The position numbers and the translations under genes are program-made. A DNA stretch of 64,000 nucleotides from Vogesella indigofera (GTDB taxonomy: Bacteria; Pseudomonadota; Gammaproteobacteria; Burkholderiales; Chromobacteriaceae): positions 62,001-126,000 of the forward strand of contig NZ_RBID01000018.1 in assembly GCF_003633895.1 (NCBI RefSeq). The letters run 5' to 3'. Shown one piece after another: positions 1 through 64,000 of this stretch. Each line of letters opens with the position of its first letter. The stretch's first letter is position 1. A model generated the notes under the pieces. It saw only the letters and a list, made by a program, of their open reading frames with translations. It ran no database searches and was not told the origin of the DNA.

Positions 1-428
1 TCGTCGTACAGCGACACCATCTCGCGCACGTGGCGCAGCATCTCCACGCTGCGCACGGTATCGGCGTCGACCGACACCGGCACCGCCTCCACCTTCATCA
101 GGTCGGGCCAGTCGTTATCGAAGCGGGCGCAGTGGCAGCGCACCTGCAACGGCAGGCCGTGCGGGTACAGCGTCCAGTTTTCCTCCACCGCGCGCTGCTC
201 GGCAAAGGCGGCCTGGTACACGGCAAGGCGGGTGCGCAGCGCCTCGCTGCTGATGGAAAAGTCGCGCTCCTGCAGCGATGCCAGATCCGCCGCGTCCCAC
301 AGCTGCAGCGCCTGGCGGTTGGCCCACACGATGCTCTGCCGGCGCATGTCGAAAAACCAGACCGCCAGATGCAGGCGTTCCAGCAGCGGCATGGCCGCGG
401 TCAGTGATGGCGGCAATTCGGTACTCAT
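1..428 (-). CDS. PAS-domain signalling protein, N-terminal part (cut by window edge)
   Basis: Open frame on the minus strand that starts at the ATG at 428 and runs off the left end of the window without a stop. About 142 residues are visible. They begin MSTELPPSLTAAM and contain a PAS-like stretch (AVWFFDMRRQ, then IVWANRQALQLWDAA) typical of the N-terminus of sensor kinases, hybrid kinases or diguanylate cyclases. Its ATG overlaps the TGA of the upstream response-regulator gene (ATGA at 425-428), so the two are probably translationally coupled partners in one c-di-GMP/two-component circuit. The catalytic domain lies outside the window, so kinase versus cyclase cannot be decided. Confidence 0.75.
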   Translation of the reverse strand, partial: MSTELPPSLTAAMPLLERLHLAVWFFDMRRQSIVWANRQALQLWDAADLASLQERDFSISSEALRTRLAVYQAAFAEQRAVEENWTLYPHGLPLQVRCHCARFDNDWPDLMKVEAVPVSVDADTVRSVEMLRHVREMVSLYD

Positions 429-2077
429 GGCGTCCCCAGTAACGACAGCAGTTCGGCCAGCGGCATCGGCCGGTAAAAGTGATAGCCCTGCGCAAAGCGG
501 CAGCCCAGCTCCGCCAGCAGCGCCGCCTGCGCCGCGCTCTCCACCCCTTCGGCCACCACCACGCAGCCCATGGCGCGGCCGAGGCTGATCAGCCCTTCGA
601 TGATGCGCGCGTCGATGCTGCGGCGGCTGATGTCCATCACGAAGCTGCGGTCGATCTTGATCACTTCGGCGTGCAGCCGCTTCAGGTAGTCCAGCGACGC
701 GTAGCCCATGCCGAAGTCGTCGACCGCCAGCTTCAGCCCCAGCGCGCGCAGCGCGGCAATGTCGGCCTCGATGGCGGCGGTGAGGTAGGTCATCGAGGTC
801 TCGGTGACCTCGATTTCAAGGTTGGCCGCCAGTGCCAGCCGCCCCGCCTGCAGCTGGGCGTTGAGAAAGGCCGGCACCCCGCGACCGAGACTTTGCGCCG
901 AGATGTTGAACGACAGGATAAAGCCCGGACGCAGACTGACCAGCTCGGTGATCGCCTCCAGCGTTTGCGCAATCACCCAGTGGTCGAGGTCGGTGGCCAG
1001 CCCGCTGCGCTCCGCCGCCGGCACGAAGGCCCCCGGCGACAGTGCACCGATATCGGCATGCGGCCAACGTACCAGCGCCTCGGCGCCGACGATGCGGCCG
1101 CTGAGCAGGTCGACGCGCGGCTGGAACAGCAGGGTCAGCTCGCCGGATTTCAGCGCCTGCCCCAGATAGCGCTCGGCGTGGCGCGCCGCCTGCAGCGCCT
1201 GGTAGTCGCCGCGGCCCAGCTCGATGAAGCGGCGCGGATTGCCGGCGCTCTCGAAATTGAGATGCAGCGCGCAGGATTCCACCAGCGTGGCGGCCTCGAA
1301 GTGGCGCAGCGCCGGCGCCTGCCAGTCCAGATGGATGCATAGCGCGCTGCAGGTATAGGCGACGCTGACACCGCCGACCTCGAGCATCATCCTTTGCGCC
1401 AGCACCGCCGCCGCCTGCGCCGCGGCATCCTCCGCCAGCAGCAGCGCCCAGCAGCCATCGGACCAGGTAAACACCTGCCCGCTGCCGGCCAGCGGCGCGA
1501 GACAGGCCAGCATATTGTGTTGCAGCAGCGGCTGTTCGGCGGGCGCCAGGCGCATGGTCAGCGCCAGATAGGTATCGACCTTGACCAGCAGCAGCGTCTG
1601 CGACGCCTGCGCCGTGCGTGCCGCGGCCACCTGCGCCAGCAGCAGCGCCCGTCCCGGCACCGCCGGTGGAGGCGGCAGGCTGTCGCCACGGCGGCGGCGC
1701 TTGACCTTGGCGGCGATGGCGGCCAGCAGCAGGTCGAAGTCGACCGGCTTGACCAGATAGTCGTCGACCTCCAGCAGGCGACCGCGCACCTGGCTGTGGC
1801 TGTCTGCCAGCGCGGTGAGCAGGATGAACGGCAGCTGCGCCAGCTCGCCACCCTGCGCCGCCATCGTTTCCACCAGCTCGAAGCCGTCCATGCCCGGCAT
1901 CGACACGTCGCTCAGCACCAGATCCGGCAGCTGCTGCGCCATCAGCGCCAGCGCGGCGTGGCCGTCCACCGCCTCCAGCACGCGGTAGCCGGCGCTGAGC
2001 AGCTCCTCGCTGATCAGCTGCCGCAGGTTGGTATCGTCCTCGACACACAGAATGGTGTACACATCCGACATAGGCAC
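425..2077 (-). CDS. Response regulator with degenerate GGDEF and EAL output domain
   Basis: 550 residues. A receiver domain covers roughly residues 7-122, with acidic pocket ED at 13-14, phospho-acceptor D57 in LSDVSMPG and the conserved lysine in LVKP. The middle (about 145-300) has the length and layout of a GGDEF domain, but SDGCW stands where GGDEF should be, so it should not make c-di-GMP. The C-terminal EAL domain (about 310-548) keeps EALVRW at 333 and DDFGMGYASL, so an active c-di-GMP phosphodiesterase switched by phosphorylation is likely. A GTG start at 2077 has an AAGGA Shine-Dalgarno 8 nt upstream; an in-frame ATG two codons later is the alternative. Coupled to the PAS gene downstream. 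Confidence 0.88.
   Translation of the reverse strand: MPMSDVYTILCVEDDTNLRQLISEELLSAGYRVLEAVDGHAALALMAQQLPDLVLSDVSMPGMDGFELVETMAAQGGELAQLPFILLTALADSHSQVRGRLLEVDDYLVKPVDFDLLLAAIAAKVKRRRRGDSLPPPPAVPGRALLLAQVAAARTAQASQTLLLVKVDTYLALTMRLAPAEQPLLQHNMLACLAPLAGSGQVFTWSDGCWALLLAEDAAAQAAAVLAQRMMLEVGGVSVAYTCSALCIHLDWQAPALRHFEAATLVESCALHLNFESAGNPRRFIELGRGDYQALQAARHAERYLGQALKSGELTLLFQPRVDLLSGRIVGAEALVRWPHADIGALSPGAFVPAAERSGLATDLDHWVIAQTLEAITELVSLRPGFILSFNISAQSLGRGVPAFLNAQLQAGRLALAANLEIEVTETSMTYLTAAIEADIAALRALGLKLAVDDFGMGYASLDYLKRLHAEVIKIDRSFVMDISRRSIDARIIEGLISLGRAMGCVVVAEGVESAAQAALLAELGCRFAQGYHFYRPMPLAELLSLLGTP
817..829 (-). repeat. Iterated 13-mer, exact copy
   Basis: Lies in the EAL region of the response-regulator gene, where it is read as Ala-Ala-Asn-Leu. 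Confidence 0.85.
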
Positions 2078-2371
2078 TCGTCTTTTCCTTGCTGGAGCCG
2101 GCCGCGAGGCCAGCGGCCATGCATCCTGCTAATAATTCATCATATGCAACAAGCCGGCCGCGCGCCGGCTTTCTCACCGTACCACAGCCCCGTCACCCGC
2201 ATGCAGCGCACTGGCCGCGCCAGTGCCCGCCGCAGCGCGGCGATGCGGTGTCGCCGCAAAATGCTGCGCAAAAACGGCTTATAGTGGGTTAAAATGGCGG
2301 GTTAACCATGCCGGGAGAGACCGATCCCGTGTGTGCCATCCTACTCACCTCGACTGTTTCTCGACGGAATC
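2078..2371. other. Divergent intergenic region before queC
   Basis: About 290 bp between the minus-strand response regulator and queC. No gene is supported. It holds an inverted repeat GGTTAA/TTAACC (2287-2292 and 2302-2307) and a small hairpin CGGGA/TCCCG (2312-2316 and 2325-2329) in the probable queC leader. I looked for a preQ1 riboswitch signature and did not see one. Confidence 0.4.
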
Positions 2372-3064
2372 ATGAACAAGACATCCAAAGCCCTGGTCGT
2401 CCTTTCGGGCGGCCAGGACTCCACTACCTGCCTGTTTTGGGCGCTGCGCGAATTCGGCGCGGCCAACGTTGAGGCCGTGACCTTCGACTACGGCCAGCGC
2501 CACCGCATCGAGCTGGACGCCGCGCGCAAGGTGGCCGAGCTGGCCGGCGTGCGCCAGACGCTGCTGCCGATCGACACCTTTGCCGCCATCGGCGGCAACG
2601 CGCTGACCGACGACAGCATCGCGCCGGAACAAGGCGCGCGCGACGACGGCGACAGCACCATCCCCAACACCTTCGTGCCCGGCCGCAACCTGATCTTCCT
2701 CAGCTTTGCCGCCGCCTTTGCCTATGGCCGCGGCATCGAGCACGTGGTCACCGGCGTGGCGCAGACCGACTACTCCGGCTACCCGGACTGCCGCGAGAAC
2801 ACGCTGAAGGCACTGGAACTGGCGCTGCGCCTGGGCATGGACAGCCGCGTCACCCTGCACACGCCGCTGATGTTCATGAGCAAGGCAGAAACGGTGCAGC
2901 TGGCGCAAGAGGTCGGCGCCATGGACGCGATGGCGTGGAGCCACACCTGCTACAACGGCGCCGTGCCGCCCTGCGGCCACTGCGCCGCCTGCGAGCTGCG
3001 CGCCAAGGGCTTTGCCGAGGCTGGCGTCGCCGATCCGCTCGTCGTGCGCTGCGGGGGACACTGA
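2372..3064 (+). CDS. queC: 7-cyano-7-deazaguanine synthase QueC
   Basis: 230 residues, the usual QueC length. It converts 7-carboxy-7-deazaguanine to preQ0 with ATP and ammonia in the queuosine tRNA-modification pathway. The N-terminal PP-loop SGGQDSTTCL (residues 10-19) binds ATP, and a four-cysteine zinc site sits near the C-terminus (CYNG, then CGHCAAC). The ATG at 2372 is preferred to an upstream GTG at 2333, which would add a non-conserved extension. First gene of a queC-queD-queE cluster; its stop is 2 nt before the next ATG. Confidence 0.95.
   Translation: MNKTSKALVVLSGGQDSTTCLFWALREFGAANVEAVTFDYGQRHRIELDAARKVAELAGVRQTLLPIDTFAAIGGNALTDDSIAPEQGARDDGDSTIPNTFVPGRNLIFLSFAAAFAYGRGIEHVVTGVAQTDYSGYPDCRENTLKALELALRLGMDSRVTLHTPLMFMSKAETVQLAQEVGAMDAMAWSHTCYNGAVPPCGHCAACELRAKGFAEAGVADPLVVRCGGH
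2459..2471 (+). repeat. Iterated 13-mer, exact copy (CGTTG form)
   Basis: Inside queC, read as Ala-Ala-Asn-Val. Confidence 0.85.
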
Positions 3065-3066
3065 AC

Positions 3067-4077
3067 ATGAACAGCAGCCATATCCTGGCCGGTGCCAGCT
3101 TCGAAGCGGCACGCAACCTCGCCGGCATCGGCGAGCACGGCCACAGCTTCCGTGTGCTGGCGCGCGCCGATGCCCATCCCGGTAGCGAGGCAGTACTGCA
3201 TGCCGATCTGGCCGCCGCGGTGGCGCCCTTCCATTACGCCCACGTTAACGCCACGCTGGCCGACGGCAGCGACTTGTCGATCGCACGTTATCTCGCGTCG
3301 CAGTGTGGCCAAGCGGTCAGCCTGCAGCTGGCCAGCGCCGCCGATCGCGGCGTGCTGCTGGCGGAAGACGGCAGCGAGTACGTCTATGTCGATACCCGCT
3401 TCGAGGCCGCGCACCAGCTGCCGCACGTGGCGCCCGGCCACAAGTGCGGCCGCCTGCACGGCCACGGTTTCGGCGTGCGCATCGTCGCCGATGCCAGCCG
3501 CAGCAGCCTCAACGACATCCTGCTCAAGGCGTGGCCACCGCTGTTCGCGCGGCTGAACCACAAATACCTGAACGACATCGCCGGCCTCGACAACCCTACC
3601 AGCGAAGTGATGGCGGCGTGGCTGTATCGCGAGCTTGCGGCCAACCTTGCCGGCCTCGCGTGGGTGGAAGTGCGCGAGACGCACACCGCCGGCAGCCAGT
3701 TCGACGGCCAGACCTACCGCATCTGGAAGGAACAGCACTTCGAGAGCGCGGTGCCGTTCGACGCCGCCGGCAACTACACCGGCCACAGCTACCTGATCCG
3801 CCTGATGCTGCAGGGCAGCGTCGACCGGGTGATGGGCTGGGTGCTGGATTTCGGCGACGTCAAGGACCGCTTCAAGCCGGTCTACCGCCAGCTGGACCAC
3901 AACCCGCTGGACAAGCTGCCCGGCATCCGTGCCGCCGACGCCGCCAGCGTGGCGGAGTGGGTGCACGGCGAGCTGAAGCCGCTGGTGCCGGAGCTGGCCC
4001 GCATCGACCTGATGGAAACCCCGCAACGCGGCGTGTCGCTGACCTTCCGCGGCGACATGCAGTGGCCGCTGCTGTAA
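3067..4077 (+). CDS. queD: Three-module 6-carboxytetrahydropterin synthase (QueD-like)
   Basis: 336 residues, against about 120 for ordinary QueD, with three consecutive PTPS-like modules. Module 1 (about 1-95) has FEAARNL and EHGHSF but lacks the catalytic cysteine and one zinc histidine. Module 2 (about 105-220) has the zinc/cysteine signature (FEAAHQL, then CGRLHGHGF), LNHKYLND and a VRET glutamate. Module 3 (about 225-336) has FESAV, TGHSY, LDFGDVK and LDHNPLD. The protein should form CPH4 from dihydroneopterin triphosphate for queuosine synthesis, with the zinc and substrate residues shared among modules. Placed between queC and queE. Which modules are catalytic is inference. Confidence 0.85.
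   Translation: MNSSHILAGASFEAARNLAGIGEHGHSFRVLARADAHPGSEAVLHADLAAAVAPFHYAHVNATLADGSDLSIARYLASQCGQAVSLQLASAADRGVLLAEDGSEYVYVDTRFEAAHQLPHVAPGHKCGRLHGHGFGVRIVADASRSSLNDILLKAWPPLFARLNHKYLNDIAGLDNPTSEVMAAWLYRELAANLAGLAWVEVRETHTAGSQFDGQTYRIWKEQHFESAVPFDAAGNYTGHSYLIRLMLQGSVDRVMGWVLDFGDVKDRFKPVYRQLDHNPLDKLPGIRAADAASVAEWVHGELKPLVPELARIDLMETPQRGVSLTFRGDMQWPLL
3637..3649 (+). repeat. Iterated 13-mer, exact copy
   Basis: Inside the queD-like gene, read as Ala-Ala-Asn-Leu. Confidence 0.85.
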
Positions 4078-4087
4078 GGAGGCGACA

Positions 4088-4723
4088 ATGACCATCTATA
4101 CCGTCAAGGAAATCTTCTACACGCTGCAGGGCGAAGGCCGCCAGGCCGGCCGCGCCGCGGTGTTCTGCCGCTTCTCCGGCTGCAACCTGTGGTCCGGCCG
4201 CGAGGAAGACCGCAGCAAGGCGATCTGCCAGTTCTGTGATACCGACTTTGTCGGCACCGGTGACGACGGCGGCAAGTTTGCCGGCGCCGCCGCGCTGGCC
4301 GCGCGCATCGCCGCCGAATGGCGCGGTACCGGCGGCCAGCCCTATGTGGTGTTCACCGGCGGCGAGCCGCTGCTGCAGCTGGATGACGCGCTGGTCGACG
4401 CCATGCACGCGCAGGGCTTCGAAGTCGCCGTGGAAACCAACGGCAGCCTGCCGGCACCGGCCGGCATCGACTGGATCTGCGTCAGCCCCAAGGCCGGCGC
4501 CGACTGGGTGCAGAAAAGCGGCCACGAGCTGAAACTGGTGTTCCCGCAGCCGACGCTGCTGCCGTCGGAACTGCCGGACGACCTGCAGTTCGAGCACTAC
4601 TACCTGCAGCCGATGGACAGCCCGCTGCAGCGGCAGAATACGCAGGAAGCCATCGCCTGGTGCATGGCGCACCCGGAATGGCGGCTGTCGGTGCAGACGC
4701 ACAAGGTAATCAACATCCGCTGA
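4088..4723 (+). CDS. queE: 7-carboxy-7-deazaguanine synthase QueE (radical SAM)
   Basis: 211 residues. It rearranges 6-carboxytetrahydropterin to 7-carboxy-7-deazaguanine, the step between QueD and QueC. FYTLQGEGRQAG near the N-terminus is a family hallmark. The [4Fe-4S]-binding cysteines lie in CNLW and CQFCDTDF, with an insertion between the first and second as in the betaproteobacterial form. TGGEPLLQ binds S-adenosylmethionine. A strong AAGGAG Shine-Dalgarno stands 7 nt before the ATG. Last gene of the cluster, followed by a terminator. Confidence 0.93.
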   Translation: MTIYTVKEIFYTLQGEGRQAGRAAVFCRFSGCNLWSGREEDRSKAICQFCDTDFVGTGDDGGKFAGAAALAARIAAEWRGTGGQPYVVFTGGEPLLQLDDALVDAMHAQGFEVAVETNGSLPAPAGIDWICVSPKAGADWVQKSGHELKLVFPQPTLLPSELPDDLQFEHYYLQPMDSPLQRQNTQEAIAWCMAHPEWRLSVQTHKVINIR

Positions 4724-4741
4724 GCGCGGTGCGCCAGCAAC

Positions 4742-4772
4742 AAAAAGCCACGACCTCGGTCGTGGCTTTTTT
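4742..4772. terminator. Bidirectional terminator between queE and phhA
   Basis: Stem AGCCACGAC/GTCGTGGCT (4746-4754 and 4759-4767) with a 4-nt loop, a T run to the right and an A run to the left. It can serve both convergent genes. Confidence 0.9.
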
Positions 4773-4784
4773 GTGCACTACGTT

Positions 4785-4797
4785 GCGGCCAACCTTG
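4785..4797 (+). repeat. Iterated 13-mer, exact copy (intergenic)
   Basis: Sits between the terminator and the phhA stop codon, one base before the latter. Confidence 0.85.
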
Positions 4798-4798
4798 C

Positions 4799-5689
4799 TC
4801 AGATATCGTCGGTCTCGGCCCAGCCGGCGCGCGAGCCGCGGTGGAACACGCGGTCCTGCGGCAGCACGTCGCCGGCAGCGTGCGCCGCCACGCCCTGCAG
4901 CTGCCGGTAGTAGGCGGTGAAATCGGGCGCGGTGGCGTCGAACAGCTGCTGGAAGCTGTCGATGACGAAGTAGGTCTTCTGGAAGGTGTCGATGCGGTAG
5001 CGCGTGTTCATGATGCGCAGCAGGTCGAAGCCGATGCGGTTCGGGCTGTCGCTGTCCAGGCTGTACACCGATTCCGACTTGCTGGACACGATGCCGGCAC
5101 CGTAGATGCGCAGCCCCTGCGGCGTGTCGATCAGGCCGAACTCCACCGTGTACCAGTACAGCCGCGCCAAGAGCGGCAGCGCGCCGAGGTCTTTCGCCTT
5201 CATGCCGCCGAGGCCGTAGGCCTGCAGGTAGTCGGCAAATACCGGGTTCATCAGCAGCGGCACGTGGCCGAACAGGTCGTGGAACACGTCCGGCTCCTGC
5301 AGGTAGTCCAGCTGCTGCGGTTCACGCAGCCACCAGGTCACCGGGAAGCGGCGGTTGGCCAGATGCTCGAAGAACACCTCGTCGGGAATCAGCCCCGGCA
5401 CTGCCACGATCTGCCAGCCGGTGGCGGCCGCCAGTTTCAGGTTCAGGCGCGCGAAGTCCGGCACCCGGTCGGCATCGATGGCCAGCGCTTCCAGCCCAGC
5501 GAGGAATTCGTCGCAGACACGACCGGGCAGCATCTCGCACTGGCGGCGGTACAGCGTGGCCCAGGTCTGGTGATCTTCGGCGCTGTAGCGCTCCAGCGGT
5601 TGCGGCAGGGTGAAGTCGGCGGCGTGGTCGAGGCCGACATTCTTGCGGACGGTGATGTCCGGCACGGTAAACGAGGTTGTCTCCATCAT
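4799..5689 (-). CDS. phhA: Phenylalanine 4-monooxygenase
   Basis: 296 residues, matching the monomeric bacterial enzyme (Chromobacterium violaceum type). It hydroxylates phenylalanine to tyrosine using tetrahydropterin, O2 and non-heme iron. The iron-binding histidines are in HDLFGHVP, with the third ligand glutamate in the following WYTVEFGL segment. YSLDSDSPNR is also conserved. Two consecutive ATGs open the frame (MMETT), so the start is uncertain by one codon. Divergent from an Lrp-type regulator, its likely control protein. Confidence 0.94.
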   Translation of the reverse strand: MMETTSFTVPDITVRKNVGLDHAADFTLPQPLERYSAEDHQTWATLYRRQCEMLPGRVCDEFLAGLEALAIDADRVPDFARLNLKLAAATGWQIVAVPGLIPDEVFFEHLANRRFPVTWWLREPQQLDYLQEPDVFHDLFGHVPLLMNPVFADYLQAYGLGGMKAKDLGALPLLARLYWYTVEFGLIDTPQGLRIYGAGIVSSKSESVYSLDSDSPNRIGFDLLRIMNTRYRIDTFQKTYFVIDSFQQLFDATAPDFTAYYRQLQGVAAHAAGDVLPQDRVFHRGSRAGWAETDDI

Positions 5690-5765
5690 CGATCTTCTTG
5701 TGTAGGCGGCAGCAAGGCCAGAGCCAGCAGTGTAGGCGCGCTACGCTGCGGCTTGGCCGCAACAT

Positions 5766-5794
5766 TTGCCATCGGCACGGTTTATTTGCATACT
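5766..5794 (+). promoter_or_regulatory. Putative promoter of the Lrp-type gene
   Basis: TTGCCA (5766-5771) and CATACT (5789-5794) are separated by 17 bp, about 25 bp before the start codon, in the phhA/regulator divergent region. Confidence 0.4.
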
Positions 5795-5815
5795 TCCCGC
5801 ACCAAAAACCGGAAT

Positions 5816-6304
5816 ATGCACAAAATGCGCAATATCGACTTCGACCGTTTCGATTACCAGATTCTGGAGGCGCTGCAGAAAGACGCGCGCGCCACCCACC
5901 AGAAGCTGGCGCAGGACATCGCGCTGTCGCCGTCGCAGATCGGCCGCCGCATCCAGCGGCTGGAAGAGTGCGGCGTTATCCAGGGCTACCATCTGGCGCT
6001 GCGTCCCGACCTGCTCGACCTGTCGGTAACGGCCTTCGCTAATGTCAGTCTAGAACGTCACGGCGAGGCGTCCATCCGCGAATTCGCCGCCGCCATCACC
6101 GATCTGCCGGAAGTGCTGGAATGCTACGCGGTGGCCGGCGAGGCCGACTACTGGCTGCGCATCGTGGTGCCGGACCTGCCGTCGCTGTCGCGTTTCGTGA
6201 TGAACAAGCTGATGACGCTGCCGCTGGTGCGCAGCGTGAAATCGACGGTGGCGCTGGAGCCGATCAAGCACACCACGCGCCTGCCGCTGCCGGAGCGGCG
6301 TTAG
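5816..6304 (+). CDS. Lrp/AsnC family transcriptional regulator
   Basis: 162 residues from the ATG at 5816, or 159 from a second ATG at 5825. An N-terminal AsnC-type helix-turn-helix (LAQDIALSPSQIGRRIQRLE) is followed by a RAM/AsnC ligand-binding domain (LECYAVAGEADYWLRIVVPD). Family members are octameric feast/famine regulators that sense amino acids. Its divergence from phhA suggests control of phenylalanine/tyrosine use; this is context only. A DMT exporter converges from the other side. Confidence 0.9.
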   Translation: MHKMRNIDFDRFDYQILEALQKDARATHQKLAQDIALSPSQIGRRIQRLEECGVIQGYHLALRPDLLDLSVTAFANVSLERHGEASIREFAAAITDLPEVLECYAVAGEADYWLRIVVPDLPSLSRFVMNKLMTLPLVRSVKSTVALEPIKHTTRLPLPERR

Positions 6305-6305
6305 G

Positions 6306-7196
6306 CTAGCGCCGCCACTCGCGCCGTAGCGCGTACAGCGAGATCAGGATCAGCGCGGCGGCGATCAGCAGCATGCCGAGCGCTTCGGCGTGACTGGGCA
6401 CCTCGGCCAGCAGCAGCCACGCCATCAGCACCGCCACCGCCGGTATCGCCAGGATGCTCATGCCGGCCATGCCAGCCGACAGCCTTGAGAGCAGCAGCAT
6501 CCACACCAGCCAGCCCAGGCCGCCGGCCAGCACGCCGGAGAACAGCAGCACGCCCAGCAGCGGCCAGCCCCACTGGATATCCTTGCCGGGGAACAGCGGC
6601 AACAGCAGCGCCAGCACCAGCGCGCCCCACACCATCTGCCAGAAAGTCAGCGCCAGGGTATCGACCTGGTGCTGCGCGCGCAGCTTCTTGGCGATGATCG
6701 CCGAGCTGGCCCACACCAGGCCGCCGGTGATCGCCAGCGCGTCCGACAGCCAGTTGCCGCCGAGATCCCACGGCTCGAGGATCGCCAGCAGCCCGACCAG
6801 CGCCAGCGCGACGCCCAGCCACTGCAGCGGCGCCAGCTTTTCGTGCAGGAACAGCCGCGCCAGCAGCAGCGTCCAGAACGGCATGGTGTAGCACAGCACC
6901 GACACCTTGCCGGCGCCGCCGGCCACCAGCGCCAGATTGGTGAACACCACGAAGCCGGCGGTCTGCGTCAGCCCCAGCCAGAAGGTTGGCCGCAACGGCG
7001 TCGGCGTGAAGCGGCGGCCCGTGGCGCGCATGATCAGCGCCAACGTGGCGATGGCGAGCACGGTACGGCCGAGGCCGAGCTGGAAGGCGCTGGCGTAGGC
7101 CAGCCCGAGCTTGGTGACCACCCAGTTGGCGCCCCAGGCGAACCACAGCGCCAGCAGCATCAACACACTGGTAGTACGGTCAGAAACAGCAGACAT
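6306..7196 (-). CDS. DMT-family (EamA) transporter
   Basis: 296 residues with about ten hydrophobic segments arranged as two EamA repeats (first LWFAWGANWVVTK, second beginning near LAITGGLVWASSAIIAKK). Such proteins export amino acids or other metabolites; substrate unknown. I place the start at the ATG at 7196 (MSAVSD) because the longer frame would need a TTG at 7232. Near-copies of the iterated 13-mer lie in the gene (6981-6993, read as Arg-Pro-Thr-Phe) and just upstream of the start (7203-7215). Confidence 0.85.
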   Translation of the reverse strand: MSAVSDRTTSVLMLLALWFAWGANWVVTKLGLAYASAFQLGLGRTVLAIATLALIMRATGRRFTPTPLRPTFWLGLTQTAGFVVFTNLALVAGGAGKVSVLCYTMPFWTLLLARLFLHEKLAPLQWLGVALALVGLLAILEPWDLGGNWLSDALAITGGLVWASSAIIAKKLRAQHQVDTLALTFWQMVWGALVLALLLPLFPGKDIQWGWPLLGVLLFSGVLAGGLGWLVWMLLLSRLSAGMAGMSILAIPAVAVLMAWLLLAEVPSHAEALGMLLIAAALILISLYALRREWRR

Positions 7197-7229
7197 GATG
7201 GATAAGGTTGGCCGCAAGGAAACAGGAAA

Positions 7230-7256
7230 CAAAAACGGGCCGGAAGCATCCGGCCC
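7230..7256 (-). terminator. Intrinsic terminator of pepN
   Basis: Stem GGGCCGGA/TCCGGCCC (7237-7244 and 7249-7256) with a 4-nt loop, followed on the minus strand by GTTTTTG. Confidence 0.88.
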
Positions 7257-7279
7257 GCGTCAGTACAGCATGGTACGCT

Positions 7280-9913
7280 TTATGCCGAAAGGTTTTTCGA
7301 CACAATCTCGAACACATCGTTCGACAGCCCCGGTTTGGCCAGGATCTGCTGCAGGGCGGCGGTCATCTGCTGCTGGCGTTGCGGCTCCAGCTTGCGGCGA
7401 CGGTTGAATGCCGCCACCAGCCGGCTGGCCACCTGCGGGTTGATGTCGTCCAGCAGCATGATCTGCTCGGCCAGGAAGCGGTAGCCGGAGCCGTCGGCAG
7501 CATGGAAATGCAGCATGTTGCGGCCGAAGCTGCCCAGCAGCGCACGCGCCTTGTTCGGGTTCTTGAGGGTGAATGCCGGGTGCGTCATCGCGTTCCGGAC
7601 GTGGTCCAGCGTGCACGGCAGCTGGCTGCTGGCCAGCAGGCTGAAGTACTTGTCCATCACCAGCGCGTTGCCCTGCCAGCGCTCGGCAAAGGCAAGATAG
7701 CAGTCGGTGCGGACATCGCCGTCGCGGTCGCGCAGCGCCAGCAGCGCGCCCATCTGGTCGGTCATGTTGTCGGCGTTCATGCACTGCTGCTCGGCCGCTT
7801 CCTCCGGCCAGGCGTCGCTGAGCCGCGTCAGCATCGCCAGCGCCAGGTTCTTCAGCGCACGGCGGCCGGCATCGTCCGGCTGGTAGTCGGCACACTGGTT
7901 GATGTCGAAGGCCTCGTGCCATTCGCCGCGCAGTGCCTGCGCCAGCGCCGCCAGCACGAATTCGCGCACCGCGTGGATGCGCGCCGGATCGGCGGCGTCG
8001 ACCATTTCCAGGATCTCGGCTTCCGACGGCAGCGTCAGCATCAGCGCCTTGAACGCGGCATCGGCCTCGTGGTCGCGCAACACCGCGCGCAACGCCTCGA
8101 CAAAGCCCTCGGCCAGTTGCAGCGGGCGGCCGGCGGCGTGATCGGCGATCAGCTGCTTGAACAGGCGCTCGGCGTAGGCCTGGCCGGCCTCCCAGCGCGC
8201 GAATGGGTCGCTGTCGTTGGCCATCAGGAAGGCCAGTTCGTCGTCGCGCCAGTCGAACACCAGCTTCACCGGCGCCGAGAAACCGCGCAGCAGCGACGGT
8301 ACCGGCTGCTGGCTGACGTTGACGAAGGTGAAGCTTTGCTCGGCGGCACGCACGTCCAGCACGCGGGTGGTGGCGCCGGCCTCGGCCTCGCCCTCCAGTT
8401 GCAGCGGCAGGTCCTGGCCGTCGCGGCCAACCAGGCCCAGCGCCAGCGGAATGTGGAACGGCTGCTTGTCGCCCTGCCCCGGCGTCGCCGGGCAGTGCTG
8501 CACCAGATGCAGGGTGTAGCTGAGCGCGACCGGATCGTAGTCGCCGCGCACCGTCAGCTGCGGGGTACCGGCCTGGCTGTACCACAGCGCGAACTGCGTG
8601 AGGTCTACCCCGTTGGCGTCGGCCATCGCGGCGCGGAAGTCGTCGCAGGTCACCGCCTGGCCGTCGTGGCGCTTGAAGTACAGCTGCATGCCCTTCTGGA
8701 AGCCGGCTTCGCCGAGCAGGGTATGGTACATACGCACCACTTCGGCGCCCTTTTCGTACACCGTCATGGTGTAGAAGTTGTTCATCTCGATGTAGCTGTC
8801 CGGGCGGATCGGGTGCGCGGTCGGGCCGGCGTCTTCCGGGAACTGCAGCTGGCGCAGGTTTTTCACGTCCTGGATGCGCTGCACCGCACGGCTGTGCAGG
8901 TCGGAACTGAACTCCTGGTCGCGGAACACGGTCAGGCCTTCCTTCAGCGACAGCTGGAACCAGTCGCGGCAGGTGACGCGGTTGCCGGTCCAGTTGTGGA
9001 AGTACTCGTGGCCGATGATGGCTTCCACGCGCTCGAAGTCGGCGTCGGTAGCGGTATCCTGCCGCGCCAGCACCGCCGAGGTATTGAAGATGTTGAGGCC
9101 CTTGTTCTCCATCGCACCCATGTTGAAGTCGCCGACGGCGACGATCATGTAGATGTCGAGGTCGTACTCCAGGCCGAAGCGCTGCTCATCCCACTGCATC
9201 GAGCGCTTCACCGCGCCCATCGCGAATGCCACCTTGTCCTGGTCGGCCGGCACGGTCCAGATTTCCAGCGCCACGCGGCGGCCGCTGGCGGTGATGTAGC
9301 TGTCCTTCAGCGCCGACAGCCGGCCGGCCACCAGTGCGAACAGGTAGGACGGCTTGCGGTACGGGTCGACCCACTTCACCCAGTGCCGCTTCTTGTCGGC
9401 CATGCCCTCGCCGACCTTGTTGCCGTTGGACAGCAGTACCGGGTACTTCTGCTTGTCGGCGATGATGGTGGTGGTGAACTTGGCCATCACGTCCGGACGG
9501 TCGGGATAGAAGGTGATCTTGCGGAAGCCTTCCGGCTCGCACTGGGTATACAGGTTGCTGCCGCCGGAGGCGTACAGCCCCATCAGGCTGCTGTTGGCCA
9601 CCGGGTCGATCTCGGTTTCCACATCCAGAATGAAGCTGTCCGGCACGTTGGCGATGCTCAGGCCATCATCGCGCAGGCTGTAGGCGTCGGCGGCCAGCAC
9701 TTCACCGTCCAGCTGCAGCGACAGCAGCGTGGCCGAGCCGTCCAGCTGCAGCACGTTGGCCGCGGTGGCCGCCGGATTGCGGTGCATGATCAGGCGCGAA
9801 CGCACGTGCACCAGATTGTCGTCGAGGATGTCGAAGGTCAGGTCGACCTTGTCCACCAGATAGGACGGCACTTGATAGTCTTGCCGGTACTTGATTTGGG
9901 CTTGTTGGCTCAT
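7280..9913 (-). CDS. pepN: Aminopeptidase N (M1 zinc metallopeptidase)
   Basis: 877 residues, the usual length of proteobacterial PepN. It removes N-terminal residues from peptides in the cytoplasm. [11 protein letters not shown] is the aminopeptidase exopeptidase motif. The zinc site is [11 protein letters not shown] near residue 302, with the distal glutamate in [14 protein letters not shown] long helical C-terminal domain follows. The ATG at 9913 has an AGGAAA Shine-Dalgarno. An M61 peptidase gene lies 80 nt upstream in the same direction, so both may share a transcript. Confidence 0.96.
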
Positions 9914-9992
9914 GCCATGTTTCCTGTGTAGGGTACGGGGCGGGTCAGCGCACTGCCCGCCCTCCTTGTTGTCTACGCGAAAGCGTCCCCGG

Positions 9993-11780
9993 TTAATGCG
10001 TCGGCCAGCCGGCGCCCTTGTCCTCCAGGCGCAGGCGGCAGGTATCGGCGGCGGTGGCGGCCAGCGTTACCTTGTAAGTGTTCAGTTCGTCGCGGCGGAA
10101 GGCGTGGATCTTCACCGTGTCGCCGATGCGGCAGCGGCTGATCGCCTTGTCCAGGTCGCTGACCTTCAGCCCGTTGACGGCGATGACCACGTCGCCGCCG
10201 GCCAGCCCGGCCGCCTGCGCCGCGCCGCCGTCCAGCACGCTGACGAGGCGCACGCCGAGGGCATCGGGCGCGCTCTTCACGCCCAGGGTTGGCCGCAATG
10301 GCGCGGCACGGAATTCGTCGACCACGCTGCCGCTGTCGGCCGGGCCGTCGGCCGGTACCATCTGCATCTGAACCCCCTGCGTGGCGAGGAGTTCCTCCAG
10401 CGGCAAATCGGAGGTGGAACGGATCGCCATGTCGAAGAACTTGCCGAGCTTGAGGCCGGTCACCTCTTCGGCCACGCGCTCCCACTCGTCTTCCGCCAGG
10501 CCCTGGCCATCGGTCAGCCACTTCTGCCACAGCGCCAGCATCACCGTGTCCAGGCTCCTGGCGCCGCCGGTTTCGCGGCGGATGTGCAGGTCCAGCGCCA
10601 GCGCCGCCAGCGCACCCTTGGTGTAGTAGCTGACGATGCTGTTGGGGCTGTTCTCGTCCTGGCGGTAGTACTTGGTCCACGCGTCGAAACTGGAGTCGGC
10701 CAGGGTCTGCCTGGTGCGGCCGTTGCCGCGCGCGACGCCGCTGATGGTCTTGGCCAGCAGGCCAAGATAGCGCTTCTCATCGATCAGGCCGCAGCGCAGC
10801 AGCGCGAGATCGTCGTAGTAGGAGGTGATGCCCTCGAACGCCCACAGCAGCGTGGTGTGGCCTTCGCGGTTCAAGTCGTAGGGGGTGAACACCGCTGGCT
10901 TCATCCGCTTCACGTTCCAGCTGTGGAAGTACTCGTGGCTGATCAGGCCCAGCAGCTTGAGGTAGCCGTCGCCGATCTCGCCGTCAGCCAATCCCGGCGC
11001 CGGCAGGTCGTCGCGACTGGCCACCAGCGCGGTGGAGGCGCGATGCTCCAGCCCGCCGTAGATGTCGCCGCCGACAAACAGCATGAACACGTAGCGCTCG
11101 AACGGCGCCGGCTCGCCAAAGAAGTGGATCTGCCACTCGCAGATGCGCTTGGTGTCTGCGGCCAACCTTTTCAGGTCGGACTGATAGTGGCCGGAGACGA
11201 TGAACTCGTGCGGCACGCCGCAGGCCTTGAAGCGGATGCGCTCGAACTCGCCCAGTTCCACCGGATGGTCGATCAGTTCGTCGTAGCTGGCCGCCTGGTA
11301 GCGGCCGAAACCGGATTTCCTGACGTCGAGCGCCGGCAGGCTGGTCGCCACCTGCCACTTGGCCAGCGCCTTGTCCGGCGGCGGCAGCAGTTCCACTTCG
11401 CACGGCGCGTGCTCGAAGCCGTCGGCCTGCAGGAACACGCTGGTACCGTTGTAGAAGCCGCGCTGCTGGTCCAGGTAGGCGCCGCGCACGGACAGGTCGA
11501 AGGCATACACGGTGTAGTGCAGCGTCAGTGCGCCCGTCACCGGCGCCGCCTGCCAGCTCTGCTTGTCCAGTTTCTGCAGCGCCACCGCCTTGCCGCCGCT
11601 CTCGGCGCGGATGGCCACGATGTGGCGGGCGAACTCGCGAATCATGTAGCTGCCGGGAATCCACGCCGGCAGCCGCAGCACTTGTCCTGTGGCGGCGGGC
11701 TGGCGAATGGTCAGCGAGACTTCAAACAGGTGCGCCTGCGGATCAAGCGGGCAGAGGCGATAGCGGACGGCAAAGCTCAT
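9993..11780 (-). CDS. M61 family peptidase with C-terminal PDZ domain
   Basis: 595 residues resembling glycyl aminopeptidases of the M61 family. The N-terminal beta domain includes [17 protein letters not shown]. The catalytic site is [11 protein letters not shown] near residue 282, followed by [15 protein letters not shown] with the third ligand glutamate. A PDZ domain occupies about residues 495-575 ([20 protein letters not shown]). No signal peptide is evident. Near-copies of the iterated 13-mer occur at 10284-10296 and 11158-11170. The FNR-controlled cco promoter lies divergently 75 bp upstream. Confidence 0.9.
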
Positions 11781-11855
11781 GACACAACCCCGGACTGGAA
11801 GGGAAAGTGGGGGATTCTAGCACCATGTCCTGTCTGGCGCAGGCAGGGTGGCCGC

Positions 11856-11869
11856 TTGATCTTCATCAA
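11856..11869 (+). promoter_or_regulatory. FNR/ANR box of the cco operon
   Basis: TTGATCTTCATCAA is a perfect match to TTGAT-N4-ATCAA. Its centre is about 41 bp before the start point predicted from the -10 at 11891-11896, which is class II activator geometry. It explains low-oxygen induction of the cbb3 oxidase. Confidence 0.88.
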
Positions 11870-11890
11870 AATGGGCAAAGGCAATGACAA

Positions 11891-11896
11891 TATAAT
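11891..11896 (+). promoter_or_regulatory. -10 element of the FNR-dependent cco promoter
   Basis: Perfect TATAAT 21 bp after the FNR box. The implied leader to ccoN is about 320 nt. A second weaker promoter (TTGATT at 11995-12000, TAAATG at 12018-12023, 17-bp gap) could shorten it. Confidence 0.7.
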
Positions 11897-11939
11897 CGCA
11901 GTGGGCAAAAAGGGCTTTTCAGCCTGACACGCCGCGACA

Positions 11940-11973
11940 GACAGCGCAAAAAGCCGGGTTCACCGGCGCTGTC
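11940..11973 (+). other. Hairpin in the cco leader; rest of 11781-12222 has no gene
   Basis: GACAGCGC/GCGCTGTC (11940-11947 and 11966-11973) encloses 18 nt in the predicted 5' leader. Apart from the promoter elements and a direct repeat TATGCCATCC near 12106-12121, I see nothing else in the 440-bp gap. Confidence 0.4.
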
Positions 11974-12222
11974 GTCTGGCCGCTGACACCCGATTTGATT
12001 TAGAATGCCTGATTGAATAAATGGGGATTCGGGGCGCTTTCACACCGACTGGAATAACACCGATACCGTGCACCACCAATGTGGTCACCCGGTCTTATGC
12101 CATCCACGGCCCTATGCCATCCCCGCGACTTGCCCGACTTCATTTTCATATGGGGTTACGCACCGGGGTTTCAAGTCGCTACGGTTTTACGTTCTAGTTC
12201 GCAACCTTGGAGAAAACCCTAA

Positions 12223-13647
<1,425 letters not shown>

Positions 13648-13665
13648 GGGACAGAAAGAACCATC

Positions 13666-14280
13666 ATGGAAAAAATCCAGAAACTGATTGAAGAAAACGT
13701 CGCCTACCTGATCGTGCTGACCCTGCTGGTGATCAGCATCGCCGCACTGGTCGAGATCGTGCCGCTGATGTTCCAGAAGTCGACCACCCAGCCGATCGCC
13801 GGTGTCAAGCCGTACAACGCGCTGCAGCTGACCGGCCGTGACCTGTACATCCGCGAAGGCTGCTACGGCTGCCACTCGCAGATGGTGCGTCCGTTCCGTG
13901 CCGAAACCGAACGCTACGGCCACTACTCGGTCGCCGGCGAATCGGTGTACGACCATCCGTTCCAGTGGGGCTCCAAGCGTACCGGTCCGGATCTGGCTCG
14001 CGTCGGTGGCCGCTACTCCGACGAATGGCATCGTGTGCATCTGGTCAACCCGCGTGACGTGGTACCGGAATCCAACATGCCGGCATTCCCGTGGCTGGCG
14101 CGCAACCTGGCCGATGCCGAGGGTGTCGCCGCCAAGATGACCGCGCTGCGCAAGGTGGGTGTACCGTACAGCGACAAGGAAATTGCCGAAGCCCAGGCCA
14201 TGGTCGAAGGCAAGTCCGAAATGGACGCGATCATCGCCTACATGCAAGGCCTTGGTCTTGCGCTGAAGAACGCGCGCTAA
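13666..14280 (+). CDS. ccoO: cbb3-type cytochrome c oxidase subunit II (monoheme)
   Basis: 204 residues. One N-terminal membrane anchor (about 12-34) is followed by a periplasmic cytochrome c domain with CYGCH and a conserved [15 protein letters not shown] stretch. The axial methionine is probably in [11 protein letters not shown]. It passes electrons from CcoP to CcoN. The following ATG of ccoQ is 3 nt after the stop. Confidence 0.96.
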
Positions 14281-14283
14281 GTC

Positions 14284-14469
14284 ATGGACTTGACCAATCT
14301 GGCCCGCATCCTGTTCACGGTATTCTGTTTTGTGACGTTTATCGTGATCCTGATCGGTGCCTTCGGTAAAAAATCGCAGAGGCGTTATGACGATGCGGCC
14401 AACCTTGTCTTCAATGGCGACGAGGAAGAGCAGCATGGGATTGACGCCGCTAACGGAGCGAAGAAATGA
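14284..14469 (+). CDS. ccoQ: cbb3-type oxidase small subunit CcoQ
   Basis: 61 residues. A single N-terminal membrane helix (ARILFTVFCFVTFIVILIGAF) is followed by a short polar tail. CcoQ stabilises the assembled oxidase. Its stop overlaps the ccoP start (ATGA at 14466-14469). An exact copy of the iterated 13-mer lies in the tail, so the tail sequence is partly set by that motif. Confidence 0.9.
   Translation: MDLTNLARILFTVFCFVTFIVILIGAFGKKSQRRYDDAANLVFNGDEEEQHGIDAANGAKK
14395..14407 (+). repeat. Iterated 13-mer, exact copy
   Basis: Within ccoQ, read as Ala-Ala-Asn-Leu. Confidence 0.85.
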
Positions 14470-15380
14470 GTGATTTCGTGAGTGATTTCTGGAGTATCTA
14501 CATCACGGTGATCGTGATCGTAGGTATCGTCGGTTTGACGTACTTGCTGTTCAGCCAGTCGAAGACCACGGTACAAAAAGGGGAAGAAGTAAAAACCATG
14601 GGGCACGTCTGGGATGACGACCTCGAGGAATACAACAACCCGCTGCCGCGCTGGTGGATGCTGATGTTCTACATCACCCTGATCTTCGGCGCCGTCTACC
14701 TGGTGCTGTACCCGGGTCTGGGTACCTGGAAAGGCATCCGTGGCTGGACTTCCGTTGGCCAGTACAAGGAAGAGAAAGCCCAGGCGGAAGCCAAGTACCA
14801 GCCGCTGTACGACAAGTTCATGAAAATGGACGTGAAAACCGTGGCGGCCGATCCGGAAGCGCAGGCCATGGGCAAGCGCCTGTTCCAGACCTACTGCGTC
14901 CAGTGCCACGGCTCTGACGCACGCGGCGCCAAGGGCTTCCCGAACCTGACCGACAACGACTGGCTGTACGGCGGCACCCCGGAAATCATCAAGACCACGC
15001 TGGATGGTGGCCGTCACGGCCAGATGCCGGCCTTCGGCGCCGCCTTCGGCGAAGAAAAGGTCAAGGATGTAGCCAACTACGCGATGTCGCTGTCCGGCAA
15101 GAAGCATGACGCCGAACGCGCCAGCCGCGGCAAGGAAACCTTTACCGCGGTGTGCGCAGCCTGCCACGGCGCAGACGGCAAGGGTAACCAGGCACTGGGT
15201 GCACCGAACCTGACCGACAACATCTGGCTGTATGGTGGTACCGAGAAGACCATCATCGAAACCGTGACCAACGGTCGCAACAACCAGATGCCGGCCTGGA
15301 AAGACTTCCTCGGCGACGGCAAGGTTCACCTGCTGACCTCTTATGTCTGGGGCCTCTCCAACAAGGCCAAAGCAGAGTAA
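14466..15380 (+). CDS. ccoP: cbb3-type cytochrome c oxidase subunit III (diheme)
   Basis: 304 residues. Two membrane helices lie in the N-terminal 95 residues, with the family motif TMGHVWDDDLEEYNNPLPRWW between them. Two cytochrome c domains follow, with CVQCH and CAACH heme sites and repeated PNLTDN segments. It receives electrons from soluble or membrane cytochromes. Last subunit gene before a terminator. Confidence 0.96.
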   Translation: MSDFVSDFWSIYITVIVIVGIVGLTYLLFSQSKTTVQKGEEVKTMGHVWDDDLEEYNNPLPRWWMLMFYITLIFGAVYLVLYPGLGTWKGIRGWTSVGQYKEEKAQAEAKYQPLYDKFMKMDVKTVAADPEAQAMGKRLFQTYCVQCHGSDARGAKGFPNLTDNDWLYGGTPEIIKTTLDGGRHGQMPAFGAAFGEEKVKDVANYAMSLSGKKHDAERASRGKETFTAVCAACHGADGKGNQALGAPNLTDNIWLYGGTEKTIIETVTNGRNNQMPAWKDFLGDGKVHLLTSYVWGLSNKAKAE

Positions 15381-15393
15381 TTGATGCTGCTCA

Positions 15394-15424
15394 ATACTGC
15401 CCGCGCAAGCGGGCAGTATCTTTT
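15394..15424 (+). terminator. Terminator after ccoP
   Basis: Stem ATACTGCCCGC/GCGGGCAGTAT (15394-15404 and 15409-15419), GCAA loop, then CTTTT. It separates ccoNOQP from ccoGH. Confidence 0.88.
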
Positions 15425-15531
15425 GCGGCATACAATATATCTATTGGTAAAATAAATCACCATTCAGAACAGTTCGCACAGTACATAATGAATTGTGTAT
15501 TTCGCGAAATTTTCTAGCCAGGAACCGCAGC

Positions 15532-16956
15532 ATGAGCCAAAAGCTGAAAGACATCCCGGTCAGGGTCGAGCCGGCCAAACCGGAAATGCAGACCGTGTCG
15601 CTGTACGAGGCACAGAAAAAGATCCATCCGCGCAGCGTCAGCGGCCTGTTCAACAACTGGCGTATCCTGTTCGTGGTCGCCACCCAGCTGTTCTACTTCG
15701 GCCTGCCGTGGCTGCAATGGAACGGGCGCCAGGCGGTACTGTTTGACCTGGTCAACCGCAAGTTCTACCTGTTCGGCCTCACCATCTGGCCGCAGGACTT
15801 CGTCTACCTCGCCGCCCTGCTGATGTGCTGCGCCTTTGCGCTGTTCGCCTGGACCACCATCGCCGGCCGGCTATGGTGCGGCTACTCCTGTCCACAAACC
15901 GTCTACACCGAGATCATGATCTGGATCGAGCAGCTGGTGGAGGGCGACCGCAACAAGCGCCTCAAGCTCGACAAGGAGGCGATGGGGCTGCGCAAGCTGC
16001 GCCTGCGCGCCACCAGCCAGGGCCTGATGATCGTGTTCTCGCTGCTGACCGGTTTTACCCTGGTCGGCTACTTCACGCCGATGCTGGATCTGGTCGCCGC
16101 GCTGCCGAGCTTTAACTACGGCTCGTGGGAAATCTTCTGGATGTTCTTCTACGCCGGTTTCACCTATCTGCTGGCCGGCCACATGCGCGAGCAGGTGTGC
16201 AAGTACATGTGCCCGTATGCCCGCTTCCAGAGCGCGATGTTCGACGAAGACACGCTGATCATCTCCTATGACGAAAAGCGCGGCGAACCGCGCGGCGCGC
16301 GCAAGAAGGGCCAGGACAATACCAATCTCGGCGACTGCATCAACTGCGGCATCTGCGTGCAGGTGTGCCCGGTCGGCATCGACATCCGTAACGGCCTGCA
16401 GTACGAGTGCATCGGCTGCGCCGCCTGTATCGACGCCTGCGACGAGGTGATGGTCAAGGTCGGCAGCCCGAAAGGCCTGATCCGCTACACCACCGAGGCG
16501 GCACTGGAAGGCAAGTATCCGGAAAGCGAATTCTGGTCGCGTCTGAAGCGACCACGCGTGGTGCTGTACCTGCTGCTGCTGGTCATCATTTTCGGTGCCG
16601 CGGTCACGTCCTTGGTGATGCGCAAACCGTTCAAGGTCGACATCCTGAAGGACCGCGCCTCGCTGGTGCGCGAGACCGACGACGGCTGGCTGGAGAACAA
16701 CTACAGCGTGCGCATCATCAACGTGTCGGAAACGGAACAACACTTCCGCATCACGGTCGAAGGCCTGCCGGACCTGAAACTGGTGGTCGACCGCAAGGAC
16801 ATCGTGGTCAAGGCCACCGAGAACGAACAGATCGACGTGCGGGTGCAGGCTGATCCACAATACGCGACCAAGGGCAGCCACAAGATCTACTTCCGGGTCG
16901 AGTCGCTACCGGATGGCACCGCCATCGAGGAAAAATCGAGCTTTATCGGAGAATGA
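15532..16956 (+). CDS. ccoG: Cytochrome c oxidase accessory protein CcoG
   Basis: 474 residues. A polyferredoxin-like membrane protein needed for cbb3 assembly (copper reduction in studied members). Several membrane helices are followed by two ferredoxin-type clusters (CINCGICVQVCPVG, then CIGCAACIDACDEV); further cysteine pairs occur in WCGYSCPQ and CKYMCPYARF. The C-terminal third is an immunoglobulin-like periplasmic domain. The ATG at 15532 with AGGA upstream is chosen over an upstream start at 15493. Its stop overlaps ccoH. Confidence 0.94.
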   Translation: MSQKLKDIPVRVEPAKPEMQTVSLYEAQKKIHPRSVSGLFNNWRILFVVATQLFYFGLPWLQWNGRQAVLFDLVNRKFYLFGLTIWPQDFVYLAALLMCCAFALFAWTTIAGRLWCGYSCPQTVYTEIMIWIEQLVEGDRNKRLKLDKEAMGLRKLRLRATSQGLMIVFSLLTGFTLVGYFTPMLDLVAALPSFNYGSWEIFWMFFYAGFTYLLAGHMREQVCKYMCPYARFQSAMFDEDTLIISYDEKRGEPRGARKKGQDNTNLGDCINCGICVQVCPVGIDIRNGLQYECIGCAACIDACDEVMVKVGSPKGLIRYTTEAALEGKYPESEFWSRLKRPRVVLYLLLLVIIFGAAVTSLVMRKPFKVDILKDRASLVRETDDGWLENNYSVRIINVSETEQHFRITVEGLPDLKLVVDRKDIVVKATENEQIDVRVQADPQYATKGSHKIYFRVESLPDGTAIEEKSSFIGE

Positions 16957-16958
16957 CG

Positions 16959-17480
16959 ATGCAGAAACAAACAGGGGCGGCACGCCCCTGGTACAAGGAG
17001 CGCTGGTTCTGGCTGCTGATGTCGGGGCCCCTGCTGGTGGTGATTGCCGGCTTTGTCACCTTTGGCATCATCGTGCGTGGCGCCGACGACATGGTCAACG
17101 ACGACTACTACAAGCAGGGCAAGGACATCAACCTGGAGCTGAAGCGCGACCTGGCCGCCCAGTCGCTGGGCATCAACGCCCAGGTGATGTTCAGTGACGA
17201 CATGCGCAGCGTGCGCGTGGTCGACACCAGCGCCAAGCCGCTGACCGGCACGCCGGAACTGTTGCTGCTCCACCCGACCCGGCAGCAGGGCGACCAGCGC
17301 ATCGCACTGCAACGCGTCGGCGACAAGCTGTATCAGGGCGTACTGAAACCGGACCAGGTCAGCCACTGGTATGTGCGGCTGCAGGACAAACAGGGCAGCT
17401 GGCGGGTACAGAGTGAATGGTTACCGGCGGAAGGCGCGATGGTCACCCTCGGCAAGGCCAGCACGGAGCCAACCCCATGA
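16959..17480 (+). CDS. ccoH: FixH/CcoH family cbb3 assembly protein
   Basis: 173 residues. One membrane helix near the N-terminus (WFWLLMSGPLLVVIAGFVTF) and the family motif VNDDYYKQGKDIN precede a periplasmic FixH domain. It assists maturation of the oxidase. An ATG at 16953 overlaps the ccoG stop (ATGA), but the ATG at 16959 is better spaced from GGAG and is preferred. No ccoI or ccoS follows; a lipoprotein gene does. Confidence 0.88.
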   Translation: MQKQTGAARPWYKERWFWLLMSGPLLVVIAGFVTFGIIVRGADDMVNDDYYKQGKDINLELKRDLAAQSLGINAQVMFSDDMRSVRVVDTSAKPLTGTPELLLLHPTRQQGDQRIALQRVGDKLYQGVLKPDQVSHWYVRLQDKQGSWRVQSEWLPAEGAMVTLGKASTEPTP

Positions 17481-17893
17481 TGCACACCCCGCTTCCCCGC
17501 CGCCAATTGTTGCTGGTGCTGTCGGCCGGCCTGCTGGCCGCCTGCGCCACCCCGCTGCGGCCAACCCTGGCCTATCTGAATGGCACGGTGTCGTACCGCG
17601 AGAAAATACTGTGGCCGCAGGACAAGACCCTGCTACGCGTGCGCCTGCTGGCACTGGGCGATAGCGCAGATGCCGCGGCGGTGATCGCCGAACAATCGCT
17701 AGAAAAGATCAGCTTTCCGGCCACCTTCGCGCTGTGCTACGACCCGCAGGCCATCGACGCCGGCCAGCGCTACGCGGTGGATGTGCGCCTGTTCGTTGAC
17801 GGCGAGCTGCGCATGCACAGCGCCCGCCCCTATCCGGTGCTGGATGGCGGCACGGCGGCGCCGGACATCACTCTGCAGATGATCTCCGCCTAA
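17477..17893 (+). CDS. YbaY-like lipoprotein
   Basis: About 138 residues from the ATG at 17477, which overlaps the ccoH stop (ATGA); a second ATG follows directly. A lipoprotein signal peptide ends in the lipobox LAAC. The body (GTVSYREKILWPQDKTLLRVRL) resembles the YbaY/META-type outer-membrane lipoprotein domain. Function unknown; its place in the ccoGH transcript suggests co-expression at low oxygen. Its TAA stop coincides with the target duplication of the MITE that follows. A near-copy of the iterated motif is at 17557-17569. Confidence 0.75.
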   Translation: MMHTPLPRRQLLLVLSAGLLAACATPLRPTLAYLNGTVSYREKILWPQDKTLLRVRLLALGDSADAAAVIAEQSLEKISFPATFALCYDPQAIDAGQRYAVDVRLFVDGELRMHSARPYPVLDGGTAAPDITLQMISA

Positions 17894-18044
17894 GAGCCTG
17901 TTTACGATCTGTTGCGGCGGATCTCAACGGGACGATACGGCGTTGAAAACGGCTTCGGCATGCTGGTTTATATCCAGATAAACGCCGCGTCCTCAGCCGT
18001 TTTCGCCTTGTCTCGCATGAGCTCGCGAGATCGTGAACACGCTC
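17894..18044 (+). mobile_element. MITE-like element, copy A (151 bp)
   Basis: Terminal inverted repeats begin GAGCCTGTTTACGATCT and end with the near-complement (AGATCGTGAACACGCTC). Flanked by TAA on both sides (17891-17893 and 18045-18047), a three-base duplication like that of some IS5-group elements. About 90% identical to the inverted copy at 27759-27909. No transposase. Confidence 0.75.
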
Positions 18045-18045
18045 T

Positions 18046-18081
18046 AAGCAAAACGGCCCGCGATTGCGGGCCGCTTTGCTT
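18046..18081. terminator. Bidirectional terminator after MITE copy A
   Basis: GGCCCGC/GCGGGCC (18055-18061 and 18066-18072), extended by AAGCAAA/TTTGCTT flanks. It can serve the lipoprotein gene and the converging oxidase gene. Confidence 0.8.
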
Positions 18082-18096
18082 TAACGCTACGGATTA

Positions 18097-18118
18097 TTGC
18101 GGCCAACGTTGGCCGCAA
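18097..18118. repeat. Iterated motif as a perfect 22-bp palindrome
   Basis: Two 13-mers (CGTTG form) overlap head to head and give a perfect 22-bp palindrome, ending 4 bp before the stop codon of the converging gene. Confidence 0.85.
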
Positions 18119-18122
18119 CGCG

Positions 18123-19226
18123 TCACTCAGGCCACAGCACCTCCGGTGAGATGTCGGCCAGCGTGCGGCAACCGGTCAGCGCCATCGCCACCTCCAGCTC
18201 CTCCTGCAGCGTGCGCAGCAGGTGCGCCACCCCCAGTGCACCGGCGGTCGCCAGTGCGTGAATATAGGGACGGCCGATCAGCACCGCCGAGGCCCCCAGC
18301 GCCAGCGCCTTCAGGATGTCGCTGCCACGGCGGATGCCACCATCCAGCAGCAAGGGCAGCGCACCGTCCACCGCCTCGGCGATGCGCGGTAGCGCGTCGA
18401 GACTGGCCGGCACCGAATCCAGCACCCGCCCGCCATGGTTGGACACGATCAGGCCGTCCACGTCCTGCTGCATGGCCCGCCGCGCATCGCGTGGCGCCAG
18501 CACCCCCTTCAGCAGCAGCGGCAAGCGCGTCTGTTGCCGCAGCCAGTCGATATCCGCCCAGCTCGGCGCCACCGCCATCAGCCCGTCAAACACCATGCTC
18601 TGCCCCGCCGCCAACGCAGGCTGATACGGCGCCATGCCCGCCAGATTGGCGGCCTGTACCCGCGGCGGCAGCTGGAAACCGGCACGCGCCTCGGCATTGC
18701 GCACCCCGGCCAGCGGCGCATCCACCGTCAGCACCAGCGCACGGTAACCGGCGGCCTCGGCGCGTTGCACCAGTTCCGCCACCACCGCGCGGTCGTGCTG
18801 CCAGTACAGCTGGAACCACAATGCGCCCTGCGCCGCGGCGGCGACCTCCTCCAGCGGCGTGCTGGCCAGGGTGCTGACCAGCATGCTGCTGCCCATCGCG
18901 GTGGCGGCATAGGCGGCCGCCCGCTCGCCGTCGGCATGCACCAGTTTCTGGTACGCCACCGGCGCCAGCAGCAGCGGATGGCTGAGCGACAGCCCGAACA
19001 GCTCGCTACGGCAATGGCCGCCGCGGACATCGGCCAGCACCTGCGTCTGCAACTGCCGGCGCGCGAAGGCGGCAAGGTTGGCCGCATGGCTCAGCTCGTC
19101 CGCGGCGGCGCTGTCGACATAGGCACGGGCATTGGCGCTCATGTGGCGCGCGGCGTAGCGCTGGTAGTCGGCCGCGGACACCAGATCGGCGGGGATGTGA
19201 TCGAGAGGGGGCAACTGGGCGGTCAT
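18123..19226 (-). CDS. FMN-dependent alpha-hydroxy-acid oxidase (lactate dehydrogenase-like)
   Basis: 367 residues. TIM-barrel flavoenzyme of the LldD/glycolate oxidase family, oxidising an L-2-hydroxy acid such as lactate. Visible signature: SNHGGRVLD with the catalytic His and substrate-binding Arg (about residue 260), then LLLDGGIRRGSDILKALALGA and GRPY for FMN phosphate. The ATG at 19226 is chosen because a good promoter lies directly upstream of it, inside the longer open frame. The precise substrate cannot be told from sequence. Confidence 0.85.
   Translation of the reverse strand: MTAQLPPLDHIPADLVSAADYQRYAARHMSANARAYVDSAAADELSHAANLAAFARRQLQTQVLADVRGGHCRSELFGLSLSHPLLLAPVAYQKLVHADGERAAAYAATAMGSSMLVSTLASTPLEEVAAAAQGALWFQLYWQHDRAVVAELVQRAEAAGYRALVLTVDAPLAGVRNAEARAGFQLPPRVQAANLAGMAPYQPALAAGQSMVFDGLMAVAPSWADIDWLRQQTRLPLLLKGVLAPRDARRAMQQDVDGLIVSNHGGRVLDSVPASLDALPRIAEAVDGALPLLLDGGIRRGSDILKALALGASAVLIGRPYIHALATAGALGVAHLLRTLQEELEVAMALTGCRTLADISPEVLWPE
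19073..19085 (-). repeat. Iterated 13-mer, exact copy
   Basis: In the hydroxy-acid oxidase gene, read as Ala-Ala-Asn-Leu. Confidence 0.85.
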
Positions 19227-19254
19227 GGCGCGGCGCGGGGAAAGTGAAAACCGC

Positions 19255-19283
19255 ACCATAGCCAAATCGAGAATTACTATCAA
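19255..19283 (-). promoter_or_regulatory. Promoter of the hydroxy-acid oxidase gene
   Basis: On the minus strand TTGATA (19278-19283) and TATGGT (19255-19260) are exactly 17 bp apart, about 28 bp before the chosen ATG. Confidence 0.55.
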
Positions 19284-19339
19284 CTACAAGATGCGCGCAA
19301 GCAGACACCGCCGCTGGCCAGCAACGCCGTCAGGCCCGG

Positions 19340-19729
19340 CTAGTTGCCGGCATTGCGGAACACGTTGAGGGCAAACAGCAGCACCGCGATGCCGAGCGCG
19401 ATGGACGCCACGCCGGCAACCGGCTCCATGGCACGGTAGCCGCGATGGATGGCCGCCACCGCCAGCATTAACAGCGGCAGGCCGAGGTTGTACAACCAGA
19501 ACTGGATGCGCGCCAATGGCGACGCCCCCATGGCCGGAAACTTGCGGAACAGGATGCCGAACAGCGCCATCGACACCCAGCCCAGCAGGTTGAGGTGGGC
19601 GTGCACCGGATACAGCGAGCGGTCACCGGAGGCGCCCATGTAGATGCCAAGCCAGACGCCGACCACGAAATACACGGCGGCCAGCCGCAACCAGACGGTG
19701 CCGTGCGGATTGTTCAGCTTGATTTCCAT
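19340..19729 (-). CDS. Small four-helix membrane protein, heme-copper oxidase subunit I-like
   Basis: 129 residues with four predicted membrane helices. The second helix carries VHAHLNLLGWVSM, which resembles the His-x-His helix of NorB/CcoN-type subunits, but the protein is far too short to be an oxidase. Stand-alone proteins of this kind are known from proteobacterial genomes without a firm function; heme binding is inference. The ATG at 19729 follows GGGAG at 9 nt. Confidence 0.7.
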   Translation of the reverse strand: MEIKLNNPHGTVWLRLAAVYFVVGVWLGIYMGASGDRSLYPVHAHLNLLGWVSMALFGILFRKFPAMGASPLARIQFWLYNLGLPLLMLAVAAIHRGYRAMEPVAGVASIALGIAVLLFALNVFRNAGN

Positions 19730-19810
19730 GCTGGTAGCTCCCGGAAAAGCTGCTCTGGCCCACCACTGTCGGCCGCGACAGGCAGTCAGCCGGAGCAACA
19801 CTCTTGCCTA

Positions 19811-19838
19811 ACCATAGAACAGTCCAGAGCAACATCAA
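19811..19838 (-). promoter_or_regulatory. Putative promoter of the small membrane protein gene
   Basis: TTGATG (19833-19838) and TATGGT (19811-19816) on the minus strand, 16-bp spacing. Confidence 0.4.
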
Positions 19839-19864
19839 ACCCGGCCCGCATCGGCAACAGCACG

Positions 19865-20626
19865 TCATGACGCGCCGGCACAGTCCAGCAGCCGGTCGAT
19901 CGCCATGCCCGGCGCAATGCAGCCAAAGCGGCCCGGTGCCTCGATCAGCAACAGGCCGTGCCTGGCCGGCCGCGGAAACCAGCGCTCACCGCTGCTGACG
20001 CGGATATCGCGCACGCCGAATTGCGCCAGCATGGCCAGCGAATAAGTCCACGACGGGTAGCGCGCCAGGGCGGCGCGATACGGCGCCTGATAGGCATAGG
20101 AGGTGATGCGCTGGTCCACGCCGATGTCGCGGAAAAAACGCGTTTCGCGCTGCAGGCCGTCGCGCAGATAGCGTTCCAGCCGCGCCTGCGCCGTGGCCGG
20201 GCTAGCCGGTGCAAGCTGCGCCTGCAGCTGCGCGCGGCGGTCGGCCGTGTCCGTCATGCCGCCATGAAAGGCGACGATGGCGTAATCGCCCAGCTCGCGA
20301 CTTTTCGCGGCGGTGAACACGTAATTGGCACAGGCGGAATTGCAGTACGACGGCACATGCAGGTGCAGCGGCTGGCGATGCAGCCATGTGCCCAACTCCA
20401 GACCGTGTGCGAAATGACCGCCGGCACTGCTGATGACCAGCGTCGCCGGCTTCACCGTCGCCGCGTCATAGAGGGCGAACAGGCGGCGATTGGCGGCGGC
20501 GGTGAGCTCGCCGTCGTAGATCAGCGCGCGGCCGGAATAGGACAGCGTCACGGTGGTGACGGCCTCGGTCGGAACCGACCAAGACAGGCTGCTGGCAAGC
20601 AGGGCAACGACCAGGGGCGCTTTCAT
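19865..20626 (-). CDS. Secreted ClpP/SppA-fold protein of unknown function
   Basis: 253 residues. A signal peptide (about 1-22, MKAPLVVALLASSLSWSVPTEA) predicts the periplasm. The middle has the crotonase/ClpP layout: LVISSAGGHFAHGLELGTWL, then VPSYCNSACANYVFTAA with a candidate nucleophile serine and a cysteine pair, then AFHGGM with a candidate histidine. It resembles predicted periplasmic ClpP-class proteins. Protease activity is inferred only from these positions. The gene stands alone between the small membrane protein and tnaA. Confidence 0.65.
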   Translation of the reverse strand: MKAPLVVALLASSLSWSVPTEAVTTVTLSYSGRALIYDGELTAAANRRLFALYDAATVKPATLVISSAGGHFAHGLELGTWLHRQPLHLHVPSYCNSACANYVFTAAKSRELGDYAIVAFHGGMTDTADRRAQLQAQLAPASPATAQARLERYLRDGLQRETRFFRDIGVDQRITSYAYQAPYRAALARYPSWTYSLAMLAQFGVRDIRVSSGERWFPRPARHGLLLIEAPGRFGCIAPGMAIDRLLDCAGAS

Positions 20627-20651
20627 CGCGCTATCGTCGCCCGATAAGCAA

Positions 20652-20697
20652 AAACGGACAAGCCGTGCGTCATGACGAACGCCGGGCTTGTCCGTTT
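20652..20697 (-). terminator. Terminator of tnaA
   Basis: AAACGGACAAGCC/GGCTTGTCCGTTT (20652-20664 and 20685-20697) with a 20-nt loop; on the minus strand it is followed by TTGCTTATC after a T run. Confidence 0.8.
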
Positions 20698-20710
20698 GGG
20701 GGCGAGCGCG

Positions 20711-22099
20711 TTAAACCGGCTTCAGGCGCGCGGTGAAGTGACGCAGGATCGGCGGCTCGTAATCGAAGGTCAGGCCACGAATGCCGGCGGCACGCGACTG
20801 GATGTCGATCAGGCAGTCGGCGATGTAGTCCATGTGGTCATTGGTGTACACCCGGCGCGGGATGGTCAGCCGCAACAGCTCGAACGGCGACGTTTCCTGC
20901 TCGCCGGTGGCCGGATTGCGCCCCAGCAGCAGCGAGCCGATCTCCACGCCGCGGATGCCGCCCTCCAGATACAGCTCGCAGGCCAGCGCGTGCGCCGGGA
21001 ACTGCTCGGCCGGGATGTGCGGCAACAGCTTTTTGGCATCGACGAACACCGCGTGGCCACCGGTCGGCGTCTGGATCGGGATGCCGCCGGCCGCCAGCCG
21101 TTCGCCCAGATACGCCACCTGACCGATGCGGTAGGCAAGATAGTCTTCGTCCATGCCCTCCCGCAGGCCGATTGCCATCGCCGCCATGTCGCGGCCGGCG
21201 AGGCCGCCGTAGGTGATGAAGCCTTCCATCGCCACGCAGCGCACCTGCACCGTGCGGAACAGCTCGACGTCGTCCTTGAAGCAGCACAGGCCGCCGATGT
21301 TGACCAGCGCGTCCTTCTTCGACGACATGGTGAACATGTCGCCGTGGCTGAACATTTCACGCACGATGGCCGGTACCGGCACGCCGGCGTAGTCCGGATC
21401 GCGCTGCTGGATGAACCAGGCGTTCTCGGCGAAGCGCGCGGCGTCGATGATCACCGGGATGCCGTGCTGGCGTGCCAGCGCCGCCGCCTCGCGGATGCTG
21501 GCCATGCTCACCGGCTGGCCACCGGCACTGTTGCAGGTGACGGTGACGATCAGGCCGGCGACGTTGGCCGCACCGACTTCTTCTATTGTTGCGGCCAACC
21601 TTGGCAGGTCGAAGTCGCCCTTCCAGTCGTAGGGCGTGGTGGTGTCCAGCGCCTTGGGCGTCAGCACGTTGATGGCGCGGGCACCGGCGATCTCGACGTG
21701 GGCCTTGGTGGTGTCAAAGTGATAGTTGGACAGGAATACCGGCTGCGTACCCTGACAGCGCTTGACCAGCTCCGGGAACAGGATCTGCTCGGCACCGCGA
21801 CCCTGGTGGGTCGGCAACGTGTGCTGGTAGCCGAACACCTCTTTTACGGTATCGGCCAGCTGGTAGTAGTTGCGGCTGCCGGCGTAGGCCTCGTCGCCGG
21901 TCATGATGCCGGCCCACTGCCGGTCGGACATCGCGCCGGTGCCGCTGTCGGTGAGCAGGTCGATATAGACATCCTCGCCACGCAACAGGAACGGGTTCCA
22001 GCCGGCCTCGGCCAGTGCCTGGCGGCGGAATTCCGGGGTGGTCTGCTTGATCGGCTCTACCATCTTGATGCGGAATGGTTCGGGAATGCGTCGTGCCAT
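20711..22099 (-). CDS. tnaA: Tryptophanase (tryptophan indole-lyase)
   Basis: 462 residues. PLP enzyme splitting tryptophan to indole, pyruvate and ammonia. [34 protein letters not shown] and [12 protein letters not shown] (PLP lysine, about residue 262) are visible. [12 protein letters not shown] marks it as tryptophanase; tyrosine phenol-lyases have a MERG arginine there. The ATG at 22099 with AAGGAG 7 nt upstream is preferred to the longer frame. No tnaB-type permease or TnaC leader peptide is adjacent. Confidence 0.94.
21591..21603 (+). repeat. Iterated 13-mer, exact copy
   Basis: Lies antisense in tnaA and is read as Arg-Leu-Ala-Ala. A one-mismatch copy sits 20 bp away in the opposite orientation (21559-21571). 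Confidence 0.85.
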
Positions 22100-22479
22100 G
22101 ATGATGCTCCTTGCCTTGCGGCCAAGCTTCAGGCGCACGCCGGCATGCTGCCGGAGCGGGATCGCGCGCAGGCAGGCGGCGTGGCAGCGAGGGCCACAAG
22201 CGTCAATTCAATTGTAGGAAAGGAAAAGCAGGGGCAGCCGGATGGCTGCGGCAGGCATCAGGCGCGCGGGAAGTCGTAGGCAAGAACGATGTCGAGGGTG
22301 TACCAGTGTTCCGTCAGGCAGCCGGACATGGCGGCAGCCCGGAACGAGCAAGCGTTGCGCTTCATCGGGCAGTTTCTCCAGGGCTTGGCAACAGGTCGTG
22401 CCCATGCACGACAGACAACAGGCTACACCCGCCATCCGTCATCAGCAAGCTGCGCTGCAACATGCGACGACAACAAAAA
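22100..22479. other. tnaA upstream region, no gene supported
   Basis: About 380 bp. A diverged copy of the iterated motif (GCGGCCAAGCTTC, 22118-22130) lies in the leader. A 75-codon minus-strand frame (22208-22435) has no Shine-Dalgarno and a composition typical of chance frames. I searched by eye for the TnaC signature (Trp, 11 residues, then Pro-stop) and found none. Confidence 0.4.
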
Positions 22480-22502
22480 CGCCACGAGGCAGACTCGTGG
22501 CG
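22475..22502 (-). terminator. Terminator of the PAS/GGDEF/EAL gene
   Basis: CGCCACGAG/CTCGTGGCG (22480-22488 and 22494-22502), then GTTTTTGTTG on the minus strand. Confidence 0.88.
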
Positions 22503-22533
22503 TGGCGGCAAAGCCGGGGCAAGGCGCGACCGC

Positions 22534-25353
22534 TTACTCCAGTCGCGGCAGCAGGCACTTCTGCCGCAGCAGCGGCTCCACCGCCTCCGCCGACACCGGC
22601 TTGGACAGCAGGTAGCCCTGCACCTGGTGGCAGCCTTCCTGTGCCAGGAACTGCCACTGCTCCACCGTCTCCACCCCTTCCGCCACCACCTGCATGTTGA
22701 GGTTTTTCGACATGTTGATGATGGCGCGGGTAATCGCGGTATCGTCCTGGTCGCCCGGAATGTCGCGCACGAAGGAGCGGTCGATCTTCAGCTTGTCGGC
22801 CTTGAAGCGCTTGAGGTAGGCCAGACTGGAATAGCCGGTGCCGAAGTCGTCGATCGACATGCGGATGCCCATCGCCTGGATGGCGCGGATGGTCTGCACC
22901 GTCGATTCCAGATCGTCCATGATCACGCTCTCGGTCACTTCCACATCGAGGCAGCTGCCCGGCAACTGGTACTCGGCCAGCGCATCCTGCAGCAAGCCGA
23001 CCAGATCCTGGTGGCGGAACTGCAGCGCCGACAGGTTGACCCCCACCGTCATCAGCGGCAGCCCCTTGCCGTGCCATTCCGCGATCTGACGGCAGGCTTC
23101 GCGGATCACCCAGTTGCCGATCTGCACGATATAGCCGCGTTCCTCGGCGACATCGATGAAGTGCAGCGGCCCCAATAGCCCCAGCGTCGGGTGGTTCCAG
23201 CGGATCAGCGCCTCGGCGCCGATGATGTTGCCGCTGCTCATCTCCACCTGCGGTTGGTAGTGCAGCACGAACTCGTGACGGTCGACGGCGTGGCGCAGCT
23301 GGCTTTCGATGGCCAGGATCTCGCGTGCACGGGCATTGAGATCGGCGGTGTAGAACTTGTAGTTGTTGCGACCGCTGGACTTGGCGTGATACATCGCCGC
23401 ATCGGCATTGCGCACCAGGGTGTCGAAATCGCGGCCATCGTCCGGGAACAGGCTGATACCGATACTGGCGGTGATCGCCAGCGAGTGGCTGTAGACGTCG
23501 ATCGGCGCGGCGAACTCGGCGAGGATGCTTTCCGCCACATGCACCGCATCGGCAGCATCGTTGATCAGCGGCAGCAGCACCAGGAACTCGTCACCACCCT
23601 GCCGCGCCACCACTTCGCCGGCGCCCAGCACACGGCGGATGCGCTCGGAGGCGATCTTCAGCAGGATATCGCCGGCGGCGTGGCCCAGCGATTCGTTGAT
23701 GGTCTTGAAGCGGTCGAGATCGAGCAGCAGCACGCCAAGCTTGCCGTTGTCGTGGGAGGCGTTCTGGATCGCCAGCAGCGCGCGATCCTGCAGGTGGCCG
23801 CGGTTGGGCAGGCCGGTGAGCACGTCGAAGTGAGCCAGGAACTGGATGCGCTCGTCGGCGGCCTTGCGCTCCGACTGGTCGCTGAAGATCGCCACGTAGT
23901 GCGTCACTTCGCCGGCCAGACTCTTCACCGCATTGATCGCCAGCCACTCCGGGTATACCTCGCCATTCTTGCGGCGGTTCCACACTTCGCCCTGCCACTG
24001 CCCCTGCTCGTTGAGCACCGACCACAGGCTGTCGTAGAACTCCTTGTTGTGGCGACCGGAGCTGAGCACCGTTGGCCGCTGGCCCAGCACTTCATCCTGG
24101 CCGAAGCCGGTAATCTCGGTAAAGGCGCGGTTGACGCTGCGGATGCAGACCTGCGCATCGGTGATCATGATGCCTTCGGCGGTGTTCTCGAACACCTTAG
24201 CCGCCAGCTGCATGCGCTCTTCCGCGGCACGGCGCTCGGAGATGTCGCGCACCATGCGCCACACCGCGGTGATGCGGCCGTCGGCATCGCGCATCGCCAC
24301 CGTCTTGACGCTGACCGGGATGGCGCTACCGAGGCGGTTGATGTACTCGACCTCGAACTCGTCGCAGAAACCGAAGCGCATCACCTTGTTGTCGAGGTTG
24401 TAGCGCTCCACCGCCTCGCTGTTGTCGGAGACCACCTTCCAGAAGTTCTGCAGCTTGAGCTGGTCGAGGCTGTAGCCGATCAGGCTGAGGAAGGCGGGGT
24501 TGGCGTCGATCACCTGCCCTTCCAGCGAGCTGATCACGATGCCGTCCAGATTGGACCAGAACAGCTCGCGGTACTTGTTTTCGGAGCGGCGCAGCGCGTC
24601 TTCCACTTCGCGGCGGCGTTCGATGTCCGCCTCCAGCGCCAGCGTCTTGGCCTTCAGCTCGTCGATCAGCCGCTTCAATTCGGCGCGCATCCATTCCAGA
24701 TGCTTGCCGACGGTGCCGATCTCGTCCTGGCGTCCCCACTGGAACGGCTGGTCGAGCTTCAGTGCGGCCAACTGCGTGGCCTGCTCTGACAGCTGGCGGA
24801 TCGGCTTCAGGAAGCGCGAGTTGAGAATGCTCATGATCAGCACGATGGACAGCAGCAGCTGCGCCGCCACGATCAGCAGCAGGTCTTTCAGCTGGTTTTT
24901 CTGGGCAATGCCCAGATGCTCGGTGTCGAACTCGATGTTGACCTGGCCGATTTCCTCGCCGCGATAGACCACCGGTTTCTGCACGAAGGCCACGCCACCG
25001 ATACGGCGTTCGCTGCGCAGCGCGGACAGGAAGATGGTATTGGACTGGGTGTCGGAAACGCGGACCGAAATGATGCGCTCGTCGTCCATCACCGACGATA
25101 CCAGCGGTGCACCGGCCTGGCGGCTGAGGTTCCACAGCGGCTCCTGCATCCCCAGCGCCACGATTTCCAGCAGCCGGTTCTGGTCGACGGCCAGTTGCGT
25201 CTCCATCTTGTCGCGCTGCAGGTTGAAACTGAGGAAGCTGATCAACAGGGCGGGGAATAGCAGGCCGAGCACAACGGCAATCAGGAATGCCTGGCGCAGC
25301 GACAATCTGCCGCCAGGCTGGGAGTAATCAAACGTTTCTGCTTGTCTTGTCAT
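22534..25353 (-). CDS. Membrane PAS-PAS-GGDEF-EAL c-di-GMP protein
   Basis: 939 residues. Two membrane helices (about 20-42 and 155-177) flank a periplasmic sensor. A HAMP-like linker with a coiled coil (180-260) is followed by two PAS domains (about 265-375 and 385-500), a GGDEF domain with an intact GGDEF at about 586-590, and an EAL domain with EALIRW at about 714 and IDDFGTGYSSL. Both catalytic motifs are complete, so it may synthesise and degrade c-di-GMP; such proteins often favour one activity. No partner gene is adjacent, and no strong Shine-Dalgarno precedes the ATG at 25353. Confidence 0.93.
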   Translation of the reverse strand: MTRQAETFDYSQPGGRLSLRQAFLIAVVLGLLFPALLISFLSFNLQRDKMETQLAVDQNRLLEIVALGMQEPLWNLSRQAGAPLVSSVMDDERIISVRVSDTQSNTIFLSALRSERRIGGVAFVQKPVVYRGEEIGQVNIEFDTEHLGIAQKNQLKDLLLIVAAQLLLSIVLIMSILNSRFLKPIRQLSEQATQLAALKLDQPFQWGRQDEIGTVGKHLEWMRAELKRLIDELKAKTLALEADIERRREVEDALRRSENKYRELFWSNLDGIVISSLEGQVIDANPAFLSLIGYSLDQLKLQNFWKVVSDNSEAVERYNLDNKVMRFGFCDEFEVEYINRLGSAIPVSVKTVAMRDADGRITAVWRMVRDISERRAAEERMQLAAKVFENTAEGIMITDAQVCIRSVNRAFTEITGFGQDEVLGQRPTVLSSGRHNKEFYDSLWSVLNEQGQWQGEVWNRRKNGEVYPEWLAINAVKSLAGEVTHYVAIFSDQSERKAADERIQFLAHFDVLTGLPNRGHLQDRALLAIQNASHDNGKLGVLLLDLDRFKTINESLGHAAGDILLKIASERIRRVLGAGEVVARQGGDEFLVLLPLINDAADAVHVAESILAEFAAPIDVYSHSLAITASIGISLFPDDGRDFDTLVRNADAAMYHAKSSGRNNYKFYTADLNARAREILAIESQLRHAVDRHEFVLHYQPQVEMSSGNIIGAEALIRWNHPTLGLLGPLHFIDVAEERGYIVQIGNWVIREACRQIAEWHGKGLPLMTVGVNLSALQFRHQDLVGLLQDALAEYQLPGSCLDVEVTESVIMDDLESTVQTIRAIQAMGIRMSIDDFGTGYSSLAYLKRFKADKLKIDRSFVRDIPGDQDDTAITRAIINMSKNLNMQVVAEGVETVEQWQFLAQEGCHQVQGYLLSKPVSAEAVEPLLRQKCLLPRLE

Positions 25354-25641
25354 ATATCGGGTTGCCGCAGGGCTGCCACATTATTTTATTTTTAAGAAAA
25401 GCCTGACTGTTACCAAGCCAGTTCATTTGCCGCTCGCCACGGGTGGGGCGCTTGCAGGCCTGCAGTGACGACTGCAACGTGAATCCGCTTATGCGCCTGC
25501 GCTACAATCGTCGTACCGGATCATTGTGTCTCAGCGGCAAAGCGACTGCAAATGTTTGCCATCGCGCAGCGCAGCACGAGCCTGCTGCCGCTTTGCCTTA
25601 CAATTATGCTTTAATCGCGCGCGCCGGCAGCCGCAGGCGGG

Positions 25642-25671
25642 TTGTCGAAAGCGCACGGCGCTGCCTACAAT
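25642..25671 (+). promoter_or_regulatory. Promoter of mtaD-ubiG
   Basis: TTGTCG (25642-25647) and TACAAT (25666-25671), 18 bp apart, about 30 bp before the start codon. The rest of the 350-bp gap 25354-25702 shows no gene. Confidence 0.55.
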
Positions 25672-25702
25672 CGCCGGCAATTATTTACAGGGTCACACAC
25701 CA

Positions 25703-27022
25703 ATGTCGCATCGTCATTACGACCAACTCATCACCGCACGCTGGATTATTACAGTAGAACAAGATGGTGTCATTCTTGACAACCACTCGCTGGCGATCAG
25801 CGATGGCCGCATTGTTGCCATTCTGTCGCCGGCCGAAGTCGCCGGCGTCAGCGCCAACGAACACCTGAACCTCGACAACCACGTGCTGATGCCGGGCCTC
25901 GTCAACCTGCACGGCCATTCGGCGATGACCCTGTTGCGCGGCATGGCCGACGACAAGGCGCTGATGGACTGGCTGCAGAACCACATCTGGCCGGCAGAGG
26001 GCAAGCACGTCAGCGACGCCTTCGTGTTCGACGGTGCGCTGCTGGCGATGGGCGAGATGTTCCGCAGCGGCACCACCACCATCAACGACATGTACTTCTT
26101 CCATGCCGCGATGGCGCGCGCCGCGATGGCCGCCGGCATGCGCACCTTTGTCGGCTGCTCGATCCTGGAGTTCCCTACCGTCTACGGCCAGAACGCCGAC
26201 GACTACATCAGCAAGGCGATGGCCGAGCGCAGCCAGTTCCTCGGCGAGGAGCTGGTGACCTTCACCCTGGCTCCGCACGCGCCGTACACCGTGGCCGACG
26301 ACACCTTCCGCAAGGTGGTGACGCTGGCCGAGCAGCAGGACATGCTGATCCACTGCCACATCCACGAGACCATGGACGAGGTCAACGGCAGCGTCGAACA
26401 GCACCAGCAACGGCCGCTGGCACGCCTGGCCAATCTCGGCCTGCTGTCGCCGCGCCTGATTGCCGCCCACATGGTGCACCTGACCGACGCCGAAATCGCG
26501 CTGGTGGCCAAGCACGGCGTGTCCATCGCGCACAACCCGACCTCCAACATGAAGCTGGCGTCCGGCATCGCCCCGGTGCAGAAACTGCTGGCCGCCGGCG
26601 TCAACGTCGGCATCGGTACCGACGGTGCGGCATCGAACAACAAGCTGGACATGCTGTCCGAGACCCGCATGGGCGCGCTGCTGGCCAAGGTCGGCACCCT
26701 CGACCCGACCGCGGTGCCGGCCGCCACCGCCATCCGCATGGCGACGCTGCACGGTGCCCGCGCACTGGGCATCGAGCACAAGGTCGGCAGCATCGCCGTC
26801 GGCAAGCAGGCCGACCTGATCGCCGTCGATCTGGCCCAGATCGAGACCAGCCCCAACTTCGACCCGATCTCGCACATCGTCTACGCCGCCGGCCGCGAAC
26901 AGGTCAGCCATGTGTGGGTCAATGGTCGCAATGTCCTGCGCGAGCGCAAGCTGACCACGCTGGACGAAGCAGAACTGAAAGCCCGCGCCGACAGCTGGCG
27001 CGTCCGCATTCTCGGAAATTAA
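25703..27022 (+). CDS. mtaD: TRZ/ATZ amidohydrolase, 5'-methylthioadenosine/S-adenosylhomocysteine deaminase type
   Basis: 439 residues. Zinc-dependent deaminase of the amidohydrolase superfamily. Metal-site motifs are NLHGHSAMTLLRG, the HCHIHET pair in the middle and GIGTDGAASNN with the catalytic aspartate. The same gene pair next to ubiG is found in pseudomonads, where the enzyme deaminates methylthioadenosine; assignment here rests on that context and on overall similarity. The ATG at 25703 (MSHRHYD) is preferred to a long upstream extension. Confidence 0.85.
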   Translation: MSHRHYDQLITARWIITVEQDGVILDNHSLAISDGRIVAILSPAEVAGVSANEHLNLDNHVLMPGLVNLHGHSAMTLLRGMADDKALMDWLQNHIWPAEGKHVSDAFVFDGALLAMGEMFRSGTTTINDMYFFHAAMARAAMAAGMRTFVGCSILEFPTVYGQNADDYISKAMAERSQFLGEELVTFTLAPHAPYTVADDTFRKVVTLAEQQDMLIHCHIHETMDEVNGSVEQHQQRPLARLANLGLLSPRLIAAHMVHLTDAEIALVAKHGVSIAHNPTSNMKLASGIAPVQKLLAAGVNVGIGTDGAASNNKLDMLSETRMGALLAKVGTLDPTAVPAATAIRMATLHGARALGIEHKVGSIAVGKQADLIAVDLAQIETSPNFDPISHIVYAAGREQVSHVWVNGRNVLRERKLTTLDEAELKARADSWRVRILGN

Positions 27023-27031
27023 GGAACCAGC

Positions 27032-27730
27032 ATGAGCAACGTTGACGAACAGGAACTCGACAAATTCAGCCAGATCGCCCACAAGTGGTGGGACATGGAC
27101 AGCGAGTTCAAACCGCTGCATGAAATCAACCCGCTGCGCCTCGACTTCATCGACCAGCACGCGGCACTGGCCGGCAAGGCGGTACTGGATGTCGGCTGCG
27201 GCGGCGGCATCCTGTCGGAAAGCATGGCCCACTACGAGGCCAGCGTCACCGGCATCGACCTCGCCAAGAAATCGCTGAAAGTGGCGCAGCTGCACAGCCT
27301 GGAGTCCGGCGTCAGCGTCAGCTACCGCTGTGTCGCGGTGGAAGACCTCGCCGCCGAGGCGCCGGCCAGCTTCGACGTGGTGACCTGCATGGAAATGCTG
27401 GAGCACGTGCCGGACCCGCAAAGCATCGTGCGCGCCTGCGCGCAGCTGGTGAAGCCGGGCGGCTGGGTGTTCTTCTCCACCCTCAACCGCAATGCCAAGT
27501 CCTACCTGCTGGCGGTGCTGGGCGCCGAGTACGTGCTGAACATGCTGCCGAAAGGCACCCATGAGTACGCACGCTTCCTCAAGCCGTCCGAGCTGTCGCG
27601 CATGGCGCGCAACGCCGGGCTGGGCGTGGAGACGCTGGCCGGCATCGGCTACAACCCGCTGACCCGCGTCTACAGTCTCAATGACGACACCGACGTCAAC
27701 TACCTGATGGCCACCCGCCGCCTCGCCTGA
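27032..27730 (+). CDS. ubiG: Ubiquinone biosynthesis O-methyltransferase UbiG
   Basis: 232 residues. SAM-dependent enzyme for both O-methylations in ubiquinone synthesis. SAM-binding motif I is [13 protein letters not shown], with the later LEHVPDP and [15 protein letters not shown] segments of the family; [25 protein letters not shown] is the UbiG N-terminal signature in part. AAGGAA stands before the ATG, 9 nt after the mtaD stop, so the two are co-transcribed. MITE copy B follows. Confidence 0.95.
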
Positions 27731-27758
27731 GGCAGCCACGGCCTGCGGCCAATCCGAA

Positions 27759-28680
<922 letters not shown>

Positions 28681-28681
<1 letters not shown>

Positions 28682-29295
28682 TGAAACGGCTATTGCTACT
28701 GCTGCTGTGCTGCAGCGGCAGCCTCGTCGCCAGCCCGGCAGACTTCATCCTGCAGCAGCAGGACGGAGCGCTGGTGGCCGCCCATGCCAACCGCCTCAAT
28801 CCCGGCCAGCCGTGGCTGCATGTCAGCGTCGCGGAACAGTCGCTCACCCTTTACGACCAGCGCGGCCTGCCGCAGAAGCGCTACACCGTGTCCACCGCCA
28901 GAAACGGCGTCGGCGAGCGCGTCAACAGCTACCAGACCCCGCGCGGCTGGCACCGGGTATGCGAACGCATCGGCGATGATGTCGCCGCCGACACCATCAT
29001 CTACCGGCGCAAGGTGACACCGTGGAAATACACGCCGCAACTGGCCGCCGAAAACCCGGACAAGGACTGGATCCTGACCCGCATCCTGTGGCTGTGCGGC
29101 CTGGAGCCGGGCAAAAACCAGGGCGGCGAGGTCGACAGCTATGACCGAGCCATCTACATCCACGGCGCCGGCCAGCACGTGCCGTTCGGCACGCCGACCT
29201 CGCGCGGCTGCGTGCGCATGCGCAACGAAGACGTGATCGAACTCTACAACCTGACCGCCAACGGCATCGACGTGCTGATCAGCGAAGAAAACTAG
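28681..29295 (+). CDS. L,D-transpeptidase (YkuD family), exported
   Basis: 204 residues. A signal peptide (MKRLLLLLLCCSGSLVAS) precedes a YkuD catalytic domain with IYIHGAG and TSRGCVRMRNEDV, the cysteine being the nucleophile. These enzymes cross-link peptidoglycan or attach lipoproteins to it. The ATG at 28681 shares bases with the tadA TGA and has AAGGAG 5 nt upstream; an overlapping GTG at 28678 is too close to it. Confidence 0.9.
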
Positions 29296-29297
29296 CC

Positions 29298-29714
29298 ATG
29301 CTCAACCTGACCACCCCGGCCCTGTTGTTTCCGGCCATTTCCCTGTTGCTGCTCGCCTACACCAACCGCTATCTGGCCTTGGCCAGCATCATCCGCAATC
29401 TGTATGACGACTATCAACAGACCCCCAGCGACAAGCTGGTCCGGCAGATCGGCAATCTGCGCCGCCGCATCGCGCTGATCAAGTGGATGCAGAGCATGGG
29501 CGTGGGCAGCCTGTTCCTGTGTGTGGTGGCCATGTTCCAGATCTACACCGGTTGGCCGCAGGCGGCACAGATCACCTTCGGCACCAGCCTGCTGCTGCTG
29601 ATCAGCTCGCTGGGCATGTCCTTACTGGAGTTGCGCATGTCGACCGACGCGCTGAATATTCTGCTGTCCGACCTGGTTGCCGCCGAACGCGCGCGCGACA
29701 AGAGCCCACGCTGA
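29298..29714 (+). CDS. DUF2721 membrane protein
   Basis: 138 residues with three predicted membrane helices (about 8-28, 70-88 and 92-112) and the family feature of an early Arg-rich loop (QIGNLRRRIALIKWMQ). Function unknown. It lies 2 nt after the L,D-transpeptidase stop and is probably its co-transcribed partner. The ncRNA candidate converges on its 3' end. Confidence 0.82.
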   Translation: MLNLTTPALLFPAISLLLLAYTNRYLALASIIRNLYDDYQQTPSDKLVRQIGNLRRRIALIKWMQSMGVGSLFLCVVAMFQIYTGWPQAAQITFGTSLLLLISSLGMSLLELRMSTDALNILLSDLVAAERARDKSPR

Positions 29715-29721
29715 CGCAGGC

Positions 29722-29753
29722 AAAAAAAAACCTCCCCAGCCTAGTGGGGAGGT
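29722..29753 (-). terminator. Terminator of the minus-strand RNA candidate
   Basis: ACCTCCCC/GGGGAGGT around an 8-nt loop, then a run of nine T on the minus strand. Confidence 0.85.
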
Positions 29754-29872
29754 AACACCCGTGTCGTACCTGCAAGGTTCCCGATGGAACACGCAATAAC
29801 AAGCGACGTTATTGCTCTTGAAGCAGCTGTCTCAACCATTTCCTTGCGAGCCACTTATGATGTTAGCCCCTC
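29722..29872 (-). ncRNA. Candidate structured RNA, 6S-like
   Basis: The minus strand shows a long-range closing stem (GGGG and TAACA at the 5' end against TGTTA and CCCC at the 3' end), a second long-range stem GCAAGG/CCTTGC, an apical hairpin GCAATAAC/GTTATTGC, and a 3' hairpin GTTCC-ATCG-GGAAC just before the descending strand, the position of the conserved 6S hairpin. It ends in a terminator with nine T (29722-29745). At 127-150 nt it is shorter than E. coli 6S RNA (184 nt). No convincing promoter; identity as ssrS is inference. Confidence 0.45.
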
Positions 29873-30042
29873 ATGATCCTCGCCCGGCCCTGATTTAAAC
29901 AAGCGTTTGAATCGTAAGGTGAGGTGCGTTTTCACGCAAGTGCTTTTTGGGCGCCGGCGGCGAAAACGGGTGATTTTGCAACACGCGGCGCGTGCGGCGC
30001 TGCCGCGCCGGGGCGCCGGTTTGATGCTAGAATACGGATACC

Positions 30043-30057
30043 GTCCGATTGCCGGAC
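30043..30057. promoter_or_regulatory. Palindrome upstream of the GntR-type gene
   Basis: GTCCG-ATTGC-CGGAC, a perfect 5-5-5 inverted repeat 58 bp before the start codon; a plausible autoregulatory operator. The rest of 29873-30114 is GC-rich with no gene seen. Confidence 0.35.
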
Positions 30058-30114
30058 AATATAAAGTTTACAATGCATGCCGCAACGCCCCCGTCGAATT
30101 CATCAGGAGCTTTA

Positions 30115-30786
30115 ATGAGCTTCAAGGCCAACGATTCCCTCACCGAACAGATTGCCCGCTTTCTCGGCAACCAGATCATCACCGGCAACATGCTGCCCGG
30201 CGAACGCATTCAGGAACTGCGCATTGCCGCGGAACTGAACGTCAGCCGCGGCTCGGTGCGCGAGGCCTTGCTGATCCTGCAGCGCCGCCACCTGGTCGAC
30301 ATCTATCCGCGTCGCGGCGCCATCGTCGCCAGCATGACCGCAAGCGACGTGCGCGATTTCTTCGAGCTGTGGTTCGTGCTGCTGGAACAGGCGGTATCGC
30401 ATCTGGCGCACAACTGGCAGAACGACGACCTCGCCGACTTCTTCGAGCTGATGACGGAGCTGGGCGAGTGCAACCGCAACGACGATCTTGACGGCTTCTA
30501 CCGCCACGGCGTCAGCTTTCTCGGTGCGCTGTACCAGCATGCCGGCAACCGCTACCTGGCGCAGACGCTGCACGACCTGCTGCCGCTGTCACAGCGTTGC
30601 CTGTTTGCCATCCTGCGCGCCGGCAAGAGCCGCATCGAACAGACCCACGACTTCCTCGACGGCCTGCTGCAGGCGATCATCGCCCGCGACCAGTCCAGGC
30701 TGCGCCAGATGATCCAGCAGTTCGGCCACGACTACAGCCAGCTGGCGCAAGCCTCGGCCACGGCGCTCGGCGCCGACGGCAGCTAA
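30115..30786 (+). CDS. GntR family regulator, FCD subfamily
   Basis: 223 residues. A winged helix (ELRIAAELNVSRGSVREALLILQRR) is followed by an all-helical FCD ligand domain (about 85-210) with the metal-binding Asp/His positions partly visible (HDLLP, THDFLDGLL). Family members respond to small carboxylates or sugars acids; the ligand is unknown. The ATG at 30115 with CAGGAG upstream is preferred to the longer frame from 30049. No obvious target gene is adjacent. Confidence 0.88.
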   Translation: MSFKANDSLTEQIARFLGNQIITGNMLPGERIQELRIAAELNVSRGSVREALLILQRRHLVDIYPRRGAIVASMTASDVRDFFELWFVLLEQAVSHLAHNWQNDDLADFFELMTELGECNRNDDLDGFYRHGVSFLGALYQHAGNRYLAQTLHDLLPLSQRCLFAILRAGKSRIEQTHDFLDGLLQAIIARDQSRLRQMIQQFGHDYSQLAQASATALGADGS

Positions 30787-30801
30787 GCCGCGACAGCCAT
30801 G

Positions 30802-30828
30802 AAAAAGGCGGCCTCGCGGCCGCCTTTT
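30802..30828. terminator. Bidirectional terminator, GntR gene and folA
   Basis: AAGGCGGCC/GGCCGCCTT (30805-30813 and 30818-30826) with A and T runs on either side. Confidence 0.88.
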
Positions 30829-30844
30829 GCTTGCTCACGCCGTG

Positions 30845-31339
30845 TCAGGCACGGCGCCGGTAATCGACAAAGCGGTACACCAGCCCGTTGGCCGCGGTCT
30901 GCGCCGGCTGCGACGTGGCCTGCCACTCCTCGTCACGCCACGCCGGGAAAGTGGCATCCCCGGCCACCTCCAGCTCGATATGGGTCAGCCGCAGCTGGTC
31001 GGCCAGCGGTAGCGCCTGGCGATACAGCTCGGCGCCGCCGATCACGCACACCTCGTCAACGTTGGCCGCCAGCGCCAGAGCCTCCTCCAGCGAATGCGCC
31101 ACCGTCACGCCCTCGTGCTGCCACTCCGACTGGCGGGTAATCACGATGTTCAGCCGGCCGGGCAAGGCGCGACCGATGGAATCGAAGGTCTTGCGCCCCA
31201 TGATCACCGGTTTGCCCAGCGTCACCGCCTTGAAGTGTTTCAGGTCTTCCGGCAGATGCCACGGCAGGGTGTTGGCGATGCCGATCACGTTGCCGCGCGC
31301 CATCGCCGCCACCAGGGTCAAGGTTGGCCGCACGCTCAT
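30845..31339 (-). CDS. folA: Dihydrofolate reductase
   Basis: 164 residues. NADPH-dependent reduction of dihydrofolate. [25 protein letters not shown] contains the Met-20-type loop, with [15 protein letters not shown] and [12 protein letters not shown] binding NADPH. The ATG at 31339 follows GGAGG at 7 nt and overlaps the thyA stop (ATGA); the longer frame is antisense to thyA. Two exact copies of the iterated motif lie in it, one in codons 3-7. Confidence 0.96.
31057..31069 (-). repeat. Iterated 13-mer, exact copy (CGTTG form)
   Basis: In folA, read as Ala-Ala-Asn-Val. Confidence 0.85.
31319..31331 (-). repeat. Iterated 13-mer, exact copy
   Basis: At the very start of folA, read as Arg-Pro-Thr-Leu, a different frame from the 31057 copy. 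Confidence 0.85.
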
Positions 31340-32130
31340 ACCGCCACCTCCGCCTTGATGTGCGGATGCGGGTCGTAGCCCTCCAGCGTGAAATCCCCGA
31401 ACTTGAAGGCAAACAGGTCGCTGACATCCGGGTTGATGCGCATCGTCGGCAACGGTCGCGGCTCGCGCGTCAGCTGCAGTTGCGCCTGCTGCAGATGGTT
31501 GCTGTACAGGTGGGCATCGCCCAGCGTGTGCACGAAGTCGCCCGGCTTGAGGCCGCACACCTGCGCCACCATCATGGTCAGCAGCGCGTAGCTGGCGATA
31601 TTGAACGGCACGCCGAGGAAGATATCAGCCGAGCGCTGGTACAGCTGGCACGACAGCTTGCCGTCGGCCACATAGAACTGGAACAGGCTGTGGCACGGCG
31701 GCAGTGCCATCTCGTCCACCAGCGCCGGGTTCCACGCCGACACCATCAGCCGACGCGAATCGGGATTGCGCCGGATCATGTCCAGCAGGTTGGCGATCTG
31801 GTCGATATGGCGACCATCCGGCGCCGGCCAGCTGCGCCACTGGTAGCCGTATACCGGACCGAGGTCGCCGTTCTCGTCCGCCCACTCGTCCCAGATACGG
31901 ACACCGTTTTCCTGCAGGTAGCGGATATTGGTGTCGCCGGACAGAAACCACAGCAGTTCGTGAATGATGGAACGCAGGTGACACTTCTTGGTGGTCACCA
32001 GCGGAAAACCTGCGGCGAGGTCGAAGCGCATCTGGTAGCCGAATACCGAACGGGTGCCGGTGCCGGTGCGGTCGGACTTGTCAACGCCGTGCGTCAGCAC
32101 GTGCTGCATCAGGTCGAGATACTGTTTCAT
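31336..32130 (-). CDS. thyA: Thymidylate synthase ThyA
   Basis: 264 residues, the same length as E. coli ThyA. It methylates dUMP with methylene-tetrahydrofolate, producing the dihydrofolate that FolA recycles. The catalytic cysteine is in [12 protein letters not shown], with [11 protein letters not shown]-type phosphate-binding arginine residues near the N-terminus ([15 protein letters not shown]) and [16 protein letters not shown]. Translationally coupled to folA. Confidence 0.97.
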
Positions 32131-32269
32131 GACAGCGCCTGTGAATTGAATGCGCCAATTCTACTATCAACCGCAGGCGACGACACCAGCCGCGCGGCGC
32201 GCAGAGCACAGGCAAATGCGCTACCATCGCGCATCGAATCACTAATCCACAGGGTCACATCACCGCGCC

Positions 32270-33433
32270 ATGGCTGAAGACTCAGACAAGGAAGACCGCA
32301 CCGAGTCACCCTCGGCGCGGAAGCTCGAACAGGCGCGCGAGGACGGCAACGTCCCGCGCTCGCGCGAGCTGAACACCTTTGCCGTCACCATGGCAGGCCT
32401 GGCCCTGCTCATCGCCACCGGCGGCCAGCTGTTCGCCGCCATGAAGGAAAGCATGATCGCCTGGTTTACCTTCAACCAGGAAAGCCTGCGCGACCCGCTG
32501 GTGATCATGGAGCGGCTACGGCAGAGCGTGCAGGACACCCTGCTGCAAATGGCGCCGCTGCTGGGCGGGCTGTTGCTGGTGGCGGCGCTAACACCGCTGC
32601 TGATCGGCGGCTGGAACTTCACCAGCAAGGGCTTCATGCCCAATTTCGGCAAGCTCAACCCGCTCAGCGGCATCAAGCGGCTGTTCTCGGTCAATGCCGC
32701 CACCGAAGGGCTGAAGGCGGTACTGAAAAGCGCACTGATCGGCGGCGTCGCCACCTGGGCAATCTGGAACGAGCGCGACGAGCTGATGGGGCTGATCAGC
32801 ATGCCGCTGGATGGCGCGCTGCTGAAGCTGGTGGCACTGATGGAGCACACCTTTCTGATGGTGGTCGGCGCCATGCTGCTGCTGGTGGTACTGGATGTGC
32901 CGTTCCAGCTGTGGCAGTACCACAAGAACCTGCGCATGACCAAGGATGAAGTGAAGCAGGAATACAAGCAGCAGGAAGGCTCGCCCGAGGTCAAGGGCCG
33001 CATCCGCCAGCTGCAGCGCGAGGCGGCACGCAAACGCATGATGCAGGAGATTCCCAACGCCAACGTTATTGTTACCAACCCGACTCACTACGCCGTTGCA
33101 TTCAAGTATGATGAAGAGATGGCCGCACCGGTGCTGATCGCCAAGGGCAGCCTGAAGCTGGCCGAGCGCATCATCAACGCAGGACAGGAACACCGCATCG
33201 CCATCCTGCGCGCGCCCAGTTTTGCCCGCGCGCTGTACTTCAACGTCGAGCTGGGCGAGCAGATACCGTCGCAGCTGTATACCGCTGCCGCGCAGGTGCT
33301 GGCCTATATTCACTAGCTGAAGCACTTCGAGCAAAGCGGCGGTCTGGCCCCGGTGTTCCCCGAGCAGCTGGACGTCCCTGCCGAACTTGACCCCGAAAGC
33401 AAACGCCAGCAACATACGCCGCCAAAAACCTAA
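32270..33433 (+). CDS. flhB: Flagellar export protein FlhB, with an in-frame amber codon near the end
   Basis: The first 348 codons give a normal FlhB: N-terminal KTEPPT-like segment (EDRTESPSARKLEQAREDG), four membrane helices and the NPTHYAV autocleavage site. A TAG at 33314-33316 interrupts the frame, but the next 38 codons (LKHFEQSGGLAPVFPEQLDV, then PAELDPES) continue the usual FlhB tail to a TAA at 33431. CAG to TAG would explain it. The protein made is probably 348 residues; read-through would give 387. The tail is largely dispensable in studied FlhB, so export may still work. First gene before flhA. Confidence 0.85.
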
Positions 33434-33457
33434 CGCAGCACGTCATCGCAACGAGGC

Positions 33458-35539
33458 ATGAACACACTGCAGGACTTCCTGAAAAAGATTGATCTGAACA
33501 CCCTGGCAGGCCCGGTCCTGATCATCCTGGTTCTGGCCATGATGGTGTTGCCGCTGCCGCCGGTGCTGCTGGACATCTTCTTTACCTTCAATATTGCCGT
33601 CTCCATCATCGTGCTGATGGTGGGTATCAACACGCGCGAACCGCTGGAATTCTCCTCCTTTCCCTCGGTACTGCTGATCACCACCCTGCTGCGCCTGTCG
33701 CTGAACGTGGCCAGCAGCCGGGTGATCCTGCTGGAAGGCCATAACGGCTCCGCCGCCGCCGGCGCGGTGATCGAATCCTTTGCCCACTTCCTGATTGGCG
33801 ACAACGTCACCATCGGCATCGTGGTGTTCATCATCCTGACCATCATCAACTTCGTGGTGATCACCAAGGGTGCCGGCCGTATAGCCGAAGTCTCGGCCCG
33901 CTTCGCGCTGGACGCGATGCCCGGCAAGCAGATGGCGATCGATGCCGACCTCAATGCCGGCCTGATCGGCGAGGACGAGGCGCGCACCCGCCGCGCCAAG
34001 ATCGGCGAAGAGGCCAACTTCTTCGGCTCGATGGACGGTGCCTCCAAGTTCGTGCGCGGCGATGCCGTGGCCGGCATCATGATCATCGTGATCAACATCG
34101 TCGGCGGCCTGATCATCGGCATCGTGCAGCACGACCTGCCGGTGGCCGAAGCCGCCGAAACCTATACCCTGCTCACCATCGGCGATGGCCTGGTGGCGCA
34201 GATCCCGGCGCTGATCATCTCCACCGCCGCCGGCATGGTGGTGGCACGCGTCGGTACCGAAAAAGGCCTGTCGGAACAGCTGCTGGGGCAGATGTTTGCC
34301 AACCCGACGGTGCTGTACCTCACCGCCGCGGTGATCGGCATGCTGGGCCTGATCCCGAACATGCCGCACGTCGCCTTCCTGATGATCGCCGCCATCCTCG
34401 CCGGCAGTGCCCGCTGGCTGGAAATCAGCGCCGCGCGCCGCGCTACGCAGCCGGCCGAAATCGAGGTGCTGCCACCGGCGGTGCTGGACCAGCCGCTGAC
34501 CGAAGTCAGCTGGAAAGACGTGCAGCCGGTCGATGCCCTCGGACTGGAGGTCGGCTACCGCCTGATCCCACTGGTCGATCGCGAGCAGGACGGCGAGCTG
34601 CTGCGCCGCATCCGCGGCATCCGCAAGAAAATGGCGCAGGAACTCGGCTTCCTGGTGCCGCCGGTACACATCCGCGACAACCTGGAAATCCGCCCCAATG
34701 CCTACCGCATCCTGCTCAAGGGCGTGGAGGTGGGCAGCGGCGAGGCCTTCGTCGGCCAGTTCATGGCCATCAACCCCGGCCAGGTCAGCGGCGAGCTGCA
34801 AGGCACCCCGACGACCGATCCGGCCTTCGGCCTGCCGGCGATCTGGATCGACGCCAGCAAACGCGACGAGGCGCAGACGCTGGGCTATACCGTGGTCGAC
34901 GCCAGCACCGTGGTCGCCACCCACCTGTCCAACCTGCTGCAGACCCACGCCGCCGAACTGCTTGGCCGCGAGGAAGTGCAGGCGCTGATCGACCATCAGG
35001 CCAAGGAAGCACCGAAGCTGATCGAGGACCTGGTGCCGAAGGTGGTGCCGATCGGCACCCTGCAGAAAGTGCTGCAGCAGCTCTTGACCGACGGCATCCA
35101 CCTGCGCGACTTCCGTACCATCATCGAGACGCTGGCCGATCACGTCGGCGTCACCGCCGACATCGACGAGCTGACCTCGGCGGTGCGTACCGCGCTGTCG
35201 CGCGCCATCGTGCAGCAGCTGTTCCCCGGCGAACAGGAGCTGCCGCTGATGACCTTGGACCCGCAGCTGGAAGGCATCCTGCTGCAGGCGGTACAGAGCA
35301 AGGGCGGCGGTCTGGAGCCGGGGCTGGCAGAAAACCTGCTGGCCAATGCCGCGGAACAATCGGAACAAGTCGAAAACCAGGGCTTTAATCCCGTATTATT
35401 GACCCCACCGGCATTACGGCCTTTGCTGGCACGCTTTCTGCGCCGCGCCCTGCCGCAGTTACGCGTGATTTCGCATAATGAAATACCGGACAGCAAATCC
35501 ATTCGTATAATTGCGGTGATCGGGGGGAGCAAAAGCTAA
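33458..35539 (+). CDS. flhA: Flagellar export protein FlhA
   Basis: 693 residues. Core of the type III export gate. Seven to eight membrane helices occupy the first 330 residues, with the FHIPEP-type loop (GMVVARVGTEKGLSEQLLGQ after it) and the conserved GRIAEVSARFALDAMPGKQMAIDADL stretch represented in part. The cytoplasmic domain (about 350-690) binds chaperone-substrate complexes. Start codon 25 nt after the TAA that ends the flhB tail, with CGAGG upstream. Confidence 0.97.
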   Translation: MNTLQDFLKKIDLNTLAGPVLIILVLAMMVLPLPPVLLDIFFTFNIAVSIIVLMVGINTREPLEFSSFPSVLLITTLLRLSLNVASSRVILLEGHNGSAAAGAVIESFAHFLIGDNVTIGIVVFIILTIINFVVITKGAGRIAEVSARFALDAMPGKQMAIDADLNAGLIGEDEARTRRAKIGEEANFFGSMDGASKFVRGDAVAGIMIIVINIVGGLIIGIVQHDLPVAEAAETYTLLTIGDGLVAQIPALIISTAAGMVVARVGTEKGLSEQLLGQMFANPTVLYLTAAVIGMLGLIPNMPHVAFLMIAAILAGSARWLEISAARRATQPAEIEVLPPAVLDQPLTEVSWKDVQPVDALGLEVGYRLIPLVDREQDGELLRRIRGIRKKMAQELGFLVPPVHIRDNLEIRPNAYRILLKGVEVGSGEAFVGQFMAINPGQVSGELQGTPTTDPAFGLPAIWIDASKRDEAQTLGYTVVDASTVVATHLSNLLQTHAAELLGREEVQALIDHQAKEAPKLIEDLVPKVVPIGTLQKVLQQLLTDGIHLRDFRTIIETLADHVGVTADIDELTSAVRTALSRAIVQQLFPGEQELPLMTLDPQLEGILLQAVQSKGGGLEPGLAENLLANAAEQSEQVENQGFNPVLLTPPALRPLLARFLRRALPQLRVISHNEIPDSKSIRIIAVIGGSKS

Positions 35540-35545
35540 CGCATC

Positions 35546-36976
35546 ATGGTGGTCAGAAAGTTCTACGGCAAAACAACACGGGATGCGCTACGCCAGGTTC
35601 GTGAAGAACTGGGCGCCGATGCGCTGATCCTGTCCAACCGCCCTACCCTGGGCGGTGGCGTAGAGATCATGGCCGTCGCCGATGCCGATGTTTCCGCGCT
35701 GGCCACCACTCTGACACCGCCGTCGCAGCCGAAACACCCGCCGCGCAATGCGCCGACACCGTCTCCGGTGCCCGCGCCCGCCGCCACTGGCGGCAGCATG
35801 AACCGCGCCATCGCCCGCACCTACGCGATGCCGGTGGAGCCGCTGGAAGCGCCGGCGGTACCGACACCGCCGCCACCACCGCAGGCGAAAGCCAGCACCG
35901 AACCGAAACCGTTCCTCGCCCACGTGCAGGGCAACAGCCCGCCACCGAAGGCGGCGCCACAGCCGCAAGCGGCACCGGCCCGGCCTGCGGCCAACGTTGC
36001 CAGCAGCAACGATGCCGAGCGCGAGCAGATGGCGCAGGAACTGAAACAGATCGGCGACGAGATCAAGCAGCTGCGCAGCCTGCTGCAAAGCCAGCTGGCC
36101 GGTTTTGCCTGGTCGGACATGGAGCAGCGCACGCCCAACCGTGCCGAGCTGTTCCGCCACCTGCTTACCGCCGGCTTCAGCTCGACGCTGATCCGCCAGC
36201 TGACACAGAAGCTGCCGCCGCAGTACGAAGGCGATGTCGCGCAGAAGTGGGCGCGCTCGGCGCTGATCCACAACCTGAAGTGCATGGATCCGCAGCACGA
36301 CCCGATCGAGCGCGGCGGCATCTATGCGCTGGTCGGCCCCACCGGCGTCGGCAAGACCACCACCGTCGCCAAGCTGGCCGCCCGCGCCACCATGCGCCAC
36401 GGCGCGCAGAACGTGGCGCTGATCACCACCGACACCTACCGGATCGGCGCCCAGGACCAGCTGCGCATCTACGGCAAGATCCTTGGCGTACCGGTGTTCT
36501 CGGTGCAGAACGAAGGCGACCTGCAGCTGACGCTGGCTGATCTGGCGCAGCGCAAGATCGTGCTGATCGACACCGTCGGCATGGGCCAGCGCGACGCGCG
36601 GGTACAGGCACAGCTGGACATGTTCAACCAGACCGGCCGCCCGGTGGAGCGCCTGCTGCTGCTGGCCGCCAACGCCGACGGCCACACGCTGGAAGACGTG
36701 GTACGCCACTACCGCGGCGACGGTCTCGCCGGCGCTATCCTGTCCAAGATCGACGAGGCGCTGATGCTGGGGCCGGGGCTCGACGTCGTCATCCGCCACC
36801 GCCTGCGCCTGTTCTACGTCACCAACGGCCAGCGCGTGCCGGAAGACATCCACGCCGCCCATGCCGAGCTGCTGATCGACCGCGCGCTGCGCGCCGCGCA
36901 GCTGGCCTCGCCGTTCAATCCGGAAAGCGATGAAATGGCGATGCTCAATGCCGCGCAGTCCGGCTGGCTGTCATGA
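35546..36976 (+). CDS. flhF: Flagellar SRP-like GTPase FlhF
   Basis: 476 residues. Sets number and place of polar flagella. A B-domain (KFYGKTTRDALRQVREELGADA) and a long proline/alanine-rich linker (about 75-160) precede the NG GTPase: GPTGVGKTTT at about 264, TTDTYRIGAQDQL and DTVGMGQRD. The stop overlaps the next start (ATGA at 36973-36976). Polar flagellation is inferred from FlhF/FlhG presence. Confidence 0.95.
   Translation: MVVRKFYGKTTRDALRQVREELGADALILSNRPTLGGGVEIMAVADADVSALATTLTPPSQPKHPPRNAPTPSPVPAPAATGGSMNRAIARTYAMPVEPLEAPAVPTPPPPPQAKASTEPKPFLAHVQGNSPPPKAAPQPQAAPARPAANVASSNDAEREQMAQELKQIGDEIKQLRSLLQSQLAGFAWSDMEQRTPNRAELFRHLLTAGFSSTLIRQLTQKLPPQYEGDVAQKWARSALIHNLKCMDPQHDPIERGGIYALVGPTGVGKTTTVAKLAARATMRHGAQNVALITTDTYRIGAQDQLRIYGKILGVPVFSVQNEGDLQLTLADLAQRKIVLIDTVGMGQRDARVQAQLDMFNQTGRPVERLLLLAANADGHTLEDVVRHYRGDGLAGAILSKIDEALMLGPGLDVVIRHRLRLFYVTNGQRVPEDIHAAHAELLIDRALRAAQLASPFNPESDEMAMLNAAQSGWLS
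35987..35999 (+). repeat. Iterated 13-mer, exact copy (CGTTG form)
   Basis: In the flhF linker region, read as Ala-Ala-Asn-Val. Confidence 0.85.
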
Positions 36977-37836
36977 GCGTGCTGGATCAGGCTTCCGGCC
37001 TGCGCCGCCAGGCGCTGCACGACTACCCGCCGTCCTTCGCCTTTTTCGGCGCCGACCACTGCGGCCAGAGCACCGTTGCCGGCGAGCTGGCGGCGGCGCT
37101 GGCGCTGCAACGGCAACGCCCGCTGCTGATCGAGCACCGCAACGGCCAGCAACTGGCACGCCGCCTCGGCTTGCCGGCCGCCGGCACGCTGGGCAGCGTC
37201 GCGGTCAGCCTCGGCGATCTCAACGAGCTGATGGTCAGCAACCGCCACGGCCTGACCCTGGTCAACCTCGCCGCCAGCGTCGACGAGCGCACGCGGCTGT
37301 CGCCGCGCATCTGGCGCCGCCTGATCAACGAGTTCGCGTCGGTGGAACAGGACGCGGCGCTGCTGCTGCTGGATACCCCGCCGCTGAGCGAAGATCCCGG
37401 CCCCTGCTGCATCGCCGACAACCTGGTGCTGGTGCTGACCCCGTCCTCCGACAGCCTGATGGGCGGCTACGCACAGCTGAAACGGCTGGCGCAGGACTAC
37501 GCGCGCCGCCGCTTCAACGTGCTGGTCAACCGTGCGGCCAACTTTGACGAGGCGCAGGCGATCTTCAGCCGCCTGCAGCGCGTGGCCGGCGACTACCTGC
37601 CGGTCGGCCTGCGCTGGGTCGGTTTCGTCCCTGATGACAACACCATCAGAAAGAGTCAGACTTTACGGCGCCCGGTGGTGGAGGCGTTTCCGGACAGCGA
37701 GGCGGCGCACGCCTACCTGCAGCTGGCGCAGATGCTGCCGCAGTGGCACGCGCCCGACGACGACACCCCGCGCGGCAGTTATCTCGAACATCTTTTAATG
37801 ACAAGCAAAGCGCTTGCAGATTTGACAGGTCATTAA
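36973..37836 (+). CDS. flhG: FlhG/FleN-like MinD-family protein with degenerate ATP site
   Basis: 287 residues. Position after flhF and overall layout are those of FlhG, which limits flagellar number. The deviant Walker A motif, normally KGGVGKT, reads GADHCGQST here, with neither lysine, and the Walker A' aspartate is replaced (LLIEHRNG). The Walker B-like LLLLDTPP remains, as do LVLTPSSDSLMGGYAQLK and VLVNRAANFDEAQ. It may bind no ATP or act only as a scaffold. A one-mismatch copy of the iterated motif is at 37534-37546. Confidence 0.82.
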   Translation: MSVLDQASGLRRQALHDYPPSFAFFGADHCGQSTVAGELAAALALQRQRPLLIEHRNGQQLARRLGLPAAGTLGSVAVSLGDLNELMVSNRHGLTLVNLAASVDERTRLSPRIWRRLINEFASVEQDAALLLLDTPPLSEDPGPCCIADNLVLVLTPSSDSLMGGYAQLKRLAQDYARRRFNVLVNRAANFDEAQAIFSRLQRVAGDYLPVGLRWVGFVPDDNTIRKSQTLRRPVVEAFPDSEAAHAYLQLAQMLPQWHAPDDDTPRGSYLEHLLMTSKALADLTGH

Positions 37837-37838
37837 AT

Positions 37839-38579
37839 ATGGCAGTAGCAAACAAATGGCAGGCCTATCAGCAGCACAGCCAGCGCGAAACCATCGACAT
37901 CAACCAGCACGCGCCGCTGGTCAAGAAGCTGGCCAGCATGATGATGGCGCGCCTGCCGGCCAGCGTGGATATCAACGACCTGATCCAGGTCGGCACCATC
38001 GGCCTGATCGAGGCCGCGCGCCAGTTCGACAGTGCGCAGGGCGTGCTGTTCGAAACCTTCGCCAGCCAGCGCATCCGTGGCGCGATGCTGGACGAGCTGC
38101 GCCGCGAGGACTGGCTGCCGCGCCAGGCGCGACGCAATGTGCGCCAGATCGAAAGCGCCATCCACCAGCTGGAACAGCAGCTGGGACGCAGCCCGGCGGA
38201 AGGCGAGATCGCCGACAGCCTGTCGCTGCCGCTGAGCGACTACCAGGCGATGCTGGCGGAGTGCAAGGGGCTGACCCTGGTGCACTTCGAAGACTTCCAC
38301 GATGACGAAGGCAATGGCAGCAACCAGATCGCCAACATCGTCGACGGCGACGCGGCCACCCCGCTGGACAACCTCGCCGAAGACCACTTCCGCAGCGCGC
38401 TGATCGACGCCATCAAGCTGCTGCCGGAGCGCGACCAGCTGGTGATGAGCCTGTACTACGAGCAGGACCTCAACCTGAAAGAAATCGGCGCCGTGCTGGG
38501 CGTCTCCGAATCCCGCGTCTCGCAGCTGCACAGCCAGGCCATCGCCCGCCTGCGCACGCGCCTGCGCGACTGGACCTGA
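37839..38579 (+). CDS. fliA: Flagellar sigma factor FliA (sigma-28)
   Basis: 246 residues. Region 2 (HAPLVKKLASMMMARLPASVDINDLIQVGTIGLIEAARQFD in part), region 3, and region 4 (LPERDQLVMSLYYEQDLNLKEIGAVLGVSESRVSQLHSQA in part) are complete. It directs late flagellar genes. The ATG at 37839 is 2 nt after the flhG stop; the longer frame from 37743 overlaps flhG and is rejected. Confidence 0.96.
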   Translation: MAVANKWQAYQQHSQRETIDINQHAPLVKKLASMMMARLPASVDINDLIQVGTIGLIEAARQFDSAQGVLFETFASQRIRGAMLDELRREDWLPRQARRNVRQIESAIHQLEQQLGRSPAEGEIADSLSLPLSDYQAMLAECKGLTLVHFEDFHDDEGNGSNQIANIVDGDAATPLDNLAEDHFRSALIDAIKLLPERDQLVMSLYYEQDLNLKEIGAVLGVSESRVSQLHSQAIARLRTRLRDWT

Positions 38580-38608
38580 ACCCGCCACGCGTACGGAAAC
38601 CATAGCCT

Positions 38609-39358
38609 GTGGATAAAATTAGCCTCATTGCCATCATCGGCGGCCTGACCGCCATCCTGGCCGGACAAGCACTGGAAGGCGGCCACATCGGCTCGCTGAT
38701 CCAGGTCACCGCCTTCATGATCGTCATCGGCGGCACCTTCAGCGCGGTGATGCTGCAGTCGACACCGAAGCAGTTCCTCACCGGCCTGCGCATGGCCGGC
38801 TGGGTGCTGCGCCCGCCGGTGCACGACCAGGAAAAACTGATCCGCGACCTGGTCAGCTGGAGCCAGGCGGCGCGGCGCGGCGGCCTGCTGTCGCTGGAAG
38901 GCTATATCAACAACCAGAAGGACCCGTTCGTACGCAAGGGGCTGCAGATGCTGGTCGACGGCGCCGAGCCGCAGATCATCCGCGACGTGCTGGAAACCGA
39001 GATCGGCATCTTCGAGCACGCGCGCAAGCAGGCGGCCAAGATCTGGGAATCCGCCGGCGGCTACGCGCCGACGATGGGCATTCTCGGCGCGGTGCTGGGC
39101 CTGATCCACGTGATGGAGAACCTGTCCGACCCGTCCAAGCTCGGCGGCGGCATCGCGGTGGCTTTTGTCGCCACCGTGTACGGCGTCGGCATCGCCAACC
39201 TATTCCTGCTGCCGATCGCCAACAAGCTGAAAAACCTGATCAGCCTCGAGGTCAACCTCAAGGAGCTGACGCTGGAAGGGCTGATCGCCATCGCCAACGG
39301 CGAGAACCCGCGCATCATCGAAGCCCGCCTGCGCAGCTTCCTCGGTCTCAACGACTGA
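38609..39358 (+). CDS. motC: Flagellar motor stator protein, MotC-type MotA homologue
   Basis: 249 residues. Four membrane helices: two near the N-terminus, two in GYAPTMGILGAVLGLIHVME and GGGIAVAFVATVYGVGIANLF. The latter hold the proton-channel residues of the MotA/TolQ/ExbB fold. GTG start at 38609 with a weak ribosome site. Normally motC is followed by motD, the peptidoglycan-binding partner; here a terminator follows instead, so the B-subunit must be encoded elsewhere. Confidence 0.9.
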   Translation: MDKISLIAIIGGLTAILAGQALEGGHIGSLIQVTAFMIVIGGTFSAVMLQSTPKQFLTGLRMAGWVLRPPVHDQEKLIRDLVSWSQAARRGGLLSLEGYINNQKDPFVRKGLQMLVDGAEPQIIRDVLETEIGIFEHARKQAAKIWESAGGYAPTMGILGAVLGLIHVMENLSDPSKLGGGIAVAFVATVYGVGIANLFLLPIANKLKNLISLEVNLKELTLEGLIAIANGENPRIIEARLRSFLGLND

Positions 39359-39406
39359 GGCCACTTGGCTAAGGCATGGCGGCCAAGCTTGTGCCGCATC
39401 GCAGAC

Positions 39407-39441
39407 AAAAACCCCCGCCAGCGGCCGCCGGCGGGGGTTTT
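39407..39441. terminator. Bidirectional terminator, motC and trpS
   Basis: AAAACCCCCGCC/GGCGGGGGTTTT (39408-39419 and 39430-39441) with a 10-nt loop. A diverged motif copy (GCGGCCAAGCTTG, 39379-39391) lies just before it. Confidence 0.9.
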
Positions 39442-39447
39442 GCCTTG

Positions 39448-39460
39448 CAAGGTTGGCCGC
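39448..39460 (-). repeat. Iterated 13-mer, exact copy (intergenic)
   Basis: Between the terminator and the trpS stop codon, 57 bp from the diverged opposite-orientation copy on the other side of the terminator. Confidence 0.85.
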
Positions 39461-39479
39461 AACGGTGGCGGCACGGCTG

Positions 39480-40676
39480 TCAGTAACCCAGCCCCATCGC
39501 CTCGCGCACTTCCTTCATCGTCTCGCGCGCCACCAGTTCCGCCTTGTGGCAGCCTTCGAACACGATCTCCTTGACCAGGTTCGGGTTGGCCAGATACTTC
39601 TCGGCGCGCTCGAACATCGGCTGCTGCTCGCGTACCACCGCCTCGATCACCGGCTGCTTGCAGTCCAGACAGCCGATGCCGGCGCTGGTACAGCCGGCCT
39701 TCACCCACTGCTTGGTGTCGTCGCTGCTGTACACCTCGTGCAGCTGCCACACCGGGCACTTGTCCGGGTTGCCGGCGTCGGTGCGGCGCACGCGGGCCGG
39801 GTCGGTCGGCATCGCGCGGATCTTCTTGCTGACCTCTTCCGGCGTCTCGCGCATGGTGATGGTGTTCTTGTACGACTTGGACATCTTGTTGCCGTCCAGC
39901 CCCGGCATCTTCGACGCCGCGGTCAGCAGGGCCTCGCTCTCCGGCAGGATGATCTTGCCCTTGTTTTCCAGATAGCCCTGCAGCCGCTCGCGGTCGCTGT
40001 TGCCGAGGTTCTGGCTGGCGGCCAGCAGCTCGCGCGCGGCCAGCAGCGCCTCGCCGTCGCCGTCCTGCAGGTAGCGGGTACGCAGCTGCTCGAACTGCTT
40101 GCCCGCCTTGCCGATCTTCTTCACCGCCGCGCGGGCCAGTTCCTCGAAGTTCGGCTCGCGGCCGTACAGGTTGTTGAAGCGGCGCGCCACTTCGCGCGTC
40201 AGCTCGATGTGCGGCACCTGGTCTTCGCCGACCGGCACCAGCCCGGCCTTGTACACCAGGATGTCGGCGGCCTGCAGCAGCGGATAGCCGAGGAAGCCGT
40301 AGGTGGCCAGATCCTTGTGGTTCAGCTTGTCCATCTGGTCCTTGTAGGTCGGTACCCGCTCCAGCCAGCCCAGCGGCGTCACCATCGACAGCGCCAGGTG
40401 CAGCTCGGCGTGCTGCGGCACCTTGGACTGGATGAAGATGGTGGCCTGTTCCGGATCGACGCCGGAGGCCAGCCAGTCGATCACCATTTCCCAGATCGAC
40501 TTCTCGATGATGGCGACTTCGTCGTAGTTGGTGGTCAGCGCGTGCCAGTCGGCGACCATGAAGTAGCAGTCGTGGCGGGTTTGCAGCTCGACCCAGTTCT
40601 TGATCACGCCGTGGTAGTGGCCCAGATGCAGGCTGCCCGTCGGGCGCATGCCGGAAAGAATGCGGTTGGCAAACAT
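39480..40676 (-). CDS. trpS: Tryptophanyl-tRNA synthetase
   Basis: 398 residues, longer than the 334 of E. coli and like the long betaproteobacterial form. Class I signature GSLHLGHYHG (HIGH) near residue 15 and KMSKS in GNKMSKSYKN. An insertion with cysteines (GCTSAGIGCLDCKQP) lies in the C-terminal third. Charges tRNA-Trp. Last gene of a minus-strand run with the M50 protease gene upstream. Confidence 0.96.
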   Translation of the reverse strand: MFANRILSGMRPTGSLHLGHYHGVIKNWVELQTRHDCYFMVADWHALTTNYDEVAIIEKSIWEMVIDWLASGVDPEQATIFIQSKVPQHAELHLALSMVTPLGWLERVPTYKDQMDKLNHKDLATYGFLGYPLLQAADILVYKAGLVPVGEDQVPHIELTREVARRFNNLYGREPNFEELARAAVKKIGKAGKQFEQLRTRYLQDGDGEALLAARELLAASQNLGNSDRERLQGYLENKGKIILPESEALLTAASKMPGLDGNKMSKSYKNTITMRETPEEVSKKIRAMPTDPARVRRTDAGNPDKCPVWQLHEVYSSDDTKQWVKAGCTSAGIGCLDCKQPVIEAVVREQQPMFERAEKYLANPNLVKEIVFEGCHKAELVARETMKEVREAMGLGY

Positions 40677-40710
40677 GGTGTGTCGGGTTCCGTGAGTGAC
40701 AGGTTAAGGC

Positions 40711-41349
40711 TCAGAGCAAAAAGCCGAGCAGCTCGTAAACCATGGTGGTAAAGGGACGCAGGATCGGGGACAGCAGGCCGGTAAACACCAGCGCCAGCAG
40801 GATCCACATGCCGTACGGCTCCAGCCGCGAGAAGTTGTAGGCCAGCGGGCGCGGCAGCAGGCTCTCCACGATGCGGCCGCCGTCCAGCGGCAGGATCGGC
40901 ATCAGGTTGAGCACCATCAGCACCACGTTGATGCCGATACCGGCCTGGCTCATCAGCGCCAGCGGCCGGCTGTAGTCGTTGTCCATCACGATGGCGAGCT
41001 TGAGCAGCAGCACCCACAGGATCGCCATCACAAGGTTGGCCGCAGGCCCGGCGGCGGCCACCCAGCGCATGCCGACACGCGGATTGCGCAGCGCGCCGAA
41101 ATTGACCGGCACCGGCTTGGCCCAGCCGAACAGGAAACCGCCGATCACGACCGACAGCAGCGGCAGCAGCACGGTGCCGACCGGGTCGATGTGTTTCAGC
41201 GGGTTGAGCGTCATGCGCCCCATCATGTAGGCGGTGGCGTCGCCAAAGCGCTTGGCGGCGTAGGCGTGGGCGGCTTCGTGCAGGGTGATCGCCAGCAGCA
41301 CCGGCAGTGCGTAGATGGCGATCTTCTGGATCAGGTTCAGTTCTTCCAA
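40711..41349 (-). CDS. Site-2 protease family (M50) membrane metallopeptidase
   Basis: 212 residues with five to six hydrophobic segments. Zinc site HEAAHAYAAKRFGD in the first helix and the aspartate motif NLMPILPLDGGRI in a later one. Family members cut transmembrane substrates; the target here is unknown. Start is TTG at 41349, supported by AAGGA 8 nt upstream; no ATG fits before the catalytic helix. Confidence 0.9.
   Translation of the reverse strand: MEELNLIQKIAIYALPVLLAITLHEAAHAYAAKRFGDATAYMMGRMTLNPLKHIDPVGTVLLPLLSVVIGGFLFGWAKPVPVNFGALRNPRVGMRWVAAAGPAANLVMAILWVLLLKLAIVMDNDYSRPLALMSQAGIGINVVLMVLNLMPILPLDGGRIVESLLPRPLAYNFSRLEPYGMWILLALVFTGLLSPILRPFTTMVYELLGFLL
41031..41043 (-). repeat. 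Iterated 13-mer, exact copy
   Basis: In the M50 protease gene, read as Ala-Ala-Asn-Leu. Confidence 0.85.
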
Positions 41350-41367
41350 GAGGGTTTCCTTGTCGGG

Positions 41368-41988
41368 TTACAGGCCCAGCAGCGCCGGGTCGCCCTTGCC
41401 GCGGCGGATCAGCTCGATGCCGTCGGTCATGTCGATCACGGTGGTTGGCTCGGTGCCGCACCAGCCTCCATCGATCACCAGATCGACCAGATGTTCCAGC
41501 CGTTCGCGGATTTCGTAGGGATCGGTCAGCGCCTCGGCGTCACCCGGCAACAGCAGGGTACAGGACAGGATAGGCTCGCCCAGTTCCTCCAGCAGCGCCA
41601 GCGTCACCGGATGATCCGGCACGCGCAGGCCGATGGTGGCGCGCTTGGGGTGCAGCGTGCGCTTGGGCACCTCGCGGCTGGCCTGCAGGATGAAGGTGAA
41701 GCTGCCCGGCGTCGCCGCCTTCAGCTGGCGGAACTGTGCATTGTCCACCCGCGCGTAATTGGCCAGTGCCGACAGGTCGGCGCAGACCAGGGTCAGGTGG
41801 TGCTTGAGGTCGAGCTGGCGGATCGCCAGCAGCCGCTCCATCGCCTTCTTGTCGCCGAGGTGGCAGCCCAGCGCGTAACAGGAGTCGGTGGGATACACCA
41901 CCACCCCGCCCTCGCGGATGATCTTGGCCGCCTCGCGGATCAGCCGCGCCTGCGGCGTTTCCGGGTGGATCATGAAAAATTGCGACAT
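41368..41988 (-). CDS. yciO: YciO/Sua5/TsaC family protein
   Basis: 206 residues. YrdC-like fold: GGVVVYPTDSCYALGCHL, LVCADLSALANYA, PGSFTFILQAS, TIGLRVPDHPV. Sua5/TsaC enzymes make threonylcarbamoyl-adenylate for tRNA t6A; YciO is a weaker paralogue. The neighbouring RNase AM gene (yciV) parallels the E. coli yciO-yciV pair, which supports YciO rather than TsaC. Confidence 0.85.
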   Translation of the reverse strand: MSQFFMIHPETPQARLIREAAKIIREGGVVVYPTDSCYALGCHLGDKKAMERLLAIRQLDLKHHLTLVCADLSALANYARVDNAQFRQLKAATPGSFTFILQASREVPKRTLHPKRATIGLRVPDHPVTLALLEELGEPILSCTLLLPGDAEALTDPYEIRERLEHLVDLVIDGGWCGTEPTTVIDMTDGIELIRRGKGDPALLGL

Positions 41989-41991
41989 CGG

Positions 41992-42864
41992 CTACTCCTC
42001 AACGTTGGCCGCAGCGCGGTGGATGCGTGGCGCCAGCGCCTGCCAGATCGGCTGGCAGATCGGCGGCAGGTCGGTGGTGCTGCCGACATCGCGGCCGCCC
42101 TCGCCAGGGGCATGGAAATCGCTGCCGGCGCTGGCGTACAGGCCGTGCTTCTGCGCCACCAGCGCGAAGCGCAGCATGTCGTCCAGGCTGTGGCTGCCGC
42201 TGACCACTTCCAGCGCCTCGCCGCCGGCGGCCTTGAAATCGGTCACCAGCCGCTCGATCAGGGTGCGGCCCATGTCGTAGCGGCCGGGATGGGCGATCAC
42301 CGCCATGCCGCCGGCGCCGCGGATCCAGCCGACCGCATCTTCCAGCGTCGCCCACTCGTGCGCGACGTAGCCGGGCTTGCCGGTGGTCAGGTATTTGCGG
42401 AACACGCTCTTGACGTCCTTCACCTCGCCGCTTTGCACCAGATAGCGGGCAAAGTGGGTGCGGCCGATCATCTCCGGATTGGCCGCCAGCCGCATCGCGC
42501 CGTCGAAGACGCCGGGAATGCCGATCTTGGCCAGCGATTCGCCCATCTGCCGCGCGCGCTCGACGCGGCCGTCGCGGATCGACTGCAGCCCGGCGCACAG
42601 CGCCGCGTTGTCCGGGTCGATGCCGAGGCCGAGGATGTGCACGGTGTGGCGCGCGTTCCACGTTACCGACACCTCGACGCCGTCGAGGAAATCGACACCG
42701 GCGGCCAGCGCCGTGGCGCGCGCCTCGGCCAGCCCGGCAGTGCAGTCGTGGTCGGTCAGCGCCAGCAGGCGGGCCTCGCGCGCCGCGGCACGCCGGATCA
42801 CCTCTGCCGGCGGCAGGCCGCCGTCGGAGGCGGTGGAATGAAAGTGCAGGTCGATGCTCGCCAT
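41992..42864 (-). CDS. rnm: PHP-domain exonuclease, RNase AM type
   Basis: 290 residues. PHP metal-binding motifs DLHFHSTASDGGLPP at the N-terminus, ALTDHDC and, later, HPGRYDMG and GSDFHAPGEGG. The E. coli homologue (YciV/RNase AM) trims 5' ends of rRNA. The ATG at 42864 is chosen; the longer frame would overlap the next gene. An exact iterated motif encodes part of its C-terminus (Ala-Ala-Asn-Val, then Glu-Glu-stop). Confidence 0.9.
   Translation of the reverse strand: MASIDLHFHSTASDGGLPPAEVIRRAAAREARLLALTDHDCTAGLAEARATALAAGVDFLDGVEVSVTWNARHTVHILGLGIDPDNAALCAGLQSIRDGRVERARQMGESLAKIGIPGVFDGAMRLAANPEMIGRTHFARYLVQSGEVKDVKSVFRKYLTTGKPGYVAHEWATLEDAVGWIRGAGGMAVIAHPGRYDMGRTLIERLVTDFKAAGGEALEVVSGSHSLDDMLRFALVAQKHGLYASAGSDFHAPGEGGRDVGSTTDLPPICQPIWQALAPRIHRAAANVEE
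42000..42012 (-). repeat. Iterated 13-mer, exact copy (CGTTG form)
   Basis: In the last codons of the RNase AM gene, read as Ala-Ala-Asn-Val. Confidence 0.85.
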
Positions 42865-42865
42865 G

Positions 42866-43060
42866 TCAGTTACCGGGCTTGGCCGCCTGGCGTGCCGCTT
42901 CGCGCGCCTGCCAGTCCGCCAGTTGGCGGCGGTAAAGCTGCACCGCCGCATTGTAGGTGTCCCACACGCAGGGATCGCAGCCGCTGCCGCAGCACATGTC
43001 GTCGCTCGGTGCTTCCGGTGCCTCCGGCATCGGGTCGAACACGTCGTCCGTCACGCTCAC
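42866..43060 (-). CDS. Small oxidoreductase-like domain protein
   Basis: 64 residues. The Oxidored-like signature CCGSGCDPCVWDTY is complete, with four cysteines that could bind metal or an Fe-S cluster. Function is unknown. GTG start at 43060 overlapping the TGA of the S4 gene (GTGA), so it is translated by coupling. Its stop is 1 nt from the RNase AM start. Confidence 0.82.
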   Translation of the reverse strand: MSVTDDVFDPMPEAPEAPSDDMCCGSGCDPCVWDTYNAAVQLYRRQLADWQAREAARQAAKPGN

Positions 43061-43272
43061 GCCGCAATCACCTTGATCTCGAAGCCGTCGCCGGACACCA
43101 CTTGCCCGGCGCGGATCTTGTTGGTCTTGCGCAGCTCGACCTGGCCGTCGACCAGCACATTGCCCTCGGCAATGAACTGCTTGGCGATGCCGCCGGTCTC
43201 CATGATGCCGGTGGTCTTGAGCAGATCACACAACGCGATGTATTCACCGCGCAATTCAAAGATTTCGTTCAT
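43057..43272 (-). CDS. S4-domain RNA-binding protein (YbcJ-like)
   Basis: 71 residues. A single S4 fold: FELRGEYIALCDLLKTTG, then GGIAKQFIAEGNVLVDGQVELRK. Similar in size to YbcJ of E. coli, which binds RNA; target unknown. ATG at 43272; the longer frame from 43326 runs through the repeat region. Heads a coupled chain S4, oxidoreductase-like, RNase AM, YciO. Confidence 0.85.
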   Translation of the reverse strand: MNEIFELRGEYIALCDLLKTTGIMETGGIAKQFIAEGNVLVDGQVELRKTNKIRAGQVVSGDGFEIKVIAA

Positions 43273-43290
43273 GTTCTGCACACTGTCTTT

Positions 43291-43380
43291 TGACAGCCTT
43301 GTGAGTGGCCTGTGCATAAGCGGCACAAGCCATTGATCAAATTAGTCATTTTCACGCTGCCCATTTTTTGGGCAGCGACG
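43291..43380 (+). repeat. Intergenic repeat, unit 1
   Basis: Degenerate about 90-bp unit shared with units 2-4. Order of conserved parts: GTGAGTGGCC, a DnaA-box-like TGTGCATAA (43311-43319), CACAAGCCATTGATC, and a T-rich hairpin CTGCCC/GGGCAG. Confidence 0.65.
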
Positions 43381-43403
43381 CCAGACTTTCCACACCACGA
43401 CGG

Positions 43404-43493
43404 GACAGGGCTGTTGAGTGGCTGTGGACAAGCGCCACAAGCTACTGATCAGACAGGGAAAAGTCGCGACTGTTCAAAAATTGGGCAGCTGCG
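43404..43493 (+). repeat. Intergenic repeat, unit 2
   Basis: TGAGTGGC, TGTGGACAA (43423-43431), CACAAGCTACTGATC, A-rich run and GGGCAGC. Its end includes the stop codon of the NadR-like gene. Confidence 0.65.
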
Positions 43494-44037
43494 GCAGCCA
43501 CGACTGCAGCGCGCGCCACGCTGCGGCCAACCTTGCCTGCCGCGTCCCGGCCAGCAGCAGCGGCGTGACGCCGGCGTCGGCCAGCGCCTGTTGATACAGG
43601 CCGAACAGCCAGTCGCGCTGCTGCGGATGGCTGCGCAGCGGATCCGGCTGCCACGGGATGTCGGGACAGGCCAGCAGCGTCAGCGCGTAGTCCTGCGGCC
43701 GGTCCAGCGCCAGCAGCGCCGGCTCGGCCTTGCCGAACGCCACCTGCGCCCAGATGCGGCAGGTCAGCACCGTGGTGTCGCACAGCAACACGCGGGCACC
43801 ACTGGCCGCGGCGGCGGCTTCAGCCGCCAGCTGGCCACGGGCAATCGCCAGGATGTCGGCGGGGCTGACGTGGTAGGCGCGCGCGGCGTAATACGCGCGC
43901 GCGTACTCCGGCACCCACGCGGCGGCGATGCCCTGCGCCTGCAAGGCGGCACCCAGCTCGGCAGCCAGCGTGCTCTTGCCGCAGGACTCCGGCCCGACAA
44001 TGGCAAGCCGTAACGGCACGGGATAAGTCGGCAACAT
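43474..44037 (-). CDS. NadR-like nicotinamide riboside kinase-type ATPase
   Basis: 187 residues. P-loop GPESCGKSTLAAELG near the N-terminus, then WVPEYARAYY and LLCDTTVLTCRIWAQ, as in the kinase domain of NadR (AAA_28). It lacks the HTH and adenylyltransferase domains. Likely phosphorylates nicotinamide riboside in NAD salvage, but no pnuC transporter is adjacent. Flanked on both sides by pairs of the intergenic repeat. Confidence 0.8.
   Translation of the reverse strand: MLPTYPVPLRLAIVGPESCGKSTLAAELGAALQAQGIAAAWVPEYARAYYAARAYHVSPADILAIARGQLAAEAAAAASGARVLLCDTTVLTCRIWAQVAFGKAEPALLALDRPQDYALTLLACPDIPWQPDPLRSHPQQRDWLFGLYQQALADAGVTPLLLAGTRQARLAAAWRALQSWLPQLPNF
43523..43535 (+). repeat. Iterated 13-mer, exact copy
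   Basis: Antisense in the NadR-like gene, read as Arg-Leu-Ala-Ala. Confidence 0.85.
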
Positions 44038-44077
44038 AAGCCGCCATTATACGCTGTGCACCGGCTGCACGGAAAAC

Positions 44078-44110
44078 GCCCACACGCTGCGGGGACAGCA
44101 GTGTGGGCGG
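44078..44110. other. Hairpin upstream of the NadR-like gene
   Basis: CGCCCACAC/GTGTGGGCG with an inner CTGC/GCAG, a strong interrupted stem 40 bp before the gene; no T run. Confidence 0.45.
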
Positions 44111-44184
44111 CATGTGTACGCGCTGTGGACAACTGCGCTAACTGACTGATGGCAAAGGGCAAGCCGCGCGCTGCACAAAAAACA
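44095..44184 (+). repeat. Intergenic repeat, unit 3
   Basis: GTGTGGGCGGC, TGTGGACAA (44124-44132), ACTGACTGATGG, then CTGCACAAAAAACAGGCAG. The most diverged of the four. Confidence 0.55.
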
Positions 44185-44214
44185 GGCAGTGGCGACGATT
44201 TACCCACGGCCGGA

Positions 44215-44308
44215 CTGCATAGCGCTGTGGGCGGCCTGTGGACAAATACCGCAAGCCATTGATCCGGCAGGCAGAAAAAGCCGGCGCCTGTTTTTTAGGC
44301 AGCCGGCG
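44215..44308 (+). repeat. Intergenic repeat, unit 4
   Basis: CTGTGGGCGGCC, TGTGGACAA (44237-44245), GCAAGCCATTGATC, and a GCCGGC/GCCGGC hairpin around a T run that contains the ansA stop codon. Confidence 0.65.
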
Positions 44309-45293
44309 TCAGCTCGCCGCGGCAGTCTTCCGCCAGTCGCGCGCGGACTTCTGCGGGGCTCAGCGGCTGCGACAGCAGCCACAGCAGCTTGGCCTGCGCC
44401 GCTTCCGGCGTCATGTCGCCACCGGCCACCGCACCGGCCTGCGCCAGCGGCTGGCTGGCCGCGTAGGCGCCGACCGCCACCGCGCCACGCACGCACTGGG
44501 TCAGGTTCAGCACCACGCAGCCCCTGGCGCTGGCGGCCTGTACCCCGGCCAGCAACTCGGTGTCGGCCGGGGTGTTGCCGTTGCCGTAGCTGAGCAGGAT
44601 CGCCGCCTGCGGCGTGTCCTGCGCCAACCAGCGGCCGAACGCCGCTGCCATCGCGCCGGGCAGCAGCATGCCGCAGCGGATGTCGGGGCTGGCCGGCAGC
44701 TGCGGCCGGAACGGGCCGCTGGCCTGGCGCCAGCCGGCGCGGTGCCACTGCGGCTGGATGCCGAACTGCGCCAGCGGCGGCGCATTGGGGCTGTCGAAGC
44801 CGGCAAAGCTGGCGGCGTCCAGCTTGCGTGCGCGCACGCCGCGCAGCAGCAGGCGGTTGAAGCTGATCGCCACCTCGTGCAGCTCGCTCTGGCAGGCGGC
44901 CTCGATCGCGTCGGCGAGGTTGCCCCAGCCGTCGCTGCGCGGGTGCACCAGCGGCAGCTGCGAGCCGGTGACCACCACCGGCTTGGCCAGTCCCTGCAGG
45001 CAGAACGCCAGCACGCTGGCGGTATAGGCCATGGTGTCGGTACCGTGGATCACCACAAAGCCGTCGAAGGCGTCATGGTTGGCCGCAATGTCGGCCACCA
45101 GCCGCTGCCAGTCGGCCAGCGTGATCGCCGACGAATCCAGCAGCGGCGCGTATTCGCGCACCTCCCAGCTCACCCCGTCGCGTGCCAGCCGCGCCAGCTG
45201 TTGCGGCAGGAAGCCGGGCACCGGCGCCAGCCCCTCGGGGGTGTGGTCCATGCCGATGGTGCCGCCGGTATAGAGAATGAGCAGTCGCTTCAT
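44295..45293 (-). CDS. ansA: L-asparaginase, type I (AnsA)
   Basis: 332 residues. Cytoplasmic asparaginase: YTGGTIGMD with the first catalytic threonine, VIHGTDTMAYTASVL with the second, and TGSQLPLVHPRSDGWGNL. It hydrolyses asparagine to aspartate. ATG at 45293 with AGGAG 8 nt upstream, chosen over 45314. Lacks a signal peptide. Its C-terminal codons run into repeat unit 4. Confidence 0.92.
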   Translation of the reverse strand: MKRLLILYTGGTIGMDHTPEGLAPVPGFLPQQLARLARDGVSWEVREYAPLLDSSAITLADWQRLVADIAANHDAFDGFVVIHGTDTMAYTASVLAFCLQGLAKPVVVTGSQLPLVHPRSDGWGNLADAIEAACQSELHEVAISFNRLLLRGVRARKLDAASFAGFDSPNAPPLAQFGIQPQWHRAGWRQASGPFRPQLPASPDIRCGMLLPGAMAAAFGRWLAQDTPQAAILLSYGNGNTPADTELLAGVQAASARGCVVLNLTQCVRGAVAVGAYAASQPLAQAGAVAGGDMTPEAAQAKLLWLLSQPLSPAEVRARLAEDCRGELTPAA

Positions 45294-45354
45294 CACAGGT
45301 ACTCCTGACAACAATGACTAAATGATAGGCGTCGCCCGCGGTGGCGGGCAGACG

Positions 45355-45390
45355 GAAAAACGGCGTGGCTCCGTGCCGGAGGCCACGCCG
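45355..45390 (-). terminator. Terminator of the NSS transporter gene
   Basis: CGGCGTGGC/GCCACGCCG (45361-45369 and 45382-45390), then TTTTTCCG on the minus strand. Confidence 0.85.
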
Positions 45391-45400
45391 CAGGTGACGG

Positions 45401-46723
45401 TTACAGATTGTGCACCAGGATACCGGCGATCAGCGCCGGCGCCACGTAGCGGCAGAAGCCGCGCATCGCCCGCAGCCAGGCCGGCACCCGCGCGCCGGCG
45501 GACAGCTCGGCCTCGATCACCGGCCACACCTTCCAGCCGACGAAGATCGCCAGCAGCACCTCGCCCACCGGCATCAGCAGCTTGGAGGTGAGGAAGTCGA
45601 GCAGGTCGAAGAAGCCGAGGCCGAACACGGTGTACTCGCTCCAGATGCCCAGCGACAGCGACGCCGGGATGCCCAGCAGGAACACCAGCAGCGACACGCC
45701 CAGCGCCGCCGCCTTGCGGCCAACCTTGAACTCGTCGATCACGAAGCTGACCACCACCTCCAGCAACGACACCGACGAGGTCAGCGCCGCCACCAGCAGC
45801 AGGAAGAAGAACAGCACCGCAAACAGCTGGCCGCCCACCATCTGCGCGAACACCGCCGGCATGGTGATGAAGGTCAGCCCCGGGCCGGCCGACGGATCGA
45901 ACCCGAAGGCGAACACCGCCGGCAGCACCATCAGTCCGGCAAGGAAGCAGGTCAGCACCGTCAGCGCGATCACCCACAGCGAGGAGCTGAGCAGGTTGGC
46001 CTCCTTATCGACGTAGGAGCCGTAGGTGATCATGATGCCCATGCCCAGCGACAGCGAGAAAAACGCCAGTCCCATCGCATCGACCAGCATGCTGCCGCTG
46101 ACCTTGGAGAAGTCCGGGGTCAGGAAATACAGCAGGCCTTCCATCGCACCGGGCAGGGTCAGCGCGCGCGCGATCAACACCAGCATCAGCACGAACAGCG
46201 CCGGCATCAGGAATTTCGACAGGTTCTCGATGCCCTTCTGCACGCCGCCGATCACCACCGCCAGCGTCAGGCCGGCAAACAGCCCGTGATACAGCAGCGG
46301 CAGCGCCGGATCGGTGATGAAGCCGTTGAAGATATCGCCCAGCACCTTGGCGTCGGAAGTCAGGATCTCGCCGCCGAACGACTTGCCGATATAGGCGATG
46401 GTCCAGCCGCCGACCACACTATAGAAAGAGTAAACCAGGAAACACACCAGCACGCCGACGAAGCCGACCAGCGGCCAGCGACCACCGCGCAGATCGCGGA
46501 AGGTGCCGACCGCGCTGTTGCCGGCGGCGCGGCCGAGTGCCATTTCGCCCAGCATCAGCGCCAGGCCGACACTGAGACAGATCAGGAAGTAAATCAGCAG
46601 GAACGCCCCGCCGCCATTGGTGGCGGCCACGTAGGGGAATTTCCAGATTGCGCCCAGGCCGATGGCCGAGCCGGTTGCTGCCAGGATGAAACCGAGGCGC
46701 GAGCCCCATTGAGATCTAGCCAT
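45401..46723 (-). CDS. Sodium-dependent transporter, NSS family
   Basis: 440 residues with about 11-12 membrane helices. N-terminal signature WGSRLGFILAATGSAIGLGAIWKFPY with the Na+ and substrate sites of LeuT-type transporters, and NGGGAFLLIY. Bacterial members carry amino acids; tryptophan or tyrosine import would fit the tnaA and phhA genes elsewhere in the window but is speculation. One exact iterated motif lies inside. Confidence 0.9.
   Translation of the reverse strand: MARSQWGSRLGFILAATGSAIGLGAIWKFPYVAATNGGGAFLLIYFLICLSVGLALMLGEMALGRAAGNSAVGTFRDLRGGRWPLVGFVGVLVCFLVYSFYSVVGGWTIAYIGKSFGGEILTSDAKVLGDIFNGFITDPALPLLYHGLFAGLTLAVVIGGVQKGIENLSKFLMPALFVLMLVLIARALTLPGAMEGLLYFLTPDFSKVSGSMLVDAMGLAFFSLSLGMGIMITYGSYVDKEANLLSSSLWVIALTVLTCFLAGLMVLPAVFAFGFDPSAGPGLTFITMPAVFAQMVGGQLFAVLFFFLLLVAALTSSVSLLEVVVSFVIDEFKVGRKAAALGVSLLVFLLGIPASLSLGIWSEYTVFGLGFFDLLDFLTSKLLMPVGEVLLAIFVGWKVWPVIEAELSAGARVPAWLRAMRGFCRYVAPALIAGILVHNL
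45716..45728 (+). repeat. Iterated 13-mer, exact copy
   Basis: Antisense in the NSS gene, read as Lys-Val-Gly-Arg-Lys, a third reading frame. Confidence 0.85.
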
Positions 46724-47005
46724 ACATCACTTCTTTTCAAAAACGGAACGAAAACCGCCGGCGGATAGCCGGCTGCGCAAGAAACCGCCAGGTCGGTGAA
46801 CCGGGCGGCTCGTCTGGCGCTCGTTGCAGCCGCCAGCCGGCATGATTGCTGCCGGCAAGCGGATGACTGCAGCCGGGTAGGCTGTCCGTCGCGGGCCAGG
46901 CAGGCGCAGTACCGGTTGACTGCGCGCCGCCGCCCGCTCAGGAAAGAACGCATGGCCTAGTCAGAAAGCCACGACCGCCCGCGGCCATGTCGGCAGGGGC
47001 GATCC

Positions 47006-47020
47006 TGTATACGGAATACA
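47006..47020. promoter_or_regulatory. Palindrome TGTAT-ACGGA-ATACA
   Basis: Perfect 5-5-5 inverted repeat in the gap between the NSS gene and the tRNA, reminiscent of GntR-type operators. Nothing else is seen in 46724-47077. Confidence 0.3.
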
Positions 47021-47077
47021 ATCGGCGAAAATACCATGTCTTCCGGCGCAGGGAAACCGCTGGCGGCCACGGCTGCG

Positions 47078-47106
47078 TTGCAAGGCGCACCCGCTATGCG
47101 TATACT
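47078..47106 (+). promoter_or_regulatory. Promoter of tRNA-Gly
   Basis: TTGCAA (47078-47083) and TATACT (47101-47106) with a 17-bp spacer, 16 bp before the mature tRNA end. Confidence 0.75.
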
Positions 47107-47121
47107 CTGCGCTCGCCTTGT

Positions 47122-47195
47122 GCGGGTGTAGCTCAATGGTAGAGCAGAAGCTTCCCAAGCTTACGACGAGGGTTCGATTCCCTTCACCCGCTCCA
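47122..47195 (+). tRNA. glyU: tRNA-Gly (anticodon CCC)
   Basis: 74 nt with encoded CCA. Acceptor GCGGGTG/CACCCGC, D-arm GCTC-AATGGTA-GAGC, anticodon loop TTCCCAA, T-arm GAGGG-TTCGATT-CCCTT, discriminator T. The outermost anticodon-stem pair is a G-A mismatch. Very like E. coli tRNA-Gly(CCC). Confidence 0.95.
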
Positions 47196-47236
47196 TGACC
47201 GCCCTCCCCCTTTGACCGTCCCAGAACCGCACGCCT

Positions 47237-49411
47237 ATGAACTGGAACTCCGGCCGGCTATGGCTCAAAATCTCCGTCTATACGCTGCTGACACTGGGCA
47301 TCCTGTTCGTTGCCATCCTGACGCTGTTCTTTACCCGTTTTGACGCCGACAGCGCGCGCCGCAACCTGGAGCGTTCGCTGGCCGACAGTGGCCGCACGCT
47401 GAGCATAGGTGGCACCATTTCGCCGATGCTGTTGCCGTCGCCGGGGCTGGAAATCAGCGAGGTGCGCGTCAGCGAACAGGACGGCAAGACCCCGTTTGCC
47501 CACGTCGCGCAGATCGAGGCACGGCTGGCATGGCTGCCGCTGCTGTTCGGCCGCCTGGAAATCACCCATGTCGCGCTGCACGACGCGCAGCTGACCGTGG
47601 TGCGCCAGACCGACGGCAGCCTCAACTTTGCCGACCTGCTGCGCAGCCGCCCGTCGAGCAAGTTCATGTTCAACCTCGATTCGCTGGCCATCAACGGCAC
47701 CCGCCTGGAATACCAGGACCGCGTCAACGGCCAGCTACTGAAGCTGGAGGACGCCAGCCTGCTGGCCGACGAACTGCGCGCCAATGCGCAGATGGCGTTC
47801 GGCGGCCGCCTGCAAAGCGGCGGCCGGCTGGTGAACCTGTCGCTGACCGCGCCGTTCACCCGCAACGACGACCAGATCGACATTCCGCAATTCAGCGCCA
47901 CCGCCATCAGCAGCAGCGAAGAATTGGGCGAGATCCGCGTCAACGCCAGCGGCAAGCTGCAGCTGAACCTGGCCACGCTGCTGGCGCAGGGCGAAGCGCT
48001 GAAGGTCGCCATCGACACCACCAAGCCGAGCAGCCACAGCGAGATCCTGATCCCCACCGTCAGCGCCAGCCTCAGCGAACTGAGCACGCCGGCGGCCAGC
48101 CTCAGCGGCAACATCAGCTACCAGCGCACGCAGTACCGTTTCAGCAGCCGGCTGGCACAGCTGCAGCTCAACCAGAACGGCCTGTTCGCCGCCAGCAGCA
48201 ATAACGACTTCTCGTGGAGCGTCGGCCCGCACTCGCTGAACATGGTGGTGCAGGCGCCGTTGAAGCTGGCGCAGTTCAGCCTGCTCAGCATGAGCCCGCT
48301 GACGCTGTCGGCACACCTGAAAACGCCGGAGCTGCCGCGCGGCCAACTGCGCGCCACGCTGCAGGGCGCGCTGGAAGGCGACCTCGCCGACAGCCGCCTC
48401 AACCTGCGCGTCAGCGGCGAGCTGGACGGCGCCAAGCTCGCCTCCACCATCACCCAGTACGGCTTTGTCGCGCCGCGCCACGAGGCGACGCTGTCGATCG
48501 GCAAGCTCGACCTCAACCGCTACCTGCCGGAACAGAAGGCGGAGCAGGCGGTGGCGCTGTTCCAGAACGACAAGCCGTTCCGCCTCGACTGGATGGACTT
48601 CATCAATGTGCAGGGCAAGCTCGCCATCGGCGAGCTGGCGGTCGGCAATTTCCGCGTCAACGGCATCAACGCGGATGTCACCGGCACCCCGCAGCAGCTG
48701 CAGCTGGACAACCTCACCGCCGACATCTACGAAGGCCACCTCACCGGCCGTGCCACGCTGTTCCGCGAGCGCATCCCGCGGCTGACGTTGCAGCAGGAGC
48801 TGACCGGGATGCAGATCCGGCCGCTGATGCTGGACCTGTTCGCCTTCAGCCGCATCGAAGGCAGCGGCAACGGCTGGGTGCAGCTGGAGGCGAAGGGGCA
48901 GTCGCTGCAGGCGCTGCGCAATACCCTCAACGGCAAGGTCGCCGCGCGGCTGGAGCGCGGCGCGCTGACCGGTATCGACCTCGTCGCCGCGCTGCGCGAC
49001 CTGCCTGGCGAGAGCGAACGCTGGAACGGCCCGGTCAGCACCGCGCCGGACCAGAAAACCACCTTCTCCGCGCTGTCGGCACAGTTCGAGCTGCAGGACG
49101 GCGTGGCGCGCAACCAGGACATGAAGCTGGCGTCGTCGCTGGTCAATGTCCGCGGCAGCGGCAAGTTCGACCTGACGCAGAGCATCATCGACTACACCCT
49201 GGACGTGCAGGCCAACCCCAGCGCCTTCGCCAGGCTGGGCGGCATCAGCATCCCGCTGAAGATAACCGGCCCGCTGCAGCAGCCGGTGTACTCGCTGGAT
49301 TTCAACGCCATGGTCAAGGGCAAGAAAACCGAGGGCGAGAAACAGCAGGTGCTGAAGCAGGAACTGGGCAAGCAGATCACCAGCATCCTGCCGGTCAAGC
49401 CGGCACCGTAG
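47237..49411 (+). CDS. AsmA family protein
   Basis: 724 residues. A cytoplasmic-membrane anchor (LKISVYTLLTLGILFVAILTL, about 9-31) is followed by a long periplasmic beta-rich region of the AsmA/TamB/YhdP class, with the C-terminal AsmA domain around LNGKVAARLERGALTGIDLV. These proteins bridge the envelope and move phospholipids to the outer membrane. Monocistronic: the tRNA is upstream and a motif-built terminator downstream. Confidence 0.9.
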   Translation: MNWNSGRLWLKISVYTLLTLGILFVAILTLFFTRFDADSARRNLERSLADSGRTLSIGGTISPMLLPSPGLEISEVRVSEQDGKTPFAHVAQIEARLAWLPLLFGRLEITHVALHDAQLTVVRQTDGSLNFADLLRSRPSSKFMFNLDSLAINGTRLEYQDRVNGQLLKLEDASLLADELRANAQMAFGGRLQSGGRLVNLSLTAPFTRNDDQIDIPQFSATAISSSEELGEIRVNASGKLQLNLATLLAQGEALKVAIDTTKPSSHSEILIPTVSASLSELSTPAASLSGNISYQRTQYRFSSRLAQLQLNQNGLFAASSNNDFSWSVGPHSLNMVVQAPLKLAQFSLLSMSPLTLSAHLKTPELPRGQLRATLQGALEGDLADSRLNLRVSGELDGAKLASTITQYGFVAPRHEATLSIGKLDLNRYLPEQKAEQAVALFQNDKPFRLDWMDFINVQGKLAIGELAVGNFRVNGINADVTGTPQQLQLDNLTADIYEGHLTGRATLFRERIPRLTLQQELTGMQIRPLMLDLFAFSRIEGSGNGWVQLEAKGQSLQALRNTLNGKVAARLERGALTGIDLVAALRDLPGESERWNGPVSTAPDQKTTFSALSAQFELQDGVARNQDMKLASSLVNVRGSGKFDLTQSIIDYTLDVQANPSAFARLGGISIPLKITGPLQQPVYSLDFNAMVKGKKTEGEKQQVLKQELGKQITSILPVKPAP

Positions 49412-49437
49412 ACGCAGCCGGGCACGAAGCATTGATT

Positions 49438-49450
49438 GCGGCCAACCTTG
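49438..49450 (+). repeat. Iterated 13-mer, exact copy (left arm)
   Basis: Left arm of the inverted pair after the AsmA gene. Confidence 0.85.
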
Positions 49451-49454
49451 GTAT

Positions 49455-49467
49455 CAAGGTTGGCCGC
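49455..49467 (-). repeat. Iterated 13-mer, exact copy (right arm)
   Basis: Right arm of the inverted pair after the AsmA gene. Confidence 0.85.
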
Positions 49468-49525
49468 AATGCTTTGTGCCGCAGGCAGACGAGGCAGCCC
49501 GGCTCAGCATGCTGACAGCTGCAGG

Positions 49526-49543
49526 CCCCGCGGTACCGCGGGG
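49526..49543. repeat. 18-bp perfect palindrome
   Basis: CCCCGCGGTACCGCGGGG, in the 300-bp gap 49412-49712 between converging genes. No gene is seen in that gap. Confidence 0.6.
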
Positions 49544-49656
49544 TGAGCACTGGGCACGAAACTGCTGTCGACGCTCAGCAACCGCCCGCCCGCGCCATGC
49601 ACACCGCCCCCCGCCGTCAAACCCGGCGTTGCGACACCGCAGCGGACCCAAAAAAA

Positions 49657-49690
49657 TGGCGGCCAACCCTGAAGCCAAGGTTGGCCGCCA
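49657..49690. terminator. Second motif-built hairpin, after the antiporter gene
   Basis: A one-mismatch copy (49659-49671, plus) faces an exact copy (49676-49688, minus). The stem ATGGCGGCCAACC pairs with its complement, with one internal mismatch just beyond it. On the minus strand it is followed by a T run (complement of the A run at 49650-49656), so it should terminate the antiporter transcript. Confidence 0.75.
49676..49688 (-). repeat. Iterated 13-mer, exact copy (intergenic)
   Basis: Right arm of the second inverted pair, 25 bp from the antiporter stop codon. Confidence 0.85.
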
Positions 49691-49712
49691 TCTCCGGCAA
49701 CAGTCTGCGCCA

Positions 49713-51677
49713 CTAGCCCTGCAGCAACAGCGCCTCCGCCTGCGCCAGCGCCGCCGGCCGGCCGAGCAGCACCAGCACATCGCCTTCCTGCAATTCCGAA
49801 TCCGCCGCCACGTGGGCGAGACGGACGTTGCGACGGCGGATGCCGCGCACCCCGACGCCGAGGCTGTCCAGCTTCACCCCGCCCAGCGGCATGCCGATGG
49901 CGTGGGCACCGGCCACCAGCTGCACGCTGAGCAGGCGCGGCTGATCGCTGTCGTCGATGCCGTCCAGCTCGTCGCTGGCGCCGCGGAAGAAGCCGGTGAA
50001 CAGGCTGTAGCGCTGTTCGCGCACGGTGCGGATGCGGCGCAGCACGCGGCTCATCGGCACCCCCATCACCATCAGCGCGTGCGAGGCCAGCATCAGGCTG
50101 CCTTCCATCACCTCGGCCACCACCTCGTCGGCGCCGGCTTCGCGCAGGCGGGTGATGTCGGAGTCGTCGATGGTACGCACGATCACCGGCAGGTCGCGGC
50201 GCAGGTCGTGCACCATGTGGATGATGCGCTCCGAGGCATGGGTATCGGCAAAGGTGATCACCACCGTCTTGGCGCGCATCGCGCCGGCCGCCATCAGCAC
50301 CTCGCGCTTGGCGGCATCGCCGAACACCACCGGGTCCCCCGCCTCGCCCGCCTCACGCACCCGCTCCGGATCCATGTCCAGCGCGAAAAAGGAAATGCCC
50401 TCCGCCTCCAGCAGGCGCGCCAGCGACTGGCCGCTGCGGCCATAGCCGCAGATGATCACGTGTTCGTCCTTGGCCATGCTCTGCACCAGTACCTGGTGCA
50501 GGTCCACCGCCTGCAGCGCCCAGTCCTGCTTGATCAGGCGGCTGCAGATGCGCTCGGCGTGCTGGATCAGGAACGGCGCCACCAGCATCGACAGCACGAT
50601 CGCCGCCAGCGCCGACTGCTCCACCGGCGACGAGATCAGCCCCAGGTTGCCGGACAGCGCCAGCAGCACGAAGCCGAATTCGCCGCCCTGCGCCAGCGCC
50701 AGCGCGCCTTTCAGGCTATCCCTGGCACGATGGCCGAACAGCCGCGCCAGCAGGTACACCACCGCCAGCTTCACCGGCAGCAACAGCAGCAGCATCACGC
50801 CGATGTCGCCGGCACGGTCGAGCAGCACGCCGATGTCCAGCTTCATGCCGACGGTGACGAAGAAGAAACCGAGCAGGATGTCGCGGAACGGCTTGATGTC
50901 CTCCTCCACCTGGAAGCGGTACTCCGTTTCCGAGATCAGCATGCCGGCGACGAAGGCGCCCAGCGCCAGCGACAGGCCGGCCAGCTGGGTGAGAAAGGCG
51001 ATGCCCAGCGTCACCAGCAGCACGTTGATGGTGAACAGCTCGCCGGAGCGCTGCCGTGCCACCAGGTGGAACCACGGCCGCATCAGGCGCTGGCCGAACA
51101 CCAGCAGCAGGCTCATCACCACCACCTTGACCAGCGCGAGGCCGAGGTCCATCCACAGCCGGTCAGAGTTGGCCGCAAACGCCGGCAGCAGGATCAGCAG
51201 CGGCACCACCGCCAGGTCCTGGAACAGCAGCACGCCGATCGCCAGCTGGCCGTGCGGCTGCGCCATTTCCAGCCGCTCCGACAGCAGCTTGCTGACGATG
51301 GCCGTCGACGACAGTGCCAGCGCACCACCGACGGCAAAGCCGGCCAGCGGGCTGCCGGTTAGCCACCACACGATGGCGCCGATCAGGAACAGGGTCAGCA
51401 GCACCTGCGCGAGGCCGATGCCGAACACCAGCTGCCGCATCGCCTTCAGCTTGGCCAGCGAGAACTCCAGCCCGATGGAGAACATCATGAACACGATGCC
51501 GATTTCGCCGAGGAATTCGGTCTCCTCGCCCTGCGGGATCAGGCTCATCACGCCGGGGCCGGCCATGAAACCGACCACCAGGTAACCCAGCATGGGTGGT
51601 ACGCGCAGACTGCGGCACGCGGTCACCGCCAGCACGGCGACCAGCAATACCAACACGATGGGAGACAGGGAGTGCAT
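49713..51677 (-). CDS. Monovalent cation:proton antiporter, CPA2 (KefB/YbaL type)
   Basis: 654 residues. About 12 membrane helices in the first 385 residues (GYLVVGFMAGPGVMSLIP, FALGGALALSSTAIV-type region). A TrkA-N Rossmann domain (about 405-520) has HVIICGYGRSGQSLARLL for NAD binding, and a TrkA-C domain (about 570-650) follows. Likely K+/H+ efflux controlled by a nucleotide or glutathione adduct. The ATG at 51677 is preferred to a TTG at 51716. Confidence 0.9.
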   Translation of the reverse strand: MHSLSPIVLVLLVAVLAVTACRSLRVPPMLGYLVVGFMAGPGVMSLIPQGEETEFLGEIGIVFMMFSIGLEFSLAKLKAMRQLVFGIGLAQVLLTLFLIGAIVWWLTGSPLAGFAVGGALALSSTAIVSKLLSERLEMAQPHGQLAIGVLLFQDLAVVPLLILLPAFAANSDRLWMDLGLALVKVVVMSLLLVFGQRLMRPWFHLVARQRSGELFTINVLLVTLGIAFLTQLAGLSLALGAFVAGMLISETEYRFQVEEDIKPFRDILLGFFFVTVGMKLDIGVLLDRAGDIGVMLLLLLPVKLAVVYLLARLFGHRARDSLKGALALAQGGEFGFVLLALSGNLGLISSPVEQSALAAIVLSMLVAPFLIQHAERICSRLIKQDWALQAVDLHQVLVQSMAKDEHVIICGYGRSGQSLARLLEAEGISFFALDMDPERVREAGEAGDPVVFGDAAKREVLMAAGAMRAKTVVITFADTHASERIIHMVHDLRRDLPVIVRTIDDSDITRLREAGADEVVAEVMEGSLMLASHALMVMGVPMSRVLRRIRTVREQRYSLFTGFFRGASDELDGIDDSDQPRLLSVQLVAGAHAIGMPLGGVKLDSLGVGVRGIRRRNVRLAHVAADSELQEGDVLVLLGRPAALAQAEALLLQG

Positions 51678-51759
51678 CGAAAAAACGGCTCCAGAAGAGA
51701 ATTGAATGGCGCTCAAGCAAAACTTGCACCTGCCAGGCAGTGCCCGGCGATTATAAGCT

Positions 51760-51767
51760 GATATAAT
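51760..51767 (+). promoter_or_regulatory. Extended -10 promoter of kdsD
   Basis: TGATATAAT (TGn-TATAAT, with TATAAT at 51762-51767) lies only 8 bp before the kdsD ATG, so transcription should begin at or next to the start codon. A good -35 is not visible, as is usual for extended -10 promoters. Confidence 0.55.
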
Positions 51768-51775
51768 TGCGCATT

Positions 51776-52756
51776 ATGAAAAATGACCAAAAACAATCCT
51801 GCCTCGCGCTGGCGCGCGACGTCCTCGCCATCGAGGCCGCCGCCATTACCCGGCTGGCGTCGCGACTGGACGACAGCTTCAGCGCGGCGGTCGCCCTGAT
51901 CCTGGCCTGCGAAGGCCGGGTGGTGGTCAGCGGCATGGGCAAGTCCGGCCACATCGGCAACAAGATCGCAGCCACGCTGGCCAGCACCGGCACGCCGGCG
52001 TTTTTCATGCATCCGGCAGAAGCCGCCCACGGCGACCTCGGCATGCTGACCGAACGCGACATCCTGCTGGCGCTGTCCAACTCCGGCGAGAGCGACGAAT
52101 TGCTGGCGCTGCTGCCGGCGCTGAAGCGCAAGGGCGTGCCGATCATCGCACTGACCGGGCGCTCGCAATCGACGCTGGCGACCGAGGCCAGCATCCACCT
52201 CGACGCCGGTGTGGAGAAGGAAGCCTGCCCGCTGGGGCTGGCGCCGACCGCCAGCACCACCGCGGCGCTGGCGCTGGGCGACGCGCTGGCGGTAGCGCTG
52301 CTCGACGCACGCGACTTCAAGCCGGAAGACTTCGCGCTGTCGCATCCCGGCGGCAGCCTCGGCCGCAAGCTGCTGGTCCACATCAGCGACCTGATGCACG
52401 GCGGCGAGGCGCTGCCGCGGGTCAACAGCGGCAGCAGCCTGAAGGACGCGCTGCTGGAGATGACGCGCAAGGGCCTCGGCATGACCGCGGTCTGCGCCGC
52501 CGACGGCCAGCTGCTCGGCATCTTCACCGACGGCGACCTGCGCCGCACGCTGGACAAGAGCCTGGATCTGGCCGGCCTGCGCATCGACGACGTGATGGCA
52601 CGCCAGCCGCGCACCATCGAGTCACACCGTCTGGCCACCGAAGCGGCCAACGAAATGGAACACCACAAGATCAACGGCCTGCTGGTCACCGACCGCGCCG
52701 GCAATCTGGTGGGCGCCCTGAACATGCACGACCTGCTCAAGGCAGGCGTGGTCTGA
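51776..52756 (+). CDS. kdsD: Arabinose-5-phosphate isomerase KdsD
   Basis: 326 residues. Converts ribulose-5-phosphate to arabinose-5-phosphate, first step of Kdo synthesis. SIS domain with SGMGKSGHIGNKIAATLASTG, SNSGESDE and KEACPLGLAPTASTT, then two CBS domains (about 205-320). An in-frame TTG at 51767 overlaps the -10 element, so the ATG at 51776 is taken. First gene of the lipopolysaccharide/rpoN block; kdsC starts 8 nt after its stop. Confidence 0.94.
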   Translation: MKNDQKQSCLALARDVLAIEAAAITRLASRLDDSFSAAVALILACEGRVVVSGMGKSGHIGNKIAATLASTGTPAFFMHPAEAAHGDLGMLTERDILLALSNSGESDELLALLPALKRKGVPIIALTGRSQSTLATEASIHLDAGVEKEACPLGLAPTASTTAALALGDALAVALLDARDFKPEDFALSHPGGSLGRKLLVHISDLMHGGEALPRVNSGSSLKDALLEMTRKGLGMTAVCAADGQLLGIFTDGDLRRTLDKSLDLAGLRIDDVMARQPRTIESHRLATEAANEMEHHKINGLLVTDRAGNLVGALNMHDLLKAGVV

Positions 52757-52764
52757 GAGACACC

Positions 52765-53289
52765 ATGCAAACCATTACCGAACTGGCCAAACGCACGCGA
52801 CTGCTGATCATGGATGTGGACGGCGTGCTGACCGACGGCCGCATCTTCATCACCGCCAGCGGCGAAGAGCTGAAAGCGTTCAACACCCTGGACGGCCACG
52901 GCCTGCGCATGCTGCAGTCCACCGGCGTGCAGTTGGCGATCATCACCGGCCGCGACGCGCCCGGCGTCGCCCACCGCGCCCGCGGCCTCGGCATCGACCA
53001 CTACTACGCCGGCGTACACGACAAGCGCACCGCGTTTGCCGAACTGCTGCACAAAACCGGCCTCACCGCCGAAGACTGCGCCTACATCGGCGACGACGTC
53101 ATCGACCTGCCGGTGATGAGCCGCGTCGGCCTGGCGGTGGCGGTACCGGACGCACCCAGCTTCGTGCGCCAGCACGCCCACTTCGTCACCGGTTGCAGCG
53201 GCGGCCAGGGCGCGGTGCGCGAGCTGTGCGAGCTGATCCTGCAGGCGCAGGGCAACTACGACCGCCTGATGGCCGGCTACCTGGCATGA
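52765..53289 (+). CDS. kdsC: 3-deoxy-D-manno-octulosonate 8-phosphate phosphatase KdsC
   Basis: 174 residues. HAD-family phosphatase without cap: MDVDGVLTDG (nucleophile Asp17), ITGRD, K in HDKRTAF and GDDVIDLPVM. Releases Kdo from Kdo-8-phosphate. Its stop overlaps the lptC start (ATGA at 53286-53289). Confidence 0.95.
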   Translation: MQTITELAKRTRLLIMDVDGVLTDGRIFITASGEELKAFNTLDGHGLRMLQSTGVQLAIITGRDAPGVAHRARGLGIDHYYAGVHDKRTAFAELLHKTGLTAEDCAYIGDDVIDLPVMSRVGLAVAVPDAPSFVRQHAHFVTGCSGGQGAVRELCELILQAQGNYDRLMAGYLA

Positions 53290-53849
53290 ACCGCGCCGCC
53301 CGCCTGTTTCCGCTGGGCCTGATGCTGGGCATGGCCCTGCTCGCCTTCTGGCTCAACGTGCTGACCATGCAGCGCGGCGATGCGCCGGGCAAGATAGACC
53401 TGAGCCGCCCGGAGTACACCATCAACCGGCTGACGGCAAAGCGCTTCGACGCCCAGGGCCGGCCGCAGCAATACCTGCAGGCGGCCCAGATGTGGCAACT
53501 GCCGCGCAATCCGAATGTCTATCTCAGCAAGCCGCGCATCGAAGTCTTCCTGCAGGGCATCCCCGACTACACGGTGACGGCCGCGGCCGGACGCTACCAC
53601 AAGCAGCAGAAAACGGCGGACTTCAGTGATAATGTGCGCTGGGAACGCAAGGCCACCGCCGACGCCCCGGCCATCCTGCTCCAGACCTCGGTGCTGCATG
53701 TCGACACCGTGGCGCGCAGCGCCAGCAACCGCGCGCCGCTGGTGGCCGACTACGGCACCTCGCAACTGAAATCGACCGGCTTCATTTACCAGCAGGACAG
53801 CGGCCAGCTGAACCTGCTGTCCAACGTAAGGATTACCTATGCGCCATAG
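53286..53849 (+). CDS. lptC: LPS export protein LptC
   Basis: 187 residues. An N-terminal membrane anchor (LFPLGLMLGMALLAFWLNVL) is followed by a periplasmic beta-jellyroll (YTINRLTAKRFDAQGRPQQYLQA). It links the LptBFG extractor to LptA. The ATG at 53286 overlaps kdsC, and the lptC end overlaps lptA by 11 nt. Confidence 0.92.
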   Translation: MNRAARLFPLGLMLGMALLAFWLNVLTMQRGDAPGKIDLSRPEYTINRLTAKRFDAQGRPQQYLQAAQMWQLPRNPNVYLSKPRIEVFLQGIPDYTVTAAAGRYHKQQKTADFSDNVRWERKATADAPAILLQTSVLHVDTVARSASNRAPLVADYGTSQLKSTGFIYQQDSGQLNLLSNVRITYAP

Positions 53850-54348
53850 TGTGCTGATCGCGCTGACCGCCCTCGTGCTGAGCGCCCCTGTCATGGCTGA
53901 AAAGGCTGACAGCGAAAAACCGATCGAACTGTCTGCCGACCGCGGCTCGCTGGACCAGAAAAAAGGCGTGACGGTATGGGAGGGCAATGTCGTGGTGGTG
54001 CAGGGCACGCTGAACCTGAAAGCGCAGCGCGTAACCGTGACCCGCGACGCGCAGGGCAACCAGCAGCTGCAGGCGCAGGGCAGCCCAGTCACCTTCCGCC
54101 AGAAAGTCGACGGCAGCAATGAATACGTCGAAGGCAGCGCCAGCAACGTCAACTACAACACTGCGGCCAACCTTGCCACCCTGACCGGCAACGCCCGCGT
54201 CAAGCGCGGCCAGGATTCGGTCAGCGGCGCCGTCATCGTCTACAACACCGCCACCGAAACCTATCAGGCCAGCGGCGGCACCGCCGCCAGCGGCAACAGC
54301 GGCCGCGTGACGGTGATCCTGCAGCCCAAAGCACAGGGCACGCCATGA
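53839..54348 (+). CDS. lptA: LPS transport periplasmic protein LptA
   Basis: 169 residues. Signal peptide [20 protein letters not shown], then an OstA-type beta-jellyroll ([33 protein letters not shown] in part). It forms the periplasmic bridge for lipopolysaccharide. An iterated motif lies in it. Stop overlaps lptB (ATGA at 54345-54348). Confidence 0.93.
54163..54175 (+). repeat. Iterated 13-mer, exact copy
   Basis: In lptA, read as Ala-Ala-Asn-Leu. Confidence 0.85.
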
Positions 54349-55073
54349 CCCCGAGCCAGCTTTCCATCCAGCACCTGAAGAAGACCTTCAAGAAGCGTAC
54401 CGTGGTGCGCGACGTGTCGCTGGAGATCGCCAGTGGCGAGGTGGTCGGCCTGCTCGGCCCTAACGGCGCCGGCAAGACCACCAGCTTCTACATGGTGGTC
54501 GGCCTGATCGCCGCCGATGCCGGTGAAATCCGCCTCGACGGCCAGACCATCACCCACCTGCCGATCCACCAGCGCGCGCGGCTCGGTCTCGGCTATCTGC
54601 CGCAGGAAGCGTCGATCTTCCGCAAAATGACGGTAGACGAGAACATCCGCGCGGTACTGGAAATTGCCGGGCTGAAGGACGAGGAGCTGGAAAACGAGCT
54701 GACCCTGCTGCTGGACGACCTCAACATCAGCCACCTGCGCGACAGCAACGCGCTGGCACTGTCCGGTGGCGAGCGCCGCCGCGTGGAAATCGCCCGCGTG
54801 CTGGCCACCCGTCCGCGTTTCATCCTGCTGGACGAGCCGTTTGCCGGCGTCGACCCGATCGCGGTGATCGACATCCAGAAGATCATCGCCTTCCTCAAGG
54901 AACGCGGCATCGGCGTGCTGATCACCGACCACAACGTGCGCGAAACGCTGCGCATCTGTGACCGTGCCTACATCATCTCCGAAGGCAGCGTGCTCGCCTC
55001 CGGCCTGCCGGAAGCGCTGGTGCTGAACGAACAGGTACGCCAGGTGTACCTGGGCGAACACTTCCACCTGTAA
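54345..55073 (+). CDS. lptB: LPS export ABC transporter ATP-binding protein LptB
   Basis: 242 residues. Complete ABC ATPase: Walker [13 protein letters not shown]-loop region [13 protein letters not shown], signature [16 protein letters not shown], Walker [14 protein letters not shown]. Powers extraction of lipopolysaccharide with LptFG, which are outside the window. rpoN follows after 3 nt. Confidence 0.97.
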
Positions 55074-55076
55074 GCC

Positions 55077-56522
55077 ATGAAACAGACCCTCCAGCTCAAA
55101 ACCAGCCAGCAGCTCACGCTCACCCCCCAGTTGCAGCAATCGATCAAGCTGCTGCAGATGTCGACGCTGGATCTCAGTACCGAGCTGGAGCGCTACCTGC
55201 TGGAAAACCCGCTGCTGGAACGTGCGGACAGCAGCGACAGCCCCGACGAGTCCGACAGCCCGTTGCCGGTGCTGGCGCCCAGCGGTGACACGCCGGCGGC
55301 GGACAGCGGCAGCGAGCCGGAGCGAGCGGAAGCGGAAAGCAACCGCGACGACGGCGAGCTGCTCGGCGACTGGGGCAGCAGCGGGAGCGGCAGCAGCCGC
55401 AACGATGACGACGACGAGTTCGACCCCATTCTCAACACCCCGTGCCGGCCGTCCCTGCGCGAGCACCTGACCGCGCAGATGGGCGAAACCCAGCTCAGCC
55501 AGCGCGACAAGGCGCTGATGTCGCTGCTGATCGACGAGCTGGATGACGACGGCTATCTGCCGACCTCGCTGGACGACATCGCCGCCGAGCTGCCGCTGGA
55601 GCTGGAAGTGGAAGGCGACGAGCTGGAATGCCTGCGCAAGCTGCTGACCCAGTTCGAGCCGACCGGCATCGGCAGCCGCAACCTCACCGAATTCCTCAGT
55701 CTGCAACTGCAGCAGCACGCGGCACCGGCCGCGGTACGCCAGCTGGCGCTGGACATGGTGCAGCAGCACCTGCCGCTCCTGGGCAACCGCGACTTCACCA
55801 AGCTCAAGAAGCTGCTCGCCATCGACGAACAGCAACTGAAAACCGCCCACGCCCTGCTCGCCAGCCTGCGGCCGCGCCCCAGCAGCGGTTTCGACCAGGG
55901 CGAGACCCACTACGTCGCCCCCGACATCCTGGTGGTGAAACGCCAGCAGCGCTGGGTGGCGCGCCTCAACCAGGGCACGCTGCCCAAGCTGCGCGTCAAC
56001 CAGATGTATGCAGGCATGCTACAACAGAAGGGCAGCAGCCATAATCTAGGCGGCCAGCTGCAAGAGGCGCGCTGGCTGGTAAAAAACATTCAACAACGGT
56101 TTGACACCATCCTGAAAGTGGCAGAATCTATTGTTGACAGACAGCAAGCGTTCTTTGAACAAGGTGAAGTGGCCATGCGCCCGCTCATCCTGCGAGACAT
56201 CGCGGAAGAACTGGGGCTGCATGAGTCAACCATCTCCCGCGTCACCACGCAGAAATACCTGCTGTGCAGCCGTGGCTTGTTCGAACTCAAATATTTCTTT
56301 GGCAGTTCGGTCGATACTGACAGTGGTGGCGAATGTTCCGCCACCGCAATCAAGGCACTGATCCGGCAGATCATCGATACGGAAGACCACAACAAACCAC
56401 TGTCTGACAGCGCCATTGCCGACAAGCTGATCGCTCAAGGTATTCAGGTTGCAAGACGTACCGTAGCCAAGTATCGTGAAGCCATGCAGATACCGCCGGT
56501 CAGCCAGCGCAAGACTTTTTAG
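55077..56522 (+). CDS. rpoN: RNA polymerase sigma-54 factor RpoN
   Basis: 481 residues. Glutamine/leucine-rich region I (LKTSQQLTLTPQLQQSIKLLQ in part), an acidic low-complexity region II (about 50-115), a core-binding region, a helix-turn-helix (LGLHESTISRVTTQKY) and the RpoN box ARRTVAKYRE that reads the -24 element. Start 3 nt after the lptB stop. Codons in the last third are noticeably less GC-rich than in the first part. Confidence 0.97.
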   Translation: MKQTLQLKTSQQLTLTPQLQQSIKLLQMSTLDLSTELERYLLENPLLERADSSDSPDESDSPLPVLAPSGDTPAADSGSEPERAEAESNRDDGELLGDWGSSGSGSSRNDDDDEFDPILNTPCRPSLREHLTAQMGETQLSQRDKALMSLLIDELDDDGYLPTSLDDIAAELPLELEVEGDELECLRKLLTQFEPTGIGSRNLTEFLSLQLQQHAAPAAVRQLALDMVQQHLPLLGNRDFTKLKKLLAIDEQQLKTAHALLASLRPRPSSGFDQGETHYVAPDILVVKRQQRWVARLNQGTLPKLRVNQMYAGMLQQKGSSHNLGGQLQEARWLVKNIQQRFDTILKVAESIVDRQQAFFEQGEVAMRPLILRDIAEELGLHESTISRVTTQKYLLCSRGLFELKYFFGSSVDTDSGGECSATAIKALIRQIIDTEDHNKPLSDSAIADKLIAQGIQVARRTVAKYREAMQIPPVSQRKTF

Positions 56523-56584
56523 GTTGTTCATAACAAGATCGCCATGCCCAGTCCGGATATGGCACCAACAGAAGGAGTTAGGGT

Positions 56585-56905
56585 ATGAACCTCAAGATTA
56601 CCGGCCTCCACCTCGACGTTACCCCGGCGCTTCGTGACTACATCGAAAGCAAACTGGAACGCATTACCCGCCATGTCGATAATGTGATCGGTGTCAACGT
56701 GACACTGTCTGTCGACAAACTGGTACAGAAAGCCGAAGTCAATGTTCACCTGGCAGGCAAGGATATCCATGCCGAAGCCACCGAAGCGGACATGTACGCG
56801 GCCATCGACCTGCTGACTGACAAACTGGATCGTCAGGTACTGAAATTCAAGGAAAAACAGGTCGAGCATCGCGCACCGGTACCGCAAGAGCAAGCGTCGC
56901 TCTGA
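56585..56905 (+). CDS. hpf: Ribosome hibernation promoting factor
   Basis: 106 residues, short HPF type. Beta-alpha fold: [36 protein letters not shown] and [19 protein letters not shown]. It dimerises and silences 70S ribosomes in stationary phase. In the classic position between rpoN and ptsN, but followed by a strong terminator. Confidence 0.95.
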
Positions 56906-56924
56906 TCAGGATTTGCCGAACAAA

Positions 56925-56966
56925 AACGGATAATGCAAGCACTGCTTGCTTATCCGTTCTTTTTTT
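56925..56966 (+). terminator. Strong terminator after hpf
   Basis: AACGGATAA-t-GCAAGC/GCTTGC-TTATCCGTT (56925-56940 and 56944-56958), 3-nt loop, then C and seven T. ptsN therefore needs its own promoter or read-through. Confidence 0.93.
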
Positions 56967-57067
56967 GGCTACCGCTTTTTCTCCTGACGATCATCCTGCG
57001 CTTTCCACTATGGTATTCCGTGGACTCGGCGTAGAATGGCCCTCGATTTTTTCGGGCAAATGGCATT

Positions 57068-57532
57068 ATGGGCTTGATCAGTAAAATACTCTCCGTGGAC
57101 AACGTCATTGCTGACATGGACGTTTCCAGCAAAAAACGACTCTTCGAACAAGTCGGCCTGATGGTCGAAAACAGTCACGCCATCGCGCGCAGCGATGTCT
57201 TCGACAGCTTGTTTGCCCGGGAAAAACTTGGCTCCACCGGCCTGGGACAAGGCGTCGCCATCCCGCATGGCCGCATCAAGAGCCTGAAGGAAGCCACCGG
57301 CATCTTCATCCGCCTGAAGGCGCCGATTCCGTTCGATGCCCCCGATGGCAAACCGGTCTCGCTGCTGTTCGTGCTGCTGGTGCCGGAGCAGGCCACCGAC
57401 ATCCACCTGCAGGTATTGTCCGAGCTGGCACAGCGCTTCTCCAGCAAGGCGCTGCGCGAACAGATGAACGATCCCGCCTGCGATGCGCAGAAGCTGTTTG
57501 AACTGATTTCCGACACCCCAGACCATGCCTAA
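57068..57532 (+). CDS. ptsN: Nitrogen PTS enzyme IIA (PtsN)
   Basis: 154 residues. EIIA-Ntr fold with the phosphorylatable histidine in [15 protein letters not shown] regulatory phospho-acceptor in the PTS-Ntr chain, affecting nitrogen, potassium and cell-envelope control. Its end overlaps the hprK start by 8 nt. Confidence 0.93.
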
Positions 57533-58481
57533 TATCAGTGTTCGCCGCCTGTACCAGGACAATCAGCACAAGCTCAACCTGAGCTGGGTCGCCGGCCGTT
57601 CCGGCTCCGACAACCTGATTTCGAATGATGAACAGCGGCCAACCCAGGCACTGGTCGGTCACCTCAACTTCATCCACCCCAACCGGGTGCAGGTCCTCGG
57701 CCTTGCAGAGGTGGAGTACCTGAACAAGCTGGAGCAGGCCGCGGCACGGACCGCCCTCGACCAGCTGTTCCACCGCACCATGGCGGTGGTGATCGTCGCC
57801 AATGCGCAGCCGGTGCCCAACCTGCTGCGCGACTACTGCCAGAGCCACAATGTGCCGCTGATGAGTACGCCGCTGGAAAGCCCGTACCTGATGGACGTGC
57901 TGCGCATCTATCTGGCGCGCGCGCTGGCGGTCTCCACCGTGATGCACGGCGTGTTTCTCGACGTGCTGGAAATCGGCGTGCTGATCATGGGCGATTCGGC
58001 GATGGGCAAGAGCGAGCTGGCGCTGGAACTGATCTCGCGCGGCCACGGCATGGTTGCCGATGACGCGGTCGAGCTGTACCGCATCGGCCCGGAAACGCTG
58101 GAAGGCCGCTGCCCGGCGCTGCTGCGCGACTTCCTCGAAGTGCGCGGCCTCGGCATCCTCAATATCCGCACCATCTTCGGCGAAACCGCGGTGCGCCCGA
58201 AAAAGGTGCTGAAGCTGATCATCCACCTGATGAAGGCCAACGATCAGGCGATGCAGACGCTGGACCGGCTCAACATCCAGTCCGAGACGCAGGACATCCT
58301 TGGCGTCACCGTGCGCAAGGTGATCCTGCCGGTGGCCGCCGGCCGCAACCTGGCGGTACTGGTCGAGGCCGCGGTGCGGAACTACATCCTGCAGCTGCGC
58401 GGCATCGACAGCACCCGCGAATTCATCGATCGCCACACCAACCTGCTACGGGACCAGGAACATGCAGCTGATTCTGATTAG
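57525..58481 (+). CDS. hprK: HPr kinase/phosphorylase
   Basis: 318 residues. N-terminal domain (about 1-130), then the P-loop kinase with [19 protein letters not shown] at about 155, the catalytic His-type segment, and the HprK signature [15 protein letters not shown]. Phosphorylates or dephosphorylates HPr at serine. Overlaps rapZ by 20 nt. Confidence 0.95.
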
Positions 58482-59304
58482 CGGCCTGTCCGGCTCCGGC
58501 AAGTCCGTCGCCCTGCGCCTCCTGGAAGACAACGGCTACTACTGCGTCGACAACCTGCCGGCCACCATGCTCACCGATGTGGTGGCGCTGTATAGCGAAC
58601 AGGGTTACCAGCATGTCGCCATCAGCGTCGACACCCGTTCCGCGCCAACGTTGGCCGCATTGCCGGAGGTGATGGCCAGCCTGAAAGCGATGCGGGTCGA
58701 CGTGCGCCTGATCTATCTGGAAGCCACCACCGAAGTGCTGGTCCAGCGTTTCTCGGAAACGCGGCGCCGCCACCCGCTGTCCGGCAACGGCCTGACGGTG
58801 GAGGAGTGCATCCGCCTAGAGCGCGAGATGCTGGAGCACATCCACGAGCTGGGCCACCGCATCGACACCAGCCACCTGTCCGCCAACGCGTTGCGCGCCT
58901 GGGTCAAGGTACTGGTCGACGCCGACGCCGACTGCCTGACCCTGGTGTTCGAATCGTTCGGCTTCAAGCACGGCCTGCCGCTGGACGCCGACTTCGTGTT
59001 CGACGTGCGCTGCCTGCCCAACCCCTACTACGAAGTCGCGCTGCGGCCGCTGACCGGCCAGGATGAGGCGATCTGCAGCTTCTTCGAAGGCGAAGCCAGC
59101 GTGGCGCAGATGCTGGCCGACATCCGCCAGTTCCTGCAAAACTGGCTGCCGCGCTTCCGCCAGGACAACCGCAGCTACGTCACCGTCGCCATCGGCTGCA
59201 CCGGCGGCCAGCACCGCTCGGTCTACCTCGCCGAACAGCTGGCCAAGGCCTTTGCCGGCGAACAGGTCCTGCTGCGCCACCGCCAGCTGCCCGCCAAAAA
59301 ATAA
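58462..59304 (+). CDS. rapZ: RNase adapter protein RapZ
   Basis: 280 residues. Walker [17 protein letters not shown] (residues 8-15 core), Walker B-like segment [11 protein letters not shown], and a C-terminal RNA-binding domain with [16 protein letters not shown]. In E. coli it guides RNase E to sRNA GlmZ; in other bacteria it binds cyclic or sugar nucleotides. Read from an ATG inside hprK. Confidence 0.95.
58646..58658 (-). repeat. Iterated 13-mer, exact copy (CGTTG form)
   Basis: Antisense in rapZ, read as Pro-Thr-Leu-Ala-Ala. Confidence 0.85.
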
Positions 59305-59311
59305 GCCGGCC

Positions 59312-59674
59312 ATGTTCAAGGCCGGGGACTATCTGGTGCTGCTGGCACTGTGCGCGCTGCTGCTGGCCGCCTTCCTGCAGCTCGGCCGCCGCGCCGGCGA
59401 GGCCGACAGCGTCATCGTGCGCCAGAACGGCACCGAAACCATCCGCCTGCCGCTGCGCCTGAACCGGCGCCATGTCGCCCGCGGCCCGCTGGGGCTGACC
59501 GAAATCGAGATCCACAACGGCCAGGCCCGCATCCGCCGCGACCCGAGCCCGCGCCAGTACTGCGTGCAGCAGGGCTGGCTGCGCCACAGCGGCGACATCG
59601 CCGTGTGCCTGCCCAACCGCGTCAGCATCGAGCTGGCCGGCACGCGCCAAGCCCATGACTCGCTCGCCTACTGA
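59312..59674 (+). CDS. NusG domain II-containing protein
   Basis: 120 residues. One N-terminal membrane helix (DYLVLLALCALLLAAFLQL), then a small beta domain (EIEIHNGQARIRRDPSPRQYC, VCLPNRVSIEL) as in the NusG_II family. These are usually encoded next to Gx transporters, as here: the next gene overlaps its end by 20 nt. Function unknown. Confidence 0.8.
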   Translation: MFKAGDYLVLLALCALLLAAFLQLGRRAGEADSVIVRQNGTETIRLPLRLNRRHVARGPLGLTEIEIHNGQARIRRDPSPRQYCVQQGWLRHSGDIAVCLPNRVSIELAGTRQAHDSLAY

Positions 59675-60182
59675 ACGCACGCTGCAAGCCAGCGCCGACG
59701 ATCACCGCATCGCCAGTCTTGCCGCGCTGGCCATCGCGCTGGGCATGGTCGATGCCGCCATCCCGTCGCCACTGCCCGGCGTCAAGCCGGGGCTGGCCAA
59801 CATCATGACCCTGTTCGCGCTGCACACCCTGGGCTGGCGCGCCGCGGTGTGGGTCACGCTGCTGCGTGTCGTCGGTGCCGGCCTGCTGCTGGGCAGCCTG
59901 TTCACGCCCGGCTTCTGGCTCAGCCTCGGCGGCGCGCTGGCCAGCCTGCTGCTGCTGGGCGCCTGCCGGGCGCTGCCCGCCCGCCATTTCAGCCTGGTCA
60001 GCCACAGCCTGCTGGCGGCGCAAGCCCATCTGCTGGGACAATTGCTGCTGGTCAGGCTGTTCCTGATTCCATACGACAATATACTGCTACTGTTCCCGCC
60101 GCTGGCGCTGGCCGCCCTGCTCAGCGGCATCGCCAACGGTCTGATAGCAAGCCATCTGGTACAAGCGCATGACAAAGATTGA
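59655..60182 (+). CDS. Gx transporter family protein
   Basis: 175 residues with five to six membrane helices. Similar to ECF-type S components once named heptaprenyl diphosphate synthase component I (IPSPLPGVKPGLANIMTLFAL is the diagnostic segment). Probably imports a small prenyl or other precursor with its NusG-II partner; substrate unknown. Overlaps ubiX by 14 nt. Confidence 0.8.
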   Translation: MTRSPTERTLQASADDHRIASLAALAIALGMVDAAIPSPLPGVKPGLANIMTLFALHTLGWRAAVWVTLLRVVGAGLLLGSLFTPGFWLSLGGALASLLLLGACRALPARHFSLVSHSLLAAQAHLLGQLLLVRLFLIPYDNILLLFPPLALAALLSGIANGLIASHLVQAHDKD

Positions 60183-60795
60183 CACCGTTACCGTCGCCCT
60201 CACCGGCGCCTCCGGCCTGCCCTACGGCCTGCGCCTGATCGAATGCCTGCTGCGCGCCGGCAAGCGGGTGTGGGTGATGTATTCGCAGGCGGCGCAGGTG
60301 GTGGCAAAACAGGAAATGAACCTGACGCTGCCGTCGCGGCCGGAAGGCTTCCAGCAGTGGCTGCAAGAGCGCTACCAGGCCGCCGACGGCCAGCTGGCGG
60401 TGTTCGGGCGCGAGGCCTGGTTTGCACCGCCCGCCTCCGGCTCCAACCCGGCCGACGCGATGGTGATCTGCCCGTGCTCGATGGGCACGCTGGCCGCGGT
60501 GGCGCACGGCATGAGCGACAACCTGATCGAACGCGCCGCCGACGTGATGCTGAAGGAACAGCGCAAGCTGGTGCTGGTACCGCGCGAGGCACCGCTGTCG
60601 GTGATCCACCTCGAAAACATGCTCAAGCTGGCCCGCCTCGGCGTCTGCATCCTGCCGCCATCCCCCGGCTTCTACACCCACCCGCAGACCATCGACGACA
60701 TGGTCGACTTCGTGGTGGCGCGCATCCTCGACCAGCTGGCGGTGCCGCACCAGCTGCTGCCGCGCTGGGGAGAGAGTCACCATGCCGGCGAATGA
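60169..60795 (+). CDS. ubiX: Flavin prenyltransferase UbiX
   Basis: 208 residues. Makes prenylated FMN for the UbiD decarboxylase of ubiquinone synthesis. VALTGASGLPYGLRLIE binds FMN; CPCSMGTLAAVAHG and VPREAPLSVIHLENMLKL are family hallmarks. Complements ubiG elsewhere in the window. Overlaps both neighbours. Confidence 0.94.
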   Translation: MTKIDTVTVALTGASGLPYGLRLIECLLRAGKRVWVMYSQAAQVVAKQEMNLTLPSRPEGFQQWLQERYQAADGQLAVFGREAWFAPPASGSNPADAMVICPCSMGTLAAVAHGMSDNLIERAADVMLKEQRKLVLVPREAPLSVIHLENMLKLARLGVCILPPSPGFYTHPQTIDDMVDFVVARILDQLAVPHQLLPRWGESHHAGE

Positions 60796-62299
60796 ACGCG
60801 CGCTGATCAATGAACGCGCGCTGATCGACGCCGCCGCGCTGCGGCAGTGGGAGCAGCAGGCGGCACAAGCCGGACTCGACCTGATGGCCCGTGCCGGAGC
60901 TGCCATCGCGCACTGGCTGCGCCAGCACTACCCGCCGCCACGACGGCTGCTGTTTGCCGCCGGTAGCGGCAACAATGGCGGCGACGCGCTGATCGCGGCG
61001 CGACTGCTGCTGGCTGATTACACAGTCAGCGTGTGGCAGCCGCAGCCGCCAGTCACCGCCGCCGCGCAGGCGGCACAAGGACAGTATCTCGCCGCCGGCG
61101 GCCGGCTCGACGGCACGCTGGCAGCACTCCCCCCGGCCGAGCTGCTGATCGACGGCCTGTTCGGCGCCGGACTGAACCGGCCGCTGGATACCGGCTGGCA
61201 GGCGCACATCGTCGCACTGGACGCCCTGCCCTGCCCGCGGGTGGCGCTGGACGTGCCCAGCGGCCTCGATGCCTGGAGCGGCTGCGTGCAAGGTGCCGCC
61301 CTCCCCGTCGACCATACCCTGGCACTGCTGTGCCACAAGCCGGGGCTGTTCACCGCCGACGGCCGCGACTACAGCGGCCGCGTCGAGCTATTGACCCTCG
61401 ACTGCCCGCCGGCGCTGGTGCCGGCACCACAGGGCGAACTGCTTGCGGCCAACCTTGCGCCGCTGCGGCGCCGTCACAACAGCAACAAGGGCAGCTTCGG
61501 CAGCGTCAGCATCATCGGCGGCTGCGCCGGCATGGGCGGCGCGGCGCTGCTCGCCGGCCGCGCCGCGCTGGCCCTGGGGGCCGGCAAGGTGCGCATCCAC
61601 AGCCTCGATGCGCGGCTGTCACTGGATCCGCTGTGGCCGGAGCTGATGATTGCGCCGCTGGGCAACACCAGCAGCCTGGCCGCCGACGAGGTGGTCGCCA
61701 TCGGCCCCGGCCTCGGCCAGAGTCCGCAGGCGCACCGCATCCTCGCCAGCGTGCTGGCCCATCCCGGTGCGCTGCTGCTCGACGCCGACGCGCTCAACCT
61801 GCTGGCCGGCGACAGTGCCTTGCAGCAACAGCTGCGACAGCGCCCGCGCCCGGCGGTGATCACCCCGCATCCGGCCGAGGCGGCACGCCTGCTCGGCTGC
61901 AGCACCGCCGCCGTGCAACAGGATCGCCTCGCCGCGGTACGTCGCCTTGCAGCCGACCTTGGCGTGATCGCCGTGCTCAAGGGCGCCGGTTCGCTGCTCT
62001 GCGGCCCCGACGGCTACTACCGGCTGTGTGCGGCCGGCAACGCCGCGCTGGCCAGTGCCGGCCAGGGCGACATCCTCAGCGGCAGCATCGCCGCGCTGCT
62101 GGCACAGGGCCAGGACGAAACCACCGCCGCCGGCAACGCGGTGTGGCTGCACGCCAGCGCCGGCGACCGCTATCTGGCCGACGCCGGCGGCCCGATCGGC
62201 CTGCGCGCCAGCAGCACGCTGCCGCTGATGCAGCAGCTGCTCAACCAGCAACTCGCCAGCAGCGACCACGACCACCCCCACAGAAAGCCCCCGTTTTGA
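60782..62299 (+). CDS. nnr: Bifunctional NAD(P)H-hydrate epimerase/dehydratase
   Basis: 505 residues. N-terminal epimerase (about 1-215: AAGSGNNGGDALIAARLL, DGLFGAGLNR) and C-terminal ADP-dependent dehydratase (about 225-500: KGSFGSVSIIGGCAGMGGAALLA in part, AIGPGLGQS, NAALASAGQGDILSG). Repairs hydrated nicotinamide cofactors. The start carries a tandem 18-bp duplication (Asn-Glu-Arg-Ala-Leu-Ile twice). ATG at 60782 follows GGGAG. Confidence 0.94.
   Translation: MPANERALINERALIDAAALRQWEQQAAQAGLDLMARAGAAIAHWLRQHYPPPRRLLFAAGSGNNGGDALIAARLLLADYTVSVWQPQPPVTAAAQAAQGQYLAAGGRLDGTLAALPPAELLIDGLFGAGLNRPLDTGWQAHIVALDALPCPRVALDVPSGLDAWSGCVQGAALPVDHTLALLCHKPGLFTADGRDYSGRVELLTLDCPPALVPAPQGELLAANLAPLRRRHNSNKGSFGSVSIIGGCAGMGGAALLAGRAALALGAGKVRIHSLDARLSLDPLWPELMIAPLGNTSSLAADEVVAIGPGLGQSPQAHRILASVLAHPGALLLDADALNLLAGDSALQQQLRQRPRPAVITPHPAEAARLLGCSTAAVQQDRLAAVRRLAADLGVIAVLKGAGSLLCGPDGYYRLCAAGNAALASAGQGDILSGSIAALLAQGQDETTAAGNAVWLHASAGDRYLADAGGPIGLRASSTLPLMQQLLNQQLASSDHDHPHRKPPF
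60791..60826 (+). repeat. Perfect 18-bp tandem duplication
   Basis: AATGAACGCGCGCTGATC occurs twice in a row, in frame, in codons 4-15 of nnr and across the ubiX stop codon. Confidence 0.95.
61445..61457 (+). repeat. Iterated 13-mer, exact copy
   Basis: In nnr, at the junction of the two domains, read as Ala-Ala-Asn-Leu. Confidence 0.85.
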
Positions 62300-63195
62300 C
62301 CTCGCAACAAAAAGCCTACCTCTACGGCCTCGGTGCCGTACTCGCCTGGTCCACCGTGGCCACCGCCTTCAAGATCAGCCTGCAACACCTCAGCCCGGCG
62401 CAGCTGGTGCTGTACGCCAGCGCCTTTTCGCTGCTGTCGCTGCTGTCCATCCTCGCCTGGCAGGGCCGCCTCGGCGAGCTGCTGCCGGCGCTGCGCCAGC
62501 ACTGGCGGCGCTCGCTGCTACTGGGCGCGGTCAATCCCTTCGTCTACTACCTGATCCTGTTCCAGGCCTACCACCTGCTGCCGGCACAGGAAGCGCAGGC
62601 GATCAACTACACCTGGGCGCTGACCATGACCCTGCTCGCCATCCCGGTGCTGAAGCAGAAACCGCGACCGCAGGACGCGCTGGCGGCGCTGGTCTGCTAT
62701 GCCGGCGTACTGGTGATCGCCACTCGCGGCCAACCTTTGGCGCTGGAGTTCAGCAATCTCGCCGGCGTCGGCTATGCGCTGGTCTCCACCGTGCTGTGGG
62801 CCGGCTACTGGCTGTTCAATACCCGCGACCAGCGCGAGCCGGTGCTGGGGCTGACGCTGAACTTCCTGTTCGCTCTGCCGCTGGCCTGGCTGTGGTGCCT
62901 GTGGCGCGGCGAGCTGGGCCCGGTGGCATGGCAAGGCATCGCCGGTGCCGCCTATGTCGGCGCGCTGGAGATGGGCTTCACCTTCGTACTGTGGCTGGCG
63001 GCGATGAAACTGACCAGCAGCACCGCGCGCATCGCCAACCTGATTTTCCTCGCGCCGCTGCTGTCGCTGCTGCTGATCTACCTGCTGATCGGCGAGCAGA
63101 TCCTGTCCTCCACCCTCAACGGCCTGGCGCTGATCCTGGGCGGCCTGATCCTGCAAAAAATCCCGTTGCCGCGTCGCCCCGCCACCGGCGGCTGA
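62296..63195 (+). CDS. DMT-family (EamA) transporter
   Basis: 299 residues with ten membrane helices in two EamA repeats (LGAVLAWSTVATAFKISLQ, then LVSTVLWAGYWLFNTRDQ). Substrate unknown. Proposed start is TTG at 62296 within TTGA, overlapping the nnr stop, since no ATG precedes the first helix. A one-mismatch copy of the iterated motif is at 62726-62738. Unrelated in sequence detail to the DMT gene at 6306. Confidence 0.82.
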   Translation: MTSQQKAYLYGLGAVLAWSTVATAFKISLQHLSPAQLVLYASAFSLLSLLSILAWQGRLGELLPALRQHWRRSLLLGAVNPFVYYLILFQAYHLLPAQEAQAINYTWALTMTLLAIPVLKQKPRPQDALAALVCYAGVLVIATRGQPLALEFSNLAGVGYALVSTVLWAGYWLFNTRDQREPVLGLTLNFLFALPLAWLWCLWRGELGPVAWQGIAGAAYVGALEMGFTFVLWLAAMKLTSSTARIANLIFLAPLLSLLLIYLLIGEQILSSTLNGLALILGGLILQKIPLPRRPATGG

Positions 63196-63273
63196 AAAAA
63201 CCGCTGCGCCGGCACACCTGGCGCCAGCGGCTGCGTTACCATGACCAATGCCTTATCTGTGCAGGGTGACGAC

Positions 63274-64000
63274 ATGAGCAGCATAAAAAGCCGGCTGGCG
63301 ATCTGGATCATTTCGGTGCTGTCCGTCGTGATGGGGCTGACCGGTTTTCTCAGCTACGAAGCCGCCCGCGATGCCGAGGAACGCGACTACCTGCTGCTGA
63401 AGCAGGGCCTGCAGGAGCGGCTGGCGCTGTCGCTGCCGCATGGGGTGTGGCAGCTGGACGACCAGTTCATCCGCCTGACGCTGGACGCGGAGCTGAAATC
63501 GGCGGCGGTGGTCGGCCTGATGGTGGAAGGCGATGCCGGGTTGTTCTTCGGCCGCATGCGCAGCGCGGACGGCCGCATCACCTCGCTGGCCAGGGCGGCC
63601 CCGCCGCCGCACGACGAAACCCTGCTGCTGCCCATCCTTTACCAGCAGCGCAACAACCTCGGCCAGATCACGGTGTATCTGTCGCGCGACAAGATCACCA
63701 CCCGGCTTGCCCACGAGCTGACGCGCCAGATCGTGCAGGTGCTGCTGATCAACCTGCTGCTGTTCATCATCCTGATCGCCGGTCTCAAACGCTACGTGTT
63801 CTCGCCGCTGCGCGAGCTGCAGCAGGCGCTGTACGGCGCCGCCCGGCTGGAAGCGGAGGCCGACCTGCAGCTGCCGAAAAGCCGCTTCAGCGAATACGCC
63901 GAGCTGGTCGGCGGCGTCAACCTGATCATCCACAAGATCAGCCGCGAGCTGGGCCTGCGCCGTGACGCGGAGCGGACCGCCATTGCGGAAAAGGAACGCG
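63274..64000 (+). CDS. Membrane sensor protein, N-terminal part (cut by window edge)
   Basis: About 242 residues visible, open at the right end. One membrane helix (LAIWIISVLSVVMGLTGFL), a periplasmic domain of about 120 residues, a second helix (VLLINLLLFIILIAGL), then a HAMP-like linker and the start of a coiled coil. Typical of sensor kinases or diguanylate cyclases; the output domain is missing. ATG at 63274 with AGGG 7 nt upstream; an in-frame ATG at 63241 is possible. Confidence 0.8.
   Translation, partial: MSSIKSRLAIWIISVLSVVMGLTGFLSYEAARDAEERDYLLLKQGLQERLALSLPHGVWQLDDQFIRLTLDAELKSAAVVGLMVEGDAGLFFGRMRSADGRITSLARAAPPPHDETLLLPILYQQRNNLGQITVYLSRDKITTRLAHELTRQIVQVLLINLLLFIILIAGLKRYVFSPLRELQQALYGAARLEAEADLQLPKSRFSEYAELVGGVNLIIHKISRELGLRRDAERTAIAEKER

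What the first reader, a model, noticed from the sequence alone, without database searches (positions are those of the whole stretch)
49435..49690. Iterated motif used as inverted pairs that build terminator-like hairpins
Between the converging AsmA and antiporter genes there are two inverted pairs: one perfect 16-bp stem with a GTAT loop (49435-49470) and one near-perfect stem with a flanking T run on the minus strand (49657-49690). Paired uptake sequences acting as terminators are a hallmark of Neisseria DUS and Haemophilus USS, so this arrangement favours an uptake-like role.
Basis: partly seen in the sequence, partly recalled or inferred. Interest (0 to 1): 0.6.

Follow-up and report, generated by a model that had tools for sequence, protein, structure and literature searches.

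The report
Uptake-tag-like hairpins at gene ends
Two hairpins between converging genes are built from a short DNA word found about 1,900 times in this Vogesella-like genome; it looks like a "take up your own DNA" tag of the Neisseria kind, in a group of bacteria where earlier work saw no obvious one.

Summary
Both hairpins are real: 49435-49470 (16-bp stem, GTAT loop) and 49656-49691 (near-perfect, ending in a seven-U run on the minus strand). They lie 23 and 21 nt past stop codons. They are inverted pairs of cAASGTTGGCCGCA, whose 10-mer GTTGGCCGCA is the most over-represented in 860 kb (435 vs 6.3 expected); A[GC]GTTGGCCG has 1,940 copies genome-wide vs 19 for a reversed control. In contig C1, 31 of 42 intergenic inverted pairs lie within 40 nt of a stop codon (19% expected) and none lies between divergent genes, so the finding's refutation test does not refute it. 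Most copies are unpaired, over half are in genes, and they show no replication polarity.

Relatives carry dialects: GTTGGCCGCA, GTTGGCCGAA, GTTGGCCGAG. AGGTTGGCCGAA matches known DUS dialects at 9 of 12 positions (P about 0.01), but their invariant CTG core reads CCG. The genome encodes an orthologue of ComP, the DUS receptor, lacking one of its two disulfides, plus ComEC and DprA.

Best reading: a DUS-like uptake sequence with a new core, in a group where Frye et al. (2013) saw no obvious DUS. Uptake and termination are inferred, not shown.

The parts
49435..49470 (.). Inverted motif pair 1: perfect 16-bp stem, loop GTAT; edge 23 nt (motif core 26 nt) after the AsmA stop codon; weak T tail
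49656..49691 (-). Inverted motif pair 2: 16-nt arms, one DNA mismatch that is G.U in minus-strand RNA, 4-nt loop; edge 21 nt (motif core 24 nt) after the antiporter stop codon
49650..49656 (-). Run of seven T on the minus strand at the foot of hairpin 2 (terminator-like tail)
47237..49411 (+). AsmA-family gene, upstream of hairpin 1
   Evidence: PF05170, E 1.9e-40
49713..51677 (-). Na/H-exchanger + TrkA-N/C antiporter gene, upstream of hairpin 2 on the minus strand
   Evidence: PF00999, E 8.5e-62
18099..18116 (.). Overlapping inverted pair GCGGCCAACGTTGGCCGC, between converging genes, 6 nt from a stop codon
817..829 (+). Motif copy, exact 13-mer (strand = that of CAAGGTTGGCCGC, here and below)
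3637..3649 (-). Motif copy
4785..4797 (-). Motif copy
14395..14407 (-). Motif copy
19073..19085 (+). Motif copy
21591..21603 (-). Motif copy
28397..28409 (-). Motif copy
31319..31331 (+). Motif copy
39448..39460 (+). Motif copy
41031..41043 (+). Motif copy
43523..43535 (-). Motif copy
45716..45728 (-). Motif copy
54163..54175 (-). Motif copy
61445..61457 (-). Motif copy
1..64000 (.). Whole window: 46 copies of the core GTTGGCCGC on both strands; of these the exact 13-mers are listed above

Best explanation
The repeated word cAASGTTGGCCGCA is a DNA-uptake-sequence-like tag. A ComP-type minor pilin on the type IV pilus, encoded near pilQ-aroK-aroB, would bind it on free DNA, so that DNA of the same kind is pulled in through PilQ and ComEC, protected by DprA and recombined. 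Repeated uptake and recombination of tagged DNA would keep some 1,900 copies (of its 10-letter part) in the genome. Where two copies lie head to head just past a stop codon they give a ready hairpin; with a T run, as in the second hairpin here, it serves as an intrinsic terminator. Shown: abundance, strict core, absence of polarity in C1, gene-end placement of pairs, dialects by genus, ComP orthology, presence of PilQ, ComEC and DprA genes. Inferred: binding by ComP, uptake preference, maintenance by uptake, termination.
For: Most over-represented 10-mer in 860 kb: GTTGGCCGCA 435 vs 6.3; AAGGTTGGCCGCA 193 vs 0.08; single-base variants of its positions 4-12 occur 0-2 times each. A[GC]GTTGGCCG 1,940 copies vs 19 control. 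Of 386 full-motif sites in C1, 218 are in genes, 162 intergenic; 206 plus, 180 minus, mixed on both sides of a GC-skew switch. Gene-end pairs: 31 of 42 within 40 nt of a stop codon, 0 of 42 divergent; similar in G059 and G034. Dialects by genus; AGGTTGGCCGAA agrees with AG-mucDUS and AG-simDUS at 9 of 12, P about 0.01. ComP orthologue: phmmer matches ComP structure 2nba over the receptor domain (E 8e-10), then 2m3k and 5hz7; one clade with Neisseriaceae ComP apart from PilE-type pilins (99/98 and 100/100). PilQ, ComEC and DprA present. Longest motif-free stretch of C1 (26.2 kb, chance about 2e-5) holds transposon genes.
Against: No uptake or transformation data. The CTG core shared by all published DUS dialects is CCG here. 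This ComP has 2 conserved Cys, not the 4 that delimit the DD region, and its best PDB E-values are to PilE-type pilins through the common N-terminal helix. ComP-like genes also occur in relatives without the motif: 25 rows with a readable receptor loop in g2, g3 and g8, so receptor presence alone does not predict the motif. The resemblance of the Vogesella form itself to known dialects is 8 of 12, P 0.05-0.08, not significant alone. ComEC and DprA families are also in 10 and 11 of 14 control genomes. G010, though motif-bearing, has only 1 rc-first pair in 200 kb, 158 nt from a stop. The pair at this very site is absent in 8 of 8 genomes of the second Vogesella clade.
Confidence: 0.8

Rival explanations
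1. A terminator or REP-like repeat family: the word spreads or is kept because its inverted pairs end transcription or stabilise mRNA 3' ends, with no role in uptake.
For: Pairs cluster past stop codons; intergenic density 5 times genic (1.578 vs 0.315 per kb); 12 of 29 rc-first intergenic pairs have 5-6 T in a 6-mer beside them vs 10.4% of random intergenic places.
Against: 218 of 386 full-motif sites in C1 lie inside genes, and most sites are unpaired; conservation stops outside a 13-14 nt unit; dialects that keep a common core; the unit is asymmetric.
Confidence: 0.1
2. A chromosome-maintenance or recombination motif (Chi-, KOPS- or HIP1-like), or the target of a DNA methylase.
For: High copy number, presence in genes, strict core containing GGCC.
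Against: No strand polarity across a replichore switch in C1, unlike KOPS or Chi (recalled); the motif is not palindromic (HIP1 is, recalled); flank preferences and gene-end pairs are not features of those motifs (recalled). No candidate binding protein or methylase was looked for.
Confidence: 0.06
3. Same mechanism, other descent: an uptake motif of independent origin that converged on DUS-like letters, read by ComP or by the neighbouring FimT-like pilin. (Its odds are a share of the best reading's, not additional.)
For: CCG core and missing second disulfide in ComP; similarity of the letters is only P about 0.01; a FimT-like gene overlaps comP by 7 bases, and FimT mediates DNA uptake in other bacteria (PMC8897410, title and abstract start in the listing).
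Against: Receptors of both families form one clade, and the +9 A/C difference between dialects repeats the one between kingDUS and king3DUS.
Confidence: 0.25

Closest known systems
DNA uptake sequence (DUS) of Neisseriaceae, dialects AG-mucDUS AGGTCGTCTGAA and AG-simDUS AGGCTGCCTGAA (sequences from PMC7371117)
   Same: 12-mer of similar copy number, up to 9 of 12 letters, dialects by genus, inverted pairs past stop codons, ComP orthologue encoded
   Different: core CCG instead of CTG; G at +5; commoner pair orientation is reverse-complement first (31 vs 18 in C1), while Neisseria prefers forward first
ComP minor pilin, DUS receptor (PDB 2nba, 2m3k, 5hz7; Pfam PF16732)
   Same: pilin start, ENA.F.E.FY helix and GS[FY]KLT.T.WP.LP loop shared with 2nba; one clade in the trees
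   Different: 2 conserved Cys instead of 4, so no DD region delimited by two disulfides
Uptake signal sequence (USS) of Pasteurellaceae
   Same: abundant short tag, paired copies in terminators (PMC1852404, passages and section 13)
   Different: unrelated sequence; long AT-rich extension there, none here; receptor there predicted to be another minor pilin, ComN (PMC12616744, title and abstract start in the listing)

Membership tests
DUS (Neisseriaceae) | most over-represented ~10-12-mer, about 1,000 copies or more, on both strands | tested here: met
DUS (Neisseriaceae) | core CTG at +6 to +8, conserved in all eight published dialects | tested here: not met
   CCG in the top words of 6 of 6 motif-bearing genomes sampled, in the register; definition
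DUS (Neisseriaceae) | A at +10 in all dialects | tested here: inconclusive
   A favoured in 5 of 6 samples (own, G059, G010, G037, G046); G in G034
DUS (Neisseriaceae) | inverted pairs placed as transcription terminators | tested here: met
   position only: 31 of 42 within 40 nt of a stop, 0 of 42 divergent; termination itself not tested
DUS (Neisseriaceae) | genome encodes a ComP orthologue | tested here: met
DUS (Neisseriaceae) | motif enhances uptake and transformation | not testable with these tools
   needs a transformation assay
ComP (structures of Berry et al. 2016, PMC4906244) | DD region delimited by two disulfides (four Cys) | tested here: not met
   two conserved Cys in the own ComP and its family rows read; the four are present in 15 of 16 Neisseriaceae rows read, L310 having two; definition
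ComP (structures of Berry et al. 2016, PMC4906244) | binds its cognate uptake sequence | not testable with these tools
   needs a binding assay
Competence machinery | PilQ secretin, ComEC channel, DprA | tested here: met
   PilQ, ComEC C9:9360-10142, DprA C2:94473-95084; weak test, since the last two families also ring in 10 and 11 of 14 control genomes
Chi/KOPS-type motif | strand polarity along replichores | tested here: not met
   25-kb bins of C1

The most novel reading that the evidence does not exclude
Self-DNA tagging by DUS and ComP is older than the split of Neisseriaceae and Chromobacteriaceae. The CTG core is not universal: a CCG-core branch of dialects lives in Vogesella, Pseudogulbenkiania and relatives, read by ComP proteins without the DD region. 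Chromobacterium- and Aquitalea-like lineages kept a ComP with an altered loop but lost the tags. This would replace the published view that DUS arose after the split from C. violaceum, which was reported to lack ComP.
Probability: 0.5. Interest if true: 0.82.

Novelty: new variant of a known kind. Interest (0 to 1): 0.74.

Why it matters
DUS recognition by ComP is a main example of bacteria choosing their own DNA, and how ComP reads the tag is unsolved (PMC12061091, passages read). A second branch of dialects with a different core, and ComP proteins lacking the DD region, would give a natural mutant series for finding the reading residues. It would also make the age and loss of the system testable, suggest a way to transform Vogesella and Pseudogulbenkiania, and annotate some 1,900 otherwise unexplained repeats and many gene-end hairpins in this genome.

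Tried and rejected
Considered and rejected: REP or mobile element (conservation ends outside the 13-14 nt unit); polar chromosome motif. Rfam was not searched. The higher-scoring PF16732 hit of the own genome (C5:200979-201236) was looked at as ComP and rejected: it opens a minor-pilin operon (GspH-type and PilV-type genes follow) and has no ComP structure among its PDB hits. PF16732 presence is no discriminator: 61 of 61 family genomes have it. Another dialect was sought de novo in motif-less G003, G018, G039 and G030 (200 kb each) and not found; that is 4 of 38 motif-less genomes.

The loop lysine ([FY]K before WP) is in 21 of 23 motif-bearing genomes (R in G045, T in G010) and in 0 of 25 motif-less rows with a readable loop (14 in g3, 9 in g2, 2 in g8). 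Dropped from that count: G041 (no loop), G032 and G033 (weak hits without WP); the other 10 of 38 motif-less genomes gave no row. In Neisseriaceae 16 of 20 loci had a readable loop, all 16 with K; these loci were the best matches to the own ComP, so they are not a fair sample. Relatedness was not corrected for. The first tree left out G010, G045 and G051 and showed the motif-less rows as one clade (90/92); with them added this dissolved, so gains and losses are unresolved. One search gave wrong protein ends (script error) and was replaced, except that the loop of G009 is read. The column 'Kmotif' is too strict and was not used.

Literature: searches for the motif letters (170 papers, 20 listed, none on this), for uptake sequences with Chromobacteriaceae, Vogesella, C. 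violaceum or Pseudogulbenkiania, and for Vogesella with natural transformation listed no report of this motif; two searches showed only the top 20. Most listed papers were not opened. Table S1D of Frye et al. lists over-represented 10-mers for Lutiella 2002 and Pseudogulbenkiania NH8B and may contain this word; supplements could not be read.

Full report
OBSERVATION. Pair 1 (49435-49470) is a perfect 16-bp stem with loop GTAT; pair 2 (49656-49691) is a 16-nt stem with one mismatch in DNA, loop AAGC. On the minus strand the mismatch is a G.U pair and the stem runs into seven U (A7 at 49650-49656; the first is the last base of the stem), giving -32.4 kcal/mol; pair 1 gives -30.1 but has no real T run. 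Their edges lie 23 and 21 nt, and their motif cores 26 and 24 nt, from the stop codons of an AsmA-family gene and a Na/H-exchanger/TrkA antiporter that converge. Only pair 2 is a classical terminator candidate. A generic terminator scan finds 9 sites in 10 kb vs 7.3 in shuffles and so says nothing.

WHAT THE UNIT IS. All four arms contain one word. In the window GGCCAACC occurs 34 times against 3.06 in shuffles. [quoted passage not shown] The consensus is cAASGTTGGCCGCA with weak A after it. Single-base variants inside positions 4-12 occur 0-2 times each, whereas position 3 takes G or C (193 and 90). Genome-wide, GGCCAACCTTG has 723 copies vs 1 for the reversed control, A[GC]GTTGGCCG 1,940 vs 19.

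WHERE IT LIES. In C1, 386 sites have the core plus at least 3 of 4 flank letters: 218 in genes, 162 intergenic, 6 straddling; density 0.315 and 1.578 per kb; 206 plus, 180 minus. Genes were called by a home-made codon model (752 genes, 87% coding), so edges are approximate. Plus and minus sites stay mixed on both sides of the GC-skew switch near 500 kb. Density follows GC (rho 0.64 over 32 bins). The longest motif-free stretch, C1:367342-393542 (26.2 kb, GC 0.55, chance about 2e-5), has 14 called genes; 8 were scanned and hold a TniB ATPase, a Mu-type transposase, two other transposase/integrase-type genes and a TnsA-like match below its cut-off, as expected of a recent arrival.

GENE-END TEST (the finding's own refutation test). 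With core-only sites and gaps up to 26 nt, C1 has 31 rc-first and 18 fwd-first inverted pairs, vs 2.3 expected for each, and 1 direct. Of the rc-first pairs 13 are convergent, 13 tandem, 0 divergent, 5 in genes; 20 of 26 intergenic ones lie within 40 nt of a stop codon vs 18.9% of random intergenic placements (p 2e-10; random divergent share 22.7%). Of the fwd-first pairs 8 are convergent, 8 tandem, 0 divergent, 2 in genes; 11 of 16 lie within 40 nt (p 2e-5). Several fwd-first pairs extend the motif's own AA flank into A and T tails, as described for Neisseria. 12 of 29 rc-first intergenic pairs (C1 and window) have 5-6 T in a 6-mer beside them vs 10.4% at random; 17 of 29 do not. Intergenic singles in C1: 68 tandem, 38 convergent, 8 divergent. 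In other genomes, rc-first pairs only: G059 12 pairs, 7 of 12 within 40 nt, 0 divergent; G034 10 pairs, 7 of 9 with a measurable distance within 40 nt, 1 divergent; G037 2 of 2; G046 2 of 3; G010 0 of 1. The two pairs at the AsmA/antiporter site are kept, with changed loops, in 3 of 3 close relatives with an unbroken locus and absent in 8 of 8 of the second clade; G051 is broken by a contig end. A Neisseria positive control could not be fetched.

TAXONOMIC RANGE AND DIALECTS. In the family, 23 of 61 genomes carry GGCCAACCTTG at 24-723 copies, 38 at 0-9. In 300 genomes of the order, counts of A[GC]GTTGGCCG outside the family stay far lower (largest 112 with control 56; some reach about 4 times their control, such as G274 with 95 vs 24), against 552-1,940 in the five motif-bearing members of the sample. 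De novo words differ by genus: GTTGGCCGCA in own and G059, GTTGGCCGAA in G037 and G046, GTTGGCCGAA plus GTTTGCCGAA in G010, GTTGGCCGAG in G034; nothing comparable in G003, G018, G039, G030.

RELATION TO DUS. Published dialects read from papers all share CTG at +6 to +8 and A at +10. AGGTTGGCCGAA agrees with AG-mucDUS and AG-simDUS at 9 of 12 positions in the same orientation and register; random or permuted 12-mers reach 9 over all dialects, orientations and shifts in 0.7-1.3% of trials. The Vogesella form scores 8 (5-8% of trials). Ten of 12 letters occur at that position in some known dialect (0.7-0.8% of trials). The new letters are +5 G and +7 C, so CTG becomes CCG. The +9 A/C difference between genera repeats that between kingDUS and king3DUS.

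RECEPTOR. The own genome has two PF16732 proteins. The one on C11 (142 aa, L253 6158-6586 minus), near pilQ-aroK-aroB and overlapping a FimT-like gene by 7 bases, has its best PDB E-values to PilE-type pilins through the shared N-terminal helix, but over the receptor domain it matches ComP: 2nba (ENA.F.E.FY...GS[FY]KLT.T.WP.LPV; E 8e-10), 2m3k and 5hz7 (the three are named as ComP structures in PMC12061091). It keeps its place between fimT-like and TPR-aroB in 13 of 13 Vogesella genomes. Trees place it with Neisseriaceae ComP apart from PilE-type pilins (99/98; 100/100); columns are few, and rows were chosen by similarity to it. Unlike Neisseria ComP (four Cys, DD region) it has two conserved Cys. 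Searches with its receptor domain hit 55 of 61 genomes in each family at E 0.01, including motif-less Chromobacterium-type genomes; G029, whose 4,751,080-bp length I recall as C. violaceum ATCC 12472, has one although Frye et al. found none by BLAST. In motif-less rows the loop lysine is replaced (0 of 25 keep it; 21 of 23 motif-bearing keep it). Within Vogesella, the five genomes with ComP 83-100% alike (own included) have 650-723 copies of GGCCAACCTTG; eight with ComP 43-50% like the own have 218-324, and the one sampled (G059) has looser letters at -3 and -2. ComEC and DprA are present.

VERDICT. It works like a DUS as far as anatomy can say. It is not filed as a member of the published DUS dialects, because the CTG core and, for the receptor, the DD region were tested and not met. 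The natural description is a CCG-core, DUS-like uptake sequence of Chromobacteriaceae. Frye et al. (sections 6 and 7 read, other passages by search) reported no obvious DUS in five genomes of this group, Lutiella 2002 among them. Their Table S1D, which I could not read, may list the word.

Noticed in passing
own genome C1:367342-393542 (L057, L058): 26-kb low-GC island without any motif copy, with TniB, Mu-type transposase, IS-type transposases, a TnsA-like match below cut-off and a 2,400-aa protein with a Toprim match.
   Followed up: partly
L336 1501-1839 (G029:C1:808122-808460): ComP-like pilin in the genome whose length I recall as C. violaceum ATCC 12472, where a 2013 paper found no ComP by BLAST.
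   Followed up: partly
L253 6580-7014 minus: FimT-like pilin (my label; no Pfam or NCBIfam hit) overlapping the comP-like gene by 7 bases; a second candidate DNA receptor.
   Followed up: no
G010 sample (L222-L231): Two words side by side, GTTGGCCGAA (69) and GTTTGCCGAA (38), resembling the double dialect reported for Simonsiella muelleri; few inverted pairs.
   Followed up: no
own C1 sample and G039 sample: CAGCCCCAG is a second, weaker over-represented word (101 vs 15.5 in own sample); the overlapping CCAGCCCCA is 16 vs 2.3 in G039. Unexplained.
   Followed up: no
G003 sample (L172-L181): GCCAAAAAGCAC/GTGCTTTTTGGC occurs 11 times in 200 kb (0.1 expected), perhaps another terminator-like repeat in a motif-less genome.
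   Followed up: no
L310 (Neisseriaceae G377): A Neisseriaceae ComP-like protein with two Cys only, so the DD region may not be universal there either.
   Followed up: no
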